A stretch of 64,000 nucleotides of DNA from Bacillus sp. AFS006103 (GTDB taxonomy: Bacteria > Bacillota > Bacilli > Bacillales > Cytobacillaceae). The translations under genes were made by a program, and so were the position numbers. The notes beneath the pieces were generated by a model. It saw only the letters and a list, made by a program, of their open reading frames with translations, was not told the origin of the DNA and did not search any database. The DNA lies in NCBI GenBank assembly GCA_002559145.1, contig NTXX01000087.1:1-64000 (forward strand). The letters run 5' to 3'. How positions within the stretch are numbered: the stretch's first letter is position 1; the number at the start of each line of letters is the position of its first letter. This document shows positions 1-64,000 of this stretch, piece after piece.

Positions 1-40
1 GGGTTGGGTTAGGGTTGGGGTTGGGATCGGGTTGGGGTCG
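1..40. other. G-rich tract before the first repeat array
   Basis: The first 40 bases are repeated GGGTT/GGGGTT-type words with only a few other bases. Several closely spaced G-runs could form a G-quadruplex on this strand. No gene or promoter is visible. It runs straight into the first ATTCCGCC array and may be a degenerate edge of it. Confidence 0.4.
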
Positions 41-41
41 G

Positions 42-236
42 ATTCCGCCAACTTTTTGGTTTATTCCGCCAAACTGATCTGGGATTCCGCCAACTTCCCA
101 GTTTATTCCGCTAAACCTCTCCGGGATTCCGCCAAGTTTCGAATTTATTCCGCCAAACCTGTTTGGATCACCCCAAGAATTCGACTACAGCTTGCATTCT
201 TAAAAGGATTCCGCCAACTCCCCGATTTATTCCGCC
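42..236. repeat. 21-bp-phased ATTCCGCC array, locus 1 (8 copies)
   Basis: ATTCCGCC (one copy ATTCCGCT) begins at 42, 63, 84, 105, 126 and 147, exactly 21 bp apart. After a degenerate stretch it begins again at 208 and 229, also 21 bp apart. Copies alternate between a GGATTCCGCC and a TTATTCCGCC context, so the full period is 42 bp. An open frame through it reads alternating DSANF and YSAKL peptides, but it has no recognisable ribosome binding site. The array lies just downstream of the cccB terminator. Its function is unknown; a much larger array of the same kind lies at 32794-33580. Confidence 0.9.
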
Positions 237-285
237 AAACTTGTCTGGGATTCCTCTGCTGGGCTGCTAAAATAGGTAAATAAAA

Positions 286-317
286 AAACGCTCTGTTTTT
301 ATCAAACAGAACGTTTT
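286..317 (-). terminator. Intrinsic terminator of cccB
   Basis: On the minus strand an AACGTTCTGTTT arm pairs with AAACAGAGCGTT (one G-T wobble) and is followed by a run of T. It lies 14 bp after the cccB stop codon. Confidence 0.85.
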
Positions 318-330
318 TGACACTATACTC

Positions 331-675
331 TTATTTTTTAGCTGCTAGCCATTCAGCGATTGTGTTAGCGTCATCGCCGGTCACTACGTTTGCAGGCATT
401 TGACCTTTACCATTTTTAAGAATACCCAAGATGTCTTCCTTAGAGTACTTTGAGCCAACCTTTGTAAGGTTTGGTCCCATCCCACCTGTTAGATCCCCGC
501 CATGACAGCCAGAGCATTTTTGATCGAAAATCTTAGCAGCTGCATCACTACTAGCTGTTTCCGTTCCTGTGTCCTTAGTCGTGTCCTTAGATGTGTCCTT
601 ATCTCCGCCTCCGCAGGCAGCTAGTCCCATAACTAACGCAGTTCCCATCAACAATGTAAGCCATTTCTTTTTCAC
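331..675 (-). CDS. cccB: Cytochrome c-551 lipoprotein CccB
   Basis: Small membrane-anchored monohaem cytochrome c that carries electrons on the outer face of the cytoplasmic membrane. I chose the GTG at 675, which gives MKKKWLTLLMGTALVMGLAAC and 114 residues, because AAAGGGG lies 7 bases upstream; the upstream in-frame extension has no such site. The signal peptide ends in lipobox LAAC. A low-complexity D/T/K linker follows, then the haem motif CSGCH (about residue 55) and a distal methionine in GQMPANV. Length and layout match Bacillus CccB (about 112 residues). It lies downstream of yvjA as in B. subtilis and ends in its own terminator. It is the only monohaem cytochrome in a window otherwise rich in multihaem proteins. 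Confidence 0.93.
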   Translation of the reverse strand: MKKKWLTLLMGTALVMGLAACGGGDKDTSKDTTKDTGTETASSDAAAKIFDQKCSGCHGGDLTGGMGPNLTKVGSKYSKEDILGILKNGKGQMPANVVTGDDANTIAEWLAAKK

Positions 676-726
676 CTGATTACCCCTTTCAGAAATTAAT
701 ACCATCAATGCATTATTATACCAATC

Positions 727-1593
727 CTACGCTCGTTTGAAACCCTCTCCTAACACTTCAGCCGCATCCATAACGACCACAAATGCAGTTGGATCAAGGG
801 TTTTAACCAATTGTTTCAATTTTGTGAACTCCGACTGATCAACAACGCACATTAGAACTGGCCGTTCATGGTCAGTAAAACCACCATATGCTGATAGTTT
901 TGTCACACCACGGTCAATTTTATTCAAAATTCCTGTACGAACTTCTTCTTGTTTATCCGTAATAATCATCGCCATCTTTGACCGGCCGAAGCCAACCTGA
1001 ATCAGATCAATCGTTTTGCTTGTTACATAGAGGGCAATCAATGCATACAAACCCTTTTCAATATCAAACACAATCGCAGCAGCAAGCACGATTAAGCCAT
1101 CGATCATAACAACGCATCGGCCGAGACTAATGCCTGTATATTTATTAATGATCTGTGCAGCAAGGTCGGTTCCGCCCGTTGATGCTCTCCCCCTAAAAAC
1201 AATGCCCAGACCAAGCCCTACACCTATTCCCCCGAACAAAGCCCCGAGCAGTGCATCATTTGTCCAAGGCTCTAAACCTTTTGTTAAAAAAACAATGAAT
1301 GGTAAAAAAATAGTGCCCGCAAGTGTTTTGACGCCAAATTGCTTTCCTAAAAACAGCACACCAGCAATAAACAAAGGGATATTAAAGGCCCACTGCACAT
1401 AAGCCGGTTCCCAGCCCAACACCGTTTTTGTAATCGTACTGATGCCGCTGACTCCTCCTGAAGCCACTTGATTTGGCAATAAAAACACGTTAAACGTCAG
1501 ACCAATAATCGCCGCACCAATCAGTACAAGTAGATAATCTATCGCGATTCTCATTTTAGGATAGGATTGTGTAAGATTACTTAATATATTCAT
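727..1593 (-). CDS. yvjA: YitT/DUF2179 family membrane protein YvjA
   Basis: Integral membrane protein of unknown function from the YitT family. The N-terminal two thirds contain about five hydrophobic segments with the family's glycine-rich NQVASGGVSGIS stretch. The last 80 residues form the soluble DUF2179 domain (MIITDKQEEVRTGI onward). The ATG at 1593 was chosen (288 residues) because GAGGAG lies 10 bases upstream; an in-frame upstream TTG would put that site inside the gene. It lies directly upstream of cccB in the same direction, as in B. subtilis, and the short gap suggests co-transcription. Substrate or partner is unknown. Confidence 0.88.
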   Translation of the reverse strand: MNILSNLTQSYPKMRIAIDYLLVLIGAAIIGLTFNVFLLPNQVASGGVSGISTITKTVLGWEPAYVQWAFNIPLFIAGVLFLGKQFGVKTLAGTIFLPFIVFLTKGLEPWTNDALLGALFGGIGVGLGLGIVFRGRASTGGTDLAAQIINKYTGISLGRCVVMIDGLIVLAAAIVFDIEKGLYALIALYVTSKTIDLIQVGFGRSKMAMIITDKQEEVRTGILNKIDRGVTKLSAYGGFTDHERPVLMCVVDQSEFTKLKQLVKTLDPTAFVVVMDAAEVLGEGFKRA

Positions 1594-1808
1594 TAATACT
1601 ATTCTCCTCAAAATTCATTCTTCTAACCGAAAGAGTATAGCATGGGCAAATTTTGGTGTAAATGGCAGTAAAGTGACGTGTTAAAGGAATAAATTTTTTT
1701 CTTAGGATTTGCCTATAATGTGGTTTTCATTAGGAAATGATCAATTAGAAGTAGGTATCATTCATTTTGCAATAAATGTTATAATATGTTGAAAAGGAGG
1801 TGTACAAA

Positions 1809-2183
1809 ATGGAGCAGTTGCTAAAGCAAATGATGGAACAAATGAACCAGCAGTTTGATAACATTAATCAACGCTTTGTGGCAATCGACAAGCGGTTTGA
1901 TGCTATAGATCAGCGCTTTGATAAAATTGAAATTCGGTTGGATGCCATGGATCAGCGGTTTGATAATATTGAAATTCGGTTGGATGCCATGGACCAGCGC
2001 TTTGATTCCATGGATAATGAATTCATTGGTGTAAAACAACGCTTAGATAAAGTGGAAGAAAGTATTCACTCACTTGAAGAAACGGTTAAAAATAATGCAA
2101 CGGAATTTAGGAGCTATTTCAGACACATCGATAACAAACTCGAACATCATGATAAAATGTTTGAAATGCTCTCTGCGGAATGA
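1809..2183 (+). CDS. Small coiled-coil protein with heptad-like repeats
   Basis: A 124-residue soluble protein that is almost wholly coiled coil. Residues about 10-75 are built from a repeated unit of the type QRFDxIEIRLDAMD. Two neighbouring units (about 1927-2010) are nearly identical in DNA, a sign of recent internal duplication. AAAGGAGG lies 8 bases before the ATG at 1809 and a TATAAT sits at 1780-1785, so expression looks likely. No catalytic motif, signal peptide or membrane segment is seen. Similar DUF-type coiled-coil proteins are scattered in Bacillus genomes, often without known role. It is divergent from yvjA and convergent with prfB. Function unknown. Confidence 0.8.
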   Translation: MEQLLKQMMEQMNQQFDNINQRFVAIDKRFDAIDQRFDKIEIRLDAMDQRFDNIEIRLDAMDQRFDSMDNEFIGVKQRLDKVEESIHSLEETVKNNATEFRSYFRHIDNKLEHHDKMFEMLSAE

Positions 2184-2271
2184 TCGCTTCAAAATTTCTA
2201 ATAAATCACTTCAACCTCAAAGCTACGATCACACAATCCTCACCATGATCGGCAAAAAAATCCAAAAAGAT

Positions 2272-2302
2272 AAGCCTTTGCCGACTAAGTCGACAAAGGC
2301 TT
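2272..2302 (-). terminator. Intrinsic terminator of prfB
   Basis: The arms AAGCCTTTG and CAAAGGCTT enclose an inner CGAC/GTCG stem. On the minus strand the hairpin is followed by ATCTTTTTGG and a further T-run, just after the prfB stop. Confidence 0.8.
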
Positions 2303-2320
2303 TGTACATTTTAGTTATTA

Positions 2321-3422
2321 TTAGGAAATCCTTGACCTTAGATAGGCATCAATAAACTGATCCAAATCCCCATCCATTACCGCTTGAACATTGCCGCTTT
2401 CTGCACTAGTCCGGTGGTCTTTTATCATCGAATAGGGATGGAAGACGTACGAACGAATTTGACTGCCCCAGCCAATTTCCTTTTGTTCGCCGCGAATTTC
2501 CAGTAGCTCTTGTTCTTTGCGTTCAATTTCTAGTTGATACAGCTTGGATTTTAGCATTTTCAGCGCGGCCTCGCGGTTTTTAATCTGCGAACGTTCCGCT
2601 TGGCATGTGACCACCACGCCAGTTGGGAGGTGGGTAATCCGGATGGCCGAATCGGTGGTGTTAATATGCTGTCCGCCTGCTCCGGTCGCACGGTAGGTAT
2701 CAATTTTTAAATCCTCGGTCCGAACTTCTATTTGAATGTCGTCATTGAGTTCAGGTATGACTTCACAGGAAACAAACGACGTATGGCGGCGGCCTGAGGA
2801 ATCAAACGGAGAAATCCTGACCAATCGGTGTACCCCTTTTTCCGCCTTCAAGTAGCCATAGGCATTATGCCCTTTGATGGCAAGTGTCACACTCTTAATC
2901 CCTGCTTCTTCACCAGGTAGATAATCGAGCGTTTCGACCTTAAAGCCCTTTTTCTCAGCCCAGCGAGTATACATCCGCAAGAGCATCGAGCCCCAGTCCT
3001 GTGATTCCGTTCCGCCGGCACCTGGGTGCAGCTCCAAAATTGCATTATTTTTATCGTACTCTTCACTCAAGAGAAGCTGCAGCTCATATTGACTCAAGCG
3101 CCCCGTTAGCTGCCCAAGCTCTTCTTCCAGCTCCGCACGCAATTCGTCGTCATTCTCTTCTTTCACCAGTTCATAGGTTAATTCCAGATTTTCAAAGCTC
3201 TCGTTCAGTTCATAAAATTCATTGACCTGATCCTTCAACCCATTTGCTTCACTAATGACGGTCTGAGCGGCTTGCTGATCATTCCAAAAATCAGGATGAA
3301 GCATCTCATCATCTAGTTGAGCAATTCTCGCTTCCTTATTTTCAAGGTCAAAGAGACCCCCTAAAGTCCGCTAATTTCTTAGCTGAATTTTCAAGTTCAT
3401 GTCGTATTTCTGCTAATTCCAT
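2321..3422 (-). CDS. prfB: Peptide chain release factor 2 (programmed +1 frameshift)
   Basis: RF2 terminates translation at UGA and UAA. The gene is read in two frames. A 24-codon start from the ATG at 3422 ([20 protein letters not shown]) reaches an in-frame TGA at 3348-3350. A +1 slip on CTT continues as [16 protein letters not shown] into the main frame, giving 366 residues in total. The main frame shows the SPF recognition tripeptide (RISPFDSSG) and the GGQ catalytic loop ([13 protein letters not shown]). GAGGTG lies 6 bases before the ATG. In most Bacillaceae secA lies just upstream in the same direction; here secA is 21 kb away and inverted. No defect is seen. Confidence 0.96.
3348..3362 (-). 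promoter_or_regulatory. prfB: RF2 autoregulatory +1 frameshift site
   Basis: On the minus strand AGGGGG (3357-3362) lies three bases before CTT TGA C (3347-3353). This is the classical internal Shine-Dalgarno, slippery CTT and poorly terminating TGA-C context of RF2 autoregulation: low RF2 favours the shift and full-length synthesis. Confidence 0.95.
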
Positions 3423-3766
3423 TTCCTTCACCTCTATAAAAATTAAAAATATGTCCTGTAATGTAATTTATTCCGAAATCACTTGTCAGTTCCTTAACCA
3501 TTATAGCTTGATTACCCTATAAAATTCAAAGATTGACCTAAAAATGCACAAACCTGTTCAGGAAGGTAAAATATATAAATTTCTAACGGTATACTCTAAT
3601 AGATCGTTCAAGCAAATTTCATGAGTATCTTTACATTTTTATCTGTCAAAAATGGTACTATTAAAATAAGAGTACCCTGGATGAAATTTCTTTTTAAACA
3701 GTTACTTTATACATACGTCTAAGAACGAATCGTATTTCGAATATAAAAGCTTGGCTTTATAAGGGG
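3423..3766. other. Divergent prfB / SEC-C gene intergenic region
   Basis: A 344-bp AT-rich gap. It carries the likely prfB promoter (listed separately). No clear sigma-A promoter, small ORF or stable structure could be assigned for the plus-strand gene that follows. Confidence 0.5.
3500..3529 (-). promoter_or_regulatory. Probable sigma-A promoter of prfB
   Basis: On the minus strand TTGAAT and TATAAT are separated by 18 bp, giving a leader of roughly 70 nt before the prfB ATG. This rests on motif matching only. Confidence 0.5.
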
Positions 3767-5731
3767 ATGAGTGAGTTGGAGAAAATAAACCGGAATGGTC
3801 CTTGTCCATGCGGAAGTGGGAAAAAGTATAAAAAGTGCTGTGGGGCAAATGAGGCTGTATCCATCACCAATTTGATTGAAAGTGAAATCGACAGCCTCCA
3901 AAAGCATATCCTTCATTTTGCTTTCTATCACTTTGGGCAAGAAATACAAGAGGATTTCGAAGACCTGGAAGAAATCATTCAAATCGATACGGATCAAGAA
4001 CGGGAATTTTATGAATTTATTCATGCGATTTGGTTTATTCTTTTCGAAGGTTTAGATGATGGGGAAACGATTATCGAAAAGTTTATTGCTGCGGAAACAG
4101 GGAAAATTAAACGACCTAAACTAAGAAAAGTTTTACAAACATGGACGGAAGCACGAACAATTGCGGGAAAAGTCCTTGCCGTTGATAACAATAAAGTTAC
4201 CGTTTCGGATGGGTTTACCTCTGAAGAATTGGATGCAATCATTGCAAATGTCCCCATTACTGTAGAAGCCGGTTCCTTCTTCGTGGGAATCTTAGTTCCA
4301 TATGAGCAAAATTATGTCTTCTTCCCCTCACCATTTGACTTACCTGACCTAAAACCAGAGGATGCCTTTACCTATATTGAGGCAAGCAGTTTAGAGGCAG
4401 AATACGACTCAGCGCAGGAATATTTGACAGACTTCTTCCTGGAGGTGTTGAGTGAACTTCCGATGGTCGGCAATTTGTTGGATATCGATGAGATGGATTG
4501 GCCAGCTCCTATCTATAAAGAAGTGGCCAATACCTTTAGGAATTCCATGGAAGCAATGGATGTTCCAGCACCCATCGTCGATACAGGTGTAATACTCTGG
4601 CTGAGTTTTTGCCAGAAAAAGCAAAAACGAATCCAAAATCCAAAACTTTATGTGGCTGCCCTCCATTATTTAGTGTCAACGATTGCACCGTTAGAAAAAA
4701 CGTATACGCAAAAGGAGCTCGCCAAGCAGTACGGAGTTTCAACAGGTTCCGTTTCCTCGATATTTACGGAGTTGGAAACAGTATTACATCAGGAAATTGC
4801 TGAGTTGATTGGAATGGTCTATGGGTTTGATGAAGCACCGATCTCGCCGCCTTCTGAAATGGCCCCTGTTATTGAGTTTCCTAGAAAAGGTGGTCTCGTC
4901 GCTGTAGAGACTGGGAAACCTGAAGGCATGCAGGATTCAAACGTACAAACACTTACAGTTGTTGAAACGCCCACTAAAAAAGCAAAGAGCCCTGTTCGGA
5001 AAGTATCAAGACGTGATGAAGAGCGTGCTAGAAATTTGATCTATGATGCCTATCAATCGGACGGTCAGCAGCGATATAAGCTAGCAGAAGAAGCCGTCAA
5101 GTTGAATCCTAATTGTTCGGATGCCTATGTCATCCTTGCTGAAAAAACAAAAAGCCTTGAGGAAGCCATCCTTCTCTACGAAAAAGGCATACAGGCGGGG
5201 AAACGTGAACTTGGGAAAGCATTTTTCGAGGAAAACAAAGGCTACTTCTGGGGATTAACTGAAACTAGACCGTTCATGCGGGCGAAACTTCATTATGCTG
5301 AGGCCTTATCTCTGATTGGGAAAAAAACAGAAGCCATCCGTCAATATGAAGAATTGCTGGAACTAAATCCAATGGATAACCAAGGTGTTCGTTACTCGTT
5401 GTTTGTGGCCTACATCGATGCAGGGGACTACAAGAAAGCTGAAGACTTGCTCCAGCAATATGAAGAGGAGTCAGCTCAAGCTTCATACAATCAGCTGTTG
5501 CTTGAGATCCTTCAAAGAGGTTTCACAGCAAAGGCAACCAAACTGCTAAAGGAAGCAAAAAAATTAAATAAGTATGTAATTAACTACTTAACAGGCAAAA
5601 AACGCCTGCCCGCCTATCCACCAGACTATTACGGCTTTGGCGATGAAAATGAAGCGATTGTTTACGCAGACATGCATTTGCATTTGTGGAAAAGGATCGA
5701 TGGGTTAAAAGAGTGGTTGAAAGGTAAATAA
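3767..5731 (+). CDS. SEC-C motif protein with TPR-like C-terminus
   Basis: A 654-residue cytoplasmic protein. Residues about 8-26 are a SEC-C metal-binding motif ([17 protein letters not shown]), the same kind found at the end of SecA. A central segment near residue 310 ([19 protein letters not shown]) reads like a helix-turn-helix. The last 230 residues contain TPR-like helical repeats ([12 protein letters not shown] onward and [16 protein letters not shown]). No signal peptide or membrane segment is present. Start is uncertain: AAGGGG abuts the ATG at 3767, while an in-frame TTG at 3776 has a 9-base spacing and may be the true start. Proteins of this build are common in Bacillus, but their function is not established. 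A strong terminator follows. Confidence 0.82.
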
Positions 5732-5738
5732 ATCTGGT

Positions 5739-5776
5739 GCCACCGGTAACTGTTTTGGAGTTACCGGTGGCCTTTT
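5739..5776 (+). terminator. Intrinsic terminator of the SEC-C gene
   Basis: A perfect 12-bp stem (GCCACCGGTAAC / GTTACCGGTGGC) with a 9-base loop and TTTTT, 8 bp after the stop. Confidence 0.92.
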
Positions 5777-5894
5777 TCACGTCCCTATCCTCATAACATA
5801 TTGTTCCTTAAAGATTCACAGGACCTAAGAAATTACTAATTGCCCTCAAGATATAATAGGAAACAGGTATTCTATTTGAAGGGATGACTGTCTA

Positions 5895-6413
5895 ATGAAA
5901 AAATGGGCTATTATCATGGTCTTAATACTGGTCGGGGTAGGGATTTTCTTCACTAAGTATTACACAACCCTATTAGATTCAAAGGATTCAGCGATTATCG
6001 TTAATAAAAACTATTCATTTAAGGATGATTTTCAAGATAAACAAAAATTAGTACAGGCGGTTGATCATATTTTTATTGGCGAAGTCATTCGGGAAGTCGG
6101 GAATGAAGAACATAAAGGAAATCCAAATACCCAATTCTTAGTACGGATTACACAGAATATAAAAGGTGCCTTACTTGGGGACATTACAGTGAATCAAGTG
6201 GGAGGATATTATAAGGAGAAGGGGAAATTGTATCTCGTTTCTTACGAAAAGTCTCCTTTGCTGAAAAAGGATCAAATGTATTTATTTTTCCTCACCAAAA
6301 CTAACAAGGGTTATTTTGAGATGATGCCGAAATACGGCAGTGTGCTTCTCGATAATGAGGATGAAAAGTTGAAACAGATTGATTCAATTAGAAAAATAAT
6401 GAGTGAAAAGTAA
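5895..6413 (+). CDS. Membrane-anchored protein of unknown function
   Basis: A 172-residue protein with one N-terminal hydrophobic segment (WAIIMVLILVGVGIFF, residues 3-19) acting as signal anchor. A predicted extracytoplasmic domain follows, rich in beta-strand-like stretches (FIGEVIREVG, FLVRITQNIKGALLGDITV). The C-terminal part has a YLFFLTKTNKGYFEMMPKYG segment that recalls small secreted beta-barrel proteins of Bacilli, but I cannot assign a family. AAGGG lies 11 bases before the ATG. It stands alone and is convergent with the first multihaem gene, sharing a bidirectional terminator. Confidence 0.75.
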   Translation: MKKWAIIMVLILVGVGIFFTKYYTTLLDSKDSAIIVNKNYSFKDDFQDKQKLVQAVDHIFIGEVIREVGNEEHKGNPNTQFLVRITQNIKGALLGDITVNQVGGYYKEKGKLYLVSYEKSPLLKKDQMYLFFLTKTNKGYFEMMPKYGSVLLDNEDEKLKQIDSIRKIMSEK

Positions 6414-6414
6414 A

Positions 6415-6452
6415 AGTAAAAACGAGAGGGCGCATCCCCTCTCGTTTTTACT
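6415..6452. terminator. Bidirectional intrinsic terminator
   Basis: A 16-bp perfect stem (AGTAAAAACGAGAGGG and its complement) around a six-base loop, T-rich on both strands, between two convergent genes. Confidence 0.92.
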
Positions 6453-6462
6453 TTCTATTATT

Positions 6463-9192
6463 CTAAGGTGTACCCTGCATTGGTGCATGTGCGGCACTCA
6501 AGGCTTTTTCTTCTGCAGTATTTCCCGTCCCGTGGCAGGTCGAGCATGCTCGTGGATCTGTACTGGTATGACCGGCTGATTTAGCAGTATCGAGTGCTTT
6601 TCCGGTCACACCGTAAATGGCCGTTGAACCGTTATGGCAGGTAGAACAGAAAACACGCTCCTTCGCTGCATCCCAGTCACCTGAACCTGAGGAAAATAAA
6701 CGTCTGTCCTCCAATCCCAATGTATTACTTAGCAATTTGATATTTGTAGAACCATGGGTATCATGACATTCACTACATGGGATGTGACCGTCATTGGCTG
6801 CGGTACCGCTGCTCTTTACAAGCTGGCCATCACTAATAGCTGTAATCCTGTGCTGAGATAAATTGCTGTTTGTCAAATCCATTTTTTCATCTATCTTCGT
6901 ATCAAAGAATTGTTGAATGTTGGAAATTACTTGTTCCACACCATTAGAGTCCTTCCACTTCCTCGTGCCGTCATGGCAGCGCAAGCATAAGGCATAATCA
7001 TCTGGGACACCCGTTGCCGTTGATTTACGGTAATCAAAGATTTTATTGGTCACCACAATATTGTTTTGTGAACCGTAGTTCTTTACCTGATTGGTTTCCG
7101 TATCATGACAGGTCTCGCAAAGTTGCTTTTCGCTGTCAAACATATCCGCAGGAACCCCTTCAACGGCCGGATGGTTATCAACCACATAGTGATCCTTTAT
7201 CAGGTTTGGATTTTCTTCATTCCAAGCCAAATGCGGATTATGACAGGAAGCACATTCCCCGGCACTGCTTTGAACCCCGTCTTTTCCATACTCTGAAAAA
7301 TGACCATTCTGATGCATATTTAAAGGGGCGGCTGCTCCCGTACCATCATGACAGGCCATGCAATAGTTATAGCTAGAATAGTTCGTATTGTATTGTTCCA
7401 GCTTTGCCCCACTAGCATTATGAGTACTGTGGCAGGTTGCACAGGTATTCGTATTCATCTCATAATTGCCGTGCGGATCATTTGCATTTGGATTGGTTGC
7501 GACCAAAGCCAGCATTCTTGCTAGCTTTAAAACGCTCCCCCGTTCCGTTGCAAACTTTCGAATCAACGGATAAACAGGATTTCCAGCTGCATCGGTAGTG
7601 GTCGCTGAGCCAGGGACCACATCAACGAGCAGAGGATTGATCATAATATAATAGGTTGTACTTGCGGCAAGCGGGGTAGCAGGTGTAAAAACCACTTCCA
7701 AATTTTTATCACTTTTTTTAGTAGCCTTGATGGTCCCCGCAACGTTAACGCCTTTACTGGAAAAAACAATCAGTGCATTCTGTACTTTGTCCGCTGCGAC
7801 CATTTTGTCATCTGTAATGGTAAAAGTTATCGGGGTATTGGTTTTAACATAACCAGTCACATCATTTGGAAGCAAATCTATATCTGTTTTCCCATTAGCA
7901 TTAACTTTGTCCGATACTTTGACTTTTATCGAGGATACCTTTGGCCGGGTATTGTCTACCGTAACACTATAATTAGTAATAGTAGTAAAATTAGATGAAT
8001 TAGTTGCCTTCACCTGATAAGTGTAGGTTCCCTCCGTAAATTCACCAGGAAGGGTATAAGACCATTGATTACTTGTTGCAGTTGGGGCTGAATAAATGGC
8101 ATTGGTGATCGTGATCGGTATAGCATTCGCATCCAACAACTGCATTGGGATTTGATTGGCTGGAGTAGTGGCATCTGATACGGTCCCGGAAAGAGTAATC
8201 TTTTTGTCGGTTTGGAAAACAGGACTATTCGTAGTAATCTTTGGCCCAGCTGTGTCCACAGTGAAACTGTAGTCTTTGTAGGTAGAATTATTGAGTAAAT
8301 CCAGCGCTCTTATTTTATAATTATAGGTTCCATCCGTTCTTGTCAAAGAATAGGACCAATATCCTTGCGCATTCGGTCCAGTTAGGATAGCATCGGGTAC
8401 CCGATTTAGATTAGAATCATATAATCCCATTTGGATCAAATTACTGGCTGTCACGATATCAGAGACTGTTCCAGAAATGACCACGTTATTGTTTTGTCGT
8501 GCTGTGCTTGAGATAGAAATCGTAGGTCCTGTCGAGTCCACTGTAAAGCTTACATCCTTAAAGGAAGAATGTTTAGTCTGCGCATCATCGGTTGCTTTAA
8601 TTTTCAAATTATAGATTCCATCGGTTTTTTGAAAAGAAAAAGACCAATTCCCTTGTGCATCGGGGACCGTGGAAGGAACACCGGCAACAGGGCTTAAATT
8701 GGATTCCAATAATTCCAAGGTAATTTGGTTATTTTGTGTCACCGCATCACTAACGGAACCTGAAATCGTCACGTTATTCTTTTGAACCGATGTGGTTATT
8801 ATCGAGAGCGTTGGGCCGGTGGTGTCGACGGTAAAGGTGATGGGTGTTGAAGAAGTACTTGAAGTCCTATCATTTTTGTGAATAGCAATGGCTTTAATCG
8901 TATAATTATATTTCCCGTCACTGAAACCATTCGGGAAAGAATAGGACCATGTTGTGGCTGAATTCAGCTGAATGGGTTTTGAAATCTGGTTTCCATCAAC
9001 CATTTCCATAGAAGCAACAAAATAATTTTTATCACATTCGACCGTTCCGGAAACCGTGACATTGTTCCCCTGTACAACAACAGTCGGATATACGTTAGGA
9101 TTCGCAGCATAAGAACTGGAGGGATGAACCATGGCTACCAGAAGCTGAATGATGATATATGTTAAAAAAATACGTTTCATTTGTTTTTGCAT
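6463..9192 (-). CDS. Secreted octahaem cytochrome c with Ig-like stalk
   Basis: A 909-residue exported protein. A signal peptide (to about residue 30, SSYAANP) precedes four Ig-like repeats of roughly 95 residues (each with FTVDTTGP-type ends). A Big_5/SbsA-like Ig domain follows (about 415-560), then a C-terminal haem region with eight CXXCH motifs: CATCH, CMACH, CASCH, CETCH, CLRCH, CSECH, CSTCH and CSTCH. Several are followed by xxH, giving doubled CXXCHxxH units. Its haem region is clearly paralogous to the protein at 15087-17117. The likely role is extracellular electron transfer, with the Ig repeats as a spacer through the wall (inference). No LPXTG, SLH or lipobox anchor is seen. GAGGAA precedes the ATG at 9192. 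Confidence 0.9.
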   Translation of the reverse strand: MQKQMKRIFLTYIIIQLLVAMVHPSSSYAANPNVYPTVVVQGNNVTVSGTVECDKNYFVASMEMVDGNQISKPIQLNSATTWSYSFPNGFSDGKYNYTIKAIAIHKNDRTSSTSSTPITFTVDTTGPTLSIITTSVQKNNVTISGSVSDAVTQNNQITLELLESNLSPVAGVPSTVPDAQGNWSFSFQKTDGIYNLKIKATDDAQTKHSSFKDVSFTVDSTGPTISISSTARQNNNVVISGTVSDIVTASNLIQMGLYDSNLNRVPDAILTGPNAQGYWSYSLTRTDGTYNYKIRALDLLNNSTYKDYSFTVDTAGPKITTNSPVFQTDKKITLSGTVSDATTPANQIPMQLLDANAIPITITNAIYSAPTATSNQWSYTLPGEFTEGTYTYQVKATNSSNFTTITNYSVTVDNTRPKVSSIKVKVSDKVNANGKTDIDLLPNDVTGYVKTNTPITFTITDDKMVAADKVQNALIVFSSKGVNVAGTIKATKKSDKNLEVVFTPATPLAASTTYYIMINPLLVDVVPGSATTTDAAGNPVYPLIRKFATERGSVLKLARMLALVATNPNANDPHGNYEMNTNTCATCHSTHNASGAKLEQYNTNYSSYNYCMACHDGTGAAAPLNMHQNGHFSEYGKDGVQSSAGECASCHNPHLAWNEENPNLIKDHYVVDNHPAVEGVPADMFDSEKQLCETCHDTETNQVKNYGSQNNIVVTNKIFDYRKSTATGVPDDYALCLRCHDGTRKWKDSNGVEQVISNIQQFFDTKIDEKMDLTNSNLSQHRITAISDGQLVKSSGTAANDGHIPCSECHDTHGSTNIKLLSNTLGLEDRRLFSSGSGDWDAAKERVFCSTCHNGSTAIYGVTGKALDTAKSAGHTSTDPRACSTCHGTGNTAEEKALSAAHAPMQGTP

Positions 9193-9353
9193 TTATTATT
9201 CCTCTAATTGTCATAGTTTAATAGGAGAATAGGATAGCTGAATGTTGGGAAATTCCTTTCATTGTTTAGTAAAAATTTACTATTATACTCATACTGAAAA
9301 TTGGTTTATATAACAGAAATCGACAAATTATTTAACAAATTGTGAATTTACTG

Positions 9354-9389
9354 TATAAAAAAGCCCTCCATCTTTAATTAAATGGAGGG
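9354..9389 (-). terminator. Intrinsic terminator of the undecahaem gene
   Basis: The arms CCCTCCAT and ATGGAGGG are followed on the minus strand by GCTTTTTTAT, downstream of the gene that stops at 9448. Confidence 0.85.
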
Positions 9390-9447
9390 TTAGGGTTAAC
9401 ATATCTATGTTAAATGGGAGGCCAAAGCTTATTTATTAACATCAGGT

Positions 9448-11652
9448 CTACGATGTAGGTACACTATTACTTTTATGACAGTTCTTACACTCAGCGTGCT
9501 GAGCTTCATGAATTGGTTTGGTGTGACAAGCTTGGCAAGTTTTGTCCTTATTCGCAATCGCTTTAACAACAATCGGATCCTGGCTATCATGACACCCAGC
9601 ACATTTGATATCTCTATTTTTATGCTCGGTTGTTAATGTATTACTATGACATCCAGTGCAGTTATCAGACATTTCCGTGTTAACGTGGAGTTCATCATGG
9701 GAAGCTTCACCATGGCAAGCGGAACAGGATAGATTTTTATCCTTAATCGCTTGAATTACTTTGGTATCCGTGCTTTGGTGGCAGGTGTTGCAGGTAATCG
9801 GATTACCATCTTTATCTGTTCGTTCATCCCTAGCATGTTCATGTGTCAATGACTGGGCATGACATTTGGTGCATGATTCGTCACTAGTTTTATGGAGTTC
9901 AGGGATATCGTGATTGTTGAGGATTCTGGTTGGCGTGCTTAAATATCCTTCATACCCTTTTACTTGTGAACCAGGCTGGTGGCAAACGATGCAATCATAT
10001 TGCTCACGGTTTTCTGTTATCCGTATAGGGAAATAGGGATCCATGTTTTTAGGCTGATAATGGATAGTTGGTGTTGAACCGTGTGGAGCATAACCAACCC
10101 AATCTGCATTTGGATCACCATGACATTGGCTGCATCCAGCCGGGACTGTAATATAGTTATGGCAGTTTTCACAACGATTTTTAGAATGTGTGCCTCCAAA
10201 ACTTAACTTTTTACTATGCATATCTTCTAATACACCATTGGAACCGGCAAAGCTACTTACTGGATGGCAGGTTGTACAGTTTGAGGCACCGGAGTCCTTC
10301 ATGTCTGGATAGTCATTCGTATAAAATTTCCATTCCCGGCTTACCGAAAGTCCCGTTAAATCAGAAACTGTTAGTTTAACGGTATGATAGCTTTCATTTT
10401 TCAGAGTTTCTGATGGTGTATAGGTAACTTCCCCTGTGCCTCCATCAAATTTGAAGTCTGCTGCCTTTCCATCCAGTTCTAATGTAATGGAATCAGCTTT
10501 TACCGAACCATTTGGAGATTTAACAACAGCTGAAATCGTTGGTTTTAGATTGTCGACACCGTATTTTATGGGAGTTTCATTTGAAATGACTGGCTTGGCA
10601 GACATTGTAAAACTCCAAGATCTAGTAATTTTATTTCCTAGTTTATCTTCCGTATACAATGTGAGCATGTGATTGCCATTAGGAACTGTTCCTTCAAAAT
10701 TGATATAGGCTTGTTTATAAGAGGTAATGACATAGTTCCCATAATAGTCTATAGTCCCTTTATATCTAAAATTAATGTTTAACGGGGTTCCATCTAAAGA
10801 AAGGGTTACATTGTTCTTTATGTCTACCAAATCCTTAAGTTCTCCCCTAAATTTTAAAATCCCGTCTGTAATGACAGAACCATCCTTGAAATCATAAAGG
10901 CCGACTAGGTCTGGTGCAGATGAGTCAACGGTAAAAGTCCAAGTCCGTGTACCTAAAATTCCATTCGAATCCTTTGCTTCAAGGACAGCAGTATAAGTGT
11001 TGGATGGAAAATTGTAATTGTAGGTGACCATGCGCGTATCTCGATTGACATTCAATTTCCCAGAATCAACATAAGCATTATTTAATTTAAGTTTCACCGT
11101 ATCCCAATTTACTGCATTATTGTCACTCACGAAGGCGGATAGTTGGTTTAGCGTTACTTGTTCACTCTTGTCAGCAGGACTGATTGTTTCAAACTTTGGA
11201 GGCTCAGCAACTGTAAATGACCAAGAATCGCTTAGTAGGTTCGGTGGGCTGGCTTTATCATAAATACTAACGTCAACCGTATTGATGCCATCTTTAAGAT
11301 TTGCAGTATCATAGCTAATCGTTCCTTCTCTTCTGTCCGAGATAACGTACGATCGATTTCCATAGTAGTCCGTTACCCATTTACCTTTATACAGAAAAAT
11401 GGGTGATACTTCAGTTCCGTTTAACTTCAGTTTAACTGTTGTACTGTCCAATTCAGATAAACTTTTCACATACGCAGATATTTTTGGGTTAGAAAGTGTA
11501 ATCGTGGAGTTTTTTGCGGGATAGTGGTTGGAAAAGTATGTGTCAACTGCTGATACATAGAAGGTAATCAGTATTAAAGCTATAGTACTAAGTAGGAAAA
11601 CAATTAAAAAGTATTTGCGTCTCAATTTAAAACTTCCCATATTATGAGACAT
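9448..11652 (-). CDS. Membrane-anchored or secreted undecahaem cytochrome c with Ig-like domains
   Basis: A 734-residue protein with an N-terminal hydrophobic segment (FLIVFLLSTIALILITFYV, about 15-34) that is either a signal peptide or an anchor. Three to four Ig-like domains follow (to about residue 445), ending in SWSFT/TWTFT-type motifs. The C-terminal 280 residues hold eleven CXXCH motifs: CTTCH, CENCH, CSQCH, CIVCH, CTKCH, CNTCH, CSACH, CTGCH, CAGCH, CQACH and CKNCH. The last six are closely spaced with regular LxxEH or HxELH histidines between them, suggesting bis-His haems in a compact chain. It is divergent from the RCC1 gene. No other catalytic domain is seen, so an electron-transfer role is inferred. 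Confidence 0.9.
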   Translation of the reverse strand: MSHNMGSFKLRRKYFLIVFLLSTIALILITFYVSAVDTYFSNHYPAKNSTITLSNPKISAYVKSLSELDSTTVKLKLNGTEVSPIFLYKGKWVTDYYGNRSYVISDRREGTISYDTANLKDGINTVDVSIYDKASPPNLLSDSWSFTVAEPPKFETISPADKSEQVTLNQLSAFVSDNNAVNWDTVKLKLNNAYVDSGKLNVNRDTRMVTYNYNFPSNTYTAVLEAKDSNGILGTRTWTFTVDSSAPDLVGLYDFKDGSVITDGILKFRGELKDLVDIKNNVTLSLDGTPLNINFRYKGTIDYYGNYVITSYKQAYINFEGTVPNGNHMLTLYTEDKLGNKITRSWSFTMSAKPVISNETPIKYGVDNLKPTISAVVKSPNGSVKADSITLELDGKAADFKFDGGTGEVTYTPSETLKNESYHTVKLTVSDLTGLSVSREWKFYTNDYPDMKDSGASNCTTCHPVSSFAGSNGVLEDMHSKKLSFGGTHSKNRCENCHNYITVPAGCSQCHGDPNADWVGYAPHGSTPTIHYQPKNMDPYFPIRITENREQYDCIVCHQPGSQVKGYEGYLSTPTRILNNHDIPELHKTSDESCTKCHAQSLTHEHARDERTDKDGNPITCNTCHQSTDTKVIQAIKDKNLSCSACHGEASHDELHVNTEMSDNCTGCHSNTLTTEHKNRDIKCAGCHDSQDPIVVKAIANKDKTCQACHTKPIHEAQHAECKNCHKSNSVPTS

Positions 11653-11725
11653 TACTTGTCCCTCTCTTTCTAATTTCTACATTTTATAAGCAAATAACAT
11701 CTTTCATATAATCCCTCCGTTTTAG

Positions 11726-11745
11726 TTGTTCTCTTATAAGAACAA
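11726..11745. promoter_or_regulatory. Perfect inverted repeat at the undecahaem promoter (candidate operator)
   Basis: TTGTTCT and AGAACAA are separated by six bases. The repeat abuts the -10 of the minus-strand promoter, overlapping its expected transcription start. A half-site AAGAACAAT recurs at about 11848-11856 before the divergent RCC1 gene. The binding protein is unknown. Confidence 0.5.
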
Positions 11746-11772
11746 TATACCATGAAGGTTTTAAATTGTAAA
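11744..11772 (-). promoter_or_regulatory. Probable sigma-A promoter of the undecahaem gene
   Basis: On the minus strand TTTACA and TATATT are separated by 17 bp. This places a start near 11737, inside the inverted repeat, and gives a leader of about 85 nt. Confidence 0.5.
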
Positions 11773-11889
11773 TTATTGTAATTATATTGCTTGTCAATTT
11801 ACAAAAAATTAAAAATATTATATATTCTTTATAAGTAACAAAATATTCCTACATAAGAACAATCATTTTTATGAAGGGAGTGAACGGAA

Positions 11890-14880
11890 ATGAAAATTTC
11901 TAGGAGGGGTTGGATTAGAAAGCATCGCTTGTTTCATAGGGTCCGAATTATCATGCTGGCTATACTATTATTGTTAATGAGTTTTGTTTCTACTATTAGT
12001 CCGGTTAATGCATCAGGATATAACGTGGAAACTTCTCAAAAGTATGGAAAAATGATTGCAACAGGTTTAAATCATTCACTTGCTTTAAAATTAGACGGAA
12101 CTGTTGTTGCCTGGGGGAACAACTGGTATGGACAAACGGATGTCCCAACAGGTTTAAAAGATGTAGTGGCTGTCGCGGCAGGTGCATACCATTCATTGGC
12201 TCTAAAAAAGGACGGGACTGTTGTTGCTTGGGGGGATAACTGGTATGGGCAAACATACGTTCCGAGAGGTTTGAATAGCGTGGTGGCAATCGTTGCAGGC
12301 GGTTATCATTCATTGGCTTTAAAATCGGACGGAACGATTGTGGCATGGGGAGATAACTCCTATAAACAGAATAGTATCCCTGCGGGTTTGAATAACGTAG
12401 TGGCGATTTCGGCAGGTGTTTATCATTCATTGGCTTTAAAATCGGACGGGACTGTCGTTGCTTGGGGCAACAACTCGAATGGTCAAGTGAAGGTTCCTGC
12501 AGGATTGAATAACGTAGTGGCCATCTCGGCAGGCGGTTATCATTCAATGGCTTTAAAATTAGACGGGACTGTCGTTGCGTGGGGAACTAACTACGATGGG
12601 CAGACTAATATCCCCGCCGGTTTGAAAGATGTAATTGCAATTGATGGAGGTCTATACCATTCACTTGCATTGAAATCGGACGGGTCTGTCGTTGCCTGGG
12701 GAAACAATTACCAAGGGCAAACTAGGCTTCCAGTAGGTTTGAAGGACGTGACGGCAATTGTTACTGGGGGGTATCATTCATTAGCATTAAAATCGGACGG
12801 GACTGTCGTTGCTTGGGGGAACAATGCAAATGGTCAGATTAATGTCCCTCCAGGGCTAAGTTTATTGGATACCACACCACCAACAGCGAGCATTCAATAC
12901 AGTTCGGTTAACCCAACTAACCAAGATGTTGTGGCTACCTTAGTACCAAATGAACCAGTCACCGTCATAAATAATGAAGGCTCTTTAAAGTACACTTTCT
13001 CTGAAAACGGTACTTTTACATTCGAATTTAAAGATGCTGCGGGAAATCAAGGAATTGTCAAAGCTACGGTAACAAATATCGATAAAGTGGCTCCAACTAC
13101 AACTGTAAATTACAGTACAACTAGCCCGACCAATGGTAATGTTATTGCTACAATTGATCCAAATGAACCGATTACCATGACAAACAACGGCGGCTCTTTG
13201 AATTATACGTTTAGTGAAAATGGAAGCTTTACTTTCAAATTTATCGATGCTGCTGGAAATCCTGGTACAGCAGAAGCAACGATAGACAATATTGATACAA
13301 ACAATCCTACTGCAACAATAAGTTACAGTACAACCGACCCTACTAATGGTGACGTAGTTGCTACTCTTCATCCAAGTGAAGCTATTACCGTTACAAACAA
13401 CAGTGGAAATTTGGATTATACGTTTGCGAAAAATGGAAGCTTTACATTTGAATTTAAAGATTCCGCGGGGAATAAGGGAAGCACAACCGCTGAGGTAATG
13501 AATATCGACAAAGAGGTTCCGACTGCAACTGTTACCTACAGTAAATCAGACCCGACTAATGGCGATGTCATTGCTACTATTGTTCCAAATGAACATATTA
13601 CTGTAACAAACAACGGCGGCTCTTTGAACTATACATTTAATGAAAATGGTTCCTTTACTTTCAAATTTATCGATGCTGCAGGAAATCCTGGTACTGTAGA
13701 AGCAAATGTTACCAATATCGATAAAATTGCTCCAACTGCATCCATTAGCTACAGTACAACTAATCCAATTAATGGAAAGGTAATTGCCGCTATCAATCCA
13801 AGTGAAGCTATTAATGTAACTAACAATGAAGGCTCTTTGAACTATACTTTTGATGAAAATGGAACCTATACCTTTGAATTTGTGGATTCTGCAGGGAATA
13901 CTGGGAGTGCAATCGCTACAGTTACCAATATTGATAAAGTAAATCCAACAGCAACGGTTACCTACAGCTCAACTGACCCGACAACTCAAGAGGTTACCGT
14001 TTCTATAAATCCTAGTGAACAAGTAACTGTCTTAAACAATTCGGGTTCTACCTCCTATACCTTTACAAAAAATGGAACATTCATCTTCCAATTTGAGGAT
14101 ATTGCTGGTAACAAGGGATCTGTCGAGGCAACTGTATCAAATATATATATCAACGACAACCCTATCATTCAGTCCATTACAGTTCCCAACAGTCCAGTGA
14201 AAATAAACACCAACCTAAATATTAGTGCAGCTTTCAACGATGTTCAAAAAGATGATACACATACAGCATTGATTGATTGGGGAGACGGTCAAACTTCCAC
14301 TGGAACTGTCAATGAAATAAATGGTACAGGAACTGTGAGTAAAAATCATGCCTATAGTGAGCCTGGTTTGTATACTATTAAGGTAACAGTTACTGACCAA
14401 AATGGCGGGGCAGCCCAATCCACTTCACAATACATTGTGGTATATGACCCGCAGGGTGGGTATGTCACTGGTAACGGATCTTTCTATTCACCTCAGGGCA
14501 GCTATACTGCAGATCTCAATTATAATGGAAATGTTACATTTACAATTAATTCATGGTACCAAAACAAAAACTCAACAACTCCTACAGGTAATACAAACTT
14601 TCAATTTTCTATTATTAACAAGAATTTTACAAGCACATCCCTAGATTGGATGGCAATTTCCGACAATAAAGCAGAGTATAAAGGCAGCGGAAAATGGGAC
14701 AATCAATCAGGTTATGGTTTCCTTGTGACAGCAATTGACGGTGGATCAACCGACAAAATTAGAATAAAAATTTGGAACAAATCATCAGGGGCCATCATTT
14801 ATGATAATCTACCTGGCCAACCTGATACTGCTTTAGATGGGACAGTTACAAATGTCCAAGGAGACATTGATGTCCATTAA
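11890..14880 (+). CDS. Secreted RCC1-propeller / Ig-repeat / PKD protein
   Basis: A 996-residue exported protein. A long signal peptide ends near VNASG (residue 42). Seven tandem 39-residue RCC1-like repeats follow (each with YHSLALKSDGTVVAWG), enough for one seven-bladed propeller. Next come six Ig-like repeats of about 68 residues (TATISYSTTDPTNGDVVAT type), one PKD-like domain (about 760-850, ALIDWGDGQTSTG) and a C-terminal module like the post-COAP domain of other Bacillus secreted proteins. No haem motif or wall anchor is present. GAAGGGAG lies 8 bases before the ATG at 11890. It is the only plus-strand gene inside the secreted cytochrome cluster and is divergent from the undecahaem gene. 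A structural or adhesive role is possible but not shown. Confidence 0.88.
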   Translation: MKISRRGWIRKHRLFHRVRIIMLAILLLLMSFVSTISPVNASGYNVETSQKYGKMIATGLNHSLALKLDGTVVAWGNNWYGQTDVPTGLKDVVAVAAGAYHSLALKKDGTVVAWGDNWYGQTYVPRGLNSVVAIVAGGYHSLALKSDGTIVAWGDNSYKQNSIPAGLNNVVAISAGVYHSLALKSDGTVVAWGNNSNGQVKVPAGLNNVVAISAGGYHSMALKLDGTVVAWGTNYDGQTNIPAGLKDVIAIDGGLYHSLALKSDGSVVAWGNNYQGQTRLPVGLKDVTAIVTGGYHSLALKSDGTVVAWGNNANGQINVPPGLSLLDTTPPTASIQYSSVNPTNQDVVATLVPNEPVTVINNEGSLKYTFSENGTFTFEFKDAAGNQGIVKATVTNIDKVAPTTTVNYSTTSPTNGNVIATIDPNEPITMTNNGGSLNYTFSENGSFTFKFIDAAGNPGTAEATIDNIDTNNPTATISYSTTDPTNGDVVATLHPSEAITVTNNSGNLDYTFAKNGSFTFEFKDSAGNKGSTTAEVMNIDKEVPTATVTYSKSDPTNGDVIATIVPNEHITVTNNGGSLNYTFNENGSFTFKFIDAAGNPGTVEANVTNIDKIAPTASISYSTTNPINGKVIAAINPSEAINVTNNEGSLNYTFDENGTYTFEFVDSAGNTGSAIATVTNIDKVNPTATVTYSSTDPTTQEVTVSINPSEQVTVLNNSGSTSYTFTKNGTFIFQFEDIAGNKGSVEATVSNIYINDNPIIQSITVPNSPVKINTNLNISAAFNDVQKDDTHTALIDWGDGQTSTGTVNEINGTGTVSKNHAYSEPGLYTIKVTVTDQNGGAAQSTSQYIVVYDPQGGYVTGNGSFYSPQGSYTADLNYNGNVTFTINSWYQNKNSTTPTGNTNFQFSIINKNFTSTSLDWMAISDNKAEYKGSGKWDNQSGYGFLVTAIDGGSTDKIRIKIWNKSSGAIIYDNLPGQPDTALDGTVTNVQGDIDVH

Positions 14881-14933
14881 AAAATGTAAATAGACAGATA
14901 ATAATTTATCCTAAAATGTTAGTTAGATTAAGG

Positions 14934-14965
14934 AGGTGTCCCAAAAGCTTTGGGACACCTTTTTA
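14934..14965 (+). terminator. Intrinsic terminator of the RCC1/Ig gene
   Basis: A perfect 12-bp stem (AGGTGTCCCAAA / TTTGGGACACCT) with a three-base loop and TTTTTA. Confidence 0.93.
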
Positions 14966-15009
14966 GTGCTTTAAAAATAAAACGTTTTCTTTCGTAATAG
15001 CTAAGTCAG

Positions 15010-15058
15010 AAAAAAGACAGACGATAAATCCGTTTTTTTCGAATTTTATCGTCTGTCT
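15010..15058 (-). terminator. Intrinsic terminator of the second octahaem gene
   Basis: A 14-bp stem (AGACAGACGATAAA and its complement) with a 16-base loop, followed by TTTTTT on the minus strand. Confidence 0.88.
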
Positions 15059-15086
15059 GAATTTAGAATACAGCTTCTCGAGTTCT

Positions 15087-17117
15087 TTATGGACTAGTAA
15101 TAGTTACAGGGCCGTGCACGGCCTCAATAAATGAGTTATTATTACTATGACAAGCTGAGCAAACCTCTGCACTGTCCCTAGCATGGCCAGATTTAGCATT
15201 TTCATTCGTAGTATTTAATGAGACACCATTTTCATCATAAATTGCTTTTCCAGTTACACCATAAATCGATGTTTTTCCGTTGTGGCAGGTTAAGCAGAAA
15301 TCCCTCTTCTTTATGTCGGTCCAGTCCTCTACTTTAGATAAAGAAAAGTCCTGCTGGTTTTCATGACCTAGTTTATCCTTTAATAAGAATATGTTTTTTG
15401 CCCCATGTGTTTCATGACATTCCGCACAAGGTATTTGCCCATTTAGAGAATTACCATTAATTGCACTAATAATATGCTTCGAGTCACTATTGGTATAATA
15501 GCTTAATATATCTTTTGTTTTATTATTGGTTTGTTCTTGTTTCTCGCTATTATGACAGTTAAAACATAAATTATAATCTTCCACATGAGAAATTTTAGTT
15601 GTTATACCATCTTTCACTTGATCTGTAGTCGTAATTTGCCCAATAGCACTACTTTCTTTTTGATAATGAAGAACCTTGTAGGCACCAGCTTCTTCTGCTC
15701 TTTGTTTATAGGAATACGTATACCTGCCATGGCATGATTCACATAGCTGAATACTACTGTCAATCTCTCCAACTGGCTTCCCTTCCCACTCATCACTAGA
15801 TGGATGTTCGTAAACATAATGATCCTTTAATAAGTTTTGATTATCTTCACTCCACGTAAGATGTGGATTATGACAAGCTGTACATGAACCAGATTTTGTT
15901 TGATGTTCGGTAATGGCTTGGGTTTCATGCTTTGATTTAATACCTGAATCCGCATTTTCCATTTTAGGGGCCGCTGTTCCATCATGACAAGCCATGCAGT
16001 AATTTTCCGCTAAATTCTTACCTTCAAGGCTACTATTTGAACCAACATGGGTATTATGACAAATTGTACAGTTATTTACACTATTATTGTAATACCCATG
16101 TGGCTGCTTTTCTAAATTATCCATTTCCACCATCTTATAGCCATTAATAGAATAGGATTTAACAGCATTACTTACAGTTGTAAATTTTTTAATAACTGGA
16201 TAGAAGTTAAGCCCACCATCATCTAAGAGTGTTGATTCATTTGGCTGGCCAGTTGAAATTAAGCTAGTATTAAACTTTAACCAGTATGTTTCGCCCTGAT
16301 TAAGGTCATTTAATGTTAGTTCAATTATATTATTGGGAGAATCAAACTTAATGTTAGCAATCGGAACTGGTTGTTGTTGTTTGTCATAAACAATAAATGG
16401 GTTAACTATACTGTGTGAAAGTAGATCACTAAGTTCAATCTTAATTGTTTGATTTAAAGTCGCTCTAGTTATACCTTCATGCTTCAAAATATCAATATCG
16501 GCGGTAACATCTTCATCTTGATAGGACCCATCTTCTTTATATACTTTCTCCTTATATTTAAAAACACTCATCGTGATGGATTTAATATAAGGACGTTGAG
16601 CAGGAATTTCAGTTGTATTATTTGAAGCATCAGTGGCTTGGATTTTTAATTTATTAAGTTTTGTTGAAACGTCTGTTTTAAATGACCAGGAACCAGAGAT
16701 AGGAGTCAATACTTCCTCTGTTGCATCTGGATAAATTACTTTCATTACTATTGGTTGATCTACCGCCTGATTATCTGAAACAAATCCCTTTACTACCACT
16801 CCGTCACTTTGCAAAGAAATACTATTCACCGTAATAGAGGGACGAATAGTATCTGGAGCTGGTTCAGTTACTAGGGAATCGGCTGAAACGACAGGAGCTT
16901 CAACTGCAGCTCCTTCAGTTGGTATTGGGTCTGTAGCTGGTGACGGATTTTCAGTAGGAGCTAGGACTTCAGCTGGTGCAGGATCAGTAGTTGAAACTGG
17001 GTCTACAGCTGTTGCAGGATCTTCTGCTATTGCTTGAGAGGGAAGAATAATGGATACAGCAATAAATAGTAATACTATCATGATATTTAATTTTTTGAAT
17101 TTGATTTGTGCTTTCAT
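15087..17117 (-). CDS. Secreted octahaem cytochrome c
   Basis: A 676-residue exported protein. A signal peptide ends near SQAIAED (residue 33), followed by a proline/threonine/alanine-rich linker (about 34-90) that may span the wall. An Ig-like domain (about 90-175) and a Big_5-like domain (to about 335) come next. Eight CXXCH motifs follow: CTICH, CMACH, CTACH, CESCH, CFNCH, CAECH, CLTCH and CSACH. The haem region is paralogous to 6463-9192, with the same order and landmarks (YCMACHDGT, CxACHNPHL, KDHYV, ETHGAKN, YGVTGKA). AAAGGAAA precedes the ATG. The promoter region carries three phased TTCACA boxes. Extracellular electron transfer is inferred from the architecture. Confidence 0.9.
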   Translation of the reverse strand: MKAQIKFKKLNIMIVLLFIAVSIILPSQAIAEDPATAVDPVSTTDPAPAEVLAPTENPSPATDPIPTEGAAVEAPVVSADSLVTEPAPDTIRPSITVNSISLQSDGVVVKGFVSDNQAVDQPIVMKVIYPDATEEVLTPISGSWSFKTDVSTKLNKLKIQATDASNNTTEIPAQRPYIKSITMSVFKYKEKVYKEDGSYQDEDVTADIDILKHEGITRATLNQTIKIELSDLLSHSIVNPFIVYDKQQQPVPIANIKFDSPNNIIELTLNDLNQGETYWLKFNTSLISTGQPNESTLLDDGGLNFYPVIKKFTTVSNAVKSYSINGYKMVEMDNLEKQPHGYYNNSVNNCTICHNTHVGSNSSLEGKNLAENYCMACHDGTAAPKMENADSGIKSKHETQAITEHQTKSGSCTACHNPHLTWSEDNQNLLKDHYVYEHPSSDEWEGKPVGEIDSSIQLCESCHGRYTYSYKQRAEEAGAYKVLHYQKESSAIGQITTTDQVKDGITTKISHVEDYNLCFNCHNSEKQEQTNNKTKDILSYYTNSDSKHIISAINGNSLNGQIPCAECHETHGAKNIFLLKDKLGHENQQDFSLSKVEDWTDIKKRDFCLTCHNGKTSIYGVTGKAIYDENGVSLNTTNENAKSGHARDSAEVCSACHSNNNSFIEAVHGPVTITSP

Positions 17118-17281
17118 AAATGGTCATTTCCTTTTTGCTTCGTCATGTGTGTTCTGATGCTTAAGGTTCAATGGTAATGAGTTTATTTGTTTGCAAGGTT
17201 ATTAATATATAAATGTATTTTTATTATATTAATCTACATTATTATTATACTTTTATTGTTAATGTAAGTGGATAACAATCC

Positions 17282-17333
17282 TGTGAAGAATTATTGTCTA
17301 AATTGTGAAGTTGATTATTGACGATTTTGTGAA
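17282..17333 (-). promoter_or_regulatory. Three phased TTCACA boxes (ResD-like) upstream of an octahaem gene
   Basis: On the minus strand GTTCACAAA, CTTCACAAT and CTTCACAGG occur at 24- and 22-bp intervals, about two helical turns apart. They lie 30 to 80 bp upstream of a TATAAT at 17244-17249 that lacks a good -35. The known ResD consensus (TTTGTGAAT, complement ATTCACAAA) matches eight of nine bases in the first. Control by ResD or a relative is inferred. Confidence 0.4.
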
Positions 17334-17343
17334 CATATGCTTA

Positions 17344-17379
17344 AATAAAAATAAGAAAACAGCCCACCGAAGTGAGCTG
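17344..17379 (-). terminator. Intrinsic terminator of the hexahaem operon
   Basis: CAGCTCAC and GTGGGCTG (one G-T wobble) enclose a UUCG tetraloop, followed by TTTTCTTATTTTTATTT on the minus strand. Confidence 0.85.
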
Positions 17380-17443
17380 CCTTTTTAAAACTTAAATATT
17401 CCATTCAGGGCTATCAAATAGTAGGGCTATTTGATGGCTTTTT

Positions 17444-19198
17444 TTAATAATCGAACTCGATTCCGTTACGATCGTTACTTTCATTTGCAGTTGGATTGTA
17501 TTGGAATGTGTCAGTGTTTCTTGTGCCTTCAGAGTGTGAAGACGTATGACAGCCCCAACATACAGCCATGTTAGTGTAACGTTTTAAAGCAGAAGATGGG
17601 TTTTTATCTATCATGTAATCATTTGCTAATGTTGCACGTGCAGTTGAATCAGTTACAGTTGAGAAGTAATTAGGGTCAGCAATGATCTCAGATAATTTTT
17701 TACCACGAGCGTCTCTCATGACTGTTACGTCAGTACCGTGTGCATAGTGACAGCGTACGCAAGTGTAGCTATCAGATGTTGTAGTGTGACGGTATGCATG
17801 GTCAAATGTACCTTCACCCTGATTTGTTGCTGTTTGTTTAGAAGATGTTGCTAAATAGTCAGTATGACAAGCCGAACAGAAAGCAGACATTGCAGCACCA
17901 CGGCCCGAAACATATCCTGGGTTATTAGTACCGTCAGCTTTTTTGCTTGCCCATAGAGAAGATACAGTAGTTGTTGCTACGTTATTAGCATCAAAAGCTG
18001 AAACGTCTAACTTAACAACATAACCACGAGCAATATCAGCTTTAGTTAATGCATTTACAGTTGCTACTAATGATGAAGTAGATTTAACAGCTGCGAAACC
18101 ATTACCTAAAACTTCACCTTTTTTAAGTTGGTCGGTGTCGAACTTTTTAGATCCATCAGCATTTTGTAAAGTAGTCCAGTAAATCTTATTTGTATGACTT
18201 GCATCAAACTCATATCCATGTAACCATGGAGCTGTATCGATTTCATACATTGGAGTTGGTGTTACTTTATCAGCCGCTTTTTTATCTGGATTCCATTTCA
18301 TTAATTGAAGAACAATGTCTCCAGCAACTAATCCCTTTGCAGTATAGTCAGGATTAGAATTAATATTAGTTGCATCTAATGTAATTCTGTTTACTACATA
18401 GTTACTTGTTATAGGGTTACCACCTGCATCATTAAACGAAAAGTTTCCAGCTGCATTTATTGTGTTAACATCTTGGTTAGAGACAACAGGAACGTTAGTT
18501 ACTTTTTTACCACCTTGATCGAGTGTTAGGTTACCCATACCGTTTGGATCTGGACTTAATAAACGATCAGAGTAAGATCCATGCGGTGCGTGACAGCTTG
18601 CGCAAGTGAATTCTGCAGTCCAGTTATCTGTACCGTTCGTTTTTCCACCAGGAGCAGCTTTTAATTCAACTGTTCCGTTAGCTAAGTGGACTGACATGTT
18701 ACCGTCATGTGTTCCGCCGAATGTACCAGCAGAATCAGAACCAGTAAATACGTTGTAGAAGCCTAATGTACCATCATGACATGCTGTACAAGTTGCATAT
18801 TCGCCATCTTTGAACAATAAGTTCTTAGATGCACCAGTATGCGTTTGGTGACAGCTAGCACAAGAGTTAGTGTTGTTCATGTAAGATCCGTGTGTACGTT
18901 GTGTTCCGTGTGATCCGTCTGCTTTAACCATGTTGTTATCAGATTTGATAACTTGGTTGAAAGTTGAACCATCATTAGTACCTACACCAGTACCAGTTTT
19001 GTTGGCGTTGCTTTTAACAGTTCCATCATAGCTGTTATCATTTGCACCATCAGTTGTAACTACACCTGCTTGAACATCAGCAGGATCCCCTGGTGGTGTT
19101 GCAACAGGGTTACTACCTGCAGCAGAAGCCACGATGCTAAACATTGCTACTAACATTAATGTTAGCAAGAATGAAAAGCTTACTTTAATCTTACTCAT
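17444..19198 (-). CDS. Secreted hexahaem cytochrome c, OmcS-like haem pattern
   Basis: A 584-residue exported protein with signal peptide (cleavage near VASAAGS, residue 27). Six CXXCH motifs start at residues 113, 137, 199, 441, 480 and 547: CASCHQTH, CTACHDG, CASCHAPHGSY, CSACHTDY, CVRCHYAHGTD and CWGCH. About 12 further histidines could serve as distal ligands. Order and flanking residues resemble what I recall of the Geobacter filament cytochrome OmcS (hexahaem, CxxCHxPHG at haem 3, MSxxCxxCHTD at haem 4, CxxCHxAH at haem 5). Here a 235-residue insert lies between haems 3 and 4. There is no wall anchor. It is last in a tightly spaced run of five genes. The ribosome site GGGAGG is strong, and a perfect orphan Shine-Dalgarno lies about 90 bases upstream. 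A polymeric nanowire role is a hypothesis. Confidence 0.9.
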   Translation of the reverse strand: MSKIKVSFSFLLTLMLVAMFSIVASAAGSNPVATPPGDPADVQAGVVTTDGANDNSYDGTVKSNANKTGTGVGTNDGSTFNQVIKSDNNMVKADGSHGTQRTHGSYMNNTNSCASCHQTHTGASKNLLFKDGEYATCTACHDGTLGFYNVFTGSDSAGTFGGTHDGNMSVHLANGTVELKAAPGGKTNGTDNWTAEFTCASCHAPHGSYSDRLLSPDPNGMGNLTLDQGGKKVTNVPVVSNQDVNTINAAGNFSFNDAGGNPITSNYVVNRITLDATNINSNPDYTAKGLVAGDIVLQLMKWNPDKKAADKVTPTPMYEIDTAPWLHGYEFDASHTNKIYWTTLQNADGSKKFDTDQLKKGEVLGNGFAAVKSTSSLVATVNALTKADIARGYVVKLDVSAFDANNVATTTVSSLWASKKADGTNNPGYVSGRGAAMSAFCSACHTDYLATSSKQTATNQGEGTFDHAYRHTTTSDSYTCVRCHYAHGTDVTVMRDARGKKLSEIIADPNYFSTVTDSTARATLANDYMIDKNPSSALKRYTNMAVCWGCHTSSHSEGTRNTDTFQYNPTANESNDRNGIEFDY

Positions 19199-19283
19199 TC
19201 CAAAAACCTCCCATAATTCTCTCTTTTTTTCTCTCTTTTTTAATCTAAACTATGATATTAAAACATTGACCCTAATTTGAGGC

Positions 19284-19294
19284 ATCACCTCCTT
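19284..19294 (-). promoter_or_regulatory. Orphan perfect Shine-Dalgarno in the hexahaem leader (STAB-SD-like)
   Basis: AAGGAGGTGAT, an 11-base perfect match to the 16S 3' end, lies about 86 nt upstream of the hexahaem ATG, which has its own GGGAGG site. The only ATG nearby is two bases after the SD and would open an 11-codon frame. Bacillus cry3A carries such a distant SD that protects mRNA 5' ends (STAB-SD); a similar role for an abundant cytochrome is inferred. Confidence 0.5.
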
Positions 19295-19312
19295 AAATAG
19301 ATCGGTAGTTTT

Positions 19313-20278
19313 TTAATAGTAAAGTGCAACCCGTTGATTCAAGGTGTCGGTAATATATACCCGGTCGTTATCATCAACATATAAGCCATTTGGAAGATAG
19401 AATTGTTCGTTTTGGTCCCCCATTGAACCAAAGGTAAAGACTTGTTCACCTTTTTCATTAAATCCATAAATCGTGTGAGATAAGTTGTTTACGACATATA
19501 GAATACCGCGTGAGTCAACGCCTATTCCACGTGGGTTAACGAAAACTGACGAGCCTTTACCATCCTTTGAGCCGTTAATTGTACGAAGGTATTTTCCTTT
19601 TTGGTCGAAGGCTAGAATTCTTTGATTTCCAGAATCTGAGACAAAAAGTTCACCTGTTTTTTTATCTAAAGCAATCGCATTTGGGGCTTTAAATTTATCA
19701 TCCTTATTAGCACCAGTGCTAATTTCTAGCACCTTTTCGCCAGAAAGTTTAAAGACATAAACTTTGTTTTGTTGAACATCCGTCACATATAATTTTTCGT
19801 CAAAGATACGAATTCCTGCAGGTGTTTTTATTAATTTCTTTTTGTCATCAAAGTATTTTATAAATTTCCCTTTTGGATCATGTATAGAGATTTTTCCATT
19901 ATATAAATCGGCTACATAAACATTTCCTTCTTTATCCCCGGCAATCCCATAAGGAAATTTAAATTGACCTTTTCCTTCGCCCTCTTTACCAAACCTAAAT
20001 ATTGGTGTTCCAGCTGTATCAAATACTTGAACCCGCTTGTTATTGGTGTCAGAGACATATAAAAACTCGCCAATTTTTGCGATATCCATTGGTTTATCCA
20101 ATGAATTATCAAAGTCACCATAGATTAGTTGGCTAAAGGTAGGCGGAGCATCAGGGTTTACCAAATTAGGTGCTTTTTTCACAACAGATTGCATATTCAG
20201 AAAGTAAATGGCAGCAAATGCAGCAATTGTAAGAACAACTATCCCGCTCATCCACTTATAGACGGTCTTTTTCTTCAT
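19313..20278 (-). CDS. Membrane-anchored NHL-repeat beta-propeller protein
   Basis: A 321-residue protein with one N-terminal membrane segment (residues about 10-28) and an extracytoplasmic six-bladed NHL propeller (about 55-321). Blades carry the family signature: LYVSDTNNKRVQVFD, VYVADLYNGKISIHD, LYVTDVQQNKVYVFK, LFVSDSGNQRILAFD, LYVVNNLSHTIYGFN and VYITDTLNQRVALYY. Such propellers act as protein-binding scaffolds. It lies 19 bp from the TPR gene and just upstream of the hexahaem gene, so they are probably one operon. I recall an NHL gene beside omcS in Geobacter, which makes an assembly or scaffold role for the hexahaem protein plausible. No catalytic residues or haem motif are seen. Confidence 0.88.
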   Translation of the reverse strand: MKKKTVYKWMSGIVVLTIAAFAAIYFLNMQSVVKKAPNLVNPDAPPTFSQLIYGDFDNSLDKPMDIAKIGEFLYVSDTNNKRVQVFDTAGTPIFRFGKEGEGKGQFKFPYGIAGDKEGNVYVADLYNGKISIHDPKGKFIKYFDDKKKLIKTPAGIRIFDEKLYVTDVQQNKVYVFKLSGEKVLEISTGANKDDKFKAPNAIALDKKTGELFVSDSGNQRILAFDQKGKYLRTINGSKDGKGSSVFVNPRGIGVDSRGILYVVNNLSHTIYGFNEKGEQVFTFGSMGDQNEQFYLPNGLYVDDNDRVYITDTLNQRVALYY

Positions 20279-20297
20279 TGTTTTTCAACCCCTATAG

Positions 20298-21014
20298 CTA
20301 TTTTTTAGCGACTCTTTCAAGTCCTTCTAATGCTGGTTTATACAGAGGGTCGTAGCTAAGTGCGTCCTTGTAGATTTGTTCAGCATTCTTCTTGTCACCT
20401 TGATCTTCTGCGACTCTACCAACTTCATAAATAATATCAGTATTTGCTGGCATTAATTTATTTGCCTCGTTAAGAGCTTCAATAGCTTCTTTATACATTT
20501 TAAGTTTTCTATAAGACATTCCCTTCAAAAGAAAACCTTTGTAATCTTTTGGTGAGATTTCAGTTGCTTTTTGAGCCATTTTTACTGAATCATTAAGGCG
20601 ATTTTCCTTATTGTAAACAAGACCTAAGTTAAAGTAAGCGGTGAAATAATTTTTATCTAAATCAAGTGCCATTTTATATTGATCAATAGCTTCTTCATTA
20701 TCCCCGTTTAAGAAGTAGGCGTAACCAAGATCAACATGGGACTTTGGATCATTAGGCTTTGCATCAGCAACAGCTTTTGCTGAATCTAATTGCTCAGCTA
20801 AACGACTATTATCGTACTTAGACCAAAAATATTTTTGGCTGACATAATAACACGCACCAACTGAAACAACTAAAGTAAGAAGCAATATCAGAAGCGATTG
20901 CCACCATTTGAATTTCTCATTTTTCGTACCATTAGATTTCTTCTTCTTTTTTTCAGGTTCTTGTTTTGATCGTGTTTCTTGTTCTTTGTTGAGCGGTTGT
21001 TCTTGAGCTTCCAT
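20298..21014 (-). CDS. Membrane-anchored TPR protein
   Basis: A 238-residue protein. A very basic, lysine-rich N-terminus (residues 1-35) precedes one membrane segment (about 38-60, SLLILLLTLVVSVGACYYV). Four TPR units follow (about 90-235: SHVDLGYAYFLNGDNEEAIDQY, FTAYFNLGLVYNKENRLNDSV and others). The positive N-terminus predicts that the TPRs lie outside the membrane. It sits between the dodecahaem cytochrome and the NHL gene with gaps of 33 and 19 bp, so it is probably translated from the same mRNA. TPRs bind other proteins, and CcmG/NrfG-like TPRs aid haem attachment, so a maturation or assembly role is possible but unproven. TAGGAGGG precedes the ATG. Confidence 0.87.
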   Translation of the reverse strand: MEAQEQPLNKEQETRSKQEPEKKKKKSNGTKNEKFKWWQSLLILLLTLVVSVGACYYVSQKYFWSKYDNSRLAEQLDSAKAVADAKPNDPKSHVDLGYAYFLNGDNEEAIDQYKMALDLDKNYFTAYFNLGLVYNKENRLNDSVKMAQKATEISPKDYKGFLLKGMSYRKLKMYKEAIEALNEANKLMPANTDIIYEVGRVAEDQGDKKNAEQIYKDALSYDPLYKPALEGLERVAKK

Positions 21015-21047
21015 ACGAACCCTCCTAATCTAGCAAATACAAACTTC

Positions 21048-22211
21048 TTATTTTAAATGGCAGGCTGAGCATGTCCTTTTTACGTGACAGGTATAACAAA
21101 AATCAGTTACTTTTTGATTTTCAGAAAGTGTTACAGGATGCCTTTCTTTGTCGAATCCCTTATGCATTGCAGGATGACAGGATGAGCAGGCAACCATTGT
21201 GGTTTTAACCCCACCAGCTGCTTGGTAGTTATGGCAGGCTAAACATTGCTGTTTATCCTTTGATGCCTGATTACCATGTTCCATCATCCAACGATTACTG
21301 TGGCTAGCTGGACGTTTACTATGGCAATCCTTGCAAAAGGTATTATCTTTCGCATAATCATAATGATTTTTTTTCTTTTGTACATACTCTGTGTCTTTTT
21401 TAAGATAGCTAGTTAAAGTAGATACTTGGTCGTAACCTTCAACAGGTTCGGTCGACATATCCTTATGACACTGATTGCACTTTTGCAAATTCTTTGCTGC
21501 AAGTTTCCCGTGGTTCTTTGTTGCAAAGTCTGCTTTTTTATGAGTTTTCGGAATCATTCCTGTTGTGTGACAAGCAGAACATTTAGTTGTAACTTTTCGT
21601 GCTTTATGACATTCAATACAAGTATCCATATCTGGGCGAATGAATTTCGTATCCGCCATCGCTGCTTTTCCAACCTTATTGTCCCATTTGTCAAGGTCTG
21701 TTGTAAAAGTCATTTTACGATCGGCGACTTTACCATGAGCTACACCACTATGGCACTGGATACATTCAACACCTTCAGTTTTATGTTTATCATGTGGAAT
21801 GATTAGGTCCCCTGATGGTGTAACTTCACGTTTTAACACATCATGACATGATTCACATGCACTATCTTTAATTTCACCAGGCATTCGAATTGGTGCAGCA
21901 GATGTGCTCGTTGAATGGTTCCTTAATTGCTCAACTACCCCTTGAGCTTTATTTTTTGCTAAATCCTTTAACACCGGGTCGGTATGACAGCTGGTACAAT
22001 CTACTTCACTGTGTGTGGAGGCTTTCCATGTGTATACCTCCGGTTTCATTTCATGACAGGATGCGCAAAATTCTGAGCTGGATGTTGTTTCTAGCCCTAC
22101 GAAGCTGAGGCCAAAGAAGATAGCTAGAAACAACACAGTTAGAGTTACATATTTGATTAACTTATAGCGAAAACGGGGAGGGGCCGACCGCGTTTCTTGT
22201 TCTTCTTCCAT
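21048..22211 (-). CDS. Membrane-anchored dodecahaem cytochrome c (NapC/NrfH-like N-terminus)
   Basis: A 387-residue protein with one N-terminal membrane helix (about 18-40) and twelve CXXCH motifs: CASCH, CTSCH, CESCH, CIQCH, CIECH, CSACH, CNQCH, CKDCH, CLACH, CSSCH, CYTCH and CSACH. The first motif lies in FCASCHEMKPE, the NapC/NrfH-type quinol-oxidising layout with a nearby methionine. The motif ...GVECIQCHSGVAHGKVA resembles the equivalent part of the decahaem genes on either side of secA, so all three share an origin. It lies 27 bp after the decahaem gene and 33 bp before the TPR gene. It probably relays electrons from the membrane quinol oxidase module outward. CAGGAGGG gives strong initiation. 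Confidence 0.9.
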   Translation of the reverse strand: MEEEQETRSAPPRFRYKLIKYVTLTVLFLAIFFGLSFVGLETTSSSEFCASCHEMKPEVYTWKASTHSEVDCTSCHTDPVLKDLAKNKAQGVVEQLRNHSTSTSAAPIRMPGEIKDSACESCHDVLKREVTPSGDLIIPHDKHKTEGVECIQCHSGVAHGKVADRKMTFTTDLDKWDNKVGKAAMADTKFIRPDMDTCIECHKARKVTTKCSACHTTGMIPKTHKKADFATKNHGKLAAKNLQKCNQCHKDMSTEPVEGYDQVSTLTSYLKKDTEYVQKKKNHYDYAKDNTFCKDCHSKRPASHSNRWMMEHGNQASKDKQQCLACHNYQAAGGVKTTMVACSSCHPAMHKGFDKERHPVTLSENQKVTDFCYTCHVKRTCSACHLK

Positions 22212-22238
22212 AAAGCGACCCTCCTGAACAAGTATCTG

Positions 22239-23648
22239 TTATTTCTTCTTGTCAGATTTAAATCCTGTTCTGTGACAGTATTGGCAATAAACATCTGTTG
22301 GTGCTTTTACTTGTGCTGAGCCTGGTATTGGCTTTGTACGGTCATGACAAACGAAGCATTCTGATTTTTGAGTATCAGTTTTCGCTTTCGACGCGTGAGC
22401 TGTTAACCATTTGTCACTGTCGACGTGTCCTGGTGGACGGTTGCCGTGACAGGCGCTACAGAATTTATTGATTCGTGATTGGTCTTTTACGACTGTAATG
22501 TTCGGTACATATTTTGTTTTGGTTTCTTTCATCTTAAGGATTGAAATAATATCTTCTTTTGGTATTGCTCTGAACCATTTTGAATCCTGGTGACAGTTCA
22601 CGCATTTATCTAATTCTTGAATGGCTGTGCCGCCGTGATTTCCATTCCATCCTTGTACTTTATGACTCTTCGGAACTTTAACTTTTTTATGACAAGTTTC
22701 ACAAGCCATGGAAAGCTTGACGTCTTTTTGCTGTTTGCCAATTGCTTGTAAGATGATATCTTGTGTTTTTTGATCATGTTCCGCTAATGCTTCTGCTTCT
22801 GTCTTTTCACCTTCATGTGTTGCCTCAGTTGTTGCTACAGCTGCAGTTTCTGTAGTTGCTGCGGAAGAGCCTTCTTTCTTGCCTTCTTCCATTTTTTTCT
22901 CAAGTTCTTCTGGATTTGGCGGAACGCTGTAAGCAGCTTCCTTCCAAGGTTTTATGCCGTTGTTTACTTTATCGTGGCAATCAATACATGTTCCCATGTT
23001 TGGTCTTAGGTATTTCTTTTCCATTAATTTCTCGGCACTCTCTGCCGTCCATTTGCCGCGAACTTCTTCGACGTTGATCCCACGAGATGCCATTTTCGCG
23101 TGCACGACACCGGCATGGCAGGTGATACAAGGAATATCTTGTTCGATATGTCCTTTGTGATTTACTTTTAAGTCCCCGGATGCGGTTACGAGTCGGTTCT
23201 TCGAGTGACACTGCAAACAGTTTTCGTTTGAAACGGCTTCTTCTTCCGTCTGAACGATCTGTTCAGGAACACCTGTCACGTGGTAGTATACTTCTTTAAC
23301 CGATTTCATTTTATGGGTAATCATATTAGTGAACCCAGGTTTGATATGACACTGTACACATGAAATCTGATTGTGGGCACTGGCAGTAAATGTTGAATAT
23401 TCGGGTGCCATTTCGTGACAGCTTGCACAGAATGTCGGTGAGTTAGTTGCTTGCAGAACTCCATAACCTCCACCAAATACAACGATACAGCCAACAAGTG
23501 AAACGAATAACAATTTCCATCTGTTGACTGGGTTCTTCCAGTCAATCGCTCGAAACTTTCGCCATAATCCGCGAATTAGGCCAACTTTTTTTCTATCTTC
23601 TCTACTTTCGGGATCTTTATCTTTATTTTTTTTCCCCCAAATGGCCAC
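22239..23648 (-). CDS. Membrane-anchored decahaem cytochrome c (NapC/NrfH-like), copy 1
   Basis: A 469-residue protein: basic cytoplasmic N-terminus, one membrane helix (about 46-68) and ten CXXCH motifs (CASCH, CVQCH, CLQCH, CITCH, CIDCH, CETCH, CVNCH, CSACH, CFVCH, CQYCH). The first four, starting FCASCHEMAPE, follow the NapC/NrfH tetrahaem quinol dehydrogenase pattern. A low-complexity A/T/E linker (about 248-290) divides the haem domain in two. The GTG at 23648 was chosen (MAIWGKK) with AAGGGTGA upstream. It is the first gene of the five-gene operon running to the hexahaem cytochrome. It is a close paralogue of 26908-28239, which lies on the opposite side of secA in inverted orientation. 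The likely role is quinol oxidation for extracellular electron transfer (inference). Confidence 0.9.
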   Translation of the reverse strand: MAIWGKKNKDKDPESREDRKKVGLIRGLWRKFRAIDWKNPVNRWKLLFVSLVGCIVVFGGGYGVLQATNSPTFCASCHEMAPEYSTFTASAHNQISCVQCHIKPGFTNMITHKMKSVKEVYYHVTGVPEQIVQTEEEAVSNENCLQCHSKNRLVTASGDLKVNHKGHIEQDIPCITCHAGVVHAKMASRGINVEEVRGKWTAESAEKLMEKKYLRPNMGTCIDCHDKVNNGIKPWKEAAYSVPPNPEELEKKMEEGKKEGSSAATTETAAVATTEATHEGEKTEAEALAEHDQKTQDIILQAIGKQQKDVKLSMACETCHKKVKVPKSHKVQGWNGNHGGTAIQELDKCVNCHQDSKWFRAIPKEDIISILKMKETKTKYVPNITVVKDQSRINKFCSACHGNRPPGHVDSDKWLTAHASKAKTDTQKSECFVCHDRTKPIPGSAQVKAPTDVYCQYCHRTGFKSDKKK

Positions 23649-23733
23649 TTAACTCACCCTTCCCATTTTGGATTGTTTCTCTATATATTTTCCATATTAA
23701 CCTCTCTAAAGGTAGTATCTAACATTGTGAGAG

Positions 23734-23759
23734 TATAATCCAATGTACAATTTGTGAAT
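23734..23759 (-). promoter_or_regulatory. ResD-like box and -10 of the cytochrome operon
   Basis: On the minus strand ATTCACAAA (23751-23759), the exact complement of the reported ResD consensus TTTGTGAAT, lies at -35 distance before TATACT/TTATACT near 23735-23740. No standard -35 is present, which fits an activator-dependent promoter for the operon that starts with the decahaem gene. Confidence 0.4.
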
Positions 23760-24076
23760 ATTTTTTCATAGGAATTTAGTATGACATTTCCCATTAAAAC
23801 AACTTAAAAACGTTGTTATCTTAGGAGTCACTTAACACTATTTATATGTTGTTTAATCTGTATAAGGTTGAATTTATATACAATATTAGTTTATCTTTAT
23901 ACAAAAATTATTGGAATTCGAATGGAAGTTCTTCTAGTTGGGATTCATTATCAAGACAACGTCATAGGTCTGCCATATTTGACAAAAAATCGAACATCTA
24001 TTTGAGCAAGTTGCGGCATTTAACTTGGTCAGATATATAATAGTAGATTGTACAAATCCTGCACTCCGCTACATTG

Positions 24077-24105
24077 TTGTCACTGTATGGATGAAATGGT
24101 AAGAT
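24077..24105 (+). promoter_or_regulatory. Probable sigma-A promoter of secA
   Basis: TTGTCA and TAAGAT are separated by 17 bp, giving a leader of about 80 nt before the secA ATG. It shows that the inverted secA still carries its own promoter and does not depend on hpf-side transcription. Confidence 0.55.
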
Positions 24106-24189
24106 AGGAAGGGTATTTAACGAAATTTTTGACTATGATTTTTTAAAAAAGAGTGCATTAGTCTCTATATATAAAGGAGCGTTCATCAA

Positions 24190-26703
24190 ATGATGGGGAT
24201 TTTAAATAAAGTGTTTGATCTGAACAAGCGTGAGCTGAAGCGGTTAGATAAGCTGGCCACAAAGATTGACGCATTGGCGTCGGAAACAGAAAGACTGACC
24301 GATGACCAACTGCGTGAGAAAACGGAAGAATTTAAGGCTCGCTATCAAAACGGAGAAACACTCGATGACCTACTCGTTGAAGCGTTTGCCGTTGTCCGTG
24401 AAGGCGCTCGCCGTGTGCTTGGTTTGTATCCGTATCATGTTCAGTTAATGGGCGGGATTTCTCTCCACGAAGGGAACATCTCGGAAATGAAAACGGGTGA
24501 AGGTAAAACGTTAACTGCGACCATGCCCGTTTATTTGAATGCTCTTTCCGGCAAAGGTGTCCATGTTGTTACGGTGAACGAATACCTAGCAAGCCGTGAC
24601 GCCGAAGAAATGGGTCAGTTGTATCAATTCTTAGGCTTAACAGTCGGTTTGAATTTAAATAGCATGGATAAAGAAGAAAAGCAGGCAGCTTATGCTGCTG
24701 ATATTACTTATGGAACAAATAACGAATTTGGTTTCGATTACTTGCGTGATAACATGGTCCTCTATAAGGAACAAAAAGTTCAGCGCCCACTTTTCTTTGG
24801 CGTTATTGATGAAGTTGACTCGATTTTAATTGACGAAGCCCGTACACCTTTAATTATTTCAGGCTCAGCGGCAAAGTCGGCTGTCCTTTATATTCAGGCG
24901 AATGGTTTTGTTCGTATGCTTTCAAAAGATACAGATTACACCTACGATGAAAAAACAAAGGGTGTGATGCTGACAGAAGAAGGGATCAGCAAGGCGGAAA
25001 AAGCTTTCGGGATTGATAACCTTTTTGACATGTCGCATGTTACCTTAAACCATCATATTAACCAGGCATTAAAAGCCAATGTCAGCATGCACCTCGATGT
25101 CGACTATGTCGTTCAAGAGGGTGAAATTGTGATCGTTGACCAGTTCACCGGTCGTTTAATGAAGGGGCGCCGCTACAGTGAAGGCTTGCACCAAGCGATT
25201 GAGGCAAAAGAAGGTCTCGAGGTTCAGAACGAAAGTATGACGATGGCAACGATTACGTTCCAGAACTATTTCCGTATGTATGAAAAATTAGCCGGTATGA
25301 CCGGTACGGCGAAAACGGAAGAGGAGGAATTCCGCAACATTTATAATATGAATGTTATCGTGATTCCTACGAATCGCCCGATCGTCCGTGATGACCGTGC
25401 TGATTTAATCTACTCCTCAATGGACGGCAAATTCCGTGCAGTAGTCGAGGATATCGCTGAGCGTAACCAAAAAGGACAGCCCGTACTTGTTGGTACGGTT
25501 GCGATTGAAACATCTGAGCTTATTTCTAAGTATTTATTGAAAAAAGGTATTCGCCACAATGTCTTGAACGCGAAAAACCATGAGCGTGAAGCAGAGATTA
25601 TTGCCGAAGCAGGTCACCAAGGTTCAGTTACGATTGCGACGAACATGGCCGGTCGTGGTACGGACATTAAACTTGGCGAAGGTGTCATAGAGTTGGGCGG
25701 ACTTGCTGTTATTGGTACGGAGCGCCATGAAAGCCGCCGGATTGATAACCAGCTCCGTGGACGTTCTGGACGTCAAGGGGACCCTGGTATTACACAGTTC
25801 TACTTATCAATGGAAGATGAGCTAATGCGCCGCTTCGGTTCAGATAATATGAAATCAATGATGGAACGCCTTGGTATGGATGATAATCAGCCTATTCAGA
25901 GTAAAATGGTCTCAAGAGCGGTTGAATCTGCGCAAAAACGCGTGGAGGGTAACAACTTTGATGCTCGGAAACAGCTCTTGCAATATGATGATGTTCTACG
26001 CCAACAGCGTGAGATCATTTATACCCAGCGTGATGAAGTATTAGAATCGGAAAACCTTCGTGAAATCGTTCAGAAGATGATCATGAACTCCATCGAGCGC
26101 AACGTGAATGCCCATGCATCGCGCCATGAAGATGAGGAAGAATGGAATCTACAAGCGATTGTCGATTATGTGCATGCCACTCTTTTACATGAGGGTGACA
26201 TGACAGCGGAAGATTTGAAGGACAAGGATCCAGGTGAAATTGTTGAGGCCATTTTTGCAAAAGTGAAAGAACGTTACGAGGAGAAAGAACAACTTCTTTT
26301 CCCTGAGCAAATGCGCGAATTTGAAAAGGTTGTTACGCTCCGGGCGGTTGACTCCAAGTGGATTGATCACATCGATGCAATGGACCAGCTTCGCCAAGGA
26401 ATCCATTTACGTGCATACGGACAAATCGATCCGCTTCGTGAATACCAGCATGAAGGCTTTGCGATGTTTGAGGCGATGATTCAATCAATTGAGGACGAAG
26501 CGGCCATGTATATCATGAAAGCGGAAATCCGCAATAACCTTGAGCGTCAAGAAGTAGCTAAGGGCCAAGCAGTGAATCCAAAAGAAGAAGGCGAACCCGT
26601 TAAGAAAAAGCCGAAAGTAAAGCAAATTGACGTCGGCCGTAACGATCCATGTATCTGCGGCAGCGGCAAGAAATATAAGAACTGCTGCGGGGCAGGGAAA
26701 TAA
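24190..26703 (+). CDS. secA: Preprotein translocase ATPase SecA
   Basis: SecA drives export of unfolded preproteins through SecYEG. The 837 residues match the Bacillus length (841). Visible motifs: MKTGEGKT Walker A (about 100), [15 protein letters not shown] Walker B/DEAD region (about 208), [10 protein letters not shown] and [11 protein letters not shown] helicase motifs, and the C-terminal SEC-C zinc motif ([17 protein letters not shown]). The first ATG of the pair at 24190 is used, since [10 protein letters not shown] aligns with B. subtilis MLGILNK and AAAGGAG is 10 bases upstream. In related genomes secA lies between hpf and prfB in their direction. Here it points the other way, with decahaem cytochrome genes on both sides. 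The sequence itself looks fully intact. Confidence 0.98.
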
Positions 26704-26831
26704 ATTTTTGATATTTGATATCAACTTCGATGGTGATAATTAATTAAGGGCTGGCGATTGGATTCGCTGGCTCTTTTTGTTGTTTTGAAAGTATTAACGG
26801 GAGATTAAACATGACATTTGGCCTACATTTC

Positions 26832-26847
26832 CGTGACCTTTTTCACA
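26832..26847. promoter_or_regulatory. FNR/CRP-like palindrome upstream of decahaem copy 2
   Basis: CGTGA and TCACA are separated by six bases, nine of ten matches to the Fnr/Crp consensus TGTGA-N6-TCACA. It lies about 60 bp before the GTG start and about 40-50 bp before a possible -10 (TAAGAT near 26878), a usual position for activation. Anaerobic control by Fnr is inferred. Confidence 0.45.
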
Positions 26848-26907
26848 AAATCATCTACCTGATAAAGGTGATTTCTGGTAAGATACTACTGTAAGAGGGG
26901 GATTGCT

Positions 26908-28239
26908 GTGGCTTTTTGGAAAAAGAAACAAGATATCGATCAAGGGCAAGTAACTGATGGGAACCATCCAGAGTCTGCCGGTAGAAATGTAAGAAAAGGT
27001 AAAAATCCAATGAAACGTTGGAGGCTGCTTGTCGTCGCTTTAACAACATTTATAGCGATACTTGGTTTTACATATGGAGCGATTAGCTATACTTCTACAC
27101 CATCTTTTTGTTCTACTTGTCATGAAATGGCACCGGAGCATGTGACCTATCAGGCTAGTGCTCACAATCAAATCAAGTGCACCCAATGTCATATTAAACC
27201 TGGTGCGAAAAATTTAGTCATACATAAAGTTGAATCACTTAAAGAGGTCTATTACCATGTAGTTGGGGCCCCAGATTCGAATGTCCCGACGGTTACCGTC
27301 TCAAACAAGAACTGCGAGCAGTGTCACTCAAGAAATCGCCTAATTACCGCGAATGGCGATTTAAAAGTCAACCATAAGGGTCATATTCAAGAAGGCATCC
27401 CTTGTATCACCTGTCATCGGGGGGTGGTTCATGCGAAGGTGGCCGAGCGAGGGATTAACGATTCATCCACTTATACTGCCTGGACCAAAGACAACGCGAA
27501 GAAGCTGATGGGTGAAAAGTACGAAAATCCAAACATGGGAACATGTATTGACTGTCACGAGCAAGTCAACCTAGGCAAAAAGCCGTGGAAGGACAAAGAC
27601 TATCTTCTGCCTAAAAATAATTATGAAAAGAAATTAGTTGAAAACGAAAATAGCGTCGACCTTCAGGAGACAGCAGAAGCACAGGCTGGTGTTCTGGAAA
27701 GGGAGCTCCCTGATAACAAACAAAAGACGATCCTTCAAGCAGTTAGCCAACAGAAAACCGATGTGAAGCTATCGATGCAATGCTTTACCTGTCATCAAAG
27801 TATCAAAACACCGAAAAATCATGATGTTAACACCTGGATAGTAAGGCATGGTGATTTTGCTGTGAAAGAGCTGGGCACCTGTTTTAACTGTCATAAGGAT
27901 TCCTTATGGATCAAAGATCTCGAAAAGCAAGATATAAGGAAGTTACTAACGGACACCAAAAAGAAAGTGACCTATAAACAAGACTTGTTGACGGTTTCTA
28001 CAGAATCCCGCAGCAATTATTTCTGCAGCATCTGTCATGCACATAGCCCGTCAAACCACAAAGAGCGGTACACGTGGTTAACCGATAGGCACAGACTAAA
28101 TTCAACAACACCCGAACAGAGGAAAAAATGTTTTGTCTGTCATGATAATGGAAAGCCAGACCCGAAAACAAGAACTGCACCTTCCGATGTTTACTGTGAC
28201 TTCTGCCATAACGGCGAGTTCAAAGCCGAACATGCCTAA
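26908..28239 (+). CDS. Membrane-anchored decahaem cytochrome c (NapC/NrfH-like), copy 2
   Basis: A 443-residue paralogue of 22239-23648 with the same plan: basic N-terminus, one membrane helix (about 36-58) and ten CXXCH motifs (CSTCH, CTQCH, CEQCH, CITCH, CIDCH, CFTCH, CFNCH, CSICH, CFVCH, CDFCH). The opening FCSTCHEMAPEH fits the quinol-oxidising NapC/NrfH type. Long near-identical stretches with copy 1 include NGDLKVNHKGHI, NPNMGTCIDCH and KKCFVCHD-like regions. The linker between halves is shorter. The start is GTG with GAGGGGG six bases upstream. It follows secA by 204 bp with its own FNR-like site and terminator, so it is separately controlled. Both copies probably feed electrons from quinol outward (inference). 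Confidence 0.9.
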   Translation: MAFWKKKQDIDQGQVTDGNHPESAGRNVRKGKNPMKRWRLLVVALTTFIAILGFTYGAISYTSTPSFCSTCHEMAPEHVTYQASAHNQIKCTQCHIKPGAKNLVIHKVESLKEVYYHVVGAPDSNVPTVTVSNKNCEQCHSRNRLITANGDLKVNHKGHIQEGIPCITCHRGVVHAKVAERGINDSSTYTAWTKDNAKKLMGEKYENPNMGTCIDCHEQVNLGKKPWKDKDYLLPKNNYEKKLVENENSVDLQETAEAQAGVLERELPDNKQKTILQAVSQQKTDVKLSMQCFTCHQSIKTPKNHDVNTWIVRHGDFAVKELGTCFNCHKDSLWIKDLEKQDIRKLLTDTKKKVTYKQDLLTVSTESRSNYFCSICHAHSPSNHKERYTWLTDRHRLNSTTPEQRKKCFVCHDNGKPDPKTRTAPSDVYCDFCHNGEFKAEHA

Positions 28240-28261
28240 CCCACTAAAAATATCAAGCTAT

Positions 28262-28296
28262 AGGGATGTCCCAGAATTAGGACATCCCTTTTTTTA
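28262..28296 (+). terminator. Intrinsic terminator of decahaem copy 2
   Basis: A perfect 10-bp stem (AGGGATGTCC / GGACATCCCT) with an eight-base loop and TTTTTTT. Confidence 0.93.
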
Positions 28297-28314
28297 ATTA
28301 ATTAACGGTTAGAC

Positions 28315-28397
28315 TGTGTATATTGTGTATATTGTGGATATCACGGGCGGATTTGTGGGTATAGGTAATGGGATTTTAGTTATCCACATGGGGATAA
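28315..28397. promoter_or_regulatory. DnaA-box-like cluster
   Basis: Inside the 382-bp gap between convergent genes: three tandem 9-mers TGTGTATAT, TGTGTATAT, TGTGGATAT (28315-28341; the last matches the complement of a DnaA box at 8 of 9). Then comes a perfect box TTATCCACA (28380-28388), abutting an inverted near-box TGGGGATAA (28389-28397). The rest of the gap holds only terminators. Such clusters bind DnaA away from oriC in B. subtilis; function here is inferred. Confidence 0.5.
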
Positions 28398-28572
28398 CTG
28401 CATGGTGCTGATTTTACCAATTATTATTTTTTAGTCAGGTATTTCACAGCTTCGGAAATATTTAAGCAAAGTAAATTCCTAGTGTGGTATGCGAGGCCAT
28501 TTTACCATCAATAGAACATTTTAAAAACTAGTGAGCTAATATTTTCACTTTCTTCTAAAAGTTAGCTTAGCT

Positions 28573-28604
28573 CAAAAACGCTGCCCCATGTAAGAAGCAG
28601 CGTT
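28573..28604 (-). terminator. Intrinsic terminator of hpf
   Basis: AACGCTGC and GCAGCGTT with a 12-base loop, followed on the minus strand by TTTTTGAG. Confidence 0.85.
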
Positions 28605-28621
28605 CGTTTTTCTCATATTCC

Positions 28622-29170
28622 TTATTGGGCTTCGATTAAACCATAACGGCCGTCTCTGCGCTTATAAACAACATTGGTACGGTGTGTATCTGCATTTGTG
28701 AATACATAGAAGCTGTGGCCCAGCATGTTCATCTGTAGAATCGCTTCTTCACTGTCCATTGGTTTTAAATCAAAACGCTTGGTACGAACTAATTCTAATT
28801 CATCTTCGTCTAATTCATGTACTTCTGTGTTTTCAGTGGTGGCAAATGTAACAGGAAAATCGCCTTTTTCACGGAATTTACGGTTTACCTTTGTTTTGTG
28901 TTTGCGAATTTGGCGCTCTAGTTTATCAGTAATCAAGTCGATCCCAGCATACATATCAACATTTGTTTCTTCTGCACGAAGGACAAGTTGCGGAAGCGGG
29001 ATAGTCACTTCTACTTTAGAAGTTTTATCTTGATTGAATCTTAGATTCACATTTACCTTTGCATCAGGTGCTTCTGTAAAATAGCGTTCCAATTTTGCGA
29101 TTTTCTTCTCTACATACTCTCTAATTGCTGGAGTAACCTCGATGTTTTCACCACGAACGTTATATTTCAT
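28622..29170 (-). CDS. hpf: Ribosome hibernation promoting factor, long form
   Basis: Long-form HPF (182 residues) binds the 30S subunit and joins 70S ribosomes into inactive 100S dimers in stationary phase. The N-terminal S30AE domain (about 1-100, MKYNVRGENIEVTPAIREYV) and the C-terminal dimerisation domain (about 125-182, VRTKRFDLKPMDSEEAILQM...GHSFYVFTN) are both complete. GGAGGAG lies 8 bases before the ATG. The upstream region carries overlapping sigma-H-like and sigma-B-like elements, in agreement with the stress and sporulation control known for B. subtilis yvyD. In relatives secA follows directly; here an inserted cytochrome and an inverted secA come next. Confidence 0.96.
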   Translation of the reverse strand: MKYNVRGENIEVTPAIREYVEKKIAKLERYFTEAPDAKVNVNLRFNQDKTSKVEVTIPLPQLVLRAEETNVDMYAGIDLITDKLERQIRKHKTKVNRKFREKGDFPVTFATTENTEVHELDEDELELVRTKRFDLKPMDSEEAILQMNMLGHSFYVFTNADTHRTNVVYKRRDGRYGLIEAQ

Positions 29171-29206
29171 TTGTGGACTCCTCCTTTAGTTAAGGCTATG
29201 TATTAA

Positions 29207-29241
29207 CATTTCTATTTTACCCTATGAATATCCTGCTAAAT
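29207..29241 (-). promoter_or_regulatory. Overlapping sigma-H-like and sigma-B-like promoter elements of hpf
   Basis: On the minus strand GCAGGATAT (sigma-H -35 consensus RnAGGAwWW) is followed after 12 bp by ATAGAAATG (near RnnGAATWW). In the same place ATTTAG and GGGTAA are 13 bp apart, a weak sigma-B match. Dual sigma-B/sigma-H control of hpf is known in B. subtilis. Confidence 0.4.
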
Positions 29242-29389
29242 CAGAACAAAAATTTTGTCGATTTATTGACAAAAACAATGGGGAAATAGTGACAATGTTC
29301 TGCGCTACCTTTGACACGATATGGTAATTTTTACTAAAATGAATGATTATTCAATTTCATTGTAATCTTAAGTAGGACCACTTTCCAGT

Positions 29390-29426
29390 AAAAAGCCCTC
29401 AGAATAGGCTAAATCCTAGAAGAGCT
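29390..29426 (-). terminator. Intrinsic terminator of the comF operon
   Basis: AGCTCTT pairs with GAGGGCT (two wobbles) and an inner TAGG with CCTA, followed by TTTTTA on the minus strand. It overlaps the comFC stop codon. Confidence 0.7.
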
Positions 29427-30141
29427 ATCGCGCAATTGTCAGTGATTGAACACTGGATGCACCGCCCTCTTTTAAAATTTTTGCTGCATGCCGTAGTGTT
29501 GTGCCGGTTGTGTAGATATCATCAATCAGAACGACTTTTTTTCCTGCTATCTGAATATCAGGAAGGAGCTGAAATACTTGTGGGAGGTGAATCCGTTCTG
29601 ACCTTGATTTCTTCGATTGCTTTTCTGAATGAATTCGGCTGAGGAGAGGATTGGGTTGATAGCTTGCTTCTGATAGGATTGCGGAAGCTTGATTAAAGCC
29701 TCGTTCATACAGACGTTCTTCACTTAAGGGAATAGGAACACATAGGTCGGGCTCGATTTCGGTCAGTTTCTTTTTAAGAAATTCCGAAAATATCTTCGCT
29801 AGTGCATAATCACCGCGAAATTTAAACTTAGCAATTATTTCTTTTAAAAAATCATTGTAGAGGAACAGGGAATGGTTTTTCTCAAAGTATCCCTGCCATT
29901 CTGGGTCTTCCTCCCAACGAAAACAATCATGACACAACTCACCTCTACGGAATTTTTCGTCTATGTTTCGAAACGGACGGCTGCAGATTCGGCATTGCTC
30001 GCCTTCTACCTTTTCTAACTTTCCTTCGCATGCTGGGCAAATTAGCTGTTCTTTTTCTACGGAGAATATAGCTTGCCAGCCAATGTTAGCAAGGATGAGC
30101 TCATGGCAGTTTAAACAGCGATTTGGGAGGGAGAAATTCAT
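29425..30141 (-). CDS. comFC: Competence protein ComFC (phosphoribosyltransferase fold)
   Basis: A 238-residue cytoplasmic protein needed for efficient DNA uptake in competent Bacillus, working with ComFA. The N-terminal third has two zinc-binding Cys pairs (CLNCHE, CPAC, CRIC, CHDC). CLNCH here is part of this zinc module, not a haem site, as no signal peptide is present. The C-terminal half is a phosphoribosyltransferase fold with the PRPP loop VVLIDDIYTTGTT. AAAGGAG lies 8 bases before the ATG, and the gene follows comFA by 21 bp. comFB, which lies between them in B. subtilis, is absent. Confidence 0.93.
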   Translation of the reverse strand: MNFSLPNRCLNCHELILANIGWQAIFSVEKEQLICPACEGKLEKVEGEQCRICSRPFRNIDEKFRRGELCHDCFRWEEDPEWQGYFEKNHSLFLYNDFLKEIIAKFKFRGDYALAKIFSEFLKKKLTEIEPDLCVPIPLSEERLYERGFNQASAILSEASYQPNPLLSRIHSEKQSKKSRSERIHLPQVFQLLPDIQIAGKKVVLIDDIYTTGTTLRHAAKILKEGGASSVQSLTIAR

Positions 30142-30162
30142 ATTTTACGCTCCTTTCTATTA

Positions 30163-31653
30163 TTATTTATCGAGCAAGCCCCTTTTGATCCCTTCCCGGT
30201 TCATCGAGACAATTTGCTTTCTTGCCTTTAACATCTCTTCGGTTTTTCCATAATGAAAATAGGTCACCACGCCGTTGGGGTGATCCTTGCTCCTCCCAGC
30301 TCTTCCGGCAATTTGGACGAGGGCACTTTCTGTGAAAATAGCATCCTCGGCACCAACCACAGCCACATCGATATTTGGAAAAGTTACGCCTCGTTCGAGA
30401 ATGGTCGTCGTTAACAGCAGTGGGATCCCTTTCGAACGCATTTTTTGCACCTTTTCTTTGCGGTCAGGGTCTTCGGCATGGACAGCTTCTATCGTTGAGT
30501 CCAATTGACGCAGAATCGGAAGAGCTTTTTCCATTAAGGGGATATGTGGAAAAAACACTAAGGCTTGTTTGTTCGATTGGATCCGCGCCGTTATCCAGCG
30601 GAGGACATTTGGCGGGAGTTTATTTTTTTGCAGCTGTTTTTGCCAGTTTCCACACCATTCAAATTTGGGAACCGGGAGCGGATGGCGATGGAACCGAGCC
30701 GGGATGGTTGTAAACGCTCGTTTCCCTGTCCGGCATTCCCTCTGCCACTTTTGATTAGGTGTCGCCGTCAGGTAAATCATGGCGGAGTGCGGCTTTCGCG
30801 CCTGAATGGCGGCATACTGGAGGGATTCCTCGACTGTATAGGGAAATGCATCGACCTCATCTAAAATAATTGCATCAAAGGCATGGTAGAAGCGAAGCAG
30901 CTGGTGGGTGGTTGCAATCGTAAGGGGGGCATATAGATGTCTGTCCTCACTTCCGCCGTATAGGGATGCGACTTTTATTTCTGGAAAGGCGGCTTTCAGC
31001 CTAGGGGTCAGTTCTAAGACAACATCCATTCTTGGAGTAGCGATACATATTCTTTTTTTTGCAGCAAGTGCGACTTCAATTCCAGCGAACAAGACCTCGG
31101 TTTTCCCTGCTCCACATACAGCCCAAACTAAGTGCTCTTGATTCTGTTGAATGGCTGTTGTCACGTGGTCAGATGCTACCTGTTGACCCATTGAAAGCAT
31201 CCCCTGCCAATGTTTGATTTTTGAAGGAAGAATGGTGTCAGGCACCGGGCCATTCCAACCAATGAGCGGAGTGCATTCGCTGATTCTCCCCATCATGATA
31301 CACTGGCGGCAATAGAGACAGGTTTCGCCGCAACGGGAGCATGGGTAGGAAGCAAAATGCTGGGGATCCATATTTCCACACCTCGAACAAACGGGCTTTT
31401 TTCCTTCGTAGTAGATTCCTCTGCGGTAGGTGACATATCCATTTTCGTAATGGGTTTGCACTTCTTCTACTGGAAATGGGATATCTTCTAGGAGGAGTTG
31501 TTTGCCTGTGAGAAGCTGCTGAAGGTCGGGATTGTATGGGAAATTGGGGTTTTTTGGCGGCTGCGGGATGCTTGGAATGTATGAGATTGGAAGTGAGTTT
31601 CCGTCAGTGGTGTTGCCGGGAATTAGGACGTTGTTTTTAATGACAAATCGCAT
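30163..31653 (-). CDS. comFA: Competence ATP-dependent helicase ComFA
   Basis: ComFA is a cytoplasmic DEAD-box-like ATPase that drives uptake of single-stranded DNA. I chose the ATG at 31653 (MRFVIKNNVLIPG, 496 residues) because GAAGGTG lies 7 bases upstream; the frame stays open further upstream only because it overlaps the NERD gene. A four-cysteine zinc module (CSRCGN ... CSRCG ... CLYCRQC) lies near residue 95-135. Walker A (AVCGAGKTE), Walker B (IILDEVDAF), TATP and the GRAGRS helicase motif follow in order. It is co-directional with comFC and overlaps the end of the NERD gene by 31 bp, so translation may be coupled. Confidence 0.93.
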   Translation of the reverse strand: MRFVIKNNVLIPGNTTDGNSLPISYIPSIPQPPKNPNFPYNPDLQQLLTGKQLLLEDIPFPVEEVQTHYENGYVTYRRGIYYEGKKPVCSRCGNMDPQHFASYPCSRCGETCLYCRQCIMMGRISECTPLIGWNGPVPDTILPSKIKHWQGMLSMGQQVASDHVTTAIQQNQEHLVWAVCGAGKTEVLFAGIEVALAAKKRICIATPRMDVVLELTPRLKAAFPEIKVASLYGGSEDRHLYAPLTIATTHQLLRFYHAFDAIILDEVDAFPYTVEESLQYAAIQARKPHSAMIYLTATPNQKWQRECRTGKRAFTTIPARFHRHPLPVPKFEWCGNWQKQLQKNKLPPNVLRWITARIQSNKQALVFFPHIPLMEKALPILRQLDSTIEAVHAEDPDRKEKVQKMRSKGIPLLLTTTILERGVTFPNIDVAVVGAEDAIFTESALVQIAGRAGRSKDHPNGVVTYFHYGKTEEMLKARKQIVSMNREGIKRGLLDK

Positions 31654-32636
31654 GAGGGCACCTTCTTTGGGTTTAGATAATAGAGACGATTTTTCGTATT
31701 TCCTGTTGTTTGCAGGTTTAATCTGTGAACCACTTTTTGAGTGGTATCCGGGGTTGGGAGAAGTAGAAAATTCCTTAATTCCAGATTGGTAATTGTTGGT
31801 TTGTAAAGGTAGAAATAGTGACTGAGTGTTATTAGGATGGCGTCTTTTGAGATTATTAGGCAAGCGGGGCAGTTCCAATTCCCTCTTTTGTAATTCATCG
31901 GGATATGGTTACATTTTTCATTTGGGCAGCAAACACCGCACCGAATATCTTTTTCGGTAAGAGTGTGCTCTTTTAGGATATTGATTGGTTTCGGGCTATG
32001 TTGACTTAGAAGCAGGTTACCGATTTTGATCATGGTCTCGCTGCTTATTTTTTCTTGTTGATAGCGTTGTTCCATTGAGTTAATTTTATTAAAGATGTCT
32101 CTTCCTTTGCATATTTTGGTGAAATCGGTTTTGTCTCCGGAATTTGTTTTCAAGATCGTACTGATGCTTTTGAAAAAAATAAGGGTATCTACCGGGAGCA
32201 CATTGCAGTGGTTTTTGATTAGCCAGTTGCACAAGAGGGATTGAAGTCGTTGGCATTGAACGCGCGGGTCCTCAAAGCATTCCTCTGTTCCGTCGTCATG
32301 GTTTCGAATAAGCTGCTTGAAAGTATTATCAAATGTCAGTGTACCGGCGATGTTTTTGGCCTCGATGATTAGAATATAACTTAGCGAGAGGAGAAGTGTG
32401 TCGATTTGGAAATGAATACCGTTGAATTGAAGTTGGAGGTCGTGGAAGATGAGGTACTTTTCTTTTGGCAGCTCTTTTACGTAATTAGCTAAAGCTATTT
32501 CACCCCGGTATCCTGCCCAGCGTTTGGCGAGGTCTTTTTCTATATCTTTATATTTGCTGTGGCCGATGATTAGTCTTGTTTTTAGGATTTGGGTTAGGAA
32601 TAGTCTTTGCGGTGGGGTTAATTCTTTCATAATCAT
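31623..32636 (-). CDS. NERD-domain nuclease-related protein with C-terminal zinc finger
   Basis: A 337-residue cytoplasmic protein. The NERD domain (about 38-150) shows RWAGYRGEIALANYV, then FQIDTLLLS and IIEAKNIAGTL, the E, D and ExK pattern of restriction-endonuclease-like folds. A Cys-rich finger (CGVCCPNEKCNH ... CPAC) lies near residue 225-265. Substrate is unknown; NERD proteins are thought to process DNA. The ATG at 32636 was chosen with AAGGAG 13 bases upstream; a second ATG two codons on is possible. Its 3' end overlaps comFA by 31 bp, and no such gene lies here in B. subtilis, so it may be an acquired comF partner. The repeat array lies directly upstream. Confidence 0.82.
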   Translation of the reverse strand: MIMKELTPPQRLFLTQILKTRLIIGHSKYKDIEKDLAKRWAGYRGEIALANYVKELPKEKYLIFHDLQLQFNGIHFQIDTLLLSLSYILIIEAKNIAGTLTFDNTFKQLIRNHDDGTEECFEDPRVQCQRLQSLLCNWLIKNHCNVLPVDTLIFFKSISTILKTNSGDKTDFTKICKGRDIFNKINSMEQRYQQEKISSETMIKIGNLLLSQHSPKPINILKEHTLTEKDIRCGVCCPNEKCNHIPMNYKRGNWNCPACLIISKDAILITLSHYFYLYKPTITNLELRNFLLLPTPDTTQKVVHRLNLQTTGNTKNRLYYLNPKKVPSCDLSLKTTS

Positions 32637-32793
32637 TTTATTTATCACTCCTTATACTTTTTTGGAAAATTTCTACAATGTTTGTAAAAGTTCCTGCTTA
32701 TTTGTCGAAGATTAATATATTTTTTGTAGATTTGTGACGATTTGTTGTCTTTACTATTGTTGCAAGTTTGAGATTCGGTTGAGTTGGGGAGGG

Positions 32794-33580
32794 ATTCCGC
32801 TTAGTTGGGGCGGAATTCCGCCAACCCCTTTTTGATTACCTTTTTTATAAAACAGGTAACTTTTCTCTGCTCGTATAGTAGCGGGCGCTAGACCGATGGA
32901 TTCCGCCAACTTGGCCCGGGATTCCGCCAACTATTTGAGTTATTCCGCCAAACTGAGTATGGATTCCGCCGAGTTCCGAACCTATTCCGCCGAATCCCTG
33001 GATGATTCCGCCACCCCTTTTTAATTACCTTTTTTATAAAACAGGTAACTTTTCTCTACTCGTATAGGAGCGGGAGCTAGACCGATGGATTCCGCCATTT
33101 TGGCCCGGGATTCCGCCAACTATTTGAGTTATTCCGCCAAACTTTGTATGGATTCCGCCAACTTCCGAACTTATTCCGCCGAATTCCTAGATGATTCCGC
33201 CAACCCCTTTTAATTACCTTTTTTATAAAACAGGTAACTTTTCTTTGCTCGTATAGTAGCGGGCGCTAGACCGATGGATTCCGCCAACTTGGGGCAGGAT
33301 TCCGCCAACTTTGAAGTTTATTCCGCTAAACTGTGTATGGATTCCACCAACTTCAGAACTTATTCCGCCGAATTCCTAGATGATTCCGCCAAACCCCTTT
33401 TGATTAGCTTTTTTATAATATAAGTAACTTTTCTCTGCTCTTATGGTAGCGGGCGTTAGATTGATCGATTCCGCCGATTTGGGCTGGGATTCCGCCAACT
33501 TTGAAGTTTATTCCGCCAAACTGCGTATGGATTCCGCCAAGTTCGGAACTTATTCCGCCGAATCCCTGAATGATTCCGCC
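32794..33580. repeat. 21-bp-phased ATTCCGCC array, locus 2 (26 copies)
   Basis: ATTCCGCC begins at 32794 and 32815, then in four blocks of six: from 32900, 33089, 33278 and 33468. Inside every block the spacing is exactly 21 bp, and between blocks it is 84 or 85 bp (four times 21). A few copies differ by one base (ATTCCGCT, ATTCCACC). GGATTCCGCC and TTATTCCGCC contexts alternate as at locus 1. Spacing is far better conserved than the bases between motifs. Function unknown. Confidence 0.93.
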
Positions 33581-33590
33581 AAACCCCAAT
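32835..33590. repeat. Tandem 189-bp superrepeat, four units
   Basis: Units begin at 32835, 33024, 33213 and 33403. Each has a small hairpin (TTACCT / AGGTAA around an AT-rich loop), a GC-rich box with TAGCGGGCGCTA-like symmetry, and six phased ATTCCGCC motifs. The last unit has a decayed hairpin (ATTAGC). The length of 189 bp is nine times 21. Confidence 0.9.
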
Positions 33591-33613
33591 CCTCACGAAC
33601 CACCACCCAAAAC

Positions 33614-33647
33614 AAAAAAACCATTCCAGCCGAAAGACCAGAATGGT
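33614..33647 (-). terminator. Intrinsic terminator of degV
   Basis: A ten-bp stem (ACCATTCTGG / CTGGAATGGT, two wobbles) with TTTTTTTG on the minus strand, just after the degV stop. Confidence 0.85.
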
Positions 33648-33654
33648 AACTCGC

Positions 33655-34503
33655 TTATCTATCTAATTTTTTCATCCAGCCCATGCCCATGGATCCTTCT
33701 CCGAGATGGGTACCGATTACTGCACCAAAGTAACCTATCGTGAATTCGACGTTGGGATACCTGGCAGCTAGCTCATTGCGCCACTCGTTTGCTTCTTCCT
33801 CGCGATTGGCGTGAATGACTACGGCTTGATATTTGCCACCTCTTGAGACATCATCACCGAGCAAGTCTGCGATCCGATTCATCGCTTTTTTCCGAGTGCG
33901 AATTTTTTCAAATGGGACAATTACCTTATTTTCAAAATGAAGTAGTGGTTTAACCTTTAGAAGGCTGCCGATAAACGCCTGGGCACTTGAAAGGCGGCCG
34001 CCTCGCTGCAGGTGCATTAAATCATCAACCATGAAATAGGCACGGGCTGTTTGCTTTAGTTCATCTAACCGAGCCATAATGGTGTCAGCATCCACACCTT
34101 GGGAGGCCAGCTTTGCGGCCTCAATCGCGTAAAAGCCTTGAACCATGCAGCTGATTTCCGAATCAAAGGGATAGACAGTGATACCCTCTACCATTGTACT
34201 CGCCGTGTTCGCACCCTGGAAAGTGCCGCTAATTCCACTTGAGAGGTGAACACAGATGACCGCATCATAGTCCTTCGAAAGCTGTTCAAACAGCTCTACA
34301 AACTGGCCGATAGGTGGCTGGGAGGTGGTCGGCAGATCTTTCGTTTTCACCTCTTCATAAAACTGGCTCCAAGTTATATCAATCTCTTCATGGTACACCT
34401 CGTTGCCGAAGATGACATGTAACGGGATCATATGTATATTCCATTTATCGCGTATATCCTTTGGGATATACGCGGTACTATCCGTGATGACGGCTGTCCT
34501 CAT
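33655..34503 (-). CDS. degV: DegV family fatty-acid binding protein
   Basis: DegV proteins bind a fatty acid and can act as FakB, delivering it to a kinase for phospholipid synthesis. The 282 residues match the B. subtilis homologue closely throughout (RTAVITDSTAYIP, DLPTTSQPP, HLSSGISGTFQ, YFMVDDLMHLQRGGRLS, SLLKVKPLLHF, YFGAVIGTHLGEG). The conserved TTSQPP and SSGISGT loops are the lipid-binding residues of the family. ATG at 34503 is preferred; an in-frame TTG two codons earlier sits nearer the AAGGA site and is possible. It lies downstream of degU as in B. subtilis, with its own terminator. Confidence 0.93.
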   Translation of the reverse strand: MRTAVITDSTAYIPKDIRDKWNIHMIPLHVIFGNEVYHEEIDITWSQFYEEVKTKDLPTTSQPPIGQFVELFEQLSKDYDAVICVHLSSGISGTFQGANTASTMVEGITVYPFDSEISCMVQGFYAIEAAKLASQGVDADTIMARLDELKQTARAYFMVDDLMHLQRGGRLSSAQAFIGSLLKVKPLLHFENKVIVPFEKIRTRKKAMNRIADLLGDDVSRGGKYQAVVIHANREEEANEWRNELAARYPNVEFTIGYFGAVIGTHLGEGSMGMGWMKKLDR

Positions 34504-34584
34504 AACCAAATACCATCCTTATCTATTTACCTACTATATGGTATTTTATATGAAGTAGAGATAAATTGCATTAATTGGCCATAC

Positions 34585-34611
34585 AAAAAGAGCATACTAT
34601 TCAGCATGCTC
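34585..34611 (-). terminator. Intrinsic terminator of degSU
   Basis: GAGCAT and ATGCTC with a ten-base loop, then TTTTTG on the minus strand. Confidence 0.8.
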
Positions 34612-34623
34612 CTTATTACTGGT

Positions 34624-35310
34624 TTACTTTACCTCTACCCAGCCATTTTTAATCGCGACGACTACTGCTTGGGTACGGTCGTTAACGTTCATTTTTTGTA
34701 AAATGTTTGATACGTGATTTTTGACTGTTTTTTCACTGATGAATAATGCTTCGCCAATTCCGCGGTTGCTTTTTCCATCGGCAAGCATTTGGAGCACTTC
34801 GCACTCACGACGTGTTAATAAGTGCAAGGGACGGCGAATTTCCATCGTTGGCATATAACCTCCGCCACTACGGGCTACTCCCGCAGCGAGCTTGCGATAC
34901 TCGTTCACTAAATTGTGTGTAACCTTTGGATGTAAATAGGATCCACCTTCAGCTACCACACGAACAGCATCAATCAAGGCATCAGCATCCATTTCTTTTA
35001 AAAGATAACCTTGTGCACCCGTTTGTAAGGCATGGGTCACATAGTTTTCATCATCATGAATCGAAAGAATAATAATTTTTGTATCAGGGTATTTTCCAAC
35101 CAACTCACGAGTTGCTTCAATTCCGTTCTTTTGTGGCATGTTAATATCCATGATGACCACATTAGGTTGGAATTCTTCTACCAATCTTAGTGCTTCGCAG
35201 CCGTCGTCGCCTTCTGCAACAACTTGGAACGTTTTTTCAAACTCTAGTATTCTCTTTACACCTTCTCTAAAAAGTTGGTGATCGTCTATAATAACAATTT
35301 TCGTAGTCAA
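34624..35310 (-). CDS. degU: Two-component response regulator DegU
   Basis: NarL-family regulator of degradative enzymes, competence, motility and surface traits. Receiver domain (about 1-120) with acidic pair D9-D10, phospho-acceptor D55 (VVIMDINMP) and K104-like lysine ([13 protein letters not shown]). The C-terminal LuxR-type helix-turn-helix (about 165-228, [23 protein letters not shown] ... [11 protein letters not shown]) is almost identical to the B. subtilis protein. The start is a TTG at 35310 with AGGGGG eight bases upstream; no ATG or GTG start fits. It follows degS by 64 bp. Confidence 0.97.
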
Positions 35311-35374
35311 ACGGTACGCCCCCTAATCCTTCTAATTTCGAAATTTTTCTCCATTGGCGGTAGGTTCATTAGTC

Positions 35375-36517
35375 TTAGTTAATTAGTGGAACTCGGATCA
35401 AAACTGCGGTTCCCTTGCCTTTTTTTGAATCAAACGTTATTTCGCCTTCAAGCAGGTCAACCCGCTCGCGCATCCCAATCATGCCAAATGACTCAGGTTT
35501 CTTTTCTGTGATATCAAAACCAACCCCATTGTCCTTAATTAGGACGGTAACCGAGGAATTGGTTATTTCTAAGCGAACTCTGATTTCGCAGGCATTTGCA
35601 TGCTTCAGTGCATTTTGCACCGATTCCTGAATCATTCGGAAGAGTGCAACTTCATACTTAGTAGGAAGCCTGCGTTCTAGGCCAATATTCATAAACTCTA
35701 TTTTTGAATGGTTATGATATTCTTCGATGGTACGCAAGTATTTTCTGAGGGTAGGGACAAGACCTAAATCATCTAATGCCATCGGACGAAGGTCATATAT
35801 AATCCGTCGGACCTCATATAGTGCCGATCGGACCATTTTTTTAAAGCTATTAATCTCAGCAAGTGCCTCATTCGCACCCTTTTCCCTATAGACACGCTCA
35901 ATTAAATCGGAACGCATGATGACATTAGCAAGCATTTGGGCAGGGCCATCGTGAATCTCCCTTGAAAGCCGCTTGCGCTCCTCTTCTTGTGCTTCAATGA
36001 TCTTCAAACCGAAATCTTGTTTCGCTTTTGCATGTTCAAGGACTTTGCCCACCTGTTTTAAATCACTGGTTAAGTAATTCATGACGACAGAAATTTGCGA
36101 AATAAGCTGATCGGCACGATCAATTGTTTCATCTAGACCCACGAGACGATTTTCGAGGTCTGTCCTTTTTTCCATGAGCTGCATTTTGTATTGCCAATTA
36201 ATGGATAAATCCATTTGCAGCTGGTGGGCCTTCTCGTAAGCATCACGGACCTCTTCCTCAGAGTAACTTTTAAAATTCATGCTGACTTCTGACAACATGC
36301 TCTGAGCTTCAACGACTTGTGCTTCGAGTTGATCGCCTTCATTTATAAGTTTAACCATCATTTGTTTAATATTGTCTAATTCATTGATCATTTTTTCATA
36401 ATCTTGACGGCATTGCTCACCGATCTGGAAGATGTCAGATTTACTGCAAGTAACGGTCTCAATCATCTCTTCACGAATTTCATCAATCGATTTCATATTA
36501 AACTGTTTTAATTTCAT
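35375..36517 (-). CDS. degS: Sensor histidine kinase DegS
   Basis: Cytoplasmic kinase that phosphorylates DegU. The N-terminal half is a long coiled-coil sensing domain (about 1-175) without membrane segments. The HisKA_3 domain has the phospho-acceptor in LSREIHDGPAQML (about H185), followed by the HATPase domain with NALKHANA and DNGVGF / GMIGMRERV boxes. The second ATG (36517, 380 residues, MKLKQFNM) was chosen because GGGGG lies 7 bases upstream, whereas it would touch the first ATG at 36523. It forms an operon with degU. Confidence 0.96.
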   Translation of the reverse strand: MKLKQFNMKSIDEIREEMIETVTCSKSDIFQIGEQCRQDYEKMINELDNIKQMMVKLINEGDQLEAQVVEAQSMLSEVSMNFKSYSEEEVRDAYEKAHQLQMDLSINWQYKMQLMEKRTDLENRLVGLDETIDRADQLISQISVVMNYLTSDLKQVGKVLEHAKAKQDFGLKIIEAQEEERKRLSREIHDGPAQMLANVIMRSDLIERVYREKGANEALAEINSFKKMVRSALYEVRRIIYDLRPMALDDLGLVPTLRKYLRTIEEYHNHSKIEFMNIGLERRLPTKYEVALFRMIQESVQNALKHANACEIRVRLEITNSSVTVLIKDNGVGFDITEKKPESFGMIGMRERVDLLEGEITFDSKKGKGTAVLIRVPLIN

Positions 36518-36847
36518 ACACATTCCCCCGATATGAAAAGCAAAAGCTTCTTGACGCTACTGCTAAACAATCATCTTATTTCAGTGAATGATATTTCATT
36601 AGTTTTGGATATCACAGTTCTTTCCTACTACCTTTTAACATATTTTACCTTGTTTTTTACTAATTTGCGAATCTAAACCAATGCGTTACCCTTCATTCTC
36701 AGTAAAAAGTAGTATAATGGTAGTGTTATTATCTGTCTAAAAAAGTAGGTTTTCACTACTTTCATCTATCTTATTATAACACGGAAACTTTACTGCCATA
36801 TTAAAGTTATATTACACACTTATGAAATTAAGGAAGGAGTGCGCATA
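36518..36847. other. Divergent degS / yvyE intergenic region
   Basis: A 330-bp gap. It holds a plus-strand TATAAT at 36713-36718 without a convincing -35, and an inverted repeat AAAGTAG / CTACTTT (36742-36762) that could be an operator. No further gene is seen. Confidence 0.4.
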
Positions 36848-37480
36848 ATGTTGCCTCGTTACCATACTGTAAAAAAAACTGGAGAACATGAAATTACTAT
36901 TCAAAAATCACGATTTATTGCTCACATCAAAAGAAGCGAATCGGAAGGGGAAGCCCAGGAATTCATTCAAACGTTGAAAAAAAAATATTGGGATGCCTCT
37001 CATAATTGCTCCGCCTATCTAATTGGTGAACACGACCAAATTCAGAAAGCCAATGATGACGGCGAACCAAGTGGTACTGCCGGTGTTCCGATCCTTGAGG
37101 TTCTGAAAAAGAGAAAACTGAAGGATACCGTCGTGGTGGTTACACGCTATTTTGGCGGGATAAAATTAGGCGCAGGCGGTTTAATTCGTGCCTATGGCAA
37201 AGCAGCGTCAGAGGGCCTGGATGCGGTGGGAATTGTTGAAAGAAGACTGATGAGGGTCTGCCATGTTAAAGTAGACTACTCATGGCTTGGAAAGATTGAA
37301 AATGAATTGCGGTCTTCCATCTATATTCTTAAAGGTATTCAGTACCAGGAGAATGTCGAAATTGAAGTATTTGTCGAGGAAAATATGCAACAGGTGTTCA
37401 CTGAGTGGATGATTGAATTGACAAATGGACAAGCCGAGATTACAGCAGGTGAAGTGACTTATCTTGAGGCAGATATGTAG
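36848..37480 (+). CDS. yvyE: IMPACT/YigZ family protein YvyE
   Basis: A 210-residue protein of the UPF0029/Impact family, whose yeast and mammalian members modulate Gcn2 signalling; the bacterial role is unknown. The N-terminal domain shows the family core (SRFIAHIKRSESE, DDGEPSGTAGVPILEVL, VTRYFGGIKLGAGGLIRAYGKA). The C-terminal DUF1949-like ferredoxin domain spans about 140-205. AAGGAG lies 8 bases before the ATG at 36848; an upstream in-frame GTG overlaps that site and was rejected. It lies between degS and tagV as in B. subtilis. Confidence 0.92.
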   Translation: MLPRYHTVKKTGEHEITIQKSRFIAHIKRSESEGEAQEFIQTLKKKYWDASHNCSAYLIGEHDQIQKANDDGEPSGTAGVPILEVLKKRKLKDTVVVVTRYFGGIKLGAGGLIRAYGKAASEGLDAVGIVERRLMRVCHVKVDYSWLGKIENELRSSIYILKGIQYQENVEIEVFVEENMQQVFTEWMIELTNGQAEITAGEVTYLEADM

Positions 37481-37628
37481 GTAATCCCCCTTTCCTGTTT
37501 CGGCTGGAACAAACAAATTTTGTTGTAATAAAAAATTCATTTTACCTATCTCAATAAATATTATAAAATAGAGTAGATTTTCCACAAATACTGACATTTT
37601 TCTACTTTTACTACTTAGGAGGCAATCG

Positions 37629-38627
37629 ATGTCTATCAATAGACAAGTGTATAATAATAACAAAAAAAAGGTGAAGAAAAGACGAAAACGAATGCTGCTT
37701 TGGGTGCTAATGCCCATCCTATTATTGATCATTGGCGCAACAGCTTACGGTGGTTTTTTATACAATAAGGCTGAATCAGTGATGAACAAATCCTATGAGC
37801 CCATTGATCGTGATTCTAAGAAAACGAATGTTAAGCTTGAAAATACATCCATATTATTTATTGGTGTGGATGATAGTGAAAAAAGAAAGGCTAGCGGCAG
37901 TTCACGTTCAGACGCCTTGATGCTTGCTACCTTTAATAAGAAAGATAAATCCATTAAACTATTAAGTATTCCTCGTGATTCATATGTTCATATCCCTGAA
38001 AAAGATATATATACAAAAATTACTCATGCCCATGCTTACGGGGGCGTGAAACTTACGCTTGAAACCGTTGAAGAATTACTTGATGTTCCAGTTGATTATT
38101 ATGTAAAGATGAATTTCAACGCCTTTATTGACGTAATTAATGCGCTAGATGGTGTAAAAGTTGATGTTCCATTCACATTTTCCGAACAAGATTCCAAAGA
38201 CCATGCGAAAGCTATTACCTTACAAAAAGGTTTACAGGAGCTAGATGGTGAGCAAGCTCTAGCGTTTGCAAGAACAAGGAAAATTGATAGTGATATCCAA
38301 AGAGGAATGCGTCAGCAACAGATCGTTAAAGCCATCATCGCCAAGGGTTCTTCCATAAAATCCATCACTAATTACACTGATGTAATGGAAGCTGTTGGAA
38401 AAAATATGTCTACCGATTTAACGTTTGACCAAATGAAGTCGTTCATTAGTTATATCCAAGCTGGTAGTGGAATCAATGTTGAATCTTTATCATTAAAGGG
38501 CTCTGATTCCTATATTAATCGCATTTATTATTATCAACTGGATGAAACGGCCCTAGAGGAAACAAAATCAACGCTAAAGGCACACCTTAATCGAACAGAT
38601 ACAGCTAGTACAACTGACGTAAAATAA
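37629..38627 (+). CDS. tagV: LCP-family wall teichoic acid ligase (TagV-like)
   Basis: LytR-CpsA-Psr enzymes move completed teichoic acid from its lipid carrier to peptidoglycan on the outer face of the membrane. The 332-residue protein has a basic N-terminus, one membrane helix (about 23-43) and an extracellular LCP domain with the conserved arginines and acids (SSRSDALMLATF, LLSIPRDSYVHIP, INALDGVKVDVP, LAFARTRKIDSDIQRGMRQQQ). Position next to tagO and yvyE equals that of B. subtilis yvhJ (tagV). TAGGAGG precedes the ATG by 6 bases. Which LCP paralogue it equals functionally cannot be told. Confidence 0.9.
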   Translation: MSINRQVYNNNKKKVKKRRKRMLLWVLMPILLLIIGATAYGGFLYNKAESVMNKSYEPIDRDSKKTNVKLENTSILFIGVDDSEKRKASGSSRSDALMLATFNKKDKSIKLLSIPRDSYVHIPEKDIYTKITHAHAYGGVKLTLETVEELLDVPVDYYVKMNFNAFIDVINALDGVKVDVPFTFSEQDSKDHAKAITLQKGLQELDGEQALAFARTRKIDSDIQRGMRQQQIVKAIIAKGSSIKSITNYTDVMEAVGKNMSTDLTFDQMKSFISYIQAGSGINVESLSLKGSDSYINRIYYYQLDETALEETKSTLKAHLNRTDTASTTDVK

Positions 38628-38636
38628 AAAGGAAAA

Positions 38637-38667
38637 ACCCGGATGATTAATATCCGGGTCCTTTTTT
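38637..38667 (+). terminator. Intrinsic terminator of the LCP gene
   Basis: ACCCGGAT and ATCCGGGT with a seven-base loop, then CCTTTTTTT. Confidence 0.9.
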
Positions 38668-38697
38668 TGCATAATTATGGAGTAAAAGAAAACAATA

Positions 38698-38729
38698 AAA
38701 GGGTAAATCACCATGGTGATTTACCCTTT
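38698..38729 (-). terminator. Perfect 32-bp palindrome after tagO, probable terminator
   Basis: AAAGGGTAAATCACCA is followed at once by its complement. On the minus strand, T-rich sequence follows (TTTTATTGTTTTC), 16 bp after the tagO stop. The lack of a loop is unusual. Confidence 0.65.
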
Positions 38730-38745
38730 AACGATTTTATTAGAT

Positions 38746-39795
38746 TTATCTGTTTTTGTTTAAAATCCCCATGATGCGGAGAAGCGGTCGATAATTTTTA
38801 TTGATCAAACCAATTGTTTCAACAAAAAGTTCAATGGCTAGCAAGATAATGGTGATAATTAAGATCGAACCCCAAACGGTTGTAATCGTAAAAATGAAAG
38901 CAGCCAGTCCAAACATGGCACTCATTGCATAAATTAACAGAACGGTTTCTCGATGCGTAAAACCAAGTTCTAGTAAACAATGATGTAAGTGTGACCTATC
39001 TGGTGCTGCTAATGATTTCTTATTGTAAATTCGACGGATGATTGCAAAAAAAGTATCTGAAATCGGAACACCTAGAATTATGATTGGAACAACAAACGAG
39101 ATTAAGGTTACATTTTTAAAACCGAGTAGGGATAAGACCGAGATCATATAACCTAGGAAGAGTGCTCCGGAATCACCCATAAAGATTTTTGCTGGGTGAA
39201 AATTATATAATAGAAATCCTAATGTGCTGGCTAGGAGGATTGTCCCCATCGCAACTACATAAGCATTTCCCATCACAATCGCCATTCCGGAAATCGTGAT
39301 AAAAGCAATGGAAGATACGCCAGCTGCTAGGCCATCCAGTCCATCAATTAAATTGATGGCATTAGTGACACCGACAATCCAGATGACGGTAATTGGAATA
39401 CTAAAGATACCAAATTCTAAAGAACCATTGAACGGTAAATTAATGAACTCAACTTCCACCCCGCCCCACATCACCACGATGAGAGCTGCAAAGATTTGCA
39501 ACAGAAATTTTATTTTTGCTGATAAATCATAGATATCATCTAACATACCGGTAGCTAGTATAATTATCCCACCCACAACAATCGCTGCGTGGTATGGACT
39601 GTTTGGTTGCAGTATTAATAGACCTAAAAGAAAGCTAATATAAATGGCAAGTCCACCTAAACGAGGCATAATCTTAACATGTACTTTACGCTTATTAGGA
39701 CTGTCCGTTGCTCCTAATTTAAATGCCAATTTTTTTACGATTGGAGTAATTAAAATGGAGCATAAAAAACATAATATTAAGGTCAGATATAGCAT
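38746..39795 (-). CDS. tagO: UDP-GlcNAc:undecaprenyl-phosphate GlcNAc-1-phosphate transferase TagO
   Basis: First committed membrane step of wall teichoic acid: transfer of GlcNAc-1-phosphate to undecaprenyl phosphate. The 349-residue protein has about ten membrane segments and the family's cytoplasmic motifs: GGLAIY near residue 47, LDDIYDL (acidic pair binding Mg2+), NAINLIDGLDGLAAG, FNFHPAKIFMGDSGALFLG-type loop and the DRSHLHHCLL histidine motif. GGGAGGG lies 5 bases before the ATG. It is convergent with tagV, keeping B. subtilis order, and opens the minus-strand teichoic acid locus. Confidence 0.96.
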   Translation of the reverse strand: MLYLTLILCFLCSILITPIVKKLAFKLGATDSPNKRKVHVKIMPRLGGLAIYISFLLGLLILQPNSPYHAAIVVGGIIILATGMLDDIYDLSAKIKFLLQIFAALIVVMWGGVEVEFINLPFNGSLEFGIFSIPITVIWIVGVTNAINLIDGLDGLAAGVSSIAFITISGMAIVMGNAYVVAMGTILLASTLGFLLYNFHPAKIFMGDSGALFLGYMISVLSLLGFKNVTLISFVVPIIILGVPISDTFFAIIRRIYNKKSLAAPDRSHLHHCLLELGFTHRETVLLIYAMSAMFGLAAFIFTITTVWGSILIITIILLAIELFVETIGLINKNYRPLLRIMGILNKNR

Positions 39796-40027
39796 ACAGA
39801 CCCTCCCTATGAATATAATGCCCCATTAATAAATTTTAGAAACAGGCACATATTTCTAAGTACACAACGACCCTATTATAGCACACATTTTTTATTTTGA
39901 TATAAATTGACGAATTGTTGGAAAATTCAATCTAAATAAACTAACTAAGCTAGATTTTTCTAAAAATATCTCACCATTTATTGACGGTTTGTTGCAACAA
40001 AAAGTTACAATTATTTTACGATAAAAA

Positions 40028-40759
40028 TTATTTTTGAAGCTTTACTTTTAAGATTTGTATTAAAAATCGCGGAATAGCCAACATTCTTCTCCACCTAGAA
40101 GGCTGGGTAAGTAAACGATAAAACCATTCAAGGTTCATTTCCTGCCAGATACGCGGTGCACGCTGGACCTCACCGGCGAGCACATCGATGCTGCCCCCAA
40201 CCCCCATGAACAGTCCTTTGGAAAACTGGTCAAGATTCATAGTAATCCATTGTTCTTGTTTAGGAAAACCTAGTGCCACAAAAACGATATCTGGTCTGAC
40301 CTCTTTAATTTCAGTTGTAATTGTATTTTCTTCCCAATCAAAAAATCCATGATGACTGCCAGCAATATGAACCTGCGGAAATTGGCTTTTGATATTATCA
40401 ACCGCTTTGTGATTGGTCTCTTCTCGCCCGCCTAATAGGTAAATACTCCATCTTTTCTTATTCGCCTCTTCTAATAGCCGAATGGTTAAATCATATCCAG
40501 TAACGCGCTCCCGAATTGGATTTTTCAAGATTTTCGAAGCAAGAATGATCCCGACACCATCAGGTACCACCATATCAGCCGATTGAATAATCTCTTTATA
40601 GTCGGGATGATCCTTGGCATACATAACAATTTCCGGATTGGCAGTAACGATAAATGACTTATGATTTCCTTGTATATACCTATCTAGGATTTCCGCTACA
40701 TCCAAAAAGCTTTTATTAATAAAATTAATTCCTAATATATTCACTGAATTAGTTTTCAT
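40028..40759 (-). CDS. tagA: N-acetylmannosaminyltransferase TagA (WecG/TagA/CpsF family)
   Basis: Adds ManNAc to the lipid-linked GlcNAc, making the linkage disaccharide of wall teichoic acid. The 243 residues cover the complete GT26 fold: FIVTANPEIVMYA, the DGVGIILASK motif with catalytic-base aspartate, IYLLGG, and FVALGFPKQEQWI near the nucleotide site. The C-terminus (WRRMLAIPRFLIQILKVKL) is a basic amphipathic tail of the type that docks such enzymes on the membrane. GAGGA precedes the ATG. It is separated from tagO by 230 bp with no recognised signal. Confidence 0.94.
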   Translation of the reverse strand: MKTNSVNILGINFINKSFLDVAEILDRYIQGNHKSFIVTANPEIVMYAKDHPDYKEIIQSADMVVPDGVGIILASKILKNPIRERVTGYDLTIRLLEEANKKRWSIYLLGGREETNHKAVDNIKSQFPQVHIAGSHHGFFDWEENTITTEIKEVRPDIVFVALGFPKQEQWITMNLDQFSKGLFMGVGGSIDVLAGEVQRAPRIWQEMNLEWFYRLLTQPSRWRRMLAIPRFLIQILKVKLQK

Positions 40760-40794
40760 TATAAATCCTCATATGATTATTCCATAATTATTTC

Positions 40795-40827
40795 ATTTAA
40801 AAGAAAACTCGCCAAGCTGGCGAGTTT
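40795..40827 (-). terminator. Intrinsic terminator of tagGH
   Basis: AAACTCGCCA and TGGCGAGTTT with a three-base loop, followed on the minus strand by TTTTCTTTT. Confidence 0.85.
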
Positions 40828-40829
40828 AT

Positions 40830-41630
40830 TTAGATTGTAGCTAAACCTTTTTGTTTTTCCATAACTTTTTCACGGAATCTTTTCTGTTCCACATCGGTCA
40901 TTGATTTATATTTTTTTAAAAAGGTTTCATATTTCGGAATAACATCTTTAACAAGACCATACTCTTTTATCTCACCGTATTCAAGCCAAACAGCCTTTTC
41001 ACAAAATTCCTTAATTTGTCTCATTGAATGGCTAACAAAGAATATTGTTTTTCCCTTTTCTTTGAATTCAAACATTTTTTTCTTAGATTTTTCCGCGAAC
41101 ACCTGATCCCCTACTGATAAAGCTTCATCAACAATTAGGATATCTGGGTTAACAGTAACAGAGATAGCAAATCCAAGTCGGGATTTCATTCCACTTGAAT
41201 ATTTCTTAACAGGTTGATCTATAAATTTCCCGATATCGGCAAAATCAATGATCTCCTGTTCCATCTCTTTAATCTCTTTCTTTTTGAAACCAAGCATTAA
41301 ACATTTTAATTCTATATTTTCTCTGCCAGTTAATTGATTATCAAGACCAGATGCAATCGCAATGATTGAAGTATTTCCAATCGTGGTAACCTCGCCTGAA
41401 GTTGGGGGAACCACTCCTGCAATAATATTAGATAAAGTAGATTTTCCTGAACCATTCACACCAACAAGACCAATTACATCTCCACGATTCGCGGTAAAGG
41501 AAATATCTTGCAGTGCAAAAAAATCTTCGCCATATCCACCTGGTAAAATAACATCGAGAAGTTTTTCTTTTGGTGATTTATGCATTTTATACTTTTTAAA
41601 AACATTTTTGACATTTACTGTTTCATTCAT
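40830..41630 (-). CDS. tagH: Teichoic acid exporter ATP-binding subunit TagH (short form)
   Basis: ABC ATPase that with TagG flips completed wall teichoic acid across the membrane. The 266 residues show Walker A (GLVGVNGSGKST, about 58), signature YSSGMKSRLGFA (about 145), Walker B ILIVDEALSVGD and the H-loop FFVSHSMRQ. It ends soon after the nucleotide-binding domain, with a short charged tail. B. subtilis TagH is about twice as long because of an added membrane-spanning extracellular domain; that part is missing here, as in many other Firmicutes. It overlaps its terminator and follows tagG by 17 bp. Confidence 0.94.
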   Translation of the reverse strand: MNETVNVKNVFKKYKMHKSPKEKLLDVILPGGYGEDFFALQDISFTANRGDVIGLVGVNGSGKSTLSNIIAGVVPPTSGEVTTIGNTSIIAIASGLDNQLTGRENIELKCLMLGFKKKEIKEMEQEIIDFADIGKFIDQPVKKYSSGMKSRLGFAISVTVNPDILIVDEALSVGDQVFAEKSKKKMFEFKEKGKTIFFVSHSMRQIKEFCEKAVWLEYGEIKEYGLVKDVIPKYETFLKKYKSMTDVEQKRFREKVMEKQKGLATI

Positions 41631-41647
41631 TTGGATTCACCACCTAT

Positions 41648-42478
41648 TTACAAGTAATCCACAAAGCGATTTCTAAACTTCAAATGCAAGACAGACCCAA
41701 TCATGAACAATAAAATGATTATTATCCAAAAATATAAAGTATATTGCGGGTATTCAAGCGGATACCACGTAGTTCCAAGTAATGCTGCCCTATAGCCCTC
41801 TACAATATAGTAAAGAGGATTGATTTTCAATAAAAAGGTATAGTCTATTCCCTTTATCATTAAATGATCAACATGCCATAAAAAAGGAGTAAGGTACAAA
41901 AGCATCTTTAATATTGACTGAACAACCTGCTGGACATCCCTTACAATGGTTGAGAGAGTAGATGTTATGAGTGCAAGTCCTAATAAAAAAAGTAAAGTTG
42001 CAAGCATAAAGTAGGGTAATTGAATAAAATAAACAGTTAATTTATAATCAGTAAATTGTAAAAATATAGTGACGACAGCGATCAACATGACGTGAGTATA
42101 AAAATTTGCCATAATAACAAATGATGGAATAACACTCATTGGAAAACTCATTTTCGAGATCAATTGAATTCTGGAATAGATAGACCTAGAAGATGCAGAA
42201 ATGGCTGGATTCACGAAAAACCAGACAATCATGCCCGTAACCATCCAAATAAAGAATGGAACATGCAAGCCATTATCCATTGGAACCTCTCTTCCTTTAC
42301 GAATTCCTGCGCCAAATACAAACCAATAAATGGTCAGTTGAATCATTGGATTCAGTATTTCCCAAAATCTGCCGAGATAATTATTCGTGTTCGCACTTTT
42401 CAATTCAAAGGCAGATAATCTCAGGATAAGGTAAAAGGAACTGATTTGCTCCTTTACAATCGTAATCATTGATTTCAT
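41648..42478 (-). CDS. tagG: Teichoic acid exporter permease TagG
   Basis: Membrane subunit of the TagGH exporter. The 276-residue ABC-2 type permease has six hydrophobic segments, beginning with a cytoplasmic amphipathic helix and FELKSANTNNYLGRFWEILNP, a motif typical of polysaccharide exporters. The end, YRAALLGTTWYPLEYP followed by a last helix, fits TagG. AAGGA lies 8 bases before the ATG at 42478. It is co-translated with tagH. The order tagG-tagH is standard. Confidence 0.94.
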   Translation of the reverse strand: MKSMITIVKEQISSFYLILRLSAFELKSANTNNYLGRFWEILNPMIQLTIYWFVFGAGIRKGREVPMDNGLHVPFFIWMVTGMIVWFFVNPAISASSRSIYSRIQLISKMSFPMSVIPSFVIMANFYTHVMLIAVVTIFLQFTDYKLTVYFIQLPYFMLATLLFLLGLALITSTLSTIVRDVQQVVQSILKMLLYLTPFLWHVDHLMIKGIDYTFLLKINPLYYIVEGYRAALLGTTWYPLEYPQYTLYFWIIIILLFMIGSVLHLKFRNRFVDYL

Positions 42479-42546
42479 TAAAATTGTCCTTCCTATCGCT
42501 AATAATAACCTTGTTCATTATACATTAATTTCTCCAAAGGGACATA

Positions 42547-42582
42547 ATAAAAAACAAAGCTTCGACGTTAAAAAATCGAAGC
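42547..42582 (-). terminator. Intrinsic terminator of tagDB
   Basis: GCTTCGA and TCGAAGC with a ten-base loop, then TTTGTTTTTTATT on the minus strand. Confidence 0.82.
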
Positions 42583-42595
42583 CTGTCACAATTTT

Positions 42596-43804
42596 TTAAT
42601 ACCCTTTACTTGTAGTTTTATGATGATCTTTAGTAAAAATGTGTTGAACGAGGTTCTGACTGGAACGGCCTTTCGAGTATTGATTCCATTTTTCACAGTA
42701 ATACTCGACTATATTCAGGTCAAAGCGGTTGTTTCTAAAAATATCGATTATAGATTCAGTATCCGTTACTATTGGGCCCGGCAGGTGTTCTTCAAACTCT
42801 TCCACGACCCCTCGTTCCCGTTTATATTCTTCTAAATCATAAGGGAAAAAAATCATCGGTTTACGTAAAAGTGAAAACTCGTAGGGAATGGAAGAATAAT
42901 CCGTAATCAAATAATCTGCTGCGACAAGCAAATCATTAATTTCATACTGATTGGAGGAAAGGTCAACCACAAAATTTGGACAGCGGATGGAATAATCCCC
43001 CTTATTCTTAATCGCTGGATGTAAACGTAAGATCAAAATATATTCCGCCGCAAGTTCCCGAGCCATTTTTTCTATCTCAAGCACCAGATTAAAATGATCC
43101 AACTCATAATCCCTATAGGTCGGAGCATAGAGGATCACTTTTTTCTCTTTCAATATGGGATGTTTTTGTATTAAGGATCCTACTGCCTTTTCCTTCGCCT
43201 CTTCATTAAAGTAAAAATCAGTTTTGGGAATCCCCGACGGCAGAATATTCTCCTTTTTAAGATGAAAGGATTTCATAAAAATTTCTGCCATTACGTCTGA
43301 GCCAACGACCACTTGATCAAATTTACTATAAACCTGTAAGAAACGCTGTTTTGCTTTTTCCGTTCTAGTTTTTACTGATGCATCTTCAAGTCCAAATTTT
43401 TTCATAGCGCCCGATGCATGCCATAACTGAATGCATCGGACTTCTTTCTTAAATGTTACCGCTGCTAAAAAGCCGAAATAATTGTCAATGAAAACATAAC
43501 GGGAAGTAGCTAAATGAAAAACCGCTCTTACCCAAGGAATAAGATGGCTGAGCTCAAAAAGAATTGCAGTTCCTTCCAGATTGTCCTTAAATTTAGGTAA
43601 CGTCTTTTTTGTGCACAGAAAAACCACATTCATCGGAATCTTTTGCCGGCGAATTTCTTCATACACATACTGGCTGTTATCGCCAAAACTAATAACAAAA
43701 GTAGTTTTGTTCTGAAGTGGTACCAGAGAAAATATCGAAAAAAGACACTTAAAGATCAATAAATAAAAACAAATGGCTAGTTCCCTAACCATTTGTGACA
43801 GCAT
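42596..43804 (-). CDS. tagB: CDP-glycerol glycerophosphotransferase (TagB-like primase)
   Basis: Transfers the first glycerol phosphate from CDP-glycerol to the ManNAc-GlcNAc lipid, priming the teichoic chain. The 402 residues contain the family landmarks IQLWHASGAMKKFG (catalytic histidine, about 133), LYAPTYRDYE, ILRLHPAIKNKGDY and LITDYSSIPYEF. A hydrophobic N-terminal segment (about 9-29) probably anchors it to the membrane. The ATG at 43804 overlaps the end of tagD by 20 bp and has no strong ribosome site, so translational coupling to tagD is likely; a second ATG at 43792 is possible. Assignment to TagB rather than TagF rests on length and pairing with tagD. Confidence 0.85.
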   Translation of the reverse strand: MLSQMVRELAICFYLLIFKCLFSIFSLVPLQNKTTFVISFGDNSQYVYEEIRRQKIPMNVVFLCTKKTLPKFKDNLEGTAILFELSHLIPWVRAVFHLATSRYVFIDNYFGFLAAVTFKKEVRCIQLWHASGAMKKFGLEDASVKTRTEKAKQRFLQVYSKFDQVVVGSDVMAEIFMKSFHLKKENILPSGIPKTDFYFNEEAKEKAVGSLIQKHPILKEKKVILYAPTYRDYELDHFNLVLEIEKMARELAAEYILILRLHPAIKNKGDYSIRCPNFVVDLSSNQYEINDLLVAADYLITDYSSIPYEFSLLRKPMIFFPYDLEEYKRERGVVEEFEEHLPGPIVTDTESIIDIFRNNRFDLNIVEYYCEKWNQYSKGRSSQNLVQHIFTKDHHKTTSKGY

Positions 43805-44183
43805 TTAAATCATCTTTGATTTGGGAAGTAGAGATCCCGATCGTTCTTGGAAGGTAAACAACTTCACAGTATTCCTTTAGAAAGTCAAATTTACCTTTCC
43901 AATCATCACCCATGACAAATATATCAATATCATGTTTGATGACATCTTGAATTTTTTGATCCCACGTATTTTCAGGAATCACTTCATCGACAAAACGAAT
44001 CGATTCTAAAATTAACTTTCTATTTTCAAAACTGTGGTATGCCTGTTTATTTTTACCCTTATTAAATTCGTCAGTGGAAAGACCAACAATCAAATAATCA
44101 CCTAAGTCTTTTGCACGGCTAAGTAAATTTATATGTCCAAAATGTAACAAGTCAAATGTTCCATAGGTCAGGATCTTTTTCAT
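43785..44183 (-). CDS. tagD: Glycerol-3-phosphate cytidylyltransferase TagD
   Basis: Makes CDP-glycerol, the activated precursor for poly(glycerol phosphate) teichoic acid. The 132-residue protein starting at ATG 44183 (MKKILTYGTFDLLHFGH) has the nucleotidyltransferase HxGH motif (HFGH), the WDQKIQDV segment and the RTIGISTS signature. AGGAGG lies 10 bases upstream; the longer open frame above it is rejected for lack of family similarity. It shows that this organism makes a glycerol-type rather than a ribitol-only polymer. Confidence 0.95.
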   Translation of the reverse strand: MKKILTYGTFDLLHFGHINLLSRAKDLGDYLIVGLSTDEFNKGKNKQAYHSFENRKLILESIRFVDEVIPENTWDQKIQDVIKHDIDIFVMGDDWKGKFDFLKEYCEVVYLPRTIGISTSQIKDDLNAVTNG

Positions 44184-44365
44184 TAGAGTGATTCCTCCTA
44201 GTAATAGTATTAAGAAAAGTATAAAGTATTTATTCATCAAAAGATTAATTTCAGTATACGACATAGTTCACCAAATCATTATAAGACTAACACCTTTAAA
44301 ATTCAATGTGAAATTACTTGATTTCCACGCATATCCCACAAATGGAGAAATGTACCCATAATAAT

Positions 44366-44395
44366 CAAAAAGCTGACTTGAGTTCCAAGTCAGCT
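44366..44395 (-). terminator. Intrinsic terminator of the first glucosaminidase gene
   Basis: AGCTGACTTG and CAAGTCAGCT with a five-base loop, then TTTTTG on the minus strand. Confidence 0.9.
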
Positions 44396-44400
44396 ATCAA

Positions 44401-46380
44401 TTATTTTAGTTCCCTTGCAATATAACCCCCACTTACCCAGCCAGGCTTGCCATTTGCTAACCTGATATTGTACCACTTTTTATCTTTATCCATCACGATG
44501 TTTCCTTTGCTATCCAAGGCCAACTGCACATACTCATTTAAATGAAGAGTAGCAATTTCCTTATTTGTGGTGGAAGCATCTGGACGTACTTTTAATACAT
44601 CAGTCCCAGTTCCAACAACTCTTCCTAGATTGAGCACTGTGAAATAATCATCGTAGGTTGAGAAGGGAACTTTAATGGTCGCATCCTGTTTATTTACATT
44701 GACCTTTAGATTATAATCATTGAATTTCTCAAGTAGGATAAAAGTTGTACCTTTTTTAATGGTGCTTGATAAATCCTTTTTTGCCTTGGCTTGGATTCCT
44801 ATAGGAAATATATCTTTACCGGCAGGTATTCCCGGCAAAGCAGGAACACTTGTATTGATGGCCACATTTTCATAATTTTTTTGCTCAAAGGCCAAGATTT
44901 TTTGCATATGTCGGGCAATTCCATTGCCCCAGTTCGGGTCACTAGCATACCAGTAATTCATGCCGATACTTTTGCTTGCGATTCTCTTTCCTTTGGAATC
45001 ATTTGTTCGGTAGCCAAGTAGTGCTCCTTCAAAATGAGCGCCGTTCGGATTGAGGTAATCAGCCTTCATTTTTTGGGCAACATAATTAATACATTGCTCC
45101 ACGGTGGAGAAACGGTAGGCTCCTACAAAAGGAGTGGCATCATAGGCACCATAACCAAACAAATTCTTTTTACCTAATGAAATATTAGAGGTGCCGAAGC
45201 CGCTCTCATGTATGGCATGTGCCGCTAAGTATAAAGCGTTTACCCCGTACTTTTTACCTGCATCAATAAAGGCTTGCCCTTTGTTTACCAGCACACTTGG
45301 CTTGCCGTTAATATTTTTCGAGATGTAATCATTGATTTGCTTAGCAGTAACTGTAGATTGAGTCCGTAAATCAATAAACCGATAATCCGTTAGCTTATAT
45401 TCCTTAATATAGCTTTTATAAACATAACCTGTTTTCCCATCGTAAATGACTTCGTACCAGTCATTAAGTTTTTTACCAGTTGATTTAACGCTCGAACCAT
45501 TTGGAATAACAGCTAAAACAGATGAGCCTTCTCCCGATTCTCGCATATTTAAATCGTCCAAAACCACATAATACATACCATTGCTTGTACTTACCGGTGG
45601 ATTTACAGGAGTTTTTGTGGGTACCAATTGTATATAAGACTTAAATACATACCCTTTTTTCCCTTTATAGCTAACCTCATACCAATCACCAATCATTTTT
45701 ACAGACGAAATGACGGTACCCTTTGGAATCTTAATCAATTTTGTATAGGCTGTTCCATAGGATGAATAGACATATGTATCCTGACTGATTTGATAATCCT
45801 TTTTCGCAAGAGATTTACTAGAGGATTTATAAACATCACCGCTATAAATATACAAACTTTTCCCTTTGTATGTAATCCGGTACCACGTTTTCCCAATACT
45901 ATTAACAACCTTGTGTGATGAGTACAATCCATTTCCACTAGGCAGACTCCCTAGAGCCTTTTTCTTTGTGTCGGGCGTTGAATAAAGGCTGGCGGTTTTT
46001 TTGGTAAAATAATAAGTTCCACTCGTTTTTATATATTGATAGTATTCCTTTACATAACCGCCACTGACCCAACCTGATTTCCGATAGGTTTTACCTTTTG
46101 ATTTATACGAATATGTTACCTTGAAAAAACTTCCCTTTTTCTCTGTTGCATAAATCACTTTCCCCTTTGGAATCGTGAGAATTGTTTTGTATGTAGTACT
46201 TGCCCCTGCCCGCAATCTTAGATTAGCTGTTGTTTGAAGTGTTGTTTTACTTATCCGGACAAGGCTAGCAGCTTCCGCATGTTCAATACTGATTGGTGTT
46301 AGCGGAAAAGTCACCCCGCTACTCAAACCACCTATTAATAATCCGGTGGATAAAACAAATACTTTCCCCATGTTTTTCAT
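44401..46380 (-). CDS. Secreted SH3b / N-acetylglucosaminidase autolysin, copy 1
   Basis: A peptidoglycan hydrolase of 659 residues. A signal peptide (to about residue 37, EHAEAAS) precedes four to five bacterial SH3 domains (units of 60-70 residues with NLRxGAS, GWVSGGYVKEY and GYVFKSYI endings). A glucosaminidase domain (about 370-500) has the catalytic glutamate in HAIHESGFGTS and the NLFGYGAYD and DPNWGNGIA motifs. One further SH3-type domain closes the protein. The SH3 units should bind wall peptides. It lies inside the teichoic acid locus beside a longer paralogue. Autolysin activity in cell separation or turnover is inferred from family. Confidence 0.9.
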   Translation of the reverse strand: MKNMGKVFVLSTGLLIGGLSSGVTFPLTPISIEHAEAASLVRISKTTLQTTANLRLRAGASTTYKTILTIPKGKVIYATEKKGSFFKVTYSYKSKGKTYRKSGWVSGGYVKEYYQYIKTSGTYYFTKKTASLYSTPDTKKKALGSLPSGNGLYSSHKVVNSIGKTWYRITYKGKSLYIYSGDVYKSSSKSLAKKDYQISQDTYVYSSYGTAYTKLIKIPKGTVISSVKMIGDWYEVSYKGKKGYVFKSYIQLVPTKTPVNPPVSTSNGMYYVVLDDLNMRESGEGSSVLAVIPNGSSVKSTGKKLNDWYEVIYDGKTGYVYKSYIKEYKLTDYRFIDLRTQSTVTAKQINDYISKNINGKPSVLVNKGQAFIDAGKKYGVNALYLAAHAIHESGFGTSNISLGKKNLFGYGAYDATPFVGAYRFSTVEQCINYVAQKMKADYLNPNGAHFEGALLGYRTNDSKGKRIASKSIGMNYWYASDPNWGNGIARHMQKILAFEQKNYENVAINTSVPALPGIPAGKDIFPIGIQAKAKKDLSSTIKKGTTFILLEKFNDYNLKVNVNKQDATIKVPFSTYDDYFTVLNLGRVVGTGTDVLKVRPDASTTNKEIATLHLNEYVQLALDSKGNIVMDKDKKWYNIRLANGKPGWVSGGYIARELK

Positions 46381-46548
46381 TGAATCTACATCCTTCTCTC
46401 TCTACTTTTCGATTTTCCGTCATCGTAACGACTCAAGCTTCTTCATCAGAAATGAACGTTCGTATTAGGGACTATCGCATCACCTCATTTAATTTTCTCT
46501 ATTAGTCTACTTTTGTTAAAAAATAGTAAAAAAAACAACTTTATTAAG

Positions 46549-48876
46549 CTAATTTAAATCCTTCGTATAAAGGTAAGCTGCACTTACCCAAGCATTTGAA
46601 GCATCAGCTGTTTTTAATTGGTACCATGATTTTGATGAGTCCATTATTAATGAACCATCTGCCTTCATAGCAATAGAAACATACGCATTAAATCCTAATT
46701 TTCCAATGGAAGGATAGGATCTGCCTGGTCCAGTTCGAATATTAAGCCCTGAATCTGTAACTCTTCCTAGATTTTTTACAGAAAAGTAGTTTTTATAGTT
46801 ACTAAAGTCTACATCATTGGTCCAGTATTCTTTATTGTCCACTATAACCCTCAGCCAAAAGTCATTGGTTTTTTCTAGAAGGTAAAAGGGGGTTCCTTTT
46901 TTAATCGTTTTGACAGCATCATGTACGCCCTTTTTACTATTAAGAACGATTTGTTTATCAGTTGGGAGGGTGACACTAGCTACAATACCGTCCGGAAACA
47001 CATCCCCGCCAACAGGAATAGACGGCCTTGTTGGAACACTGGTATCAGCATTAGCCACTAAATAATAGGCTTTATCATAGGAAAGAATTCTTTCCATATG
47101 CTGGCTGACCGCCTTTCCCCAATTCGGGTCAGTGGCGTAGAAAAAGTTCATTCCCTCACTGCTAGCATCAATTCTTGCATTCGTTAATGTTTTGGTGCTG
47201 AAACCTAAATAGGCTCCTTGATACTTCCAATTCACTGGATTTAAGTACGTTGATTTCATTTCACGGGCAATGTAGTCAATGCACAGCTCTACACTAGCAA
47301 ATCGGTAAGCAGCTGCATAAGGGGCTGCATCATAAGCACCAAAGCCAAATAAGTTGTTCTTTGCAATCGAAATGGGGGAGGTTCCAAAGGAACTTTCGTG
47401 GATCGCATGGGCTGCCAAGTAAAGTGCATTTACCCCATATTTTTCTCCAACCTCAATAAATACCTGTCCTTTATTCGTTAGAATACTTGTCTTCCCTGTA
47501 TTTTTTACATAGCCGGCAATATAATTATTAATCTGACTAGCCGTTACAAGGGATTGCGTCCTTAAATCAATGAACTGATAGCTATCTCTCACACCCATAG
47601 GATCACCTGTTATTACCTGTTGAAGGTATGTGCCAAATACATAGCCGCTTTTCCCTGCGTAGCTGACTTTATACCAGCCGTTAGACGTCTTACTGGTTGG
47701 GATAATAATGGTCCCTCTAGGAATCGTCGTTAAGATAGTAGCTGTCGTCCCTGCAACTTGTCTTAAATTTAATTGATCGGTGACCGCATAAGTATTCTTA
47801 GCTATAGCTTCCTCGGTAACCGCGTTGACTGGAGGATTGTTTCCCTCGTCCTTGTCTGTTTCTCCCGTGCTGGGCGTCTCTGCAGGCTTGGTGTATTTAG
47901 TAAAATCACCGCTATAGACATAGCCTGATTTCCCGTTATAGGAGACTTTATACCAATCTCCAATTCTTTGTTTTGCGAAAATGATTGTTTGTTTTGGAAT
48001 TCTCACTAGTTTTGTATAGGCCTTACCATAGGCGGCGTATAAATAAGTATCTAGTTCAGCTTGATACTCCGCTGCCACTACAGAAGTTAACGTGTATTTA
48101 CTTACATCTCCACTATAAACGTAAAGTGATTTCCCATTGTAGGAAACTCGATACCAAATTTGTCCAACACTATTTACAACTTGATAAGCAGAATAAAGGC
48201 CATTGCCACCTTCCATGCTATAAACAACGCTTCTCTTTGTATCAGGAGTAGAATACAGCTTTACTGTCTTTTTCGAAAAATAATAAGCTCCCGTAATCGT
48301 ACTATATTTATAGTATTCCTTTAAGTAAGTCCCCTTTACCCAGCCAGTGGTTGTCACATTTTTCCCTTTGGATGGATAGGTATAGGTCACTTTATACCAG
48401 TCACTTAATTTTTCCGAGCTTATAAGGGCTATACCTTTCGGAATCGTTCGTAATGTTTTATACTTTGTACCTGCTCCCGAACGGATATTGACATGATCGG
48501 TGGTTTGAAAGGTTGTTTTTTGAAATTGAGTGGTCTTTGGAGCAAGTGAAATTTTCTCAATGTATAAGGCGGTAACCCAGCCAATTTTTGTTACCTTTTT
48601 TCCAGTCAGGGTAAATTGGTACGAGACCTTAAACCAGCTACCTTTTTGCTCCATTACGGTAATTGTTTTAGATTTGGGAATTTGGGTGATTATTTTGTTG
48701 TTTGTACTTGGTCCCATTCGTAAATTAACATTTGCCGTTGTTTGATAGCTAGCATTGGCTAATTTTACCATGTTAGCTGCCTGTACCTGATACAAACCAC
48801 TCGGAACGATAGGTGCTGCAATCTCTCCTAAAAATAAACTAGTAGATATGAGGACAACTTTACCGATATTTTTCAA
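46549..48876 (-). CDS. Secreted SH3b / N-acetylglucosaminidase autolysin, copy 2
   Basis: A 775-residue paralogue of the gene just downstream. A signal peptide (to about residue 34, YQVQAAN) is followed by about six SH3b domains (first two with NLRMGPSTNNK and NIRSGAGTKYK). An acidic E/D/N-rich linker comes next (about 330-350), then another SH3b and the glucosaminidase domain with HAIHESSFGTS (catalytic Glu), NLFGFGAYD and DPNWGKAV. A C-terminal SH3-type domain (NIRTGPGRSYPS) ends it. The tandem pair points to duplication with gain or loss of SH3 units. GGGAGG precedes the ATG. No terminator was found after it. Confidence 0.9.
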   Translation of the reverse strand: MKNIGKVVLISTSLFLGEIAAPIVPSGLYQVQAANMVKLANASYQTTANVNLRMGPSTNNKIITQIPKSKTITVMEQKGSWFKVSYQFTLTGKKVTKIGWVTALYIEKISLAPKTTQFQKTTFQTTDHVNIRSGAGTKYKTLRTIPKGIALISSEKLSDWYKVTYTYPSKGKNVTTTGWVKGTYLKEYYKYSTITGAYYFSKKTVKLYSTPDTKRSVVYSMEGGNGLYSAYQVVNSVGQIWYRVSYNGKSLYVYSGDVSKYTLTSVVAAEYQAELDTYLYAAYGKAYTKLVRIPKQTIIFAKQRIGDWYKVSYNGKSGYVYSGDFTKYTKPAETPSTGETDKDEGNNPPVNAVTEEAIAKNTYAVTDQLNLRQVAGTTATILTTIPRGTIIIPTSKTSNGWYKVSYAGKSGYVFGTYLQQVITGDPMGVRDSYQFIDLRTQSLVTASQINNYIAGYVKNTGKTSILTNKGQVFIEVGEKYGVNALYLAAHAIHESSFGTSPISIAKNNLFGFGAYDAAPYAAAYRFASVELCIDYIAREMKSTYLNPVNWKYQGAYLGFSTKTLTNARIDASSEGMNFFYATDPNWGKAVSQHMERILSYDKAYYLVANADTSVPTRPSIPVGGDVFPDGIVASVTLPTDKQIVLNSKKGVHDAVKTIKKGTPFYLLEKTNDFWLRVIVDNKEYWTNDVDFSNYKNYFSVKNLGRVTDSGLNIRTGPGRSYPSIGKLGFNAYVSIAMKADGSLIMDSSKSWYQLKTADASNAWVSAAYLYTKDLN

Positions 48877-49120
48877 TGAAACACCTCCCTATGTCTCTTT
48901 ATAAGATATTAGTTGGCAAATTTCTACAATTCCTTCAAAAAAATATATTATGCAGAAAATATGAGGAAATCTATCATTATTATCTCTTATTCATCCAAGA
49001 TTTTAAATAGATTCCAATAAATACTTATTGCAATAGAGAAAAATAGGAAATTTTTCTTATATAAATCAGGAGGTTTTTCATAGAATTTGTCACAACTTTT
49101 GATTGGAGGAGGGATAAAAT

Positions 49121-49155
49121 GACAAAAACACCCAAATTCAGACCTTGGGTGTTTT
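49121..49155 (-). terminator. Intrinsic terminator of the TagF-like gene
   Basis: AAAACACCCAA and TTGGGTGTTTT with a nine-base loop, T-run on the minus strand, 12 bp after the stop. Confidence 0.88.
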
Positions 49156-49166
49156 CAATAGACTTA

Positions 49167-50345
49167 TTATCGATGCTTTAAAATTACTTCTTCAACCACT
49201 CGTTCCGCTGCATGTCCATCTTCTAAATAACAAAACTGCTGATAAAATTCATTCATGTGATTGTTCGAAATAGCCGCCTCTCCCAAACCTTTAATTGCAT
49301 TAATTACCTCTTCTGTTGTTTTGACAAGCGGACCGGGTGCCTTTTCTTCAAAATTAAAATAAAAACCCCGGATATCATCTTTATATTCTTCCAAATCGTA
49401 GGTAAAAAATATCATCGGTCGTTTTAAATTAGCATAATCGAAAAATACAGATGAGTAATCCGTGATCAATAAATCGCTGATTAGGTAAAGTTCTTGAATG
49501 TCCTCATGCTTGGAAAAGTCCCAAGCAAAGCCTTGATACGCCTCCAAGTTAAAGTTTTCAGCAACTAAATAGTGCATCCGGAGAATGATAATATATTCAC
49601 TTCCTAATTCTGTTCTAAGCTTTTCCAAATCCAAATGCATATCCAGCTTATATTTACCTTTTTGATGATATTGATTATCTCGCCAGGTTGGTGCATAGAG
49701 GATAACCTTTTTATCATTAGGAAGATTATGTTTCTTTTTAAACCCCTTGGCTATTTCCTCACGATTCGGTTTATAAAAAAGGTCATTTCGTGGATAGCCA
49801 GATTCAACGATTTCCTTTTCAAACCGAAAGGCACGCTTAAATATGTCGGTTGAATAGCGATTGGGAGATACTAAGTAATCCCAGTTCCTAGATTCAAGAA
49901 AAAAGTTTTGCTTATACTGCTCTGTCGTGGTCCCAGGCATCAGCACTTCCTGCATATCGTGGGCCAACTTCTTTAATGGTGTCCCATGCCAGGTTTGAAG
50001 GTAAATTGTTTTCTTAGGTTTTGGAATCCAGAGCGGCATCCGGCTATTGGTTACCCAAAACTGTGCCCTTGCCATCAAAAAAAGCCACTTCATTGAAAAA
50101 CGTCTTGCATAAGGAATTCCCTTTTCCAAGAATCCCTTTTCAAACCTGGGGTCCACACTCCATACAAGCTCATATTCAGGCTGAGTTCTATTAAGATACT
50201 CATAAATCGCTCGTGGATTACAACTATATTGCTTACCAAGAAAGCTTTCAAATATAATTAGATTTTTCTTTCGTGGAAGAATTGATACCACTTGAAATAA
50301 CCATTTATAAGCCAATATTGGCAACTTTTTTAAAGATGTTAACAA
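49167..50345 (-). CDS. CDP-glycerol glycerophosphotransferase (TagF-like)
   Basis: Probably a teichoic acid chain polymerase or related glycerophosphotransferase. Landmarks: YLQTWHGTPLKKLAHD (catalytic His, about 130), LYAPTWRDNQ, IILRMHYL and LITDYSSVFFDYA. It is a single-domain protein of 392 residues, half the length of B. subtilis TagF, so it may match TarF-type enzymes of other Firmicutes. The TTG at 50345 is preferred: AAGGAG lies 10 bases upstream, while the upstream ATG (50366) would include that site in its own codons. It lies between the autolysin pair and gtaB. Confidence 0.83.
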   Translation of the reverse strand: MLTSLKKLPILAYKWLFQVVSILPRKKNLIIFESFLGKQYSCNPRAIYEYLNRTQPEYELVWSVDPRFEKGFLEKGIPYARRFSMKWLFLMARAQFWVTNSRMPLWIPKPKKTIYLQTWHGTPLKKLAHDMQEVLMPGTTTEQYKQNFFLESRNWDYLVSPNRYSTDIFKRAFRFEKEIVESGYPRNDLFYKPNREEIAKGFKKKHNLPNDKKVILYAPTWRDNQYHQKGKYKLDMHLDLEKLRTELGSEYIIILRMHYLVAENFNLEAYQGFAWDFSKHEDIQELYLISDLLITDYSSVFFDYANLKRPMIFFTYDLEEYKDDIRGFYFNFEEKAPGPLVKTTEEVINAIKGLGEAAISNNHMNEFYQQFCYLEDGHAAERVVEEVILKHR

Positions 50346-50369
50346 TAAAACCTCGCTCCTTACCATATT

Positions 50370-50413
50370 AAAAGAAAAAACGATAAGGCTGCATTAAAAA
50401 AATCAGCAGCCTT
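50370..50413 (-). terminator. Intrinsic terminator of gtaB
   Basis: AAGGCTGC and GCAGCCTT with a 13-base loop, then ATCGTTTTTTC on the minus strand. Confidence 0.75.
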
Positions 50414-50430
50414 TTGTTTGTTTCATCATT

Positions 50431-51315
50431 CTATTTGTTAATTTTCACTTCATGATCGACAAGCTTAATTAAATATTCAAGTAAATCGTCTCTCAGTTCA
50501 TCTCGGCTCAGTGCCATTTCAATAGTTGTTTTAATAAAACCAAATTTTTCTCCGACATCGTATCGTGTTCCTTCGAAGTCATATGCAAACACATTTTGAA
50601 AACTATTCAGTTTCTGAATGGCATCTGTAAGCTGAATTTCACCGCCTGAACCTGTCTCTTGATTTTCAAGGAGATCAAAAATCTCAGGAGTTAAAATATA
50701 TCTTCCTAGTATGGCAAGATTCGAAGGAGCAGATTCTATTGAAGGTTTTTCAACAAAGTTTCTAACCTCATACATTCGACCATCCTGTCTTATTGGGTCG
50801 ATGATTCCATATCGATTGGTTTCTTCTTTCGGGACTTGCTGAACACCAATGACAGAAGAATCTACTTTATCGTAGAGATTCATTAATTGTTTTAAAGCTG
50901 GGGTCTCTGCTTGGACGATATCATCACCTAATAATACCGCAAAGGGTTCATTCCCTATGAACTTTCTCGCACACCAGATGGCATGACCCAGACCTTTAGG
51001 TTCCTTTTGTCTTATGTAATGGATATCTACATTACCTGGCTTACGTACTTCTTCTAAGAGTTCGAACTTTTCTTTACGAGCTAAGTTTTCTTCCAGTTCA
51101 AATGCGTTATCAAAATGATCCTCAATGGCTCGTTTACCTTTACCTGTAACAATGATAATATCTTCGATTCCTGATTCAATTGCTTCCTCAACTATATATT
51201 GGATCGTTGGTTTATCAACGATTGGCAGCATTTCTTTTGGCATAGCTTTTGTAGCAGGTAAAAATCTGGTTCCAAGTCCAGCCGCAGGGATGATTGCCTT
51301 TTTAACTTTAGACAT
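50431..51315 (-). CDS. gtaB: UTP-glucose-1-phosphate uridylyltransferase GtaB
   Basis: Makes UDP-glucose for glycosylation of teichoic acid and glycolipids. The 294 residues show the pyrophosphorylase loop [19 protein letters not shown] (about 12-30), the [13 protein letters not shown] segment, LLGDDIV metal site, and NFVEKPS substrate motif. All match Bacillus GtaB. GGAGGAA-type ribosome site upstream of ATG 51315. It lies next to two multidomain glycosyltransferases, which could use its product. Confidence 0.95.
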
Positions 51316-51370
51316 AATAATATTCCTCCAAATTTACTTGTGTCTTTGAAGACTCTTATTTTTCCAGACT

Positions 51371-54300
51371 TTACTGGGGTGGTAAAGAGTAGTTTTCCTC
51401 AATTTCTAAAATATTATAAAATGTAGCCATTGCCTTATTATTGTATTCTTCTGGAATAAATTCATCAAGTATAATATCCAACTCACTTCTAGCGAGTTGA
51501 TTTAGACCTTTCTTAAGCCCATCAATACTATTCTCAACTAATAATCCATACCTGCCATTTTCCAATACATTTCGATTTGCTACGATATCGGTCGCGATGA
51601 TTTTCATCCCATGGGTCATCGCTTCTAATAACACCATTGGTTGTCCTTCATAATGGGAGGAGAGCACAAAACAATCACATTTTTTCATTAGCCTAAAGGG
51701 ATTTTCAAGCTGACCCATAAGATAAACAGATTCCTCCAGATTTAATTCAGCAATTAAATTCTCTAAATCCTTCCTTAACGGACCTTCTCCTAGAATATAC
51801 AGTTTCGCAGTTGGGAAGTTCTGCTGAAATTGTCCAAAGGCCTTAATTAAGTTATCCTGACCTTTCTCTGGTGATAATCGTCCCATTGTGATGAAGTTAT
51901 AATTTTCTTTAACGGGCTCAGGTATAATTTTTTCCTCGACCGTTTCATGATTCACTTCCGTTTTCTTTGCAACAATTATTTTATATCTCTTCGCATTAAG
52001 CATTTTATACAGAGATGTATGGAACCTTGCGTGGAGATTTTTCTTTCCTTCATATTCACGAACAATCTTCAATGCTGACGAATCAATCCAGCCAAGGAAG
52101 GTTCCTTTAACAGAAAGCCGACTATAGATTCCTTGTTGCGTCCTTGCTTCTGCATCCACATCGACTAACCGACCTTTATAGTCCTTACCGGAGGCAACTA
52201 TTTCTGTTCCTTCAAGAAAATATGGCTTGCTCCAAATGTCATGTCCATGTCCATGAGAAATAATAGCTAATTTCTGCATGGGTGTTTGAAATAAAATACT
52301 GTCCGGAAGCATTTCAAAACAGGCTTGGTCTAGCCAGCCGACAATTCGGTCCTCAATCGTAAACTTATAATAATGATTAGATATGGTTTGAACCTTACGT
52401 AAAATTGCCACTTCCTGATTTAGATATTTCATGGCAGGCTCAAGTTCAGCTGCTCCTGCCATGACAGGTGGTCTGTTCCAGATTACTTGATCTTGAGGAA
52501 ATGAGATTCTTGCCCTAGCTTTAAAGACCGTATTACTAATAATTTGGTCATCAAACAGAGCCTCTTTGATTAATGATTTCGTGATACTATCAGGCGAATC
52601 TTCATTCCCCAATTTTAATATTTTTTCAGGATTAATCGAGTTCATGACGAAATCAAATTTAAACTCCTCAGCAAATTCGGCTAAATTACTCTTATTTAAC
52701 TCCATCGTTGCAGGGGATACGCTGACAAGCTTGTCAAACCTATCATAGACAGAAAAAAGTCCACGTAAATTAATACGATGCGGCCGGCGCCCGTTGATGA
52801 CTTTTTCACTATCTGTTCGGATGTCATTATGCATATAACAGATTTTTTTCTTGGCATTGGAAGCTAGCAAATATTTGGCCCAATAAAGGCTATACCCGCT
52901 GAAGTCGATCGCATAATCAAATTGTGCCCGCCCTGATAATCTGTTGTATTCCCGCTGGTAAGCCTTCTCCGGGTAAAGCTTCTTTGTCATTTTACTATGT
53001 GCCCCACGGTTATGTACAAATTTATCCCGGTAAACTTCCAAAAGACTACGTACTTCTAAGCCGCTTCGGAATAGGAACCTGGCATTCTTATTCACCTTGG
53101 CAAGATTATTTAATGCTTCCTTCGCCTTTGGGGGTTTCATCAAAATACTCACATCATACTTCGTATAATCGATGTTATCGACAAGATTAATAAAGGAGGA
53201 AGTAATCCCATTGTTCAGCAACCCACCCGGATAAATGAGGATTTTCTTTTTCTCCTTGTCTAATTGATTTATAACATTGACCTGAGTCTTTTCCTGATTG
53301 AAAACGTATTGGACAATTCTAGCGGTAACATTTCCATCATCATGATTGGTGAATTTATTTTTTGCCGCTTGGTAAACAGAATAGAAGTTTTCACTTATTG
53401 CCGAGATAGTGTGAACAGCCGCTGCTACTTCTTCAATGGTAAAGAGAGTCGGCCCTGGTAATTCGTCTTCGGATAGATACATGCCTCTTTCTTCACGGTA
53501 GTCGTCATAATCCCATATATAGAATAAAATCGGTTTATTCGTGACGAGGTAATCAAAAAAGATACTCGAGTAGTCGGTAATTAACAGATCCACAACACTT
53601 AACAACTCATTCGTATCCACAAAGTCAGGGATTAAGATATCGTTAATTCCAGTAAATTTTTTAGCCTGATCATATAAAAATGGATGGACCTTGATTAATA
53701 GATTATAATCGTTTCCGACCTTATCCCTCAAATAGGCCATTTCACTAATGATTTGAAACATATCATTTTTTGCCTTTGAGACATTATTTCCTTTCCATGT
53801 CGGAGCATAAAGGAGGGTCTGTTTGTTCTTATCAATAGACAGCCCTAATCCTGCTAAAAAGATTTTGAATTCCTCCGAATTAGTTTGATAGGTAAGATCG
53901 ATTCTTGGATAGCCCTCTTGAATAATTTCTCCCTTATAAAGACCATTCAGTTTATAACTATTAAGAAACATTTTGGTTGTATGCTCATTCGGACTTAATA
54001 GATAGTCCGCACTAAGAAAATTTCTAACCACATTCTGCGAATGAGCTGGATTGCCAGGGATATCAAATCCCATGCTTTTAAGCGGTGTCCCATGCCAGGT
54101 ATTAATATATACTTGTTCAGCTTTAGGGATAAAAAAAGACTGAAAGGTCGAGTTATTAATGAGATATTCACTAGTGGCTAAACATTTGAGATATTCCTTT
54201 GAATTCCGTTTCACAAACCTCACATTTTTTAACCTTTTGTAATTAACTAGTACACTTTCTAACTCATTAGGATTACTTACCGACCAAATATGTTTGAAAT

Positions 54301-54523
54301 CCTTATATTCAGGGTTATCTAAAAGGTATTTAAAGATGGCATAGGGACTATCTGTTACACTTTTTCCGTCCCTGCTTTCATAAAAAATCGTATGATCCAA
54401 CACATTTAATTTTTCATAATATTTTCGGTACTGATAACTTCTACGATGGTTTGCCTTCCTCAAATAATTGTAGACCGGCCCAACGATAAAATTAACTCTT
54501 CTTTTTAAAACCTTTTTATTCAT
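51371..54523 (-). CDS. CDP-glycerol glycerophosphotransferase / GT4 fusion with two GW-type modules
   Basis: A 1050-residue protein with no signal peptide or membrane helix. Residues about 40-405 are a TagF-type glycerophosphotransferase (NTWHGTPLKSMGF, 141-153; LITDYSSIFFDYL, 314-326). Residues about 427-640 look like the N-lobe of a GT-B glycosyltransferase (KILIYPGGLLNNGITSS) and about 875-1040 like its GT4 C-lobe (MGRLSPEKGQDNLIKAF, HYEGQPMVLLEAM). Between the lobes lie two modules of about 60 residues ending in VGWLDQACF and LGWIDSSAL, with IWSKPY starts: the pattern of GW (SH3-like) modules that bind teichoic acids. A bifunctional enzyme adding glycerol phosphate and a sugar is likely; the placement of GW modules is odd. 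It is a tandem paralogue of the next gene. Confidence 0.85.
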   Translation of the reverse strand: MNKKVLKRRVNFIVGPVYNYLRKANHRRSYQYRKYYEKLNVLDHTIFYESRDGKSVTDSPYAIFKYLLDNPEYKDFKHIWSVSNPNELESVLVNYKRLKNVRFVKRNSKEYLKCLATSEYLINNSTFQSFFIPKAEQVYINTWHGTPLKSMGFDIPGNPAHSQNVVRNFLSADYLLSPNEHTTKMFLNSYKLNGLYKGEIIQEGYPRIDLTYQTNSEEFKIFLAGLGLSIDKNKQTLLYAPTWKGNNVSKAKNDMFQIISEMAYLRDKVGNDYNLLIKVHPFLYDQAKKFTGINDILIPDFVDTNELLSVVDLLITDYSSIFFDYLVTNKPILFYIWDYDDYREERGMYLSEDELPGPTLFTIEEVAAAVHTISAISENFYSVYQAAKNKFTNHDDGNVTARIVQYVFNQEKTQVNVINQLDKEKKKILIYPGGLLNNGITSSFINLVDNIDYTKYDVSILMKPPKAKEALNNLAKVNKNARFLFRSGLEVRSLLEVYRDKFVHNRGAHSKMTKKLYPEKAYQREYNRLSGRAQFDYAIDFSGYSLYWAKYLLASNAKKKICYMHNDIRTDSEKVINGRRPHRINLRGLFSVYDRFDKLVSVSPATMELNKSNLAEFAEEFKFDFVMNSINPEKILKLGNEDSPDSITKSLIKEALFDDQIISNTVFKARARISFPQDQVIWNRPPVMAGAAELEPAMKYLNQEVAILRKVQTISNHYYKFTIEDRIVGWLDQACFEMLPDSILFQTPMQKLAIISHGHGHDIWSKPYFLEGTEIVASGKDYKGRLVDVDAEARTQQGIYSRLSVKGTFLGWIDSSALKIVREYEGKKNLHARFHTSLYKMLNAKRYKIIVAKKTEVNHETVEEKIIPEPVKENYNFITMGRLSPEKGQDNLIKAFGQFQQNFPTAKLYILGEGPLRKDLENLIAELNLEESVYLMGQLENPFRLMKKCDCFVLSSHYEGQPMVLLEAMTHGMKIIATDIVANRNVLENGRYGLLVENSIDGLKKGLNQLARSELDIILDEFIPEEYNNKAMATFYNILEIEENYSLPPQ

Positions 54524-54625
54524 TAAAACTGCAACTCCCTTACCAATTCACATTCATATACTTTTTGTTAGCTATTCTTGCCATCAGTGGGGAGTTATAT
54601 GTCATGACGGTCTACTTTTCCTGAC

Positions 54626-54673
54626 AAAAAAAGCAAATTGATCAAACAAGTTTCTCTTGTCATCAATTTGCTT
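54626..54673 (-). terminator. Intrinsic terminator of the larger fusion gene
   Basis: AAGCAAATTGAT pairs with ATCAATTTGCTT, with an inner ACAAG/CTTGT stem and T-run on the minus strand. It separates the two fusion genes. Confidence 0.88.
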
Positions 54674-54683
54674 TTTATACCTA

Positions 54684-57600
54684 TTATTTTAAAACCTTAT
54701 AAAAGGTTCCCATCGCTTTTTTATTATATTCATCTGCAATAAATTCATCAGGCTTGTGGTCGAGCTCATTTTTAGCAAGTTGAGTCAGCCCCTTCTCAAG
54801 ACCCTCGATGCTATTTTCAACTAATAGTCCATACCTTCCCTGCTCCAACACCGTTCGGTTGGCAACAATGTCTGTTGCGAGGATCTTCATTCCAAGTGTC
54901 ATCGCCTCTAGTAAAACCATTGGCTGTCCTTCATAATGAGAGGACAAAACAAAGCAATCACATTTCTTCATTAATTTAAATGGATTTTCTAATTGTCCTA
55001 CCAGATAAACTGAATCTTTAAGATTATACTCCTCAATTAAACTTTCAAGGTTTTTCCTTAATAAACCTTCACCTAGTATATAGAGTTTGGAATTCTCGAA
55101 GCCTTTATGGAACTGAGCAAAAGCTTTGATTAAATTGTCTTGTCCTTTTTCCGGTGATAATCTTCCCATATTAATGAAATTATAGTTTTCCTTTGATGGT
55201 TCAGGAATGAAAGTATTTCGTATTTCAATACCCAATGTTTGAATTACATGAAAAGCATGTTTATTTAACCAACCAATTTCCTCATTCTCATAGACAAAAT
55301 GACAGAAGGTCCCATCCATAGTTTTTGCTTCCTTGTCAACTACAACTGTTTTACCGTTAAATTTTTGGTAGTTCGCTAATTCCTTTTTACCTTCGGGACC
55401 AGCAATTGTTTCCCAAATAACATCTTCATCTGATAATTTAATCTCTGCAAGTCTTTTAACTGCCTTTTCTGAAATAATGACTGGTTCTTCAATAATCGAA
55501 AAAGCGCGTTGATCTAGCCAGCCCATTTGTTTCCCATTGAGATAAAACAAATGAAAGGTTCCTTTCCGCGTTTTACTACATTTTGTAACAGTCACTTTTT
55601 CACCTAGTAACTCACTGGCATCCATGACTTTTTTGCAGCCAGGGTTAGGGTATGGCTTTTTCCAAACCACGTAATTTTCAGGATTGGCAATAGTGGCTAG
55701 TTCGTATAAGTTATTTTCCTCTATTGTTCGATCGTCCAATTGATTGATGAAATTTTTATGCTTTCTTTGATTGGACCATTTAAAGATAATATCTTTTAAG
55801 TTTGAGTTAGAACTTTCCTCTTTAACCCTTGACAATGCAGAATTATCAATCCAGCCGATTGAGGTACCATTGATCGAAAACTTGCTATAGATGCCATGCT
55901 GTGTTCTCGCTTCGTGATCCACATGAACTAAAATGCCTTTATAATCCTTACTCGATGATACCTTTTGGATATCTTCTGTCTTATATGGTTTATTCCAGAT
56001 ATCATTGCCAGATACATTTCTAAGTACAGCTGATTTGTTGACTTGCTTTTCAAATAATATATTATCTGGAAGGAGTTCAAAACATTCTTCTTCGAGCCAT
56101 CCGATAATCCGTTCATCCAAGCTGAACTTGTAAGATACATTTGTTTCAGTAGTTGCTTTTTGTAAAATGGTCACCTCACTATTATGAAAATGATTAGCGA
56201 GATCCACTTTTCCTGCACCATTTAAACCAACAGGTCTATTCCAGATATAAAGGTCTTGTGGATTATTTATAATGGCCCGTGATTTAAAGACGATGTTTTT
56301 AATAAGTTCAACGGTTTTATTATCGTTACTAGCGACATCGGCTTGATCTTCAATCATTCCTTCATTACTAAGTTTTAGTATTTTTTCAGTATTAATTGAG
56401 TTCATTACATAATCAAATTTCGATTCATCCGCATATTTCAACAGATTTTGTTTATTCAGCTCCATCGTTCCAACTGAAACACTTACCAGCTTGTCAAACT
56501 GATTATAGACCGAAAAAAGTCCTCTTAAATTAATTCGGTGCGGCTTGCGTCCATTAATGGTCCTCTCGCTATCTGACAGTATATCGTTATGCATATAACA
56601 GATCTTTTTCTTTGCATTCGACGCGAGGAGATATTTTGCCCAAAAAAGACTATAGCCGCTGAAATCTATGGCATAATCAAATTGTGATTTTCCCACTATT
56701 CTTCTGAACTCTCTCTTATAAGCCGTTTCAGGATAAAGTTTTTTAGTTAGATTGGTATGCGCCCCTCTATTATGAACGAATTTATCGCGGTAGACCTCAA
56801 GCAAGCTAATTACAGCCAAGCCATTTCGAAAAACAAACCTTGCACGTTTATCTACCTTCGCCAAATTATTTAGGGCCTCTTTTGATGTTGGAGTTTTCAT
56901 AAATATACTCACATCATACTTATTAAAATCAATGTTATCCATTAGATTGATGAAGGATGAGGTGATACCGTTGTTCATCATTCCTCCTGGATAAATAAGA
57001 ATCTTCTTTTTGTCCGTGTCTAAATGATTGAACACATTTAGTTTTGCTTGATTATTTTTAAAAATATATTCGACGATTCTTTTCGTCACCTTTCCATCAT
57101 CATGACTAGCAAACCTATGTTTTGTTTCATTATATATATTTTTAAAATCGGAACTTACTTGTGTAATATTTTGAATAGCATTTACCACTTCAGTAATTGT
57201 AAAAAGAGTAGGCCCTGGAAGTTCGTCATCTGACAAATAACGTCCTCGTGATTCATTATAATTATCATAATCCCATACATAGAATAAAATCGGTTTATCT
57301 GTAACTAAATAATCAAAAAAGATACTTGAATAGTCGGTTATTAATATATCTACTACACTTAATAATTCGTTCGTGTCCACAAAGTCTGGAATTAAGATAT
57401 CTTTTACTTCACTAAATTTTCTGGCCTCCGCATATAAAAATGGATGTACCTTAATAAATAAATTATATTCTTCGCCGACCTGATTCTTTAAATAGTTCAT
57501 ATCAGCTATGATTTGATACATATCATTCTTAGCTCTAGAAACATTAGTCCCTTTCCATGTAGGTGCATAAAGAATCGATTTTTTATTCTTATCGAAACTA

Positions 57601-58283
57601 AGACCCATTTGGGCTAAGTGTGTGTTAAATAGATCTGCATCCGTATGGAAGGTAAGATCAATCCTTGGATACCCTTCTTCAATAACCTCGCCATTATATA
57701 CACCGTTTAACTTATAACTATCTAAAAACATATTTGTGGTATGTTCATTAGGGCTGATTAGATAATCAGCATTTAAAAAGTTACGAACCACATTTTGTGA
57801 AATGGATGGGTTCCCAGGAATATCAAAGCCCATACTTTTGAGTGGTGTCCCATGCCAGGTATTAATATAAATTTGATCTCTTTTATGGATGTAAAACGAT
57901 TGAAAGGTAGAGTTGTTTATTAAATATTTACTGGTAGCTAAAGCTTTGATGTATTCTTTGGAATTTCGTTTGACAAATGTTACATTTGTCAACTCTTTAA
58001 ATTGATTAATCACACTGGCTAAATCTTCAAAGCTGCTAACAGACCAAATATGTTGAAAGTCCTTATATTCTGGGTTATGTATTAGGTATTTAAAGATGGC
58101 ATAGGGACTATCCGTTAAACTTTTTCCATCTCGACTCTCATATAAAATGGTTTTATCAATAATAGATAATTTTTCGTAATACCGTGTATATTGATAATTC
58201 CTACGGTGGTTAGCCTTAGCAAAAAAATTATAAATTGGATCTATAATAAATTTTATTTTTCTTTTCAAGACCTTTTTATTCAT
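54684..58283 (-). CDS. CDP-glycerol glycerophosphotransferase / GT4 fusion with four GW-type modules
   Basis: A 1199-residue tandem paralogue of 51371-54523, near-identical in plan and start (MNKKVLKR). The glycerophosphotransferase (about 40-405) has NTWHGTPLKSMGF and LITDYSSIFFDYL at the same residue numbers. The GT-B N-lobe starts near 427 and the C-lobe near 1034 (NMGRLSPEKGQDN). The insert between lobes carries four GW-type modules, with GW dipeptides at about residues 728, 810, 921 and 1004, two more than its neighbour; this explains nearly all of the length difference. No export signal is seen, so the modules are predicted to work in the cytoplasm, perhaps holding the growing teichoic chain (inference). 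Confidence 0.85.
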   Translation of the reverse strand: MNKKVLKRKIKFIIDPIYNFFAKANHRRNYQYTRYYEKLSIIDKTILYESRDGKSLTDSPYAIFKYLIHNPEYKDFQHIWSVSSFEDLASVINQFKELTNVTFVKRNSKEYIKALATSKYLINNSTFQSFYIHKRDQIYINTWHGTPLKSMGFDIPGNPSISQNVVRNFLNADYLISPNEHTTNMFLDSYKLNGVYNGEVIEEGYPRIDLTFHTDADLFNTHLAQMGLSFDKNKKSILYAPTWKGTNVSRAKNDMYQIIADMNYLKNQVGEEYNLFIKVHPFLYAEARKFSEVKDILIPDFVDTNELLSVVDILITDYSSIFFDYLVTDKPILFYVWDYDNYNESRGRYLSDDELPGPTLFTITEVVNAIQNITQVSSDFKNIYNETKHRFASHDDGKVTKRIVEYIFKNNQAKLNVFNHLDTDKKKILIYPGGMMNNGITSSFINLMDNIDFNKYDVSIFMKTPTSKEALNNLAKVDKRARFVFRNGLAVISLLEVYRDKFVHNRGAHTNLTKKLYPETAYKREFRRIVGKSQFDYAIDFSGYSLFWAKYLLASNAKKKICYMHNDILSDSERTINGRKPHRINLRGLFSVYNQFDKLVSVSVGTMELNKQNLLKYADESKFDYVMNSINTEKILKLSNEGMIEDQADVASNDNKTVELIKNIVFKSRAIINNPQDLYIWNRPVGLNGAGKVDLANHFHNSEVTILQKATTETNVSYKFSLDERIIGWLEEECFELLPDNILFEKQVNKSAVLRNVSGNDIWNKPYKTEDIQKVSSSKDYKGILVHVDHEARTQHGIYSKFSINGTSIGWIDNSALSRVKEESSNSNLKDIIFKWSNQRKHKNFINQLDDRTIEENNLYELATIANPENYVVWKKPYPNPGCKKVMDASELLGEKVTVTKCSKTRKGTFHLFYLNGKQMGWLDQRAFSIIEEPVIISEKAVKRLAEIKLSDEDVIWETIAGPEGKKELANYQKFNGKTVVVDKEAKTMDGTFCHFVYENEEIGWLNKHAFHVIQTLGIEIRNTFIPEPSKENYNFINMGRLSPEKGQDNLIKAFAQFHKGFENSKLYILGEGLLRKNLESLIEEYNLKDSVYLVGQLENPFKLMKKCDCFVLSSHYEGQPMVLLEAMTLGMKILATDIVANRTVLEQGRYGLLVENSIEGLEKGLTQLAKNELDHKPDEFIADEYNKKAMGTFYKVLK

Positions 58284-58551
58284 TTAAACTACAACTCCTT
58301 TTTTGTGCACCATGTACCAAGTAATATACCCAGCCAAAGAATATATCATAATTCTTAAAGTACCTCTAATCAACTAAGCCTGGAATTAGTTAGAAAATGG
58401 GGATTTTGCCTCGGAAAATTATAGCATACATTTTTCCGACAAACTACAAGAAGGTTCGACATTTTTCTGTTTTTATTATAAAGTAAATCATGAATCAGAG
58501 AGAGAAATGGAGTAATCTAGCAGGTTGGAATAGATTAAGGAGAGAATTTTG

Positions 58552-60015
58552 ATGAGTAAGATTAAAATAGCTGTAATTGGCAGCTGTGTAAGTAGAGATA
58601 GCTTCAATTCTAGTTTCATAAAAAATTATAAAGAGTTTTATCAATGTGTATTGACCCAAAATCATATGTCTATGATCTCACTTATATCTGATCCCGTACC
58701 ATTTAAGCCTAAAAGATTGGATGGGGATATTACTGATTTTAATAAGCAAATATTAATGACGGAATTAACAAAAGGTATTTGGGATTCTTTAAAAATTCAA
58801 GACCCAGATTATTTAATTTTAGATTTTTATCCAGATGTATATTTTGGTGTAAGACAAGTCGGGGATAGTTTCATTACCGATAAAACTTGGCTTTTCAAGA
58901 AAACTTCACTTTACTCAACTTTGGATTTAAAAGATGGCATAAAGTTAGAAAAGGACTATGAAAAATTTATGGAATTATGGAAGCATTCCGTAGATATCTT
59001 TATGGATAAAATGGTAAATGAGTTTCCTCACATAAAAATAATAGTTAACAAGATTCACTTTACAGATTTCTATTTTGATGAGAACAAAGGGGAATTGCAA
59101 AGAATAAGTGAAACAGGGAAGTATAAAGCAATAAATGTTGATCAAATAAACAAATGGTTAGATGAGTTTTATCAATATTTCGAAGAAAAATATGACGTAG
59201 CCGTTTTAGAATATAACAAAGAGTATCACTCTGACGAAAGGCATATCTGGGATTTATTTTACGTTCATTATACAAAAGACTTTTATGAAGACTTTACAAC
59301 AAAACTTCTGAGTGTCATTTTAAAAGATCTATATAAATCCAAGCAACAAGAAATAACAAAAATATCTACCAATAAACCAAATGATAACCTTATTAGAAAT
59401 TCAACATTTAATAGGGGAAATGTTTTTTGGTCTTACTGGCAGGATGATTTTAAAATAAGGAATCCTGAAAAAGATTGTCTAACATCTAATATTTTATCTA
59501 TTGACGCAAATGGATTTGAATCTGATACATTTCGACAGGTTTGGTCCCACCCAATTGAAATAAATACCAATGGGACCCAAGAATTCACGATTTCATTCGA
59601 CATAAAGGTTAAAAATGTAAACGCTGTAGATAGTCAAAAATTTATTTTTTCATTGCGAGCGTTCAATAAAATAGACCATGTTTTCCAAAAAGATTCAGTA
59701 TGGCATATGAATATAAAAACGGACGATATACAAAATTTTAAAAATAATGAATGGATTAGATTTACATACTCGTTTAAACCAAATAGAAGCAAATTCTTAA
59801 AGGTTGGGCCGTATTTAATTAGAAATGGTAATATTTTATGGAGAAATATAAAACTTGAAAAAGGGAATCATGCAACTGAATGGATACCTTCTTATAAAGA
59901 AGAAGGGAGAAAAATAGATAAAGTCCAGATTAGTGGAGTGGGAAAAAATAACAAAGAAAGGTGGCTATCAAAAATTTTCAAAAAAAATGTCCGGGAAATC
60001 CTGCGCTTAAAGTGA
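58552..60015 (+). CDS. DUF6270-like protein with C-terminal carbohydrate-binding-like domain
   Basis: A 487-residue protein. The N-terminal half (about 1-265) begins IAVIGSCVSRDSF, the GSCxSRD motif of DUF6270, which looks like an SGNH-type hydrolase start, and later shows YLILDFYPDVYFGVR and HYTKDFYEDF. The C-terminal part (about 285-465, NLIRNSTFNRGNVFWSYWQDDF) resembles carbohydrate-binding jelly-roll domains of surface glycan proteins. No signal peptide is seen. AAGGAG lies 10 bases before the ATG at 58552; the preceding TTG is rejected. It is the first plus-strand gene after the teichoic acid locus. It may modify a surface glycan, but the reaction is unknown. Confidence 0.78.
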   Translation: MSKIKIAVIGSCVSRDSFNSSFIKNYKEFYQCVLTQNHMSMISLISDPVPFKPKRLDGDITDFNKQILMTELTKGIWDSLKIQDPDYLILDFYPDVYFGVRQVGDSFITDKTWLFKKTSLYSTLDLKDGIKLEKDYEKFMELWKHSVDIFMDKMVNEFPHIKIIVNKIHFTDFYFDENKGELQRISETGKYKAINVDQINKWLDEFYQYFEEKYDVAVLEYNKEYHSDERHIWDLFYVHYTKDFYEDFTTKLLSVILKDLYKSKQQEITKISTNKPNDNLIRNSTFNRGNVFWSYWQDDFKIRNPEKDCLTSNILSIDANGFESDTFRQVWSHPIEINTNGTQEFTISFDIKVKNVNAVDSQKFIFSLRAFNKIDHVFQKDSVWHMNIKTDDIQNFKNNEWIRFTYSFKPNRSKFLKVGPYLIRNGNILWRNIKLEKGNHATEWIPSYKEEGRKIDKVQISGVGKNNKERWLSKIFKKNVREILRLK

Positions 60016-60086
60016 TGAAAAAGAATGAGCCTAAAAAGCATGTCAAAAGAAATTTCAAGCTTCTGGTACTCAAAAATTCCTGCGTC

Positions 60087-60124
60087 AGCTTTCATTTGGT
60101 AGTTAATCAAATGAAAGCTTTTTG
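60087..60124 (+). terminator. Intrinsic terminator of the DUF6270-like gene
   Basis: A 12-bp perfect stem (AGCTTTCATTTG / CAAATGAAAGCT) with a nine-base loop and TTTTTG. Confidence 0.9.
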
Positions 60125-60153
60125 TTAGAATTTTTTTTAATAACTAAATTACT

Positions 60154-60870
60154 CTAAAATCTTTTATCATTCCAAAAATTCTTTACAAAATGGTTTTTGG
60201 GGTTATAAACTGCTAATTTATAGCCCTTACTGCGAAGGTAATCAATGATGATTGGAAGCTGCTGAGCCGTGCCTCGTGAGTCATGAAAAAGTATCACAAT
60301 TGGACCTTTTTTGCTTCGAATGCCTGATTTCACTCTGGAAGTAATGATACTAGGTCTTGTTCGATTATACTTCCAATCCAGTGTATCAACATCCCAGTCC
60401 CACATTTTAAAGCCCTTTTTTGCTAAGGCATCACGGAGCGGTTTTTTCATATAGGGTTTGCTTCCATAGGGAGCACGTGTCAGCTTACTATTAAACTTGG
60501 AAACTCTTAAAAGAGTTTGCCGCGTTTTTTCCATTTCAATTGCGACATTATTCGAACTACCCCGGTATAGTTTCCGCACATCGTGAGAAACACTATGTAA
60601 AGCCGGATAGTTTCCTTCTTTAATCATCCGTTGGACGGTTTTATGATTCCGTTTGATATTGCCTTCAATCATAAAAAAGGTCGCATGCGCCTTTTTTCTT
60701 TTCAAAATATCTAGAATCTTTGGAGTGTATCGATTGGGTCCATCGTCAAAGGTCAAATACACAACCTTACTTGTGGTGGACTCGGCTGCCTTTGTGGTAT
60801 TTGCTGAAAAGAAGCCAGTACTTATGACAAGTAGTGAGGCAAGGAAAACCATTGATATTTTTCTACACAT
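60154..60870 (-). CDS. Secreted polysaccharide deacetylase
   Basis: A carbohydrate esterase family 4 enzyme, probably removing acetyl groups from peptidoglycan or another surface glycan. The 238 residues contain a signal peptide (to about residue 28, TTKAAES), then the NodB fold: TFDDGP (catalytic Asp and metal Asp), HSVSHD (metal histidines), RAPYGSKPY (Arg motif), WDWDVDTLDW, and ILFHDSRG (catalytic His). All core residues are present. It stands alone between two plus-strand genes. Substrate cannot be told from sequence. Confidence 0.92.
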   Translation of the reverse strand: MCRKISMVFLASLLVISTGFFSANTTKAAESTTSKVVYLTFDDGPNRYTPKILDILKRKKAHATFFMIEGNIKRNHKTVQRMIKEGNYPALHSVSHDVRKLYRGSSNNVAIEMEKTRQTLLRVSKFNSKLTRAPYGSKPYMKKPLRDALAKKGFKMWDWDVDTLDWKYNRTRPSIITSRVKSGIRSKKGPIVILFHDSRGTAQQLPIIIDYLRSKGYKLAVYNPKNHFVKNFWNDKRF

Positions 60871-61031
60871 GCCATCTCCCCCTTAAGAAACTATCCCCTA
60901 TAAAGCTTTCATTCTATGATATGCTTTTATCGCTTTTCCCTATTTCTTAAAAAGTAGTCATGAATAATTTAGAATCATTCCATCCAACCTATAATGGGTA
61001 GATTAATGTAGGTTTGGGAGGTCCATAAATA

Positions 61032-62147
61032 ATGGAAGACAGGTCTTTTGTTTTTTCTAAAAGTATGACGGCGATCTCGAAAGGGTTTGCCATCCTTTTA
61101 ATGGTTTATCATCATTTATTCACTTTTCCAAACCGTATTTCTGCTGTTGATTACAAACCCATCATGATTGTCAATGACCTTCCATTAGACCAGCTGATTG
61201 CCGATTCTGGAAAACTTTGTGTAGCTATTTTCCTTTTCTTAAGTGGTTTTGGCCTTTATAAATCATTTGAAGCAAAAAGAATTTTCACTTTTCAACAAGG
61301 GTTAAAACGAATACTCAACTTTTATAAGCTTTATTGGATTGTTTTTTTCATTTTTATCCCAATTGGACTGATTTATTTTAATGACTCGATAAGATATAGC
61401 TGGAATACCAAGCAGTTTTTTTATAATTTACTTTCTCTCATCCATACCTATAATGGTGAGTGGTGGTTTATCCCGATATATATCGAGTTAATATTTGTGT
61501 TCCCGCTCTTAATACGGTTAGTTGAAAAAAATCCCGTAGTCGTTTGTTACCTCTCCTTTATAGGTTTGTTTCTTTCTGGTTTTTTTCTGCACATAGATGA
61601 TTTTTTTTCAAAATATGAATTAATTCAAATTTTGATAAATCATTTAGGCACCGACTTAATCTGGCAAGTCATGTTTGTCACAGGCATCTTCTTCGCCAAA
61701 TATTCATTATTTGGGAGTATGGAACGGTTTTTCTTAAAAACTCATCTGAATTATAGAATCATCTTTTTGTCCCTGCTTGTTATCTGCTACTACATAAGAC
61801 AATACGCGCTCAAGTTTGTTATTGATACTAGAGGTACCGAAATTGAGGGAATATACAACTATGCTGATTTTATCCTTGCCCCTATCGCGATTTTCTCGTT
61901 TGTAAAACTGATTCAAAATATCACTATTCTTGAACGGCTTTTTCTTTTATTAGGAAAACATTCGACGATTATTTGGCTTACCCATACTTTCTTTATTTAC
62001 TACTATTTCCAAGAGATCATGTATGCTCCATACTATTCCGTTTTGATTGTCATTTGGGTGTTTATCATCACGATTCTTGTCTCAATCGGCATCAATTTAT
62101 TGATCAACTTATTACATTTGACTTTTTCAAAAAATAAAGCAAAATGA
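61032..62147 (+). CDS. Membrane acyltransferase (acyltransferase-3 family)
   Basis: A 371-residue integral membrane protein with about ten hydrophobic segments. The N-terminal SKGFAILLMVYHHLFTFP contains the histidine typical of acyltransferase-3 family O-acetyltransferases; FLFLSGFGLYKSF and NGEWWFIPIYIELIFVFPLL follow the family pattern. Such enzymes acetylate peptidoglycan, teichoic or capsular sugars on the outer face. TTGGGAGG precedes the ATG. It neighbours the deacetylase gene, so the two may have opposing effects on a surface glycan (inference only). Confidence 0.87.
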   Translation: MEDRSFVFSKSMTAISKGFAILLMVYHHLFTFPNRISAVDYKPIMIVNDLPLDQLIADSGKLCVAIFLFLSGFGLYKSFEAKRIFTFQQGLKRILNFYKLYWIVFFIFIPIGLIYFNDSIRYSWNTKQFFYNLLSLIHTYNGEWWFIPIYIELIFVFPLLIRLVEKNPVVVCYLSFIGLFLSGFFLHIDDFFSKYELIQILINHLGTDLIWQVMFVTGIFFAKYSLFGSMERFFLKTHLNYRIIFLSLLVICYYIRQYALKFVIDTRGTEIEGIYNYADFILAPIAIFSFVKLIQNITILERLFLLLGKHSTIIWLTHTFFIYYYFQEIMYAPYYSVLIVIWVFIITILVSIGINLLINLLHLTFSKNKAK

Positions 62148-62225
62148 ATAGGCTTACATTAATAGGAACTAATCAGTTAACTGCAGGGGCAATTGCCCCC
62201 ACTTGAACAGAAATTACTAGACAGC

Positions 62226-63395
62226 TTAATATGATATGGCTCGCTTACTTTGGTTACCCCATAGTCTATTGAATTCCTTTTTACTGAGTTTGGCATTCTT
62301 TTCTCCTGTCCAGCAATCATTATAATAATAATAATTTTGATCAAATCCGGTTAGGGTCAAAGCATGAACCGAAAAACCATGCATCCGTGAAACCCAGACC
62401 ACAATTGATTTGTTACTTACTAATTGTTTTTCTATATTTACATTACTTGTACCTGTTAGGTTTTTAGCACTTCCAGCATAATTCTTGACCAAGCCCATTA
62501 AGGCTGATGGATATATTGTCCATCCTCTTTTAGTATATGGATTTCCGACATATCCAAGGTTTGGATTCTGTGAATGCCTTGGCATTTTATTAGCTAATGT
62601 CACTTTATCAACACGTACACCTTTATACTGCAACATCATTGTTACAGCAGTAATTTCACAGCCTGTTGGTAATTCAGGGCGTTGATTGATCAAGGGAACA
62701 TCTAACTTAATACCGCTGACACTGGAAAATTGCTTCCCATAAACCGTTTTTGGATAAAATTCATACGTTGACATCATATCCATTGTCCCATTTTTCCTTT
62801 GAATAGCCTTTGTTACATATCCGGAAGTATTAATGGTAAAGATATACTTAATATGTTTACCATGACTTCCATATACTGTTTTTGGAAAGTACTCATATCT
62901 TGATAAACTTCGTTTGGTTCCTTTCTCTCTCTTAACAGCCTTTGTTAAATAACCAGAAGAAGTAACATCAAAGATATATTTAATCTTGTCTGCATGTTTT
63001 CCATAGAAAGTTTTCGGATAAAATTCATATCGATTCATAACCTTTTGCATCTTTTTATCAAGTTGTTGTGCAGTCCTAATCGATCCATCACTGTTCAAAT
63101 TAAAAATATATTTAATACTTTTTTGTGCATTTTCTAAATTGCTATTGGGATAAAAGTTAAGAATCTTAGTTACTTTACTGCCTGAATATACCTTTGCAGA
63201 GGTAATTACTCCCTGTCCGTTAAGGTAGTATTTTGTATTTCCTTTGACAATCTCCTTTGGAAGAACTTCACTTTTAATAATGGATACCTTTTTAGGTGAC
63301 GTTGACACTGTTGCACTCGTATTATTAGCTGGAATTATCATCGAAAATAAAATTAAACCTATTAAAATCCTCTTGTAAATATTCTTTGTATTCAA
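62226..63395 (-). CDS. Secreted C39-like cysteine peptidase with N-terminal repeats
   Basis: An exported protein of 389 residues. A signal peptide (about 10-30) leads into three to four 42-residue repeats (YEFYPKTVYGKxxxxIKYIF then TSGYVTKAxxR), a wall-associated repeat type I cannot name. The C-terminal peptidase_C39_2 domain (about 230-389) has the catalytic cysteine in PTGCEITAVTMML and the histidine in HGFSVHALTLTGFD. I chose the TTG at 63395 because AAGGACGGAG lies just upstream; ATG 63416 has no ribosome site and would encode that region. Substrate is unknown. It is co-directional with and 17 bp away from the next gene. Confidence 0.85.
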   Translation of the reverse strand: MNTKNIYKRILIGLILFSMIIPANNTSATVSTSPKKVSIIKSEVLPKEIVKGNTKYYLNGQGVITSAKVYSGSKVTKILNFYPNSNLENAQKSIKYIFNLNSDGSIRTAQQLDKKMQKVMNRYEFYPKTFYGKHADKIKYIFDVTSSGYLTKAVKREKGTKRSLSRYEYFPKTVYGSHGKHIKYIFTINTSGYVTKAIQRKNGTMDMMSTYEFYPKTVYGKQFSSVSGIKLDVPLINQRPELPTGCEITAVTMMLQYKGVRVDKVTLANKMPRHSQNPNLGYVGNPYTKRGWTIYPSALMGLVKNYAGSAKNLTGTSNVNIEKQLVSNKSIVVWVSRMHGFSVHALTLTGFDQNYYYYNDCWTGEKNAKLSKKEFNRLWGNQSKRAISY

Positions 63396-63433
63396 CTTTT
63401 CTCCGTCCTTCACCATTTTACTTTTAGGTAAAT

Positions 63434-64000
63434 TTACTTACTTACACTGAGTTCCGTTATATAGTTACTTGCGACATACCCCACTCTTCCGCCTATATCC
63501 ACGCCATAGAAGTCATTTTCTTTTTTGAAAAAATAGTAATCTTGATTTTTATTAATATAGCCGATTACCGAACCTGCTGTGGTTTTGTCTACGATAGGAG
63601 CGATTGCCTTCATCTTAATAATTCCTATTTGCGGTTGATTTGCTGACCAGCCAGTTACGGCATGTTTCAACAGGGCGGTCACTGATTTCTTTTGGATATA
63701 ACCAGATCCCTTGCCAAATTTAATTTGATACCATGTCCCTTGATTCGAAAGAATTCTAAGTGTTTGATATTTTTTTAATGTCCCTACCGCTGCATTTTTC
63801 GACTTGTCTTGATAGATAGTTACATCCTCATTACTCTTAAAATAGTTAGCGGTTGCTTTGGTCTGATGATGCTTATTAACAATTGCTGCTAATCCCGCAA
63901 TCACCTTTTGAGATTTTTCATAGGAAATTCCTTTTGTCATAATCGCTAACACATACGGGTTTTTGTCATACACAATCGCCGCATCATTATAAATCCTGTC
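63434..64000 (-). CDS. Beta-lactamase-fold serine hydrolase with SH3 domains (5'-truncated by window end)
   Basis: The open frame runs off the right edge, so the N-terminus is outside the window. The visible start, NDAAIVYDKNPYVLAIMTKG, is typical of the last strand of class A beta-lactamase-like enzymes (Beta-lactamase2 family); the SxxK and KTG motifs would lie outside. Two SH3-like domains follow (about 50-105 and 115-180 of the visible part; VTIYQDKSKNAAVGTLKKYQ and GYVASNYI). Such fusions act on the wall or are catalytically inactive wall binders. It is co-directional with the C39 peptidase gene. Confidence 0.75.
   Translation of the reverse strand, partial: DRIYNDAAIVYDKNPYVLAIMTKGISYEKSQKVIAGLAAIVNKHHQTKATANYFKSNEDVTIYQDKSKNAAVGTLKKYQTLRILSNQGTWYQIKFGKGSGYIQKKSVTALLKHAVTGWSANQPQIGIIKMKAIAPIVDKTTAGSVIGYINKNQDYYFFKKENDFYGVDIGGRVGYVASNYITELSVSK

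Follow-up and report, generated by a model that had tools for sequence, protein, structure and literature searches.

A hexahaem OmcS homologue and its candidate wire partners appear to be exchanged as a block in Neobacillus and its relatives

The passage of electrons through the thick wall of Gram-positive cells has yet to be explained. The only wire-like proposal that we found in the literature is CwcA of Thermincola ferriacetica (Tfer_0075), a hexahaem protein modelled on OmcS at 18% identity in 2021 and proposed to stack as a wire through the wall; according to the accessible text of that report, it could not be kept in solution (PMC7911101). A gene cluster of Bacillus sp. AFS006103 (GCA_002559145.1, contig NTXX01000087.1) raises the question anew. 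The window analysed here is a stretch of 64,000 nt, positions 1 to 64,000 of that contig on the forward strand. The preliminary description had seen in it a candidate OmcS-like wire that would be new or scarcely described in a thick-walled Bacillus. As an idea this is not wholly new, as CwcA was proposed earlier (PMC7911101, accessible text) and Thermincola-labelled genomes carry the cluster; the novelty here lies in how far it extends across Neobacillus and in the way in which it evolves. We favour, at a probability of roughly 0.6, a reading in which the products of the cluster carry electrons from the quinone pool through the thick wall, with the hexahaem protein stacking among anchored partners and the set being exchanged as a cassette.

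Five minus-strand genes, separated by 27, 33, 19 and 114 bp in transcription order according to their ORF coordinates, encode the core of the system. The first encodes a 10-haem NapC/NrfH-like membrane cytochrome (22239..23648, GTG start, 469 aa, 10 CxxCH, PF03264 at E 6.9e-24), and the second a 12-haem NapC-like membrane cytochrome (21048..22211, 387 aa, 12 CxxCH, PF03264 at E 4.7e-20); both have the N-terminal PF03264 region and membrane anchor of NapC/NirT/NrfH proteins. They are followed by a TPR protein (20298..21014, 238 aa, TPR_8 at E 1.6e-21) and an NHL beta-propeller (19313..20278, 321 aa, NHL at E 1.7e-26), both free of CxxCH motifs and predicted to be membrane-anchored, and by a secreted hexahaem cytochrome that we call HEX (17444..19198, 584 aa, 6 CxxCH, paired CxxCH at E 2.4e-16). 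By plain hydropathy, HEX has a signal-peptide-like N-terminus and the other four proteins a single N-terminal hydrophobic segment each, near residue 40 in the TPR protein. Thus, CxxCH counts, family matches and hydropathy bear out the gene inventory of the preliminary description, as ORF coordinates do the place, strand and spacing of the genes. The five-gene extent that it gave the operon was too short, since the conserved block runs on past the low-coordinate edge to a secreted octahaem protein with an Ig-like stretch (15087..17117, minus strand, 676 aa, 8 CxxCH, matches to PF09699 and PF22113 and weakly to Big_5), for which the PDB gave no match at E 0.1.

The preliminary description had proposed that the six haem motifs of HEX follow the order of OmcS of Geobacter sulfurreducens (PDB 6EF8, 6NEF), and the OmcS sequence of PDB 6ef8_A agrees. 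In HEX their CxxCH cores start at residues 113, 137, 199, 441, 480 and 547, and the motifs read CxxCHxxH, CxxCH, CxxCHxPHGxY, MSxxCxxCHTD, CxxCHxAH and CxxCH; each has the same motif at its place in OmcS, and the two proteins share a PGG ahead of haem 3 as well as MSxxCxxCHTD for haem 4. In 67/67 six-haem relatives the CxxCHxxH form is confined to haems 1, 3 and 5, as it is in 17/17 OmcS-like proteins. Profile searches of the PDB with HEX retrieved OmcS at E 2.1e-4 to 5.6e-4, with MtrA equal in one search, and none of 2,000 shuffles reached OmcS in either of two controls (0/2000 and 0/2000), which points to homology beyond the haem motif. The hhalign probability proved unspecific, with the octahaem family also reaching 99.2 over 93 columns; thus, only the alignment of all six haems of HEX and OmcS in order was used as evidence. 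Among known structures OmcS ranked first against the HEX model, but the match was weak, and Foldseek returned nothing at E 0.001. A single-sequence search of the PDB with HEX did not return OmcS, and its best matches were small or generic haem motifs. We conclude that, as far as sequence can tell, HEX is an OmcS homologue.

Twelve histidines of HEX (103, 117, 120, 141, 171, 203, 206, 445, 471, 484, 487 and 551) are invariant in 71/71 aligned rows, a number that would suffice for six bis-His haems; the 6/76 HEX-like ORFs in which CxxCH occurs less than six times are not part of this count. Eleven of the 12 fall on OmcS histidines in one alignment, with H103 on a gap, whereas a smaller alignment matches only four of the six distal histidines; the OmcS partner of H471 is unsure (H309, H257 or H247). 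His120 aligns to the place of OmcS His16, presumably the residue lent to the neighbouring subunit's haem. The two proteins also differ. Their identity is low, OmcS His247 appears to have no counterpart in HEX, and haems 3 and 4 are separated by 242 residues in HEX, counted from one CxxCH to the next, compared with 99 in OmcS. The HEX spacer (residues about 226-429; 17912..18521, minus strand) carries a beta-rich domain, confidently modelled over residues about 211-400 (pLDDT block means 73-96). The 235-residue insert of the preliminary description is a spacer of variable length and no peculiarity of this protein, ranging from 60 to 319 residues across the 67 six-haem relatives. Additionally, the host of HEX is Gram-positive and lacks an outer membrane, and a HEX filament is hypothetical.

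These features bear on the strongest alternative, a less probable reading that we nonetheless take seriously, in which HEX is an OmcS homologue that works in the wall as a monomer or short oligomer, relaying electrons by collision as may hold for OmcT and OmcJ, and the role of the NHL and TPR proteins is limited to secretion or folding. Homology does not by itself show polymerisation, and stacking could be hampered by the long spacer, which varies in length and holds a domain of its own. However, all twelve invariant histidines are kept, including that of the first CxxCHxxH, which would be useless to a monomer if it points at a neighbour as in OmcS, and the reported insolubility of CwcA (PMC7911101, accessible text) also argues against this reading.

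HEX has recurrent partners. The 12-haem, TPR and NHL genes lie upstream of the six-haem relative on the same strand in 55/57 loci, an association beyond chance, and an octahaem relative follows in 42/57. Separate tallies by phylum and by family are lower bounds, only some candidates per genome having been scored. Thermincola-labelled genomes contain HEX relatives (37-42% identity) with the genes arranged likewise (12-haem, TPR, NHL, HEX). CwcA of T. ferriacetica and T. potens is probably one of these relatives, through which the comparison was made, and HEX likewise is hexahaem, OmcS-like and encoded by a Gram-positive host. ImdcA is called decahaem in PMC7911101, whereas the gene before TPR here encodes 12 CxxCH. 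An 8- to 9-haem protein downstream in a Thermincola-labelled locus was considered as OcwA and set aside, having no PDB match at E 0.001.

A second setting for the NHL gene is a phylum with a Candidatus Eisenbacteria bin among its members, in which it directly precedes an OmcS-like hexahaem gene in 14/16 loci (L083, L124-L138), as in the HEX cluster. No 12-haem or TPR partner in that order was seen in these 16 loci, and a 9-haem gene follows the hexahaem in 12/16, compared with the octahaem of the HEX cluster. The remark in the preliminary description that an NHL gene adjoins omcS in Geobacter is unconfirmed, GSU2505 being listed as hypothetical in the accessible part of one paper, but such a link holds for the OmcS-like genes of this phylum. 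In Dethiobacter alkaliphilus, of a Gram-positive-type lineage, NHL- and TPR-repeat proteins are encoded with secreted multihaem cytochromes (PMC10376724); OmcS is unmentioned in the accessible text of that report, and the likeness to the HEX cluster is one of description. For Neobacillus together with multiheme, no paper was found in a literature lacking most subscription journals.

In the favoured reading, the 10- and 12-haem proteins would take electrons from menaquinol, a role suggested by their NapC-like family, with the 10-haem protein acting as menaquinol oxidase or electron entry and the 12-haem protein as the injector of the wire. HEX, the candidate wire subunit, would stack end to end, with His120 of the first CxxCHxxH of one subunit lent to haem 5 of the next. 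On the strength of their gene association, the membrane-anchored NHL and TPR proteins may receive the polymer, fold it or start it, with the NHL propeller acting as a dedicated HEX partner and the TPR protein in assembly or maturation. The octahaem protein, with its Ig-like stretch, could form the surface end of the chain and pass electrons on.

The same cytochromes could instead form a respiratory chain with HEX and the octahaem protein as its electron-accepting end and a soluble acceptor, such as an oxyanion of nitrogen or sulfur; neither protein would then have a long-range role. Both membrane cytochromes best match NapC/NrfH families, which points to such respiration, and one relative is Bacillus sp. 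DNRA2, named for DNRA. We consider this improbable, as no catalytic subunit was seen beside the cluster in its conserved part, no cytochrome of the cluster reaches the TIGR/NCBIfam equivalog cut-offs, including those of NrfH and NapC, and all six HEX haems have distal histidines to spare, so that no open catalytic haem is expected.

Returning to the cassette reading, we found that the cluster and its flanks have separate histories. The yardstick for the chromosome is secA in the conserved flank (24190..26703, plus strand), beyond which lies a 10-haem NapC-like paralogue outside the exchanged block (26908..28239, plus strand, 443 aa, 10 CxxCH, PF03264 at E 7.9e-22). SecA is 98.7-99.4% identical between the window and L039 and L049. 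With its nearest relative the window shares 99% identity in SecA but only 43% in HEX, and the NHL, TPR and 12-haem proteins are as unlike (44-56%) as SecA is alike. DNA identity to L039 falls from 92% to 35% at 9320..9440, and identity to L039 and L049 changes from 62% to 82-98% at 21960..22080, inside the 5' portion of the gene for the 12-haem protein, with the edge near 22020-22080. The stretch absent from L039, where nothing aligns, also holds genes for an 11-haem protein with an Ig-like stretch (9448..11652, minus strand, 734 aa) and a secreted-looking RCC1-repeat protein (11890..14880, plus strand, 996 aa).

Across the 37 rows analysed (those loci that have both a secA product of >800 aa and a six-haem ORF), 10-haem identity tracks SecA (Spearman 0.77, 666 locus pairs), whereas the 12-haem protein follows HEX (0.58) and not SecA (0.09). 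AU tests reject a single history in both directions, although they are not blind, the cassette types having been named after inspection of the tree. On the flank tree these types need 17 changes, compared with a shuffled mean of 20.4 (6/300 shuffles as low); 12/34 of its branches are weak, making the number of exchanges uncertain. Paralogy of HEX was rejected as the source of the tree mismatch, since HEX lies at a single place in 9/9 further genomes (as a tandem pair in one); the genome studied here has one full-length HEX. That selected surface proteins simply diverged fast, with no exchange, to give the low identity between close relatives is very improbable even though Geobacter and Shewanella multihaem cytochromes have raised mutation rates (PMC12977616, accessible text), as the membrane-anchored proteins differ too, the same genes are 95-97% alike in L022 and L023, the window's set is closest to that of another lineage, AU tests reject one history, and DNA identity drops at the edges.

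Thus, the co-inherited unit runs from the 12-haem gene through TPR, NHL and HEX to the octahaem gene and is replaced en bloc, with conserved flanks on either side, whereas the 10-haem gene lies outside it and tracks the chromosome. Relatives appear to swap the whole set as one block, and recombination in the conserved flanks would account for the incongruence and the edges in Neobacillus and its kin. Exchange as one cassette implies that its parts must match one another and that the 10-haem gene is generic. We give even odds to a broader proposal, that Neobacillus and its kin make OmcS-type wires, and that wire, injector, NHL, TPR and cap form a discrete, interchangeable cassette whose five parts function only when matched and whose types are swapped at a fixed chromosomal place like capsule or flagellin types, since wires would be open to contact with phages, predators or partner cells.

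These findings suggest that protein wires may be built by Gram-positive cells too. Strains of Neobacillus are common soil aerobes available from culture collections, and the wire question is therefore testable in easy hosts. Whole-cassette exchange provides a natural experiment that sets the matching parts (injector, TPR, NHL, wire and cap) against the 10-haem gene, and the proteins that are exchanged together hint at which of them need to fit. Additionally, the NHL propeller is singled out in two phyla as accompanying OmcS-type cytochromes, which offers a lead on the unsolved question of how such wires are put together.

The positions of the five genes in the preliminary description were confirmed in the window sequence. 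They encode, in transcription order, a 10-haem protein, a 12-haem protein, a TPR protein, an NHL propeller and a secreted hexahaem cytochrome of 584 residues (17444-19198, minus strand), here called HEX; the 10-haem and 12-haem proteins both have a NapC/NirT N-terminal region. Past the low-coordinate edge of that description, the window also encodes an octahaem, an 11-haem and an 8-haem protein, all three Ig-like in part, and an RCC1-repeat protein on the plus strand; on the opposite side are secA and an additional 10-haem paralogue. Three secreted-looking proteins join an Ig-like stretch to haems, eight at 6463-9192, eleven at 9448-11652 and eight in the octahaem protein (15087-17117), a layout that may hold the haems off the wall. 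The RCC1-repeat protein (11890-14880, plus strand) has Ig-like and PKD-like stretches and sits in a block absent from the related locus L039. The source genome (5.17 Mb, 90 contigs) is of a Neobacillus kind, judging by its closest secA relatives, Neobacillus sp. OS1-33 and Bacillus sp. MM2020_1. It encodes ResB, which such bacteria need to attach c-type haem.

The proposed likeness of HEX to OmcS, the Geobacter sulfurreducens hexahaem nanowire cytochrome, is borne out by a PDB profile match, a shuffle control and the pairing of six haems in order. HEX as a single query sequence did not find OmcS in the PDB. OmcS was the top PDB match of a 19-relative HEX profile (E 5.6e-4) and the second match of a 58-relative profile (E 2.1e-4), behind MtrA of the Mtr complex (8.3e-5), whose match runs through the haem motifs. 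Homology was separated from haem motifs by shuffling OmcS with CxxCH fixed: OmcS scored 56.0, versus a best of 44.9 among 2000 such shuffles and 47.5 among 2000 with all histidines fixed as well. With HMMER bias correction on, the score was 23.7, versus best shuffles of 20.8 and 23.0, respectively. A wider OmcS-like family, with a match in 17 of 47 genomes, came from the phylum of a Candidatus Eisenbacteria bin. Its profile aligned with that of HEX across 264 columns, and each of the six haems met its counterpart in the same sequence order. The probability of this alignment, 99.2, is non-specific, as the octahaem family from the HEX loci also reaches 99.2, over only 93 columns. Profile alignments with the 12-haem, 10-haem and 9-haem families covered 25, 108 and 83 columns. 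The octahaem alignment spans HEX haems 1-3, and from these profiles the octahaem cap may be related to the putative wire subunit.

Twelve histidines are invariant among HEX relatives (71/71 rows), and fall on OmcS histidines in 11 of 12 cases in one alignment and nine in a smaller one. CxxCHxxH is confined to haems 1, 3 and 5 in all 67 six-haem HEX rows and all 17 OmcS-like proteins, against 175 of the 1791 CxxCH motifs carried by the remaining multihaem ORFs at the HEX loci. His247, kept in 17/17 OmcS-like proteins, is missing from HEX, so the assignment of one HEX distal ligand is tentative.

Membrane NapC-like proteins belong to a family that oxidizes menaquinol. Menaquinol electrons would probably exit through the NapC-like proteins, pass into HEX at the membrane and travel through the wall along putatively stacked HEX subunits, with the octahaem protein as probable exit.

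We found 63 loci in 84,980 species genomes searched, in Neobacillus and Bacillus-labelled kin, Mesobacillus, Pseudoneobacillus, Evansella, Desulfosporosinus, Thermincola-labelled genomes and other Bacillota. The 12-haem, TPR and NHL genes lie upstream of six-haem HEX on the same strand in 55 of 57 loci, the exceptions being L070 and L080, the latter ending 2.3 kb upstream of HEX; the 10-haem gene and a downstream octahaem relative are each present in 42 of the 57. HEX matched 33 of 35 same-genus genomes (own genome excluded) and none of 24 from other families of the order. At E 1e-20, it was present in at least 51 of 151 genomes of the family (11/25 genera) and at least 28 of 398 of the phylum (22/267 genera), own genome counted, both lower bounds from scoring part of the candidates per genome. 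In L078, L081 and several same-genus genomes, the single long HEX gene gives way to two or three short-spacer copies in tandem (382-417 aa).

The NHL propeller is likely a working partner of the OmcS-type hexahaem protein, because it adjoins such proteins in two phyla. Of 16 OmcS-like loci read in the Eisenbacteria-type phylum (15 from 15 genomes, plus L083), 14 have an NHL gene ahead of the hexahaem gene and 12 have a 9-haem gene after it. The same order recurs in Desulfosporosinus (L028, L037, L071), where a second set of NHL, short hexahaem (424-432 aa) and 9-haem genes stands behind the first cluster. L083, from a Candidatus Eisenbacteria bin, also encodes a protein with 42 CxxCH (8021-11326). 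An NHL gene next to omcS in Geobacter, mentioned in the preliminary description, could not be confirmed in the portions of literature available. Those portions report NHL and TPR genes together with multihaem cytochromes in Dethiobacter (PMC10376724), and NHL with outer-surface cytochrome clusters in Desulfovibrio ferrophilus (PMC9769857).

A Gram-positive OmcS-like wire is not a new idea. In the text available, Faustino and others used OmcS as the template for a model of the Thermincola ferriacetica cell-wall cytochrome CwcA (18% identity), suggested that stacked CwcA forms a wire through the wall and were unable to keep the protein soluble (PMC7911101); excerpts of a 2025 review restate the proposal (PMC12203936), and those of a 2024 study report one bin with four cwcA copies (PMC11748539). 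CwcA most likely belongs to the HEX family, since the HEX relatives compared, those in Thermincola-labelled genomes, share the gene order of the window. Two Thermincola-labelled loci have a 1223-residue 10-haem protein after the cluster (L045, 14845-18513; L046, 14807-18475), and also an 8- to 9-haem protein; that of L045 was not OcwA-like in a PDB search at E 0.001. The literature searched, largely outside subscription journals, yielded no account of wires of this kind in Neobacillus.

The cluster appears to evolve by exchange of a cassette comprising the 12-haem, TPR, NHL, HEX and octahaem genes. Between the window and the related locus L049, identity is 99.4% for SecA and 95% for the 10-haem protein, versus 56% for the 12-haem protein, 44% for TPR, 52% for NHL, 43% for HEX and 33% for the octahaem protein. 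Low-side DNA flanks are 92-94% identical to L039 and L049; identity drops near 9,380 (L039) or 6,440 (L049) and recovers near 22,020-22,080, within the 5' part of the 12-haem gene. The second 10-haem NapC-like gene, beyond secA (26908-28239), has same-place relatives in both loci at 93-95%. Across 666 non-independent pairs of 37 loci, SecA identity tracked 10-haem identity (Spearman 0.77), versus 0.05 for HEX, -0.01 for NHL, -0.03 for TPR and 0.09 for the 12-haem protein, and the last three tracked HEX (0.52-0.61). SecA identity was at least 97% in eight pairs, and in six of these HEX was at 36-44%. In AU tests of groups picked after the trees had been inspected, cassette data rejected a clade of the window with L039 and L049 (p 1e-36), and flank data one with L022 and L023 (p 1e-73). 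Four further pairs (L053/L078, L042/L054, L026/L052, L035/L054) likewise have 84-92% flanks up to the 12-haem start and again past the octahaem gene. Paralogy as the source of the mismatch is ruled out by HEX standing at a single place in nine of nine further genomes, and the divergent versions are therefore alleles. Seven cassette types required 17 changes on the flank tree, versus 20.4 with shuffled labels; cassette type is almost, though not completely, unlinked from ancestry.

Cassette exchange as a mode of evolution was not found described in the portions of literature available. In the accessible part of one report, Geobacter genomes each hold many cytochromes of their own and show elevated mutation rates, and a surface cytochrome of Shewanella is targeted by phage (PMC12977616). 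Thus, phage pressure is one candidate cause of the swapping. That the five cassette genes travel together suggests that their products touch one another, and that the 10-haem protein and its paralogue need no match to the cassette parts.
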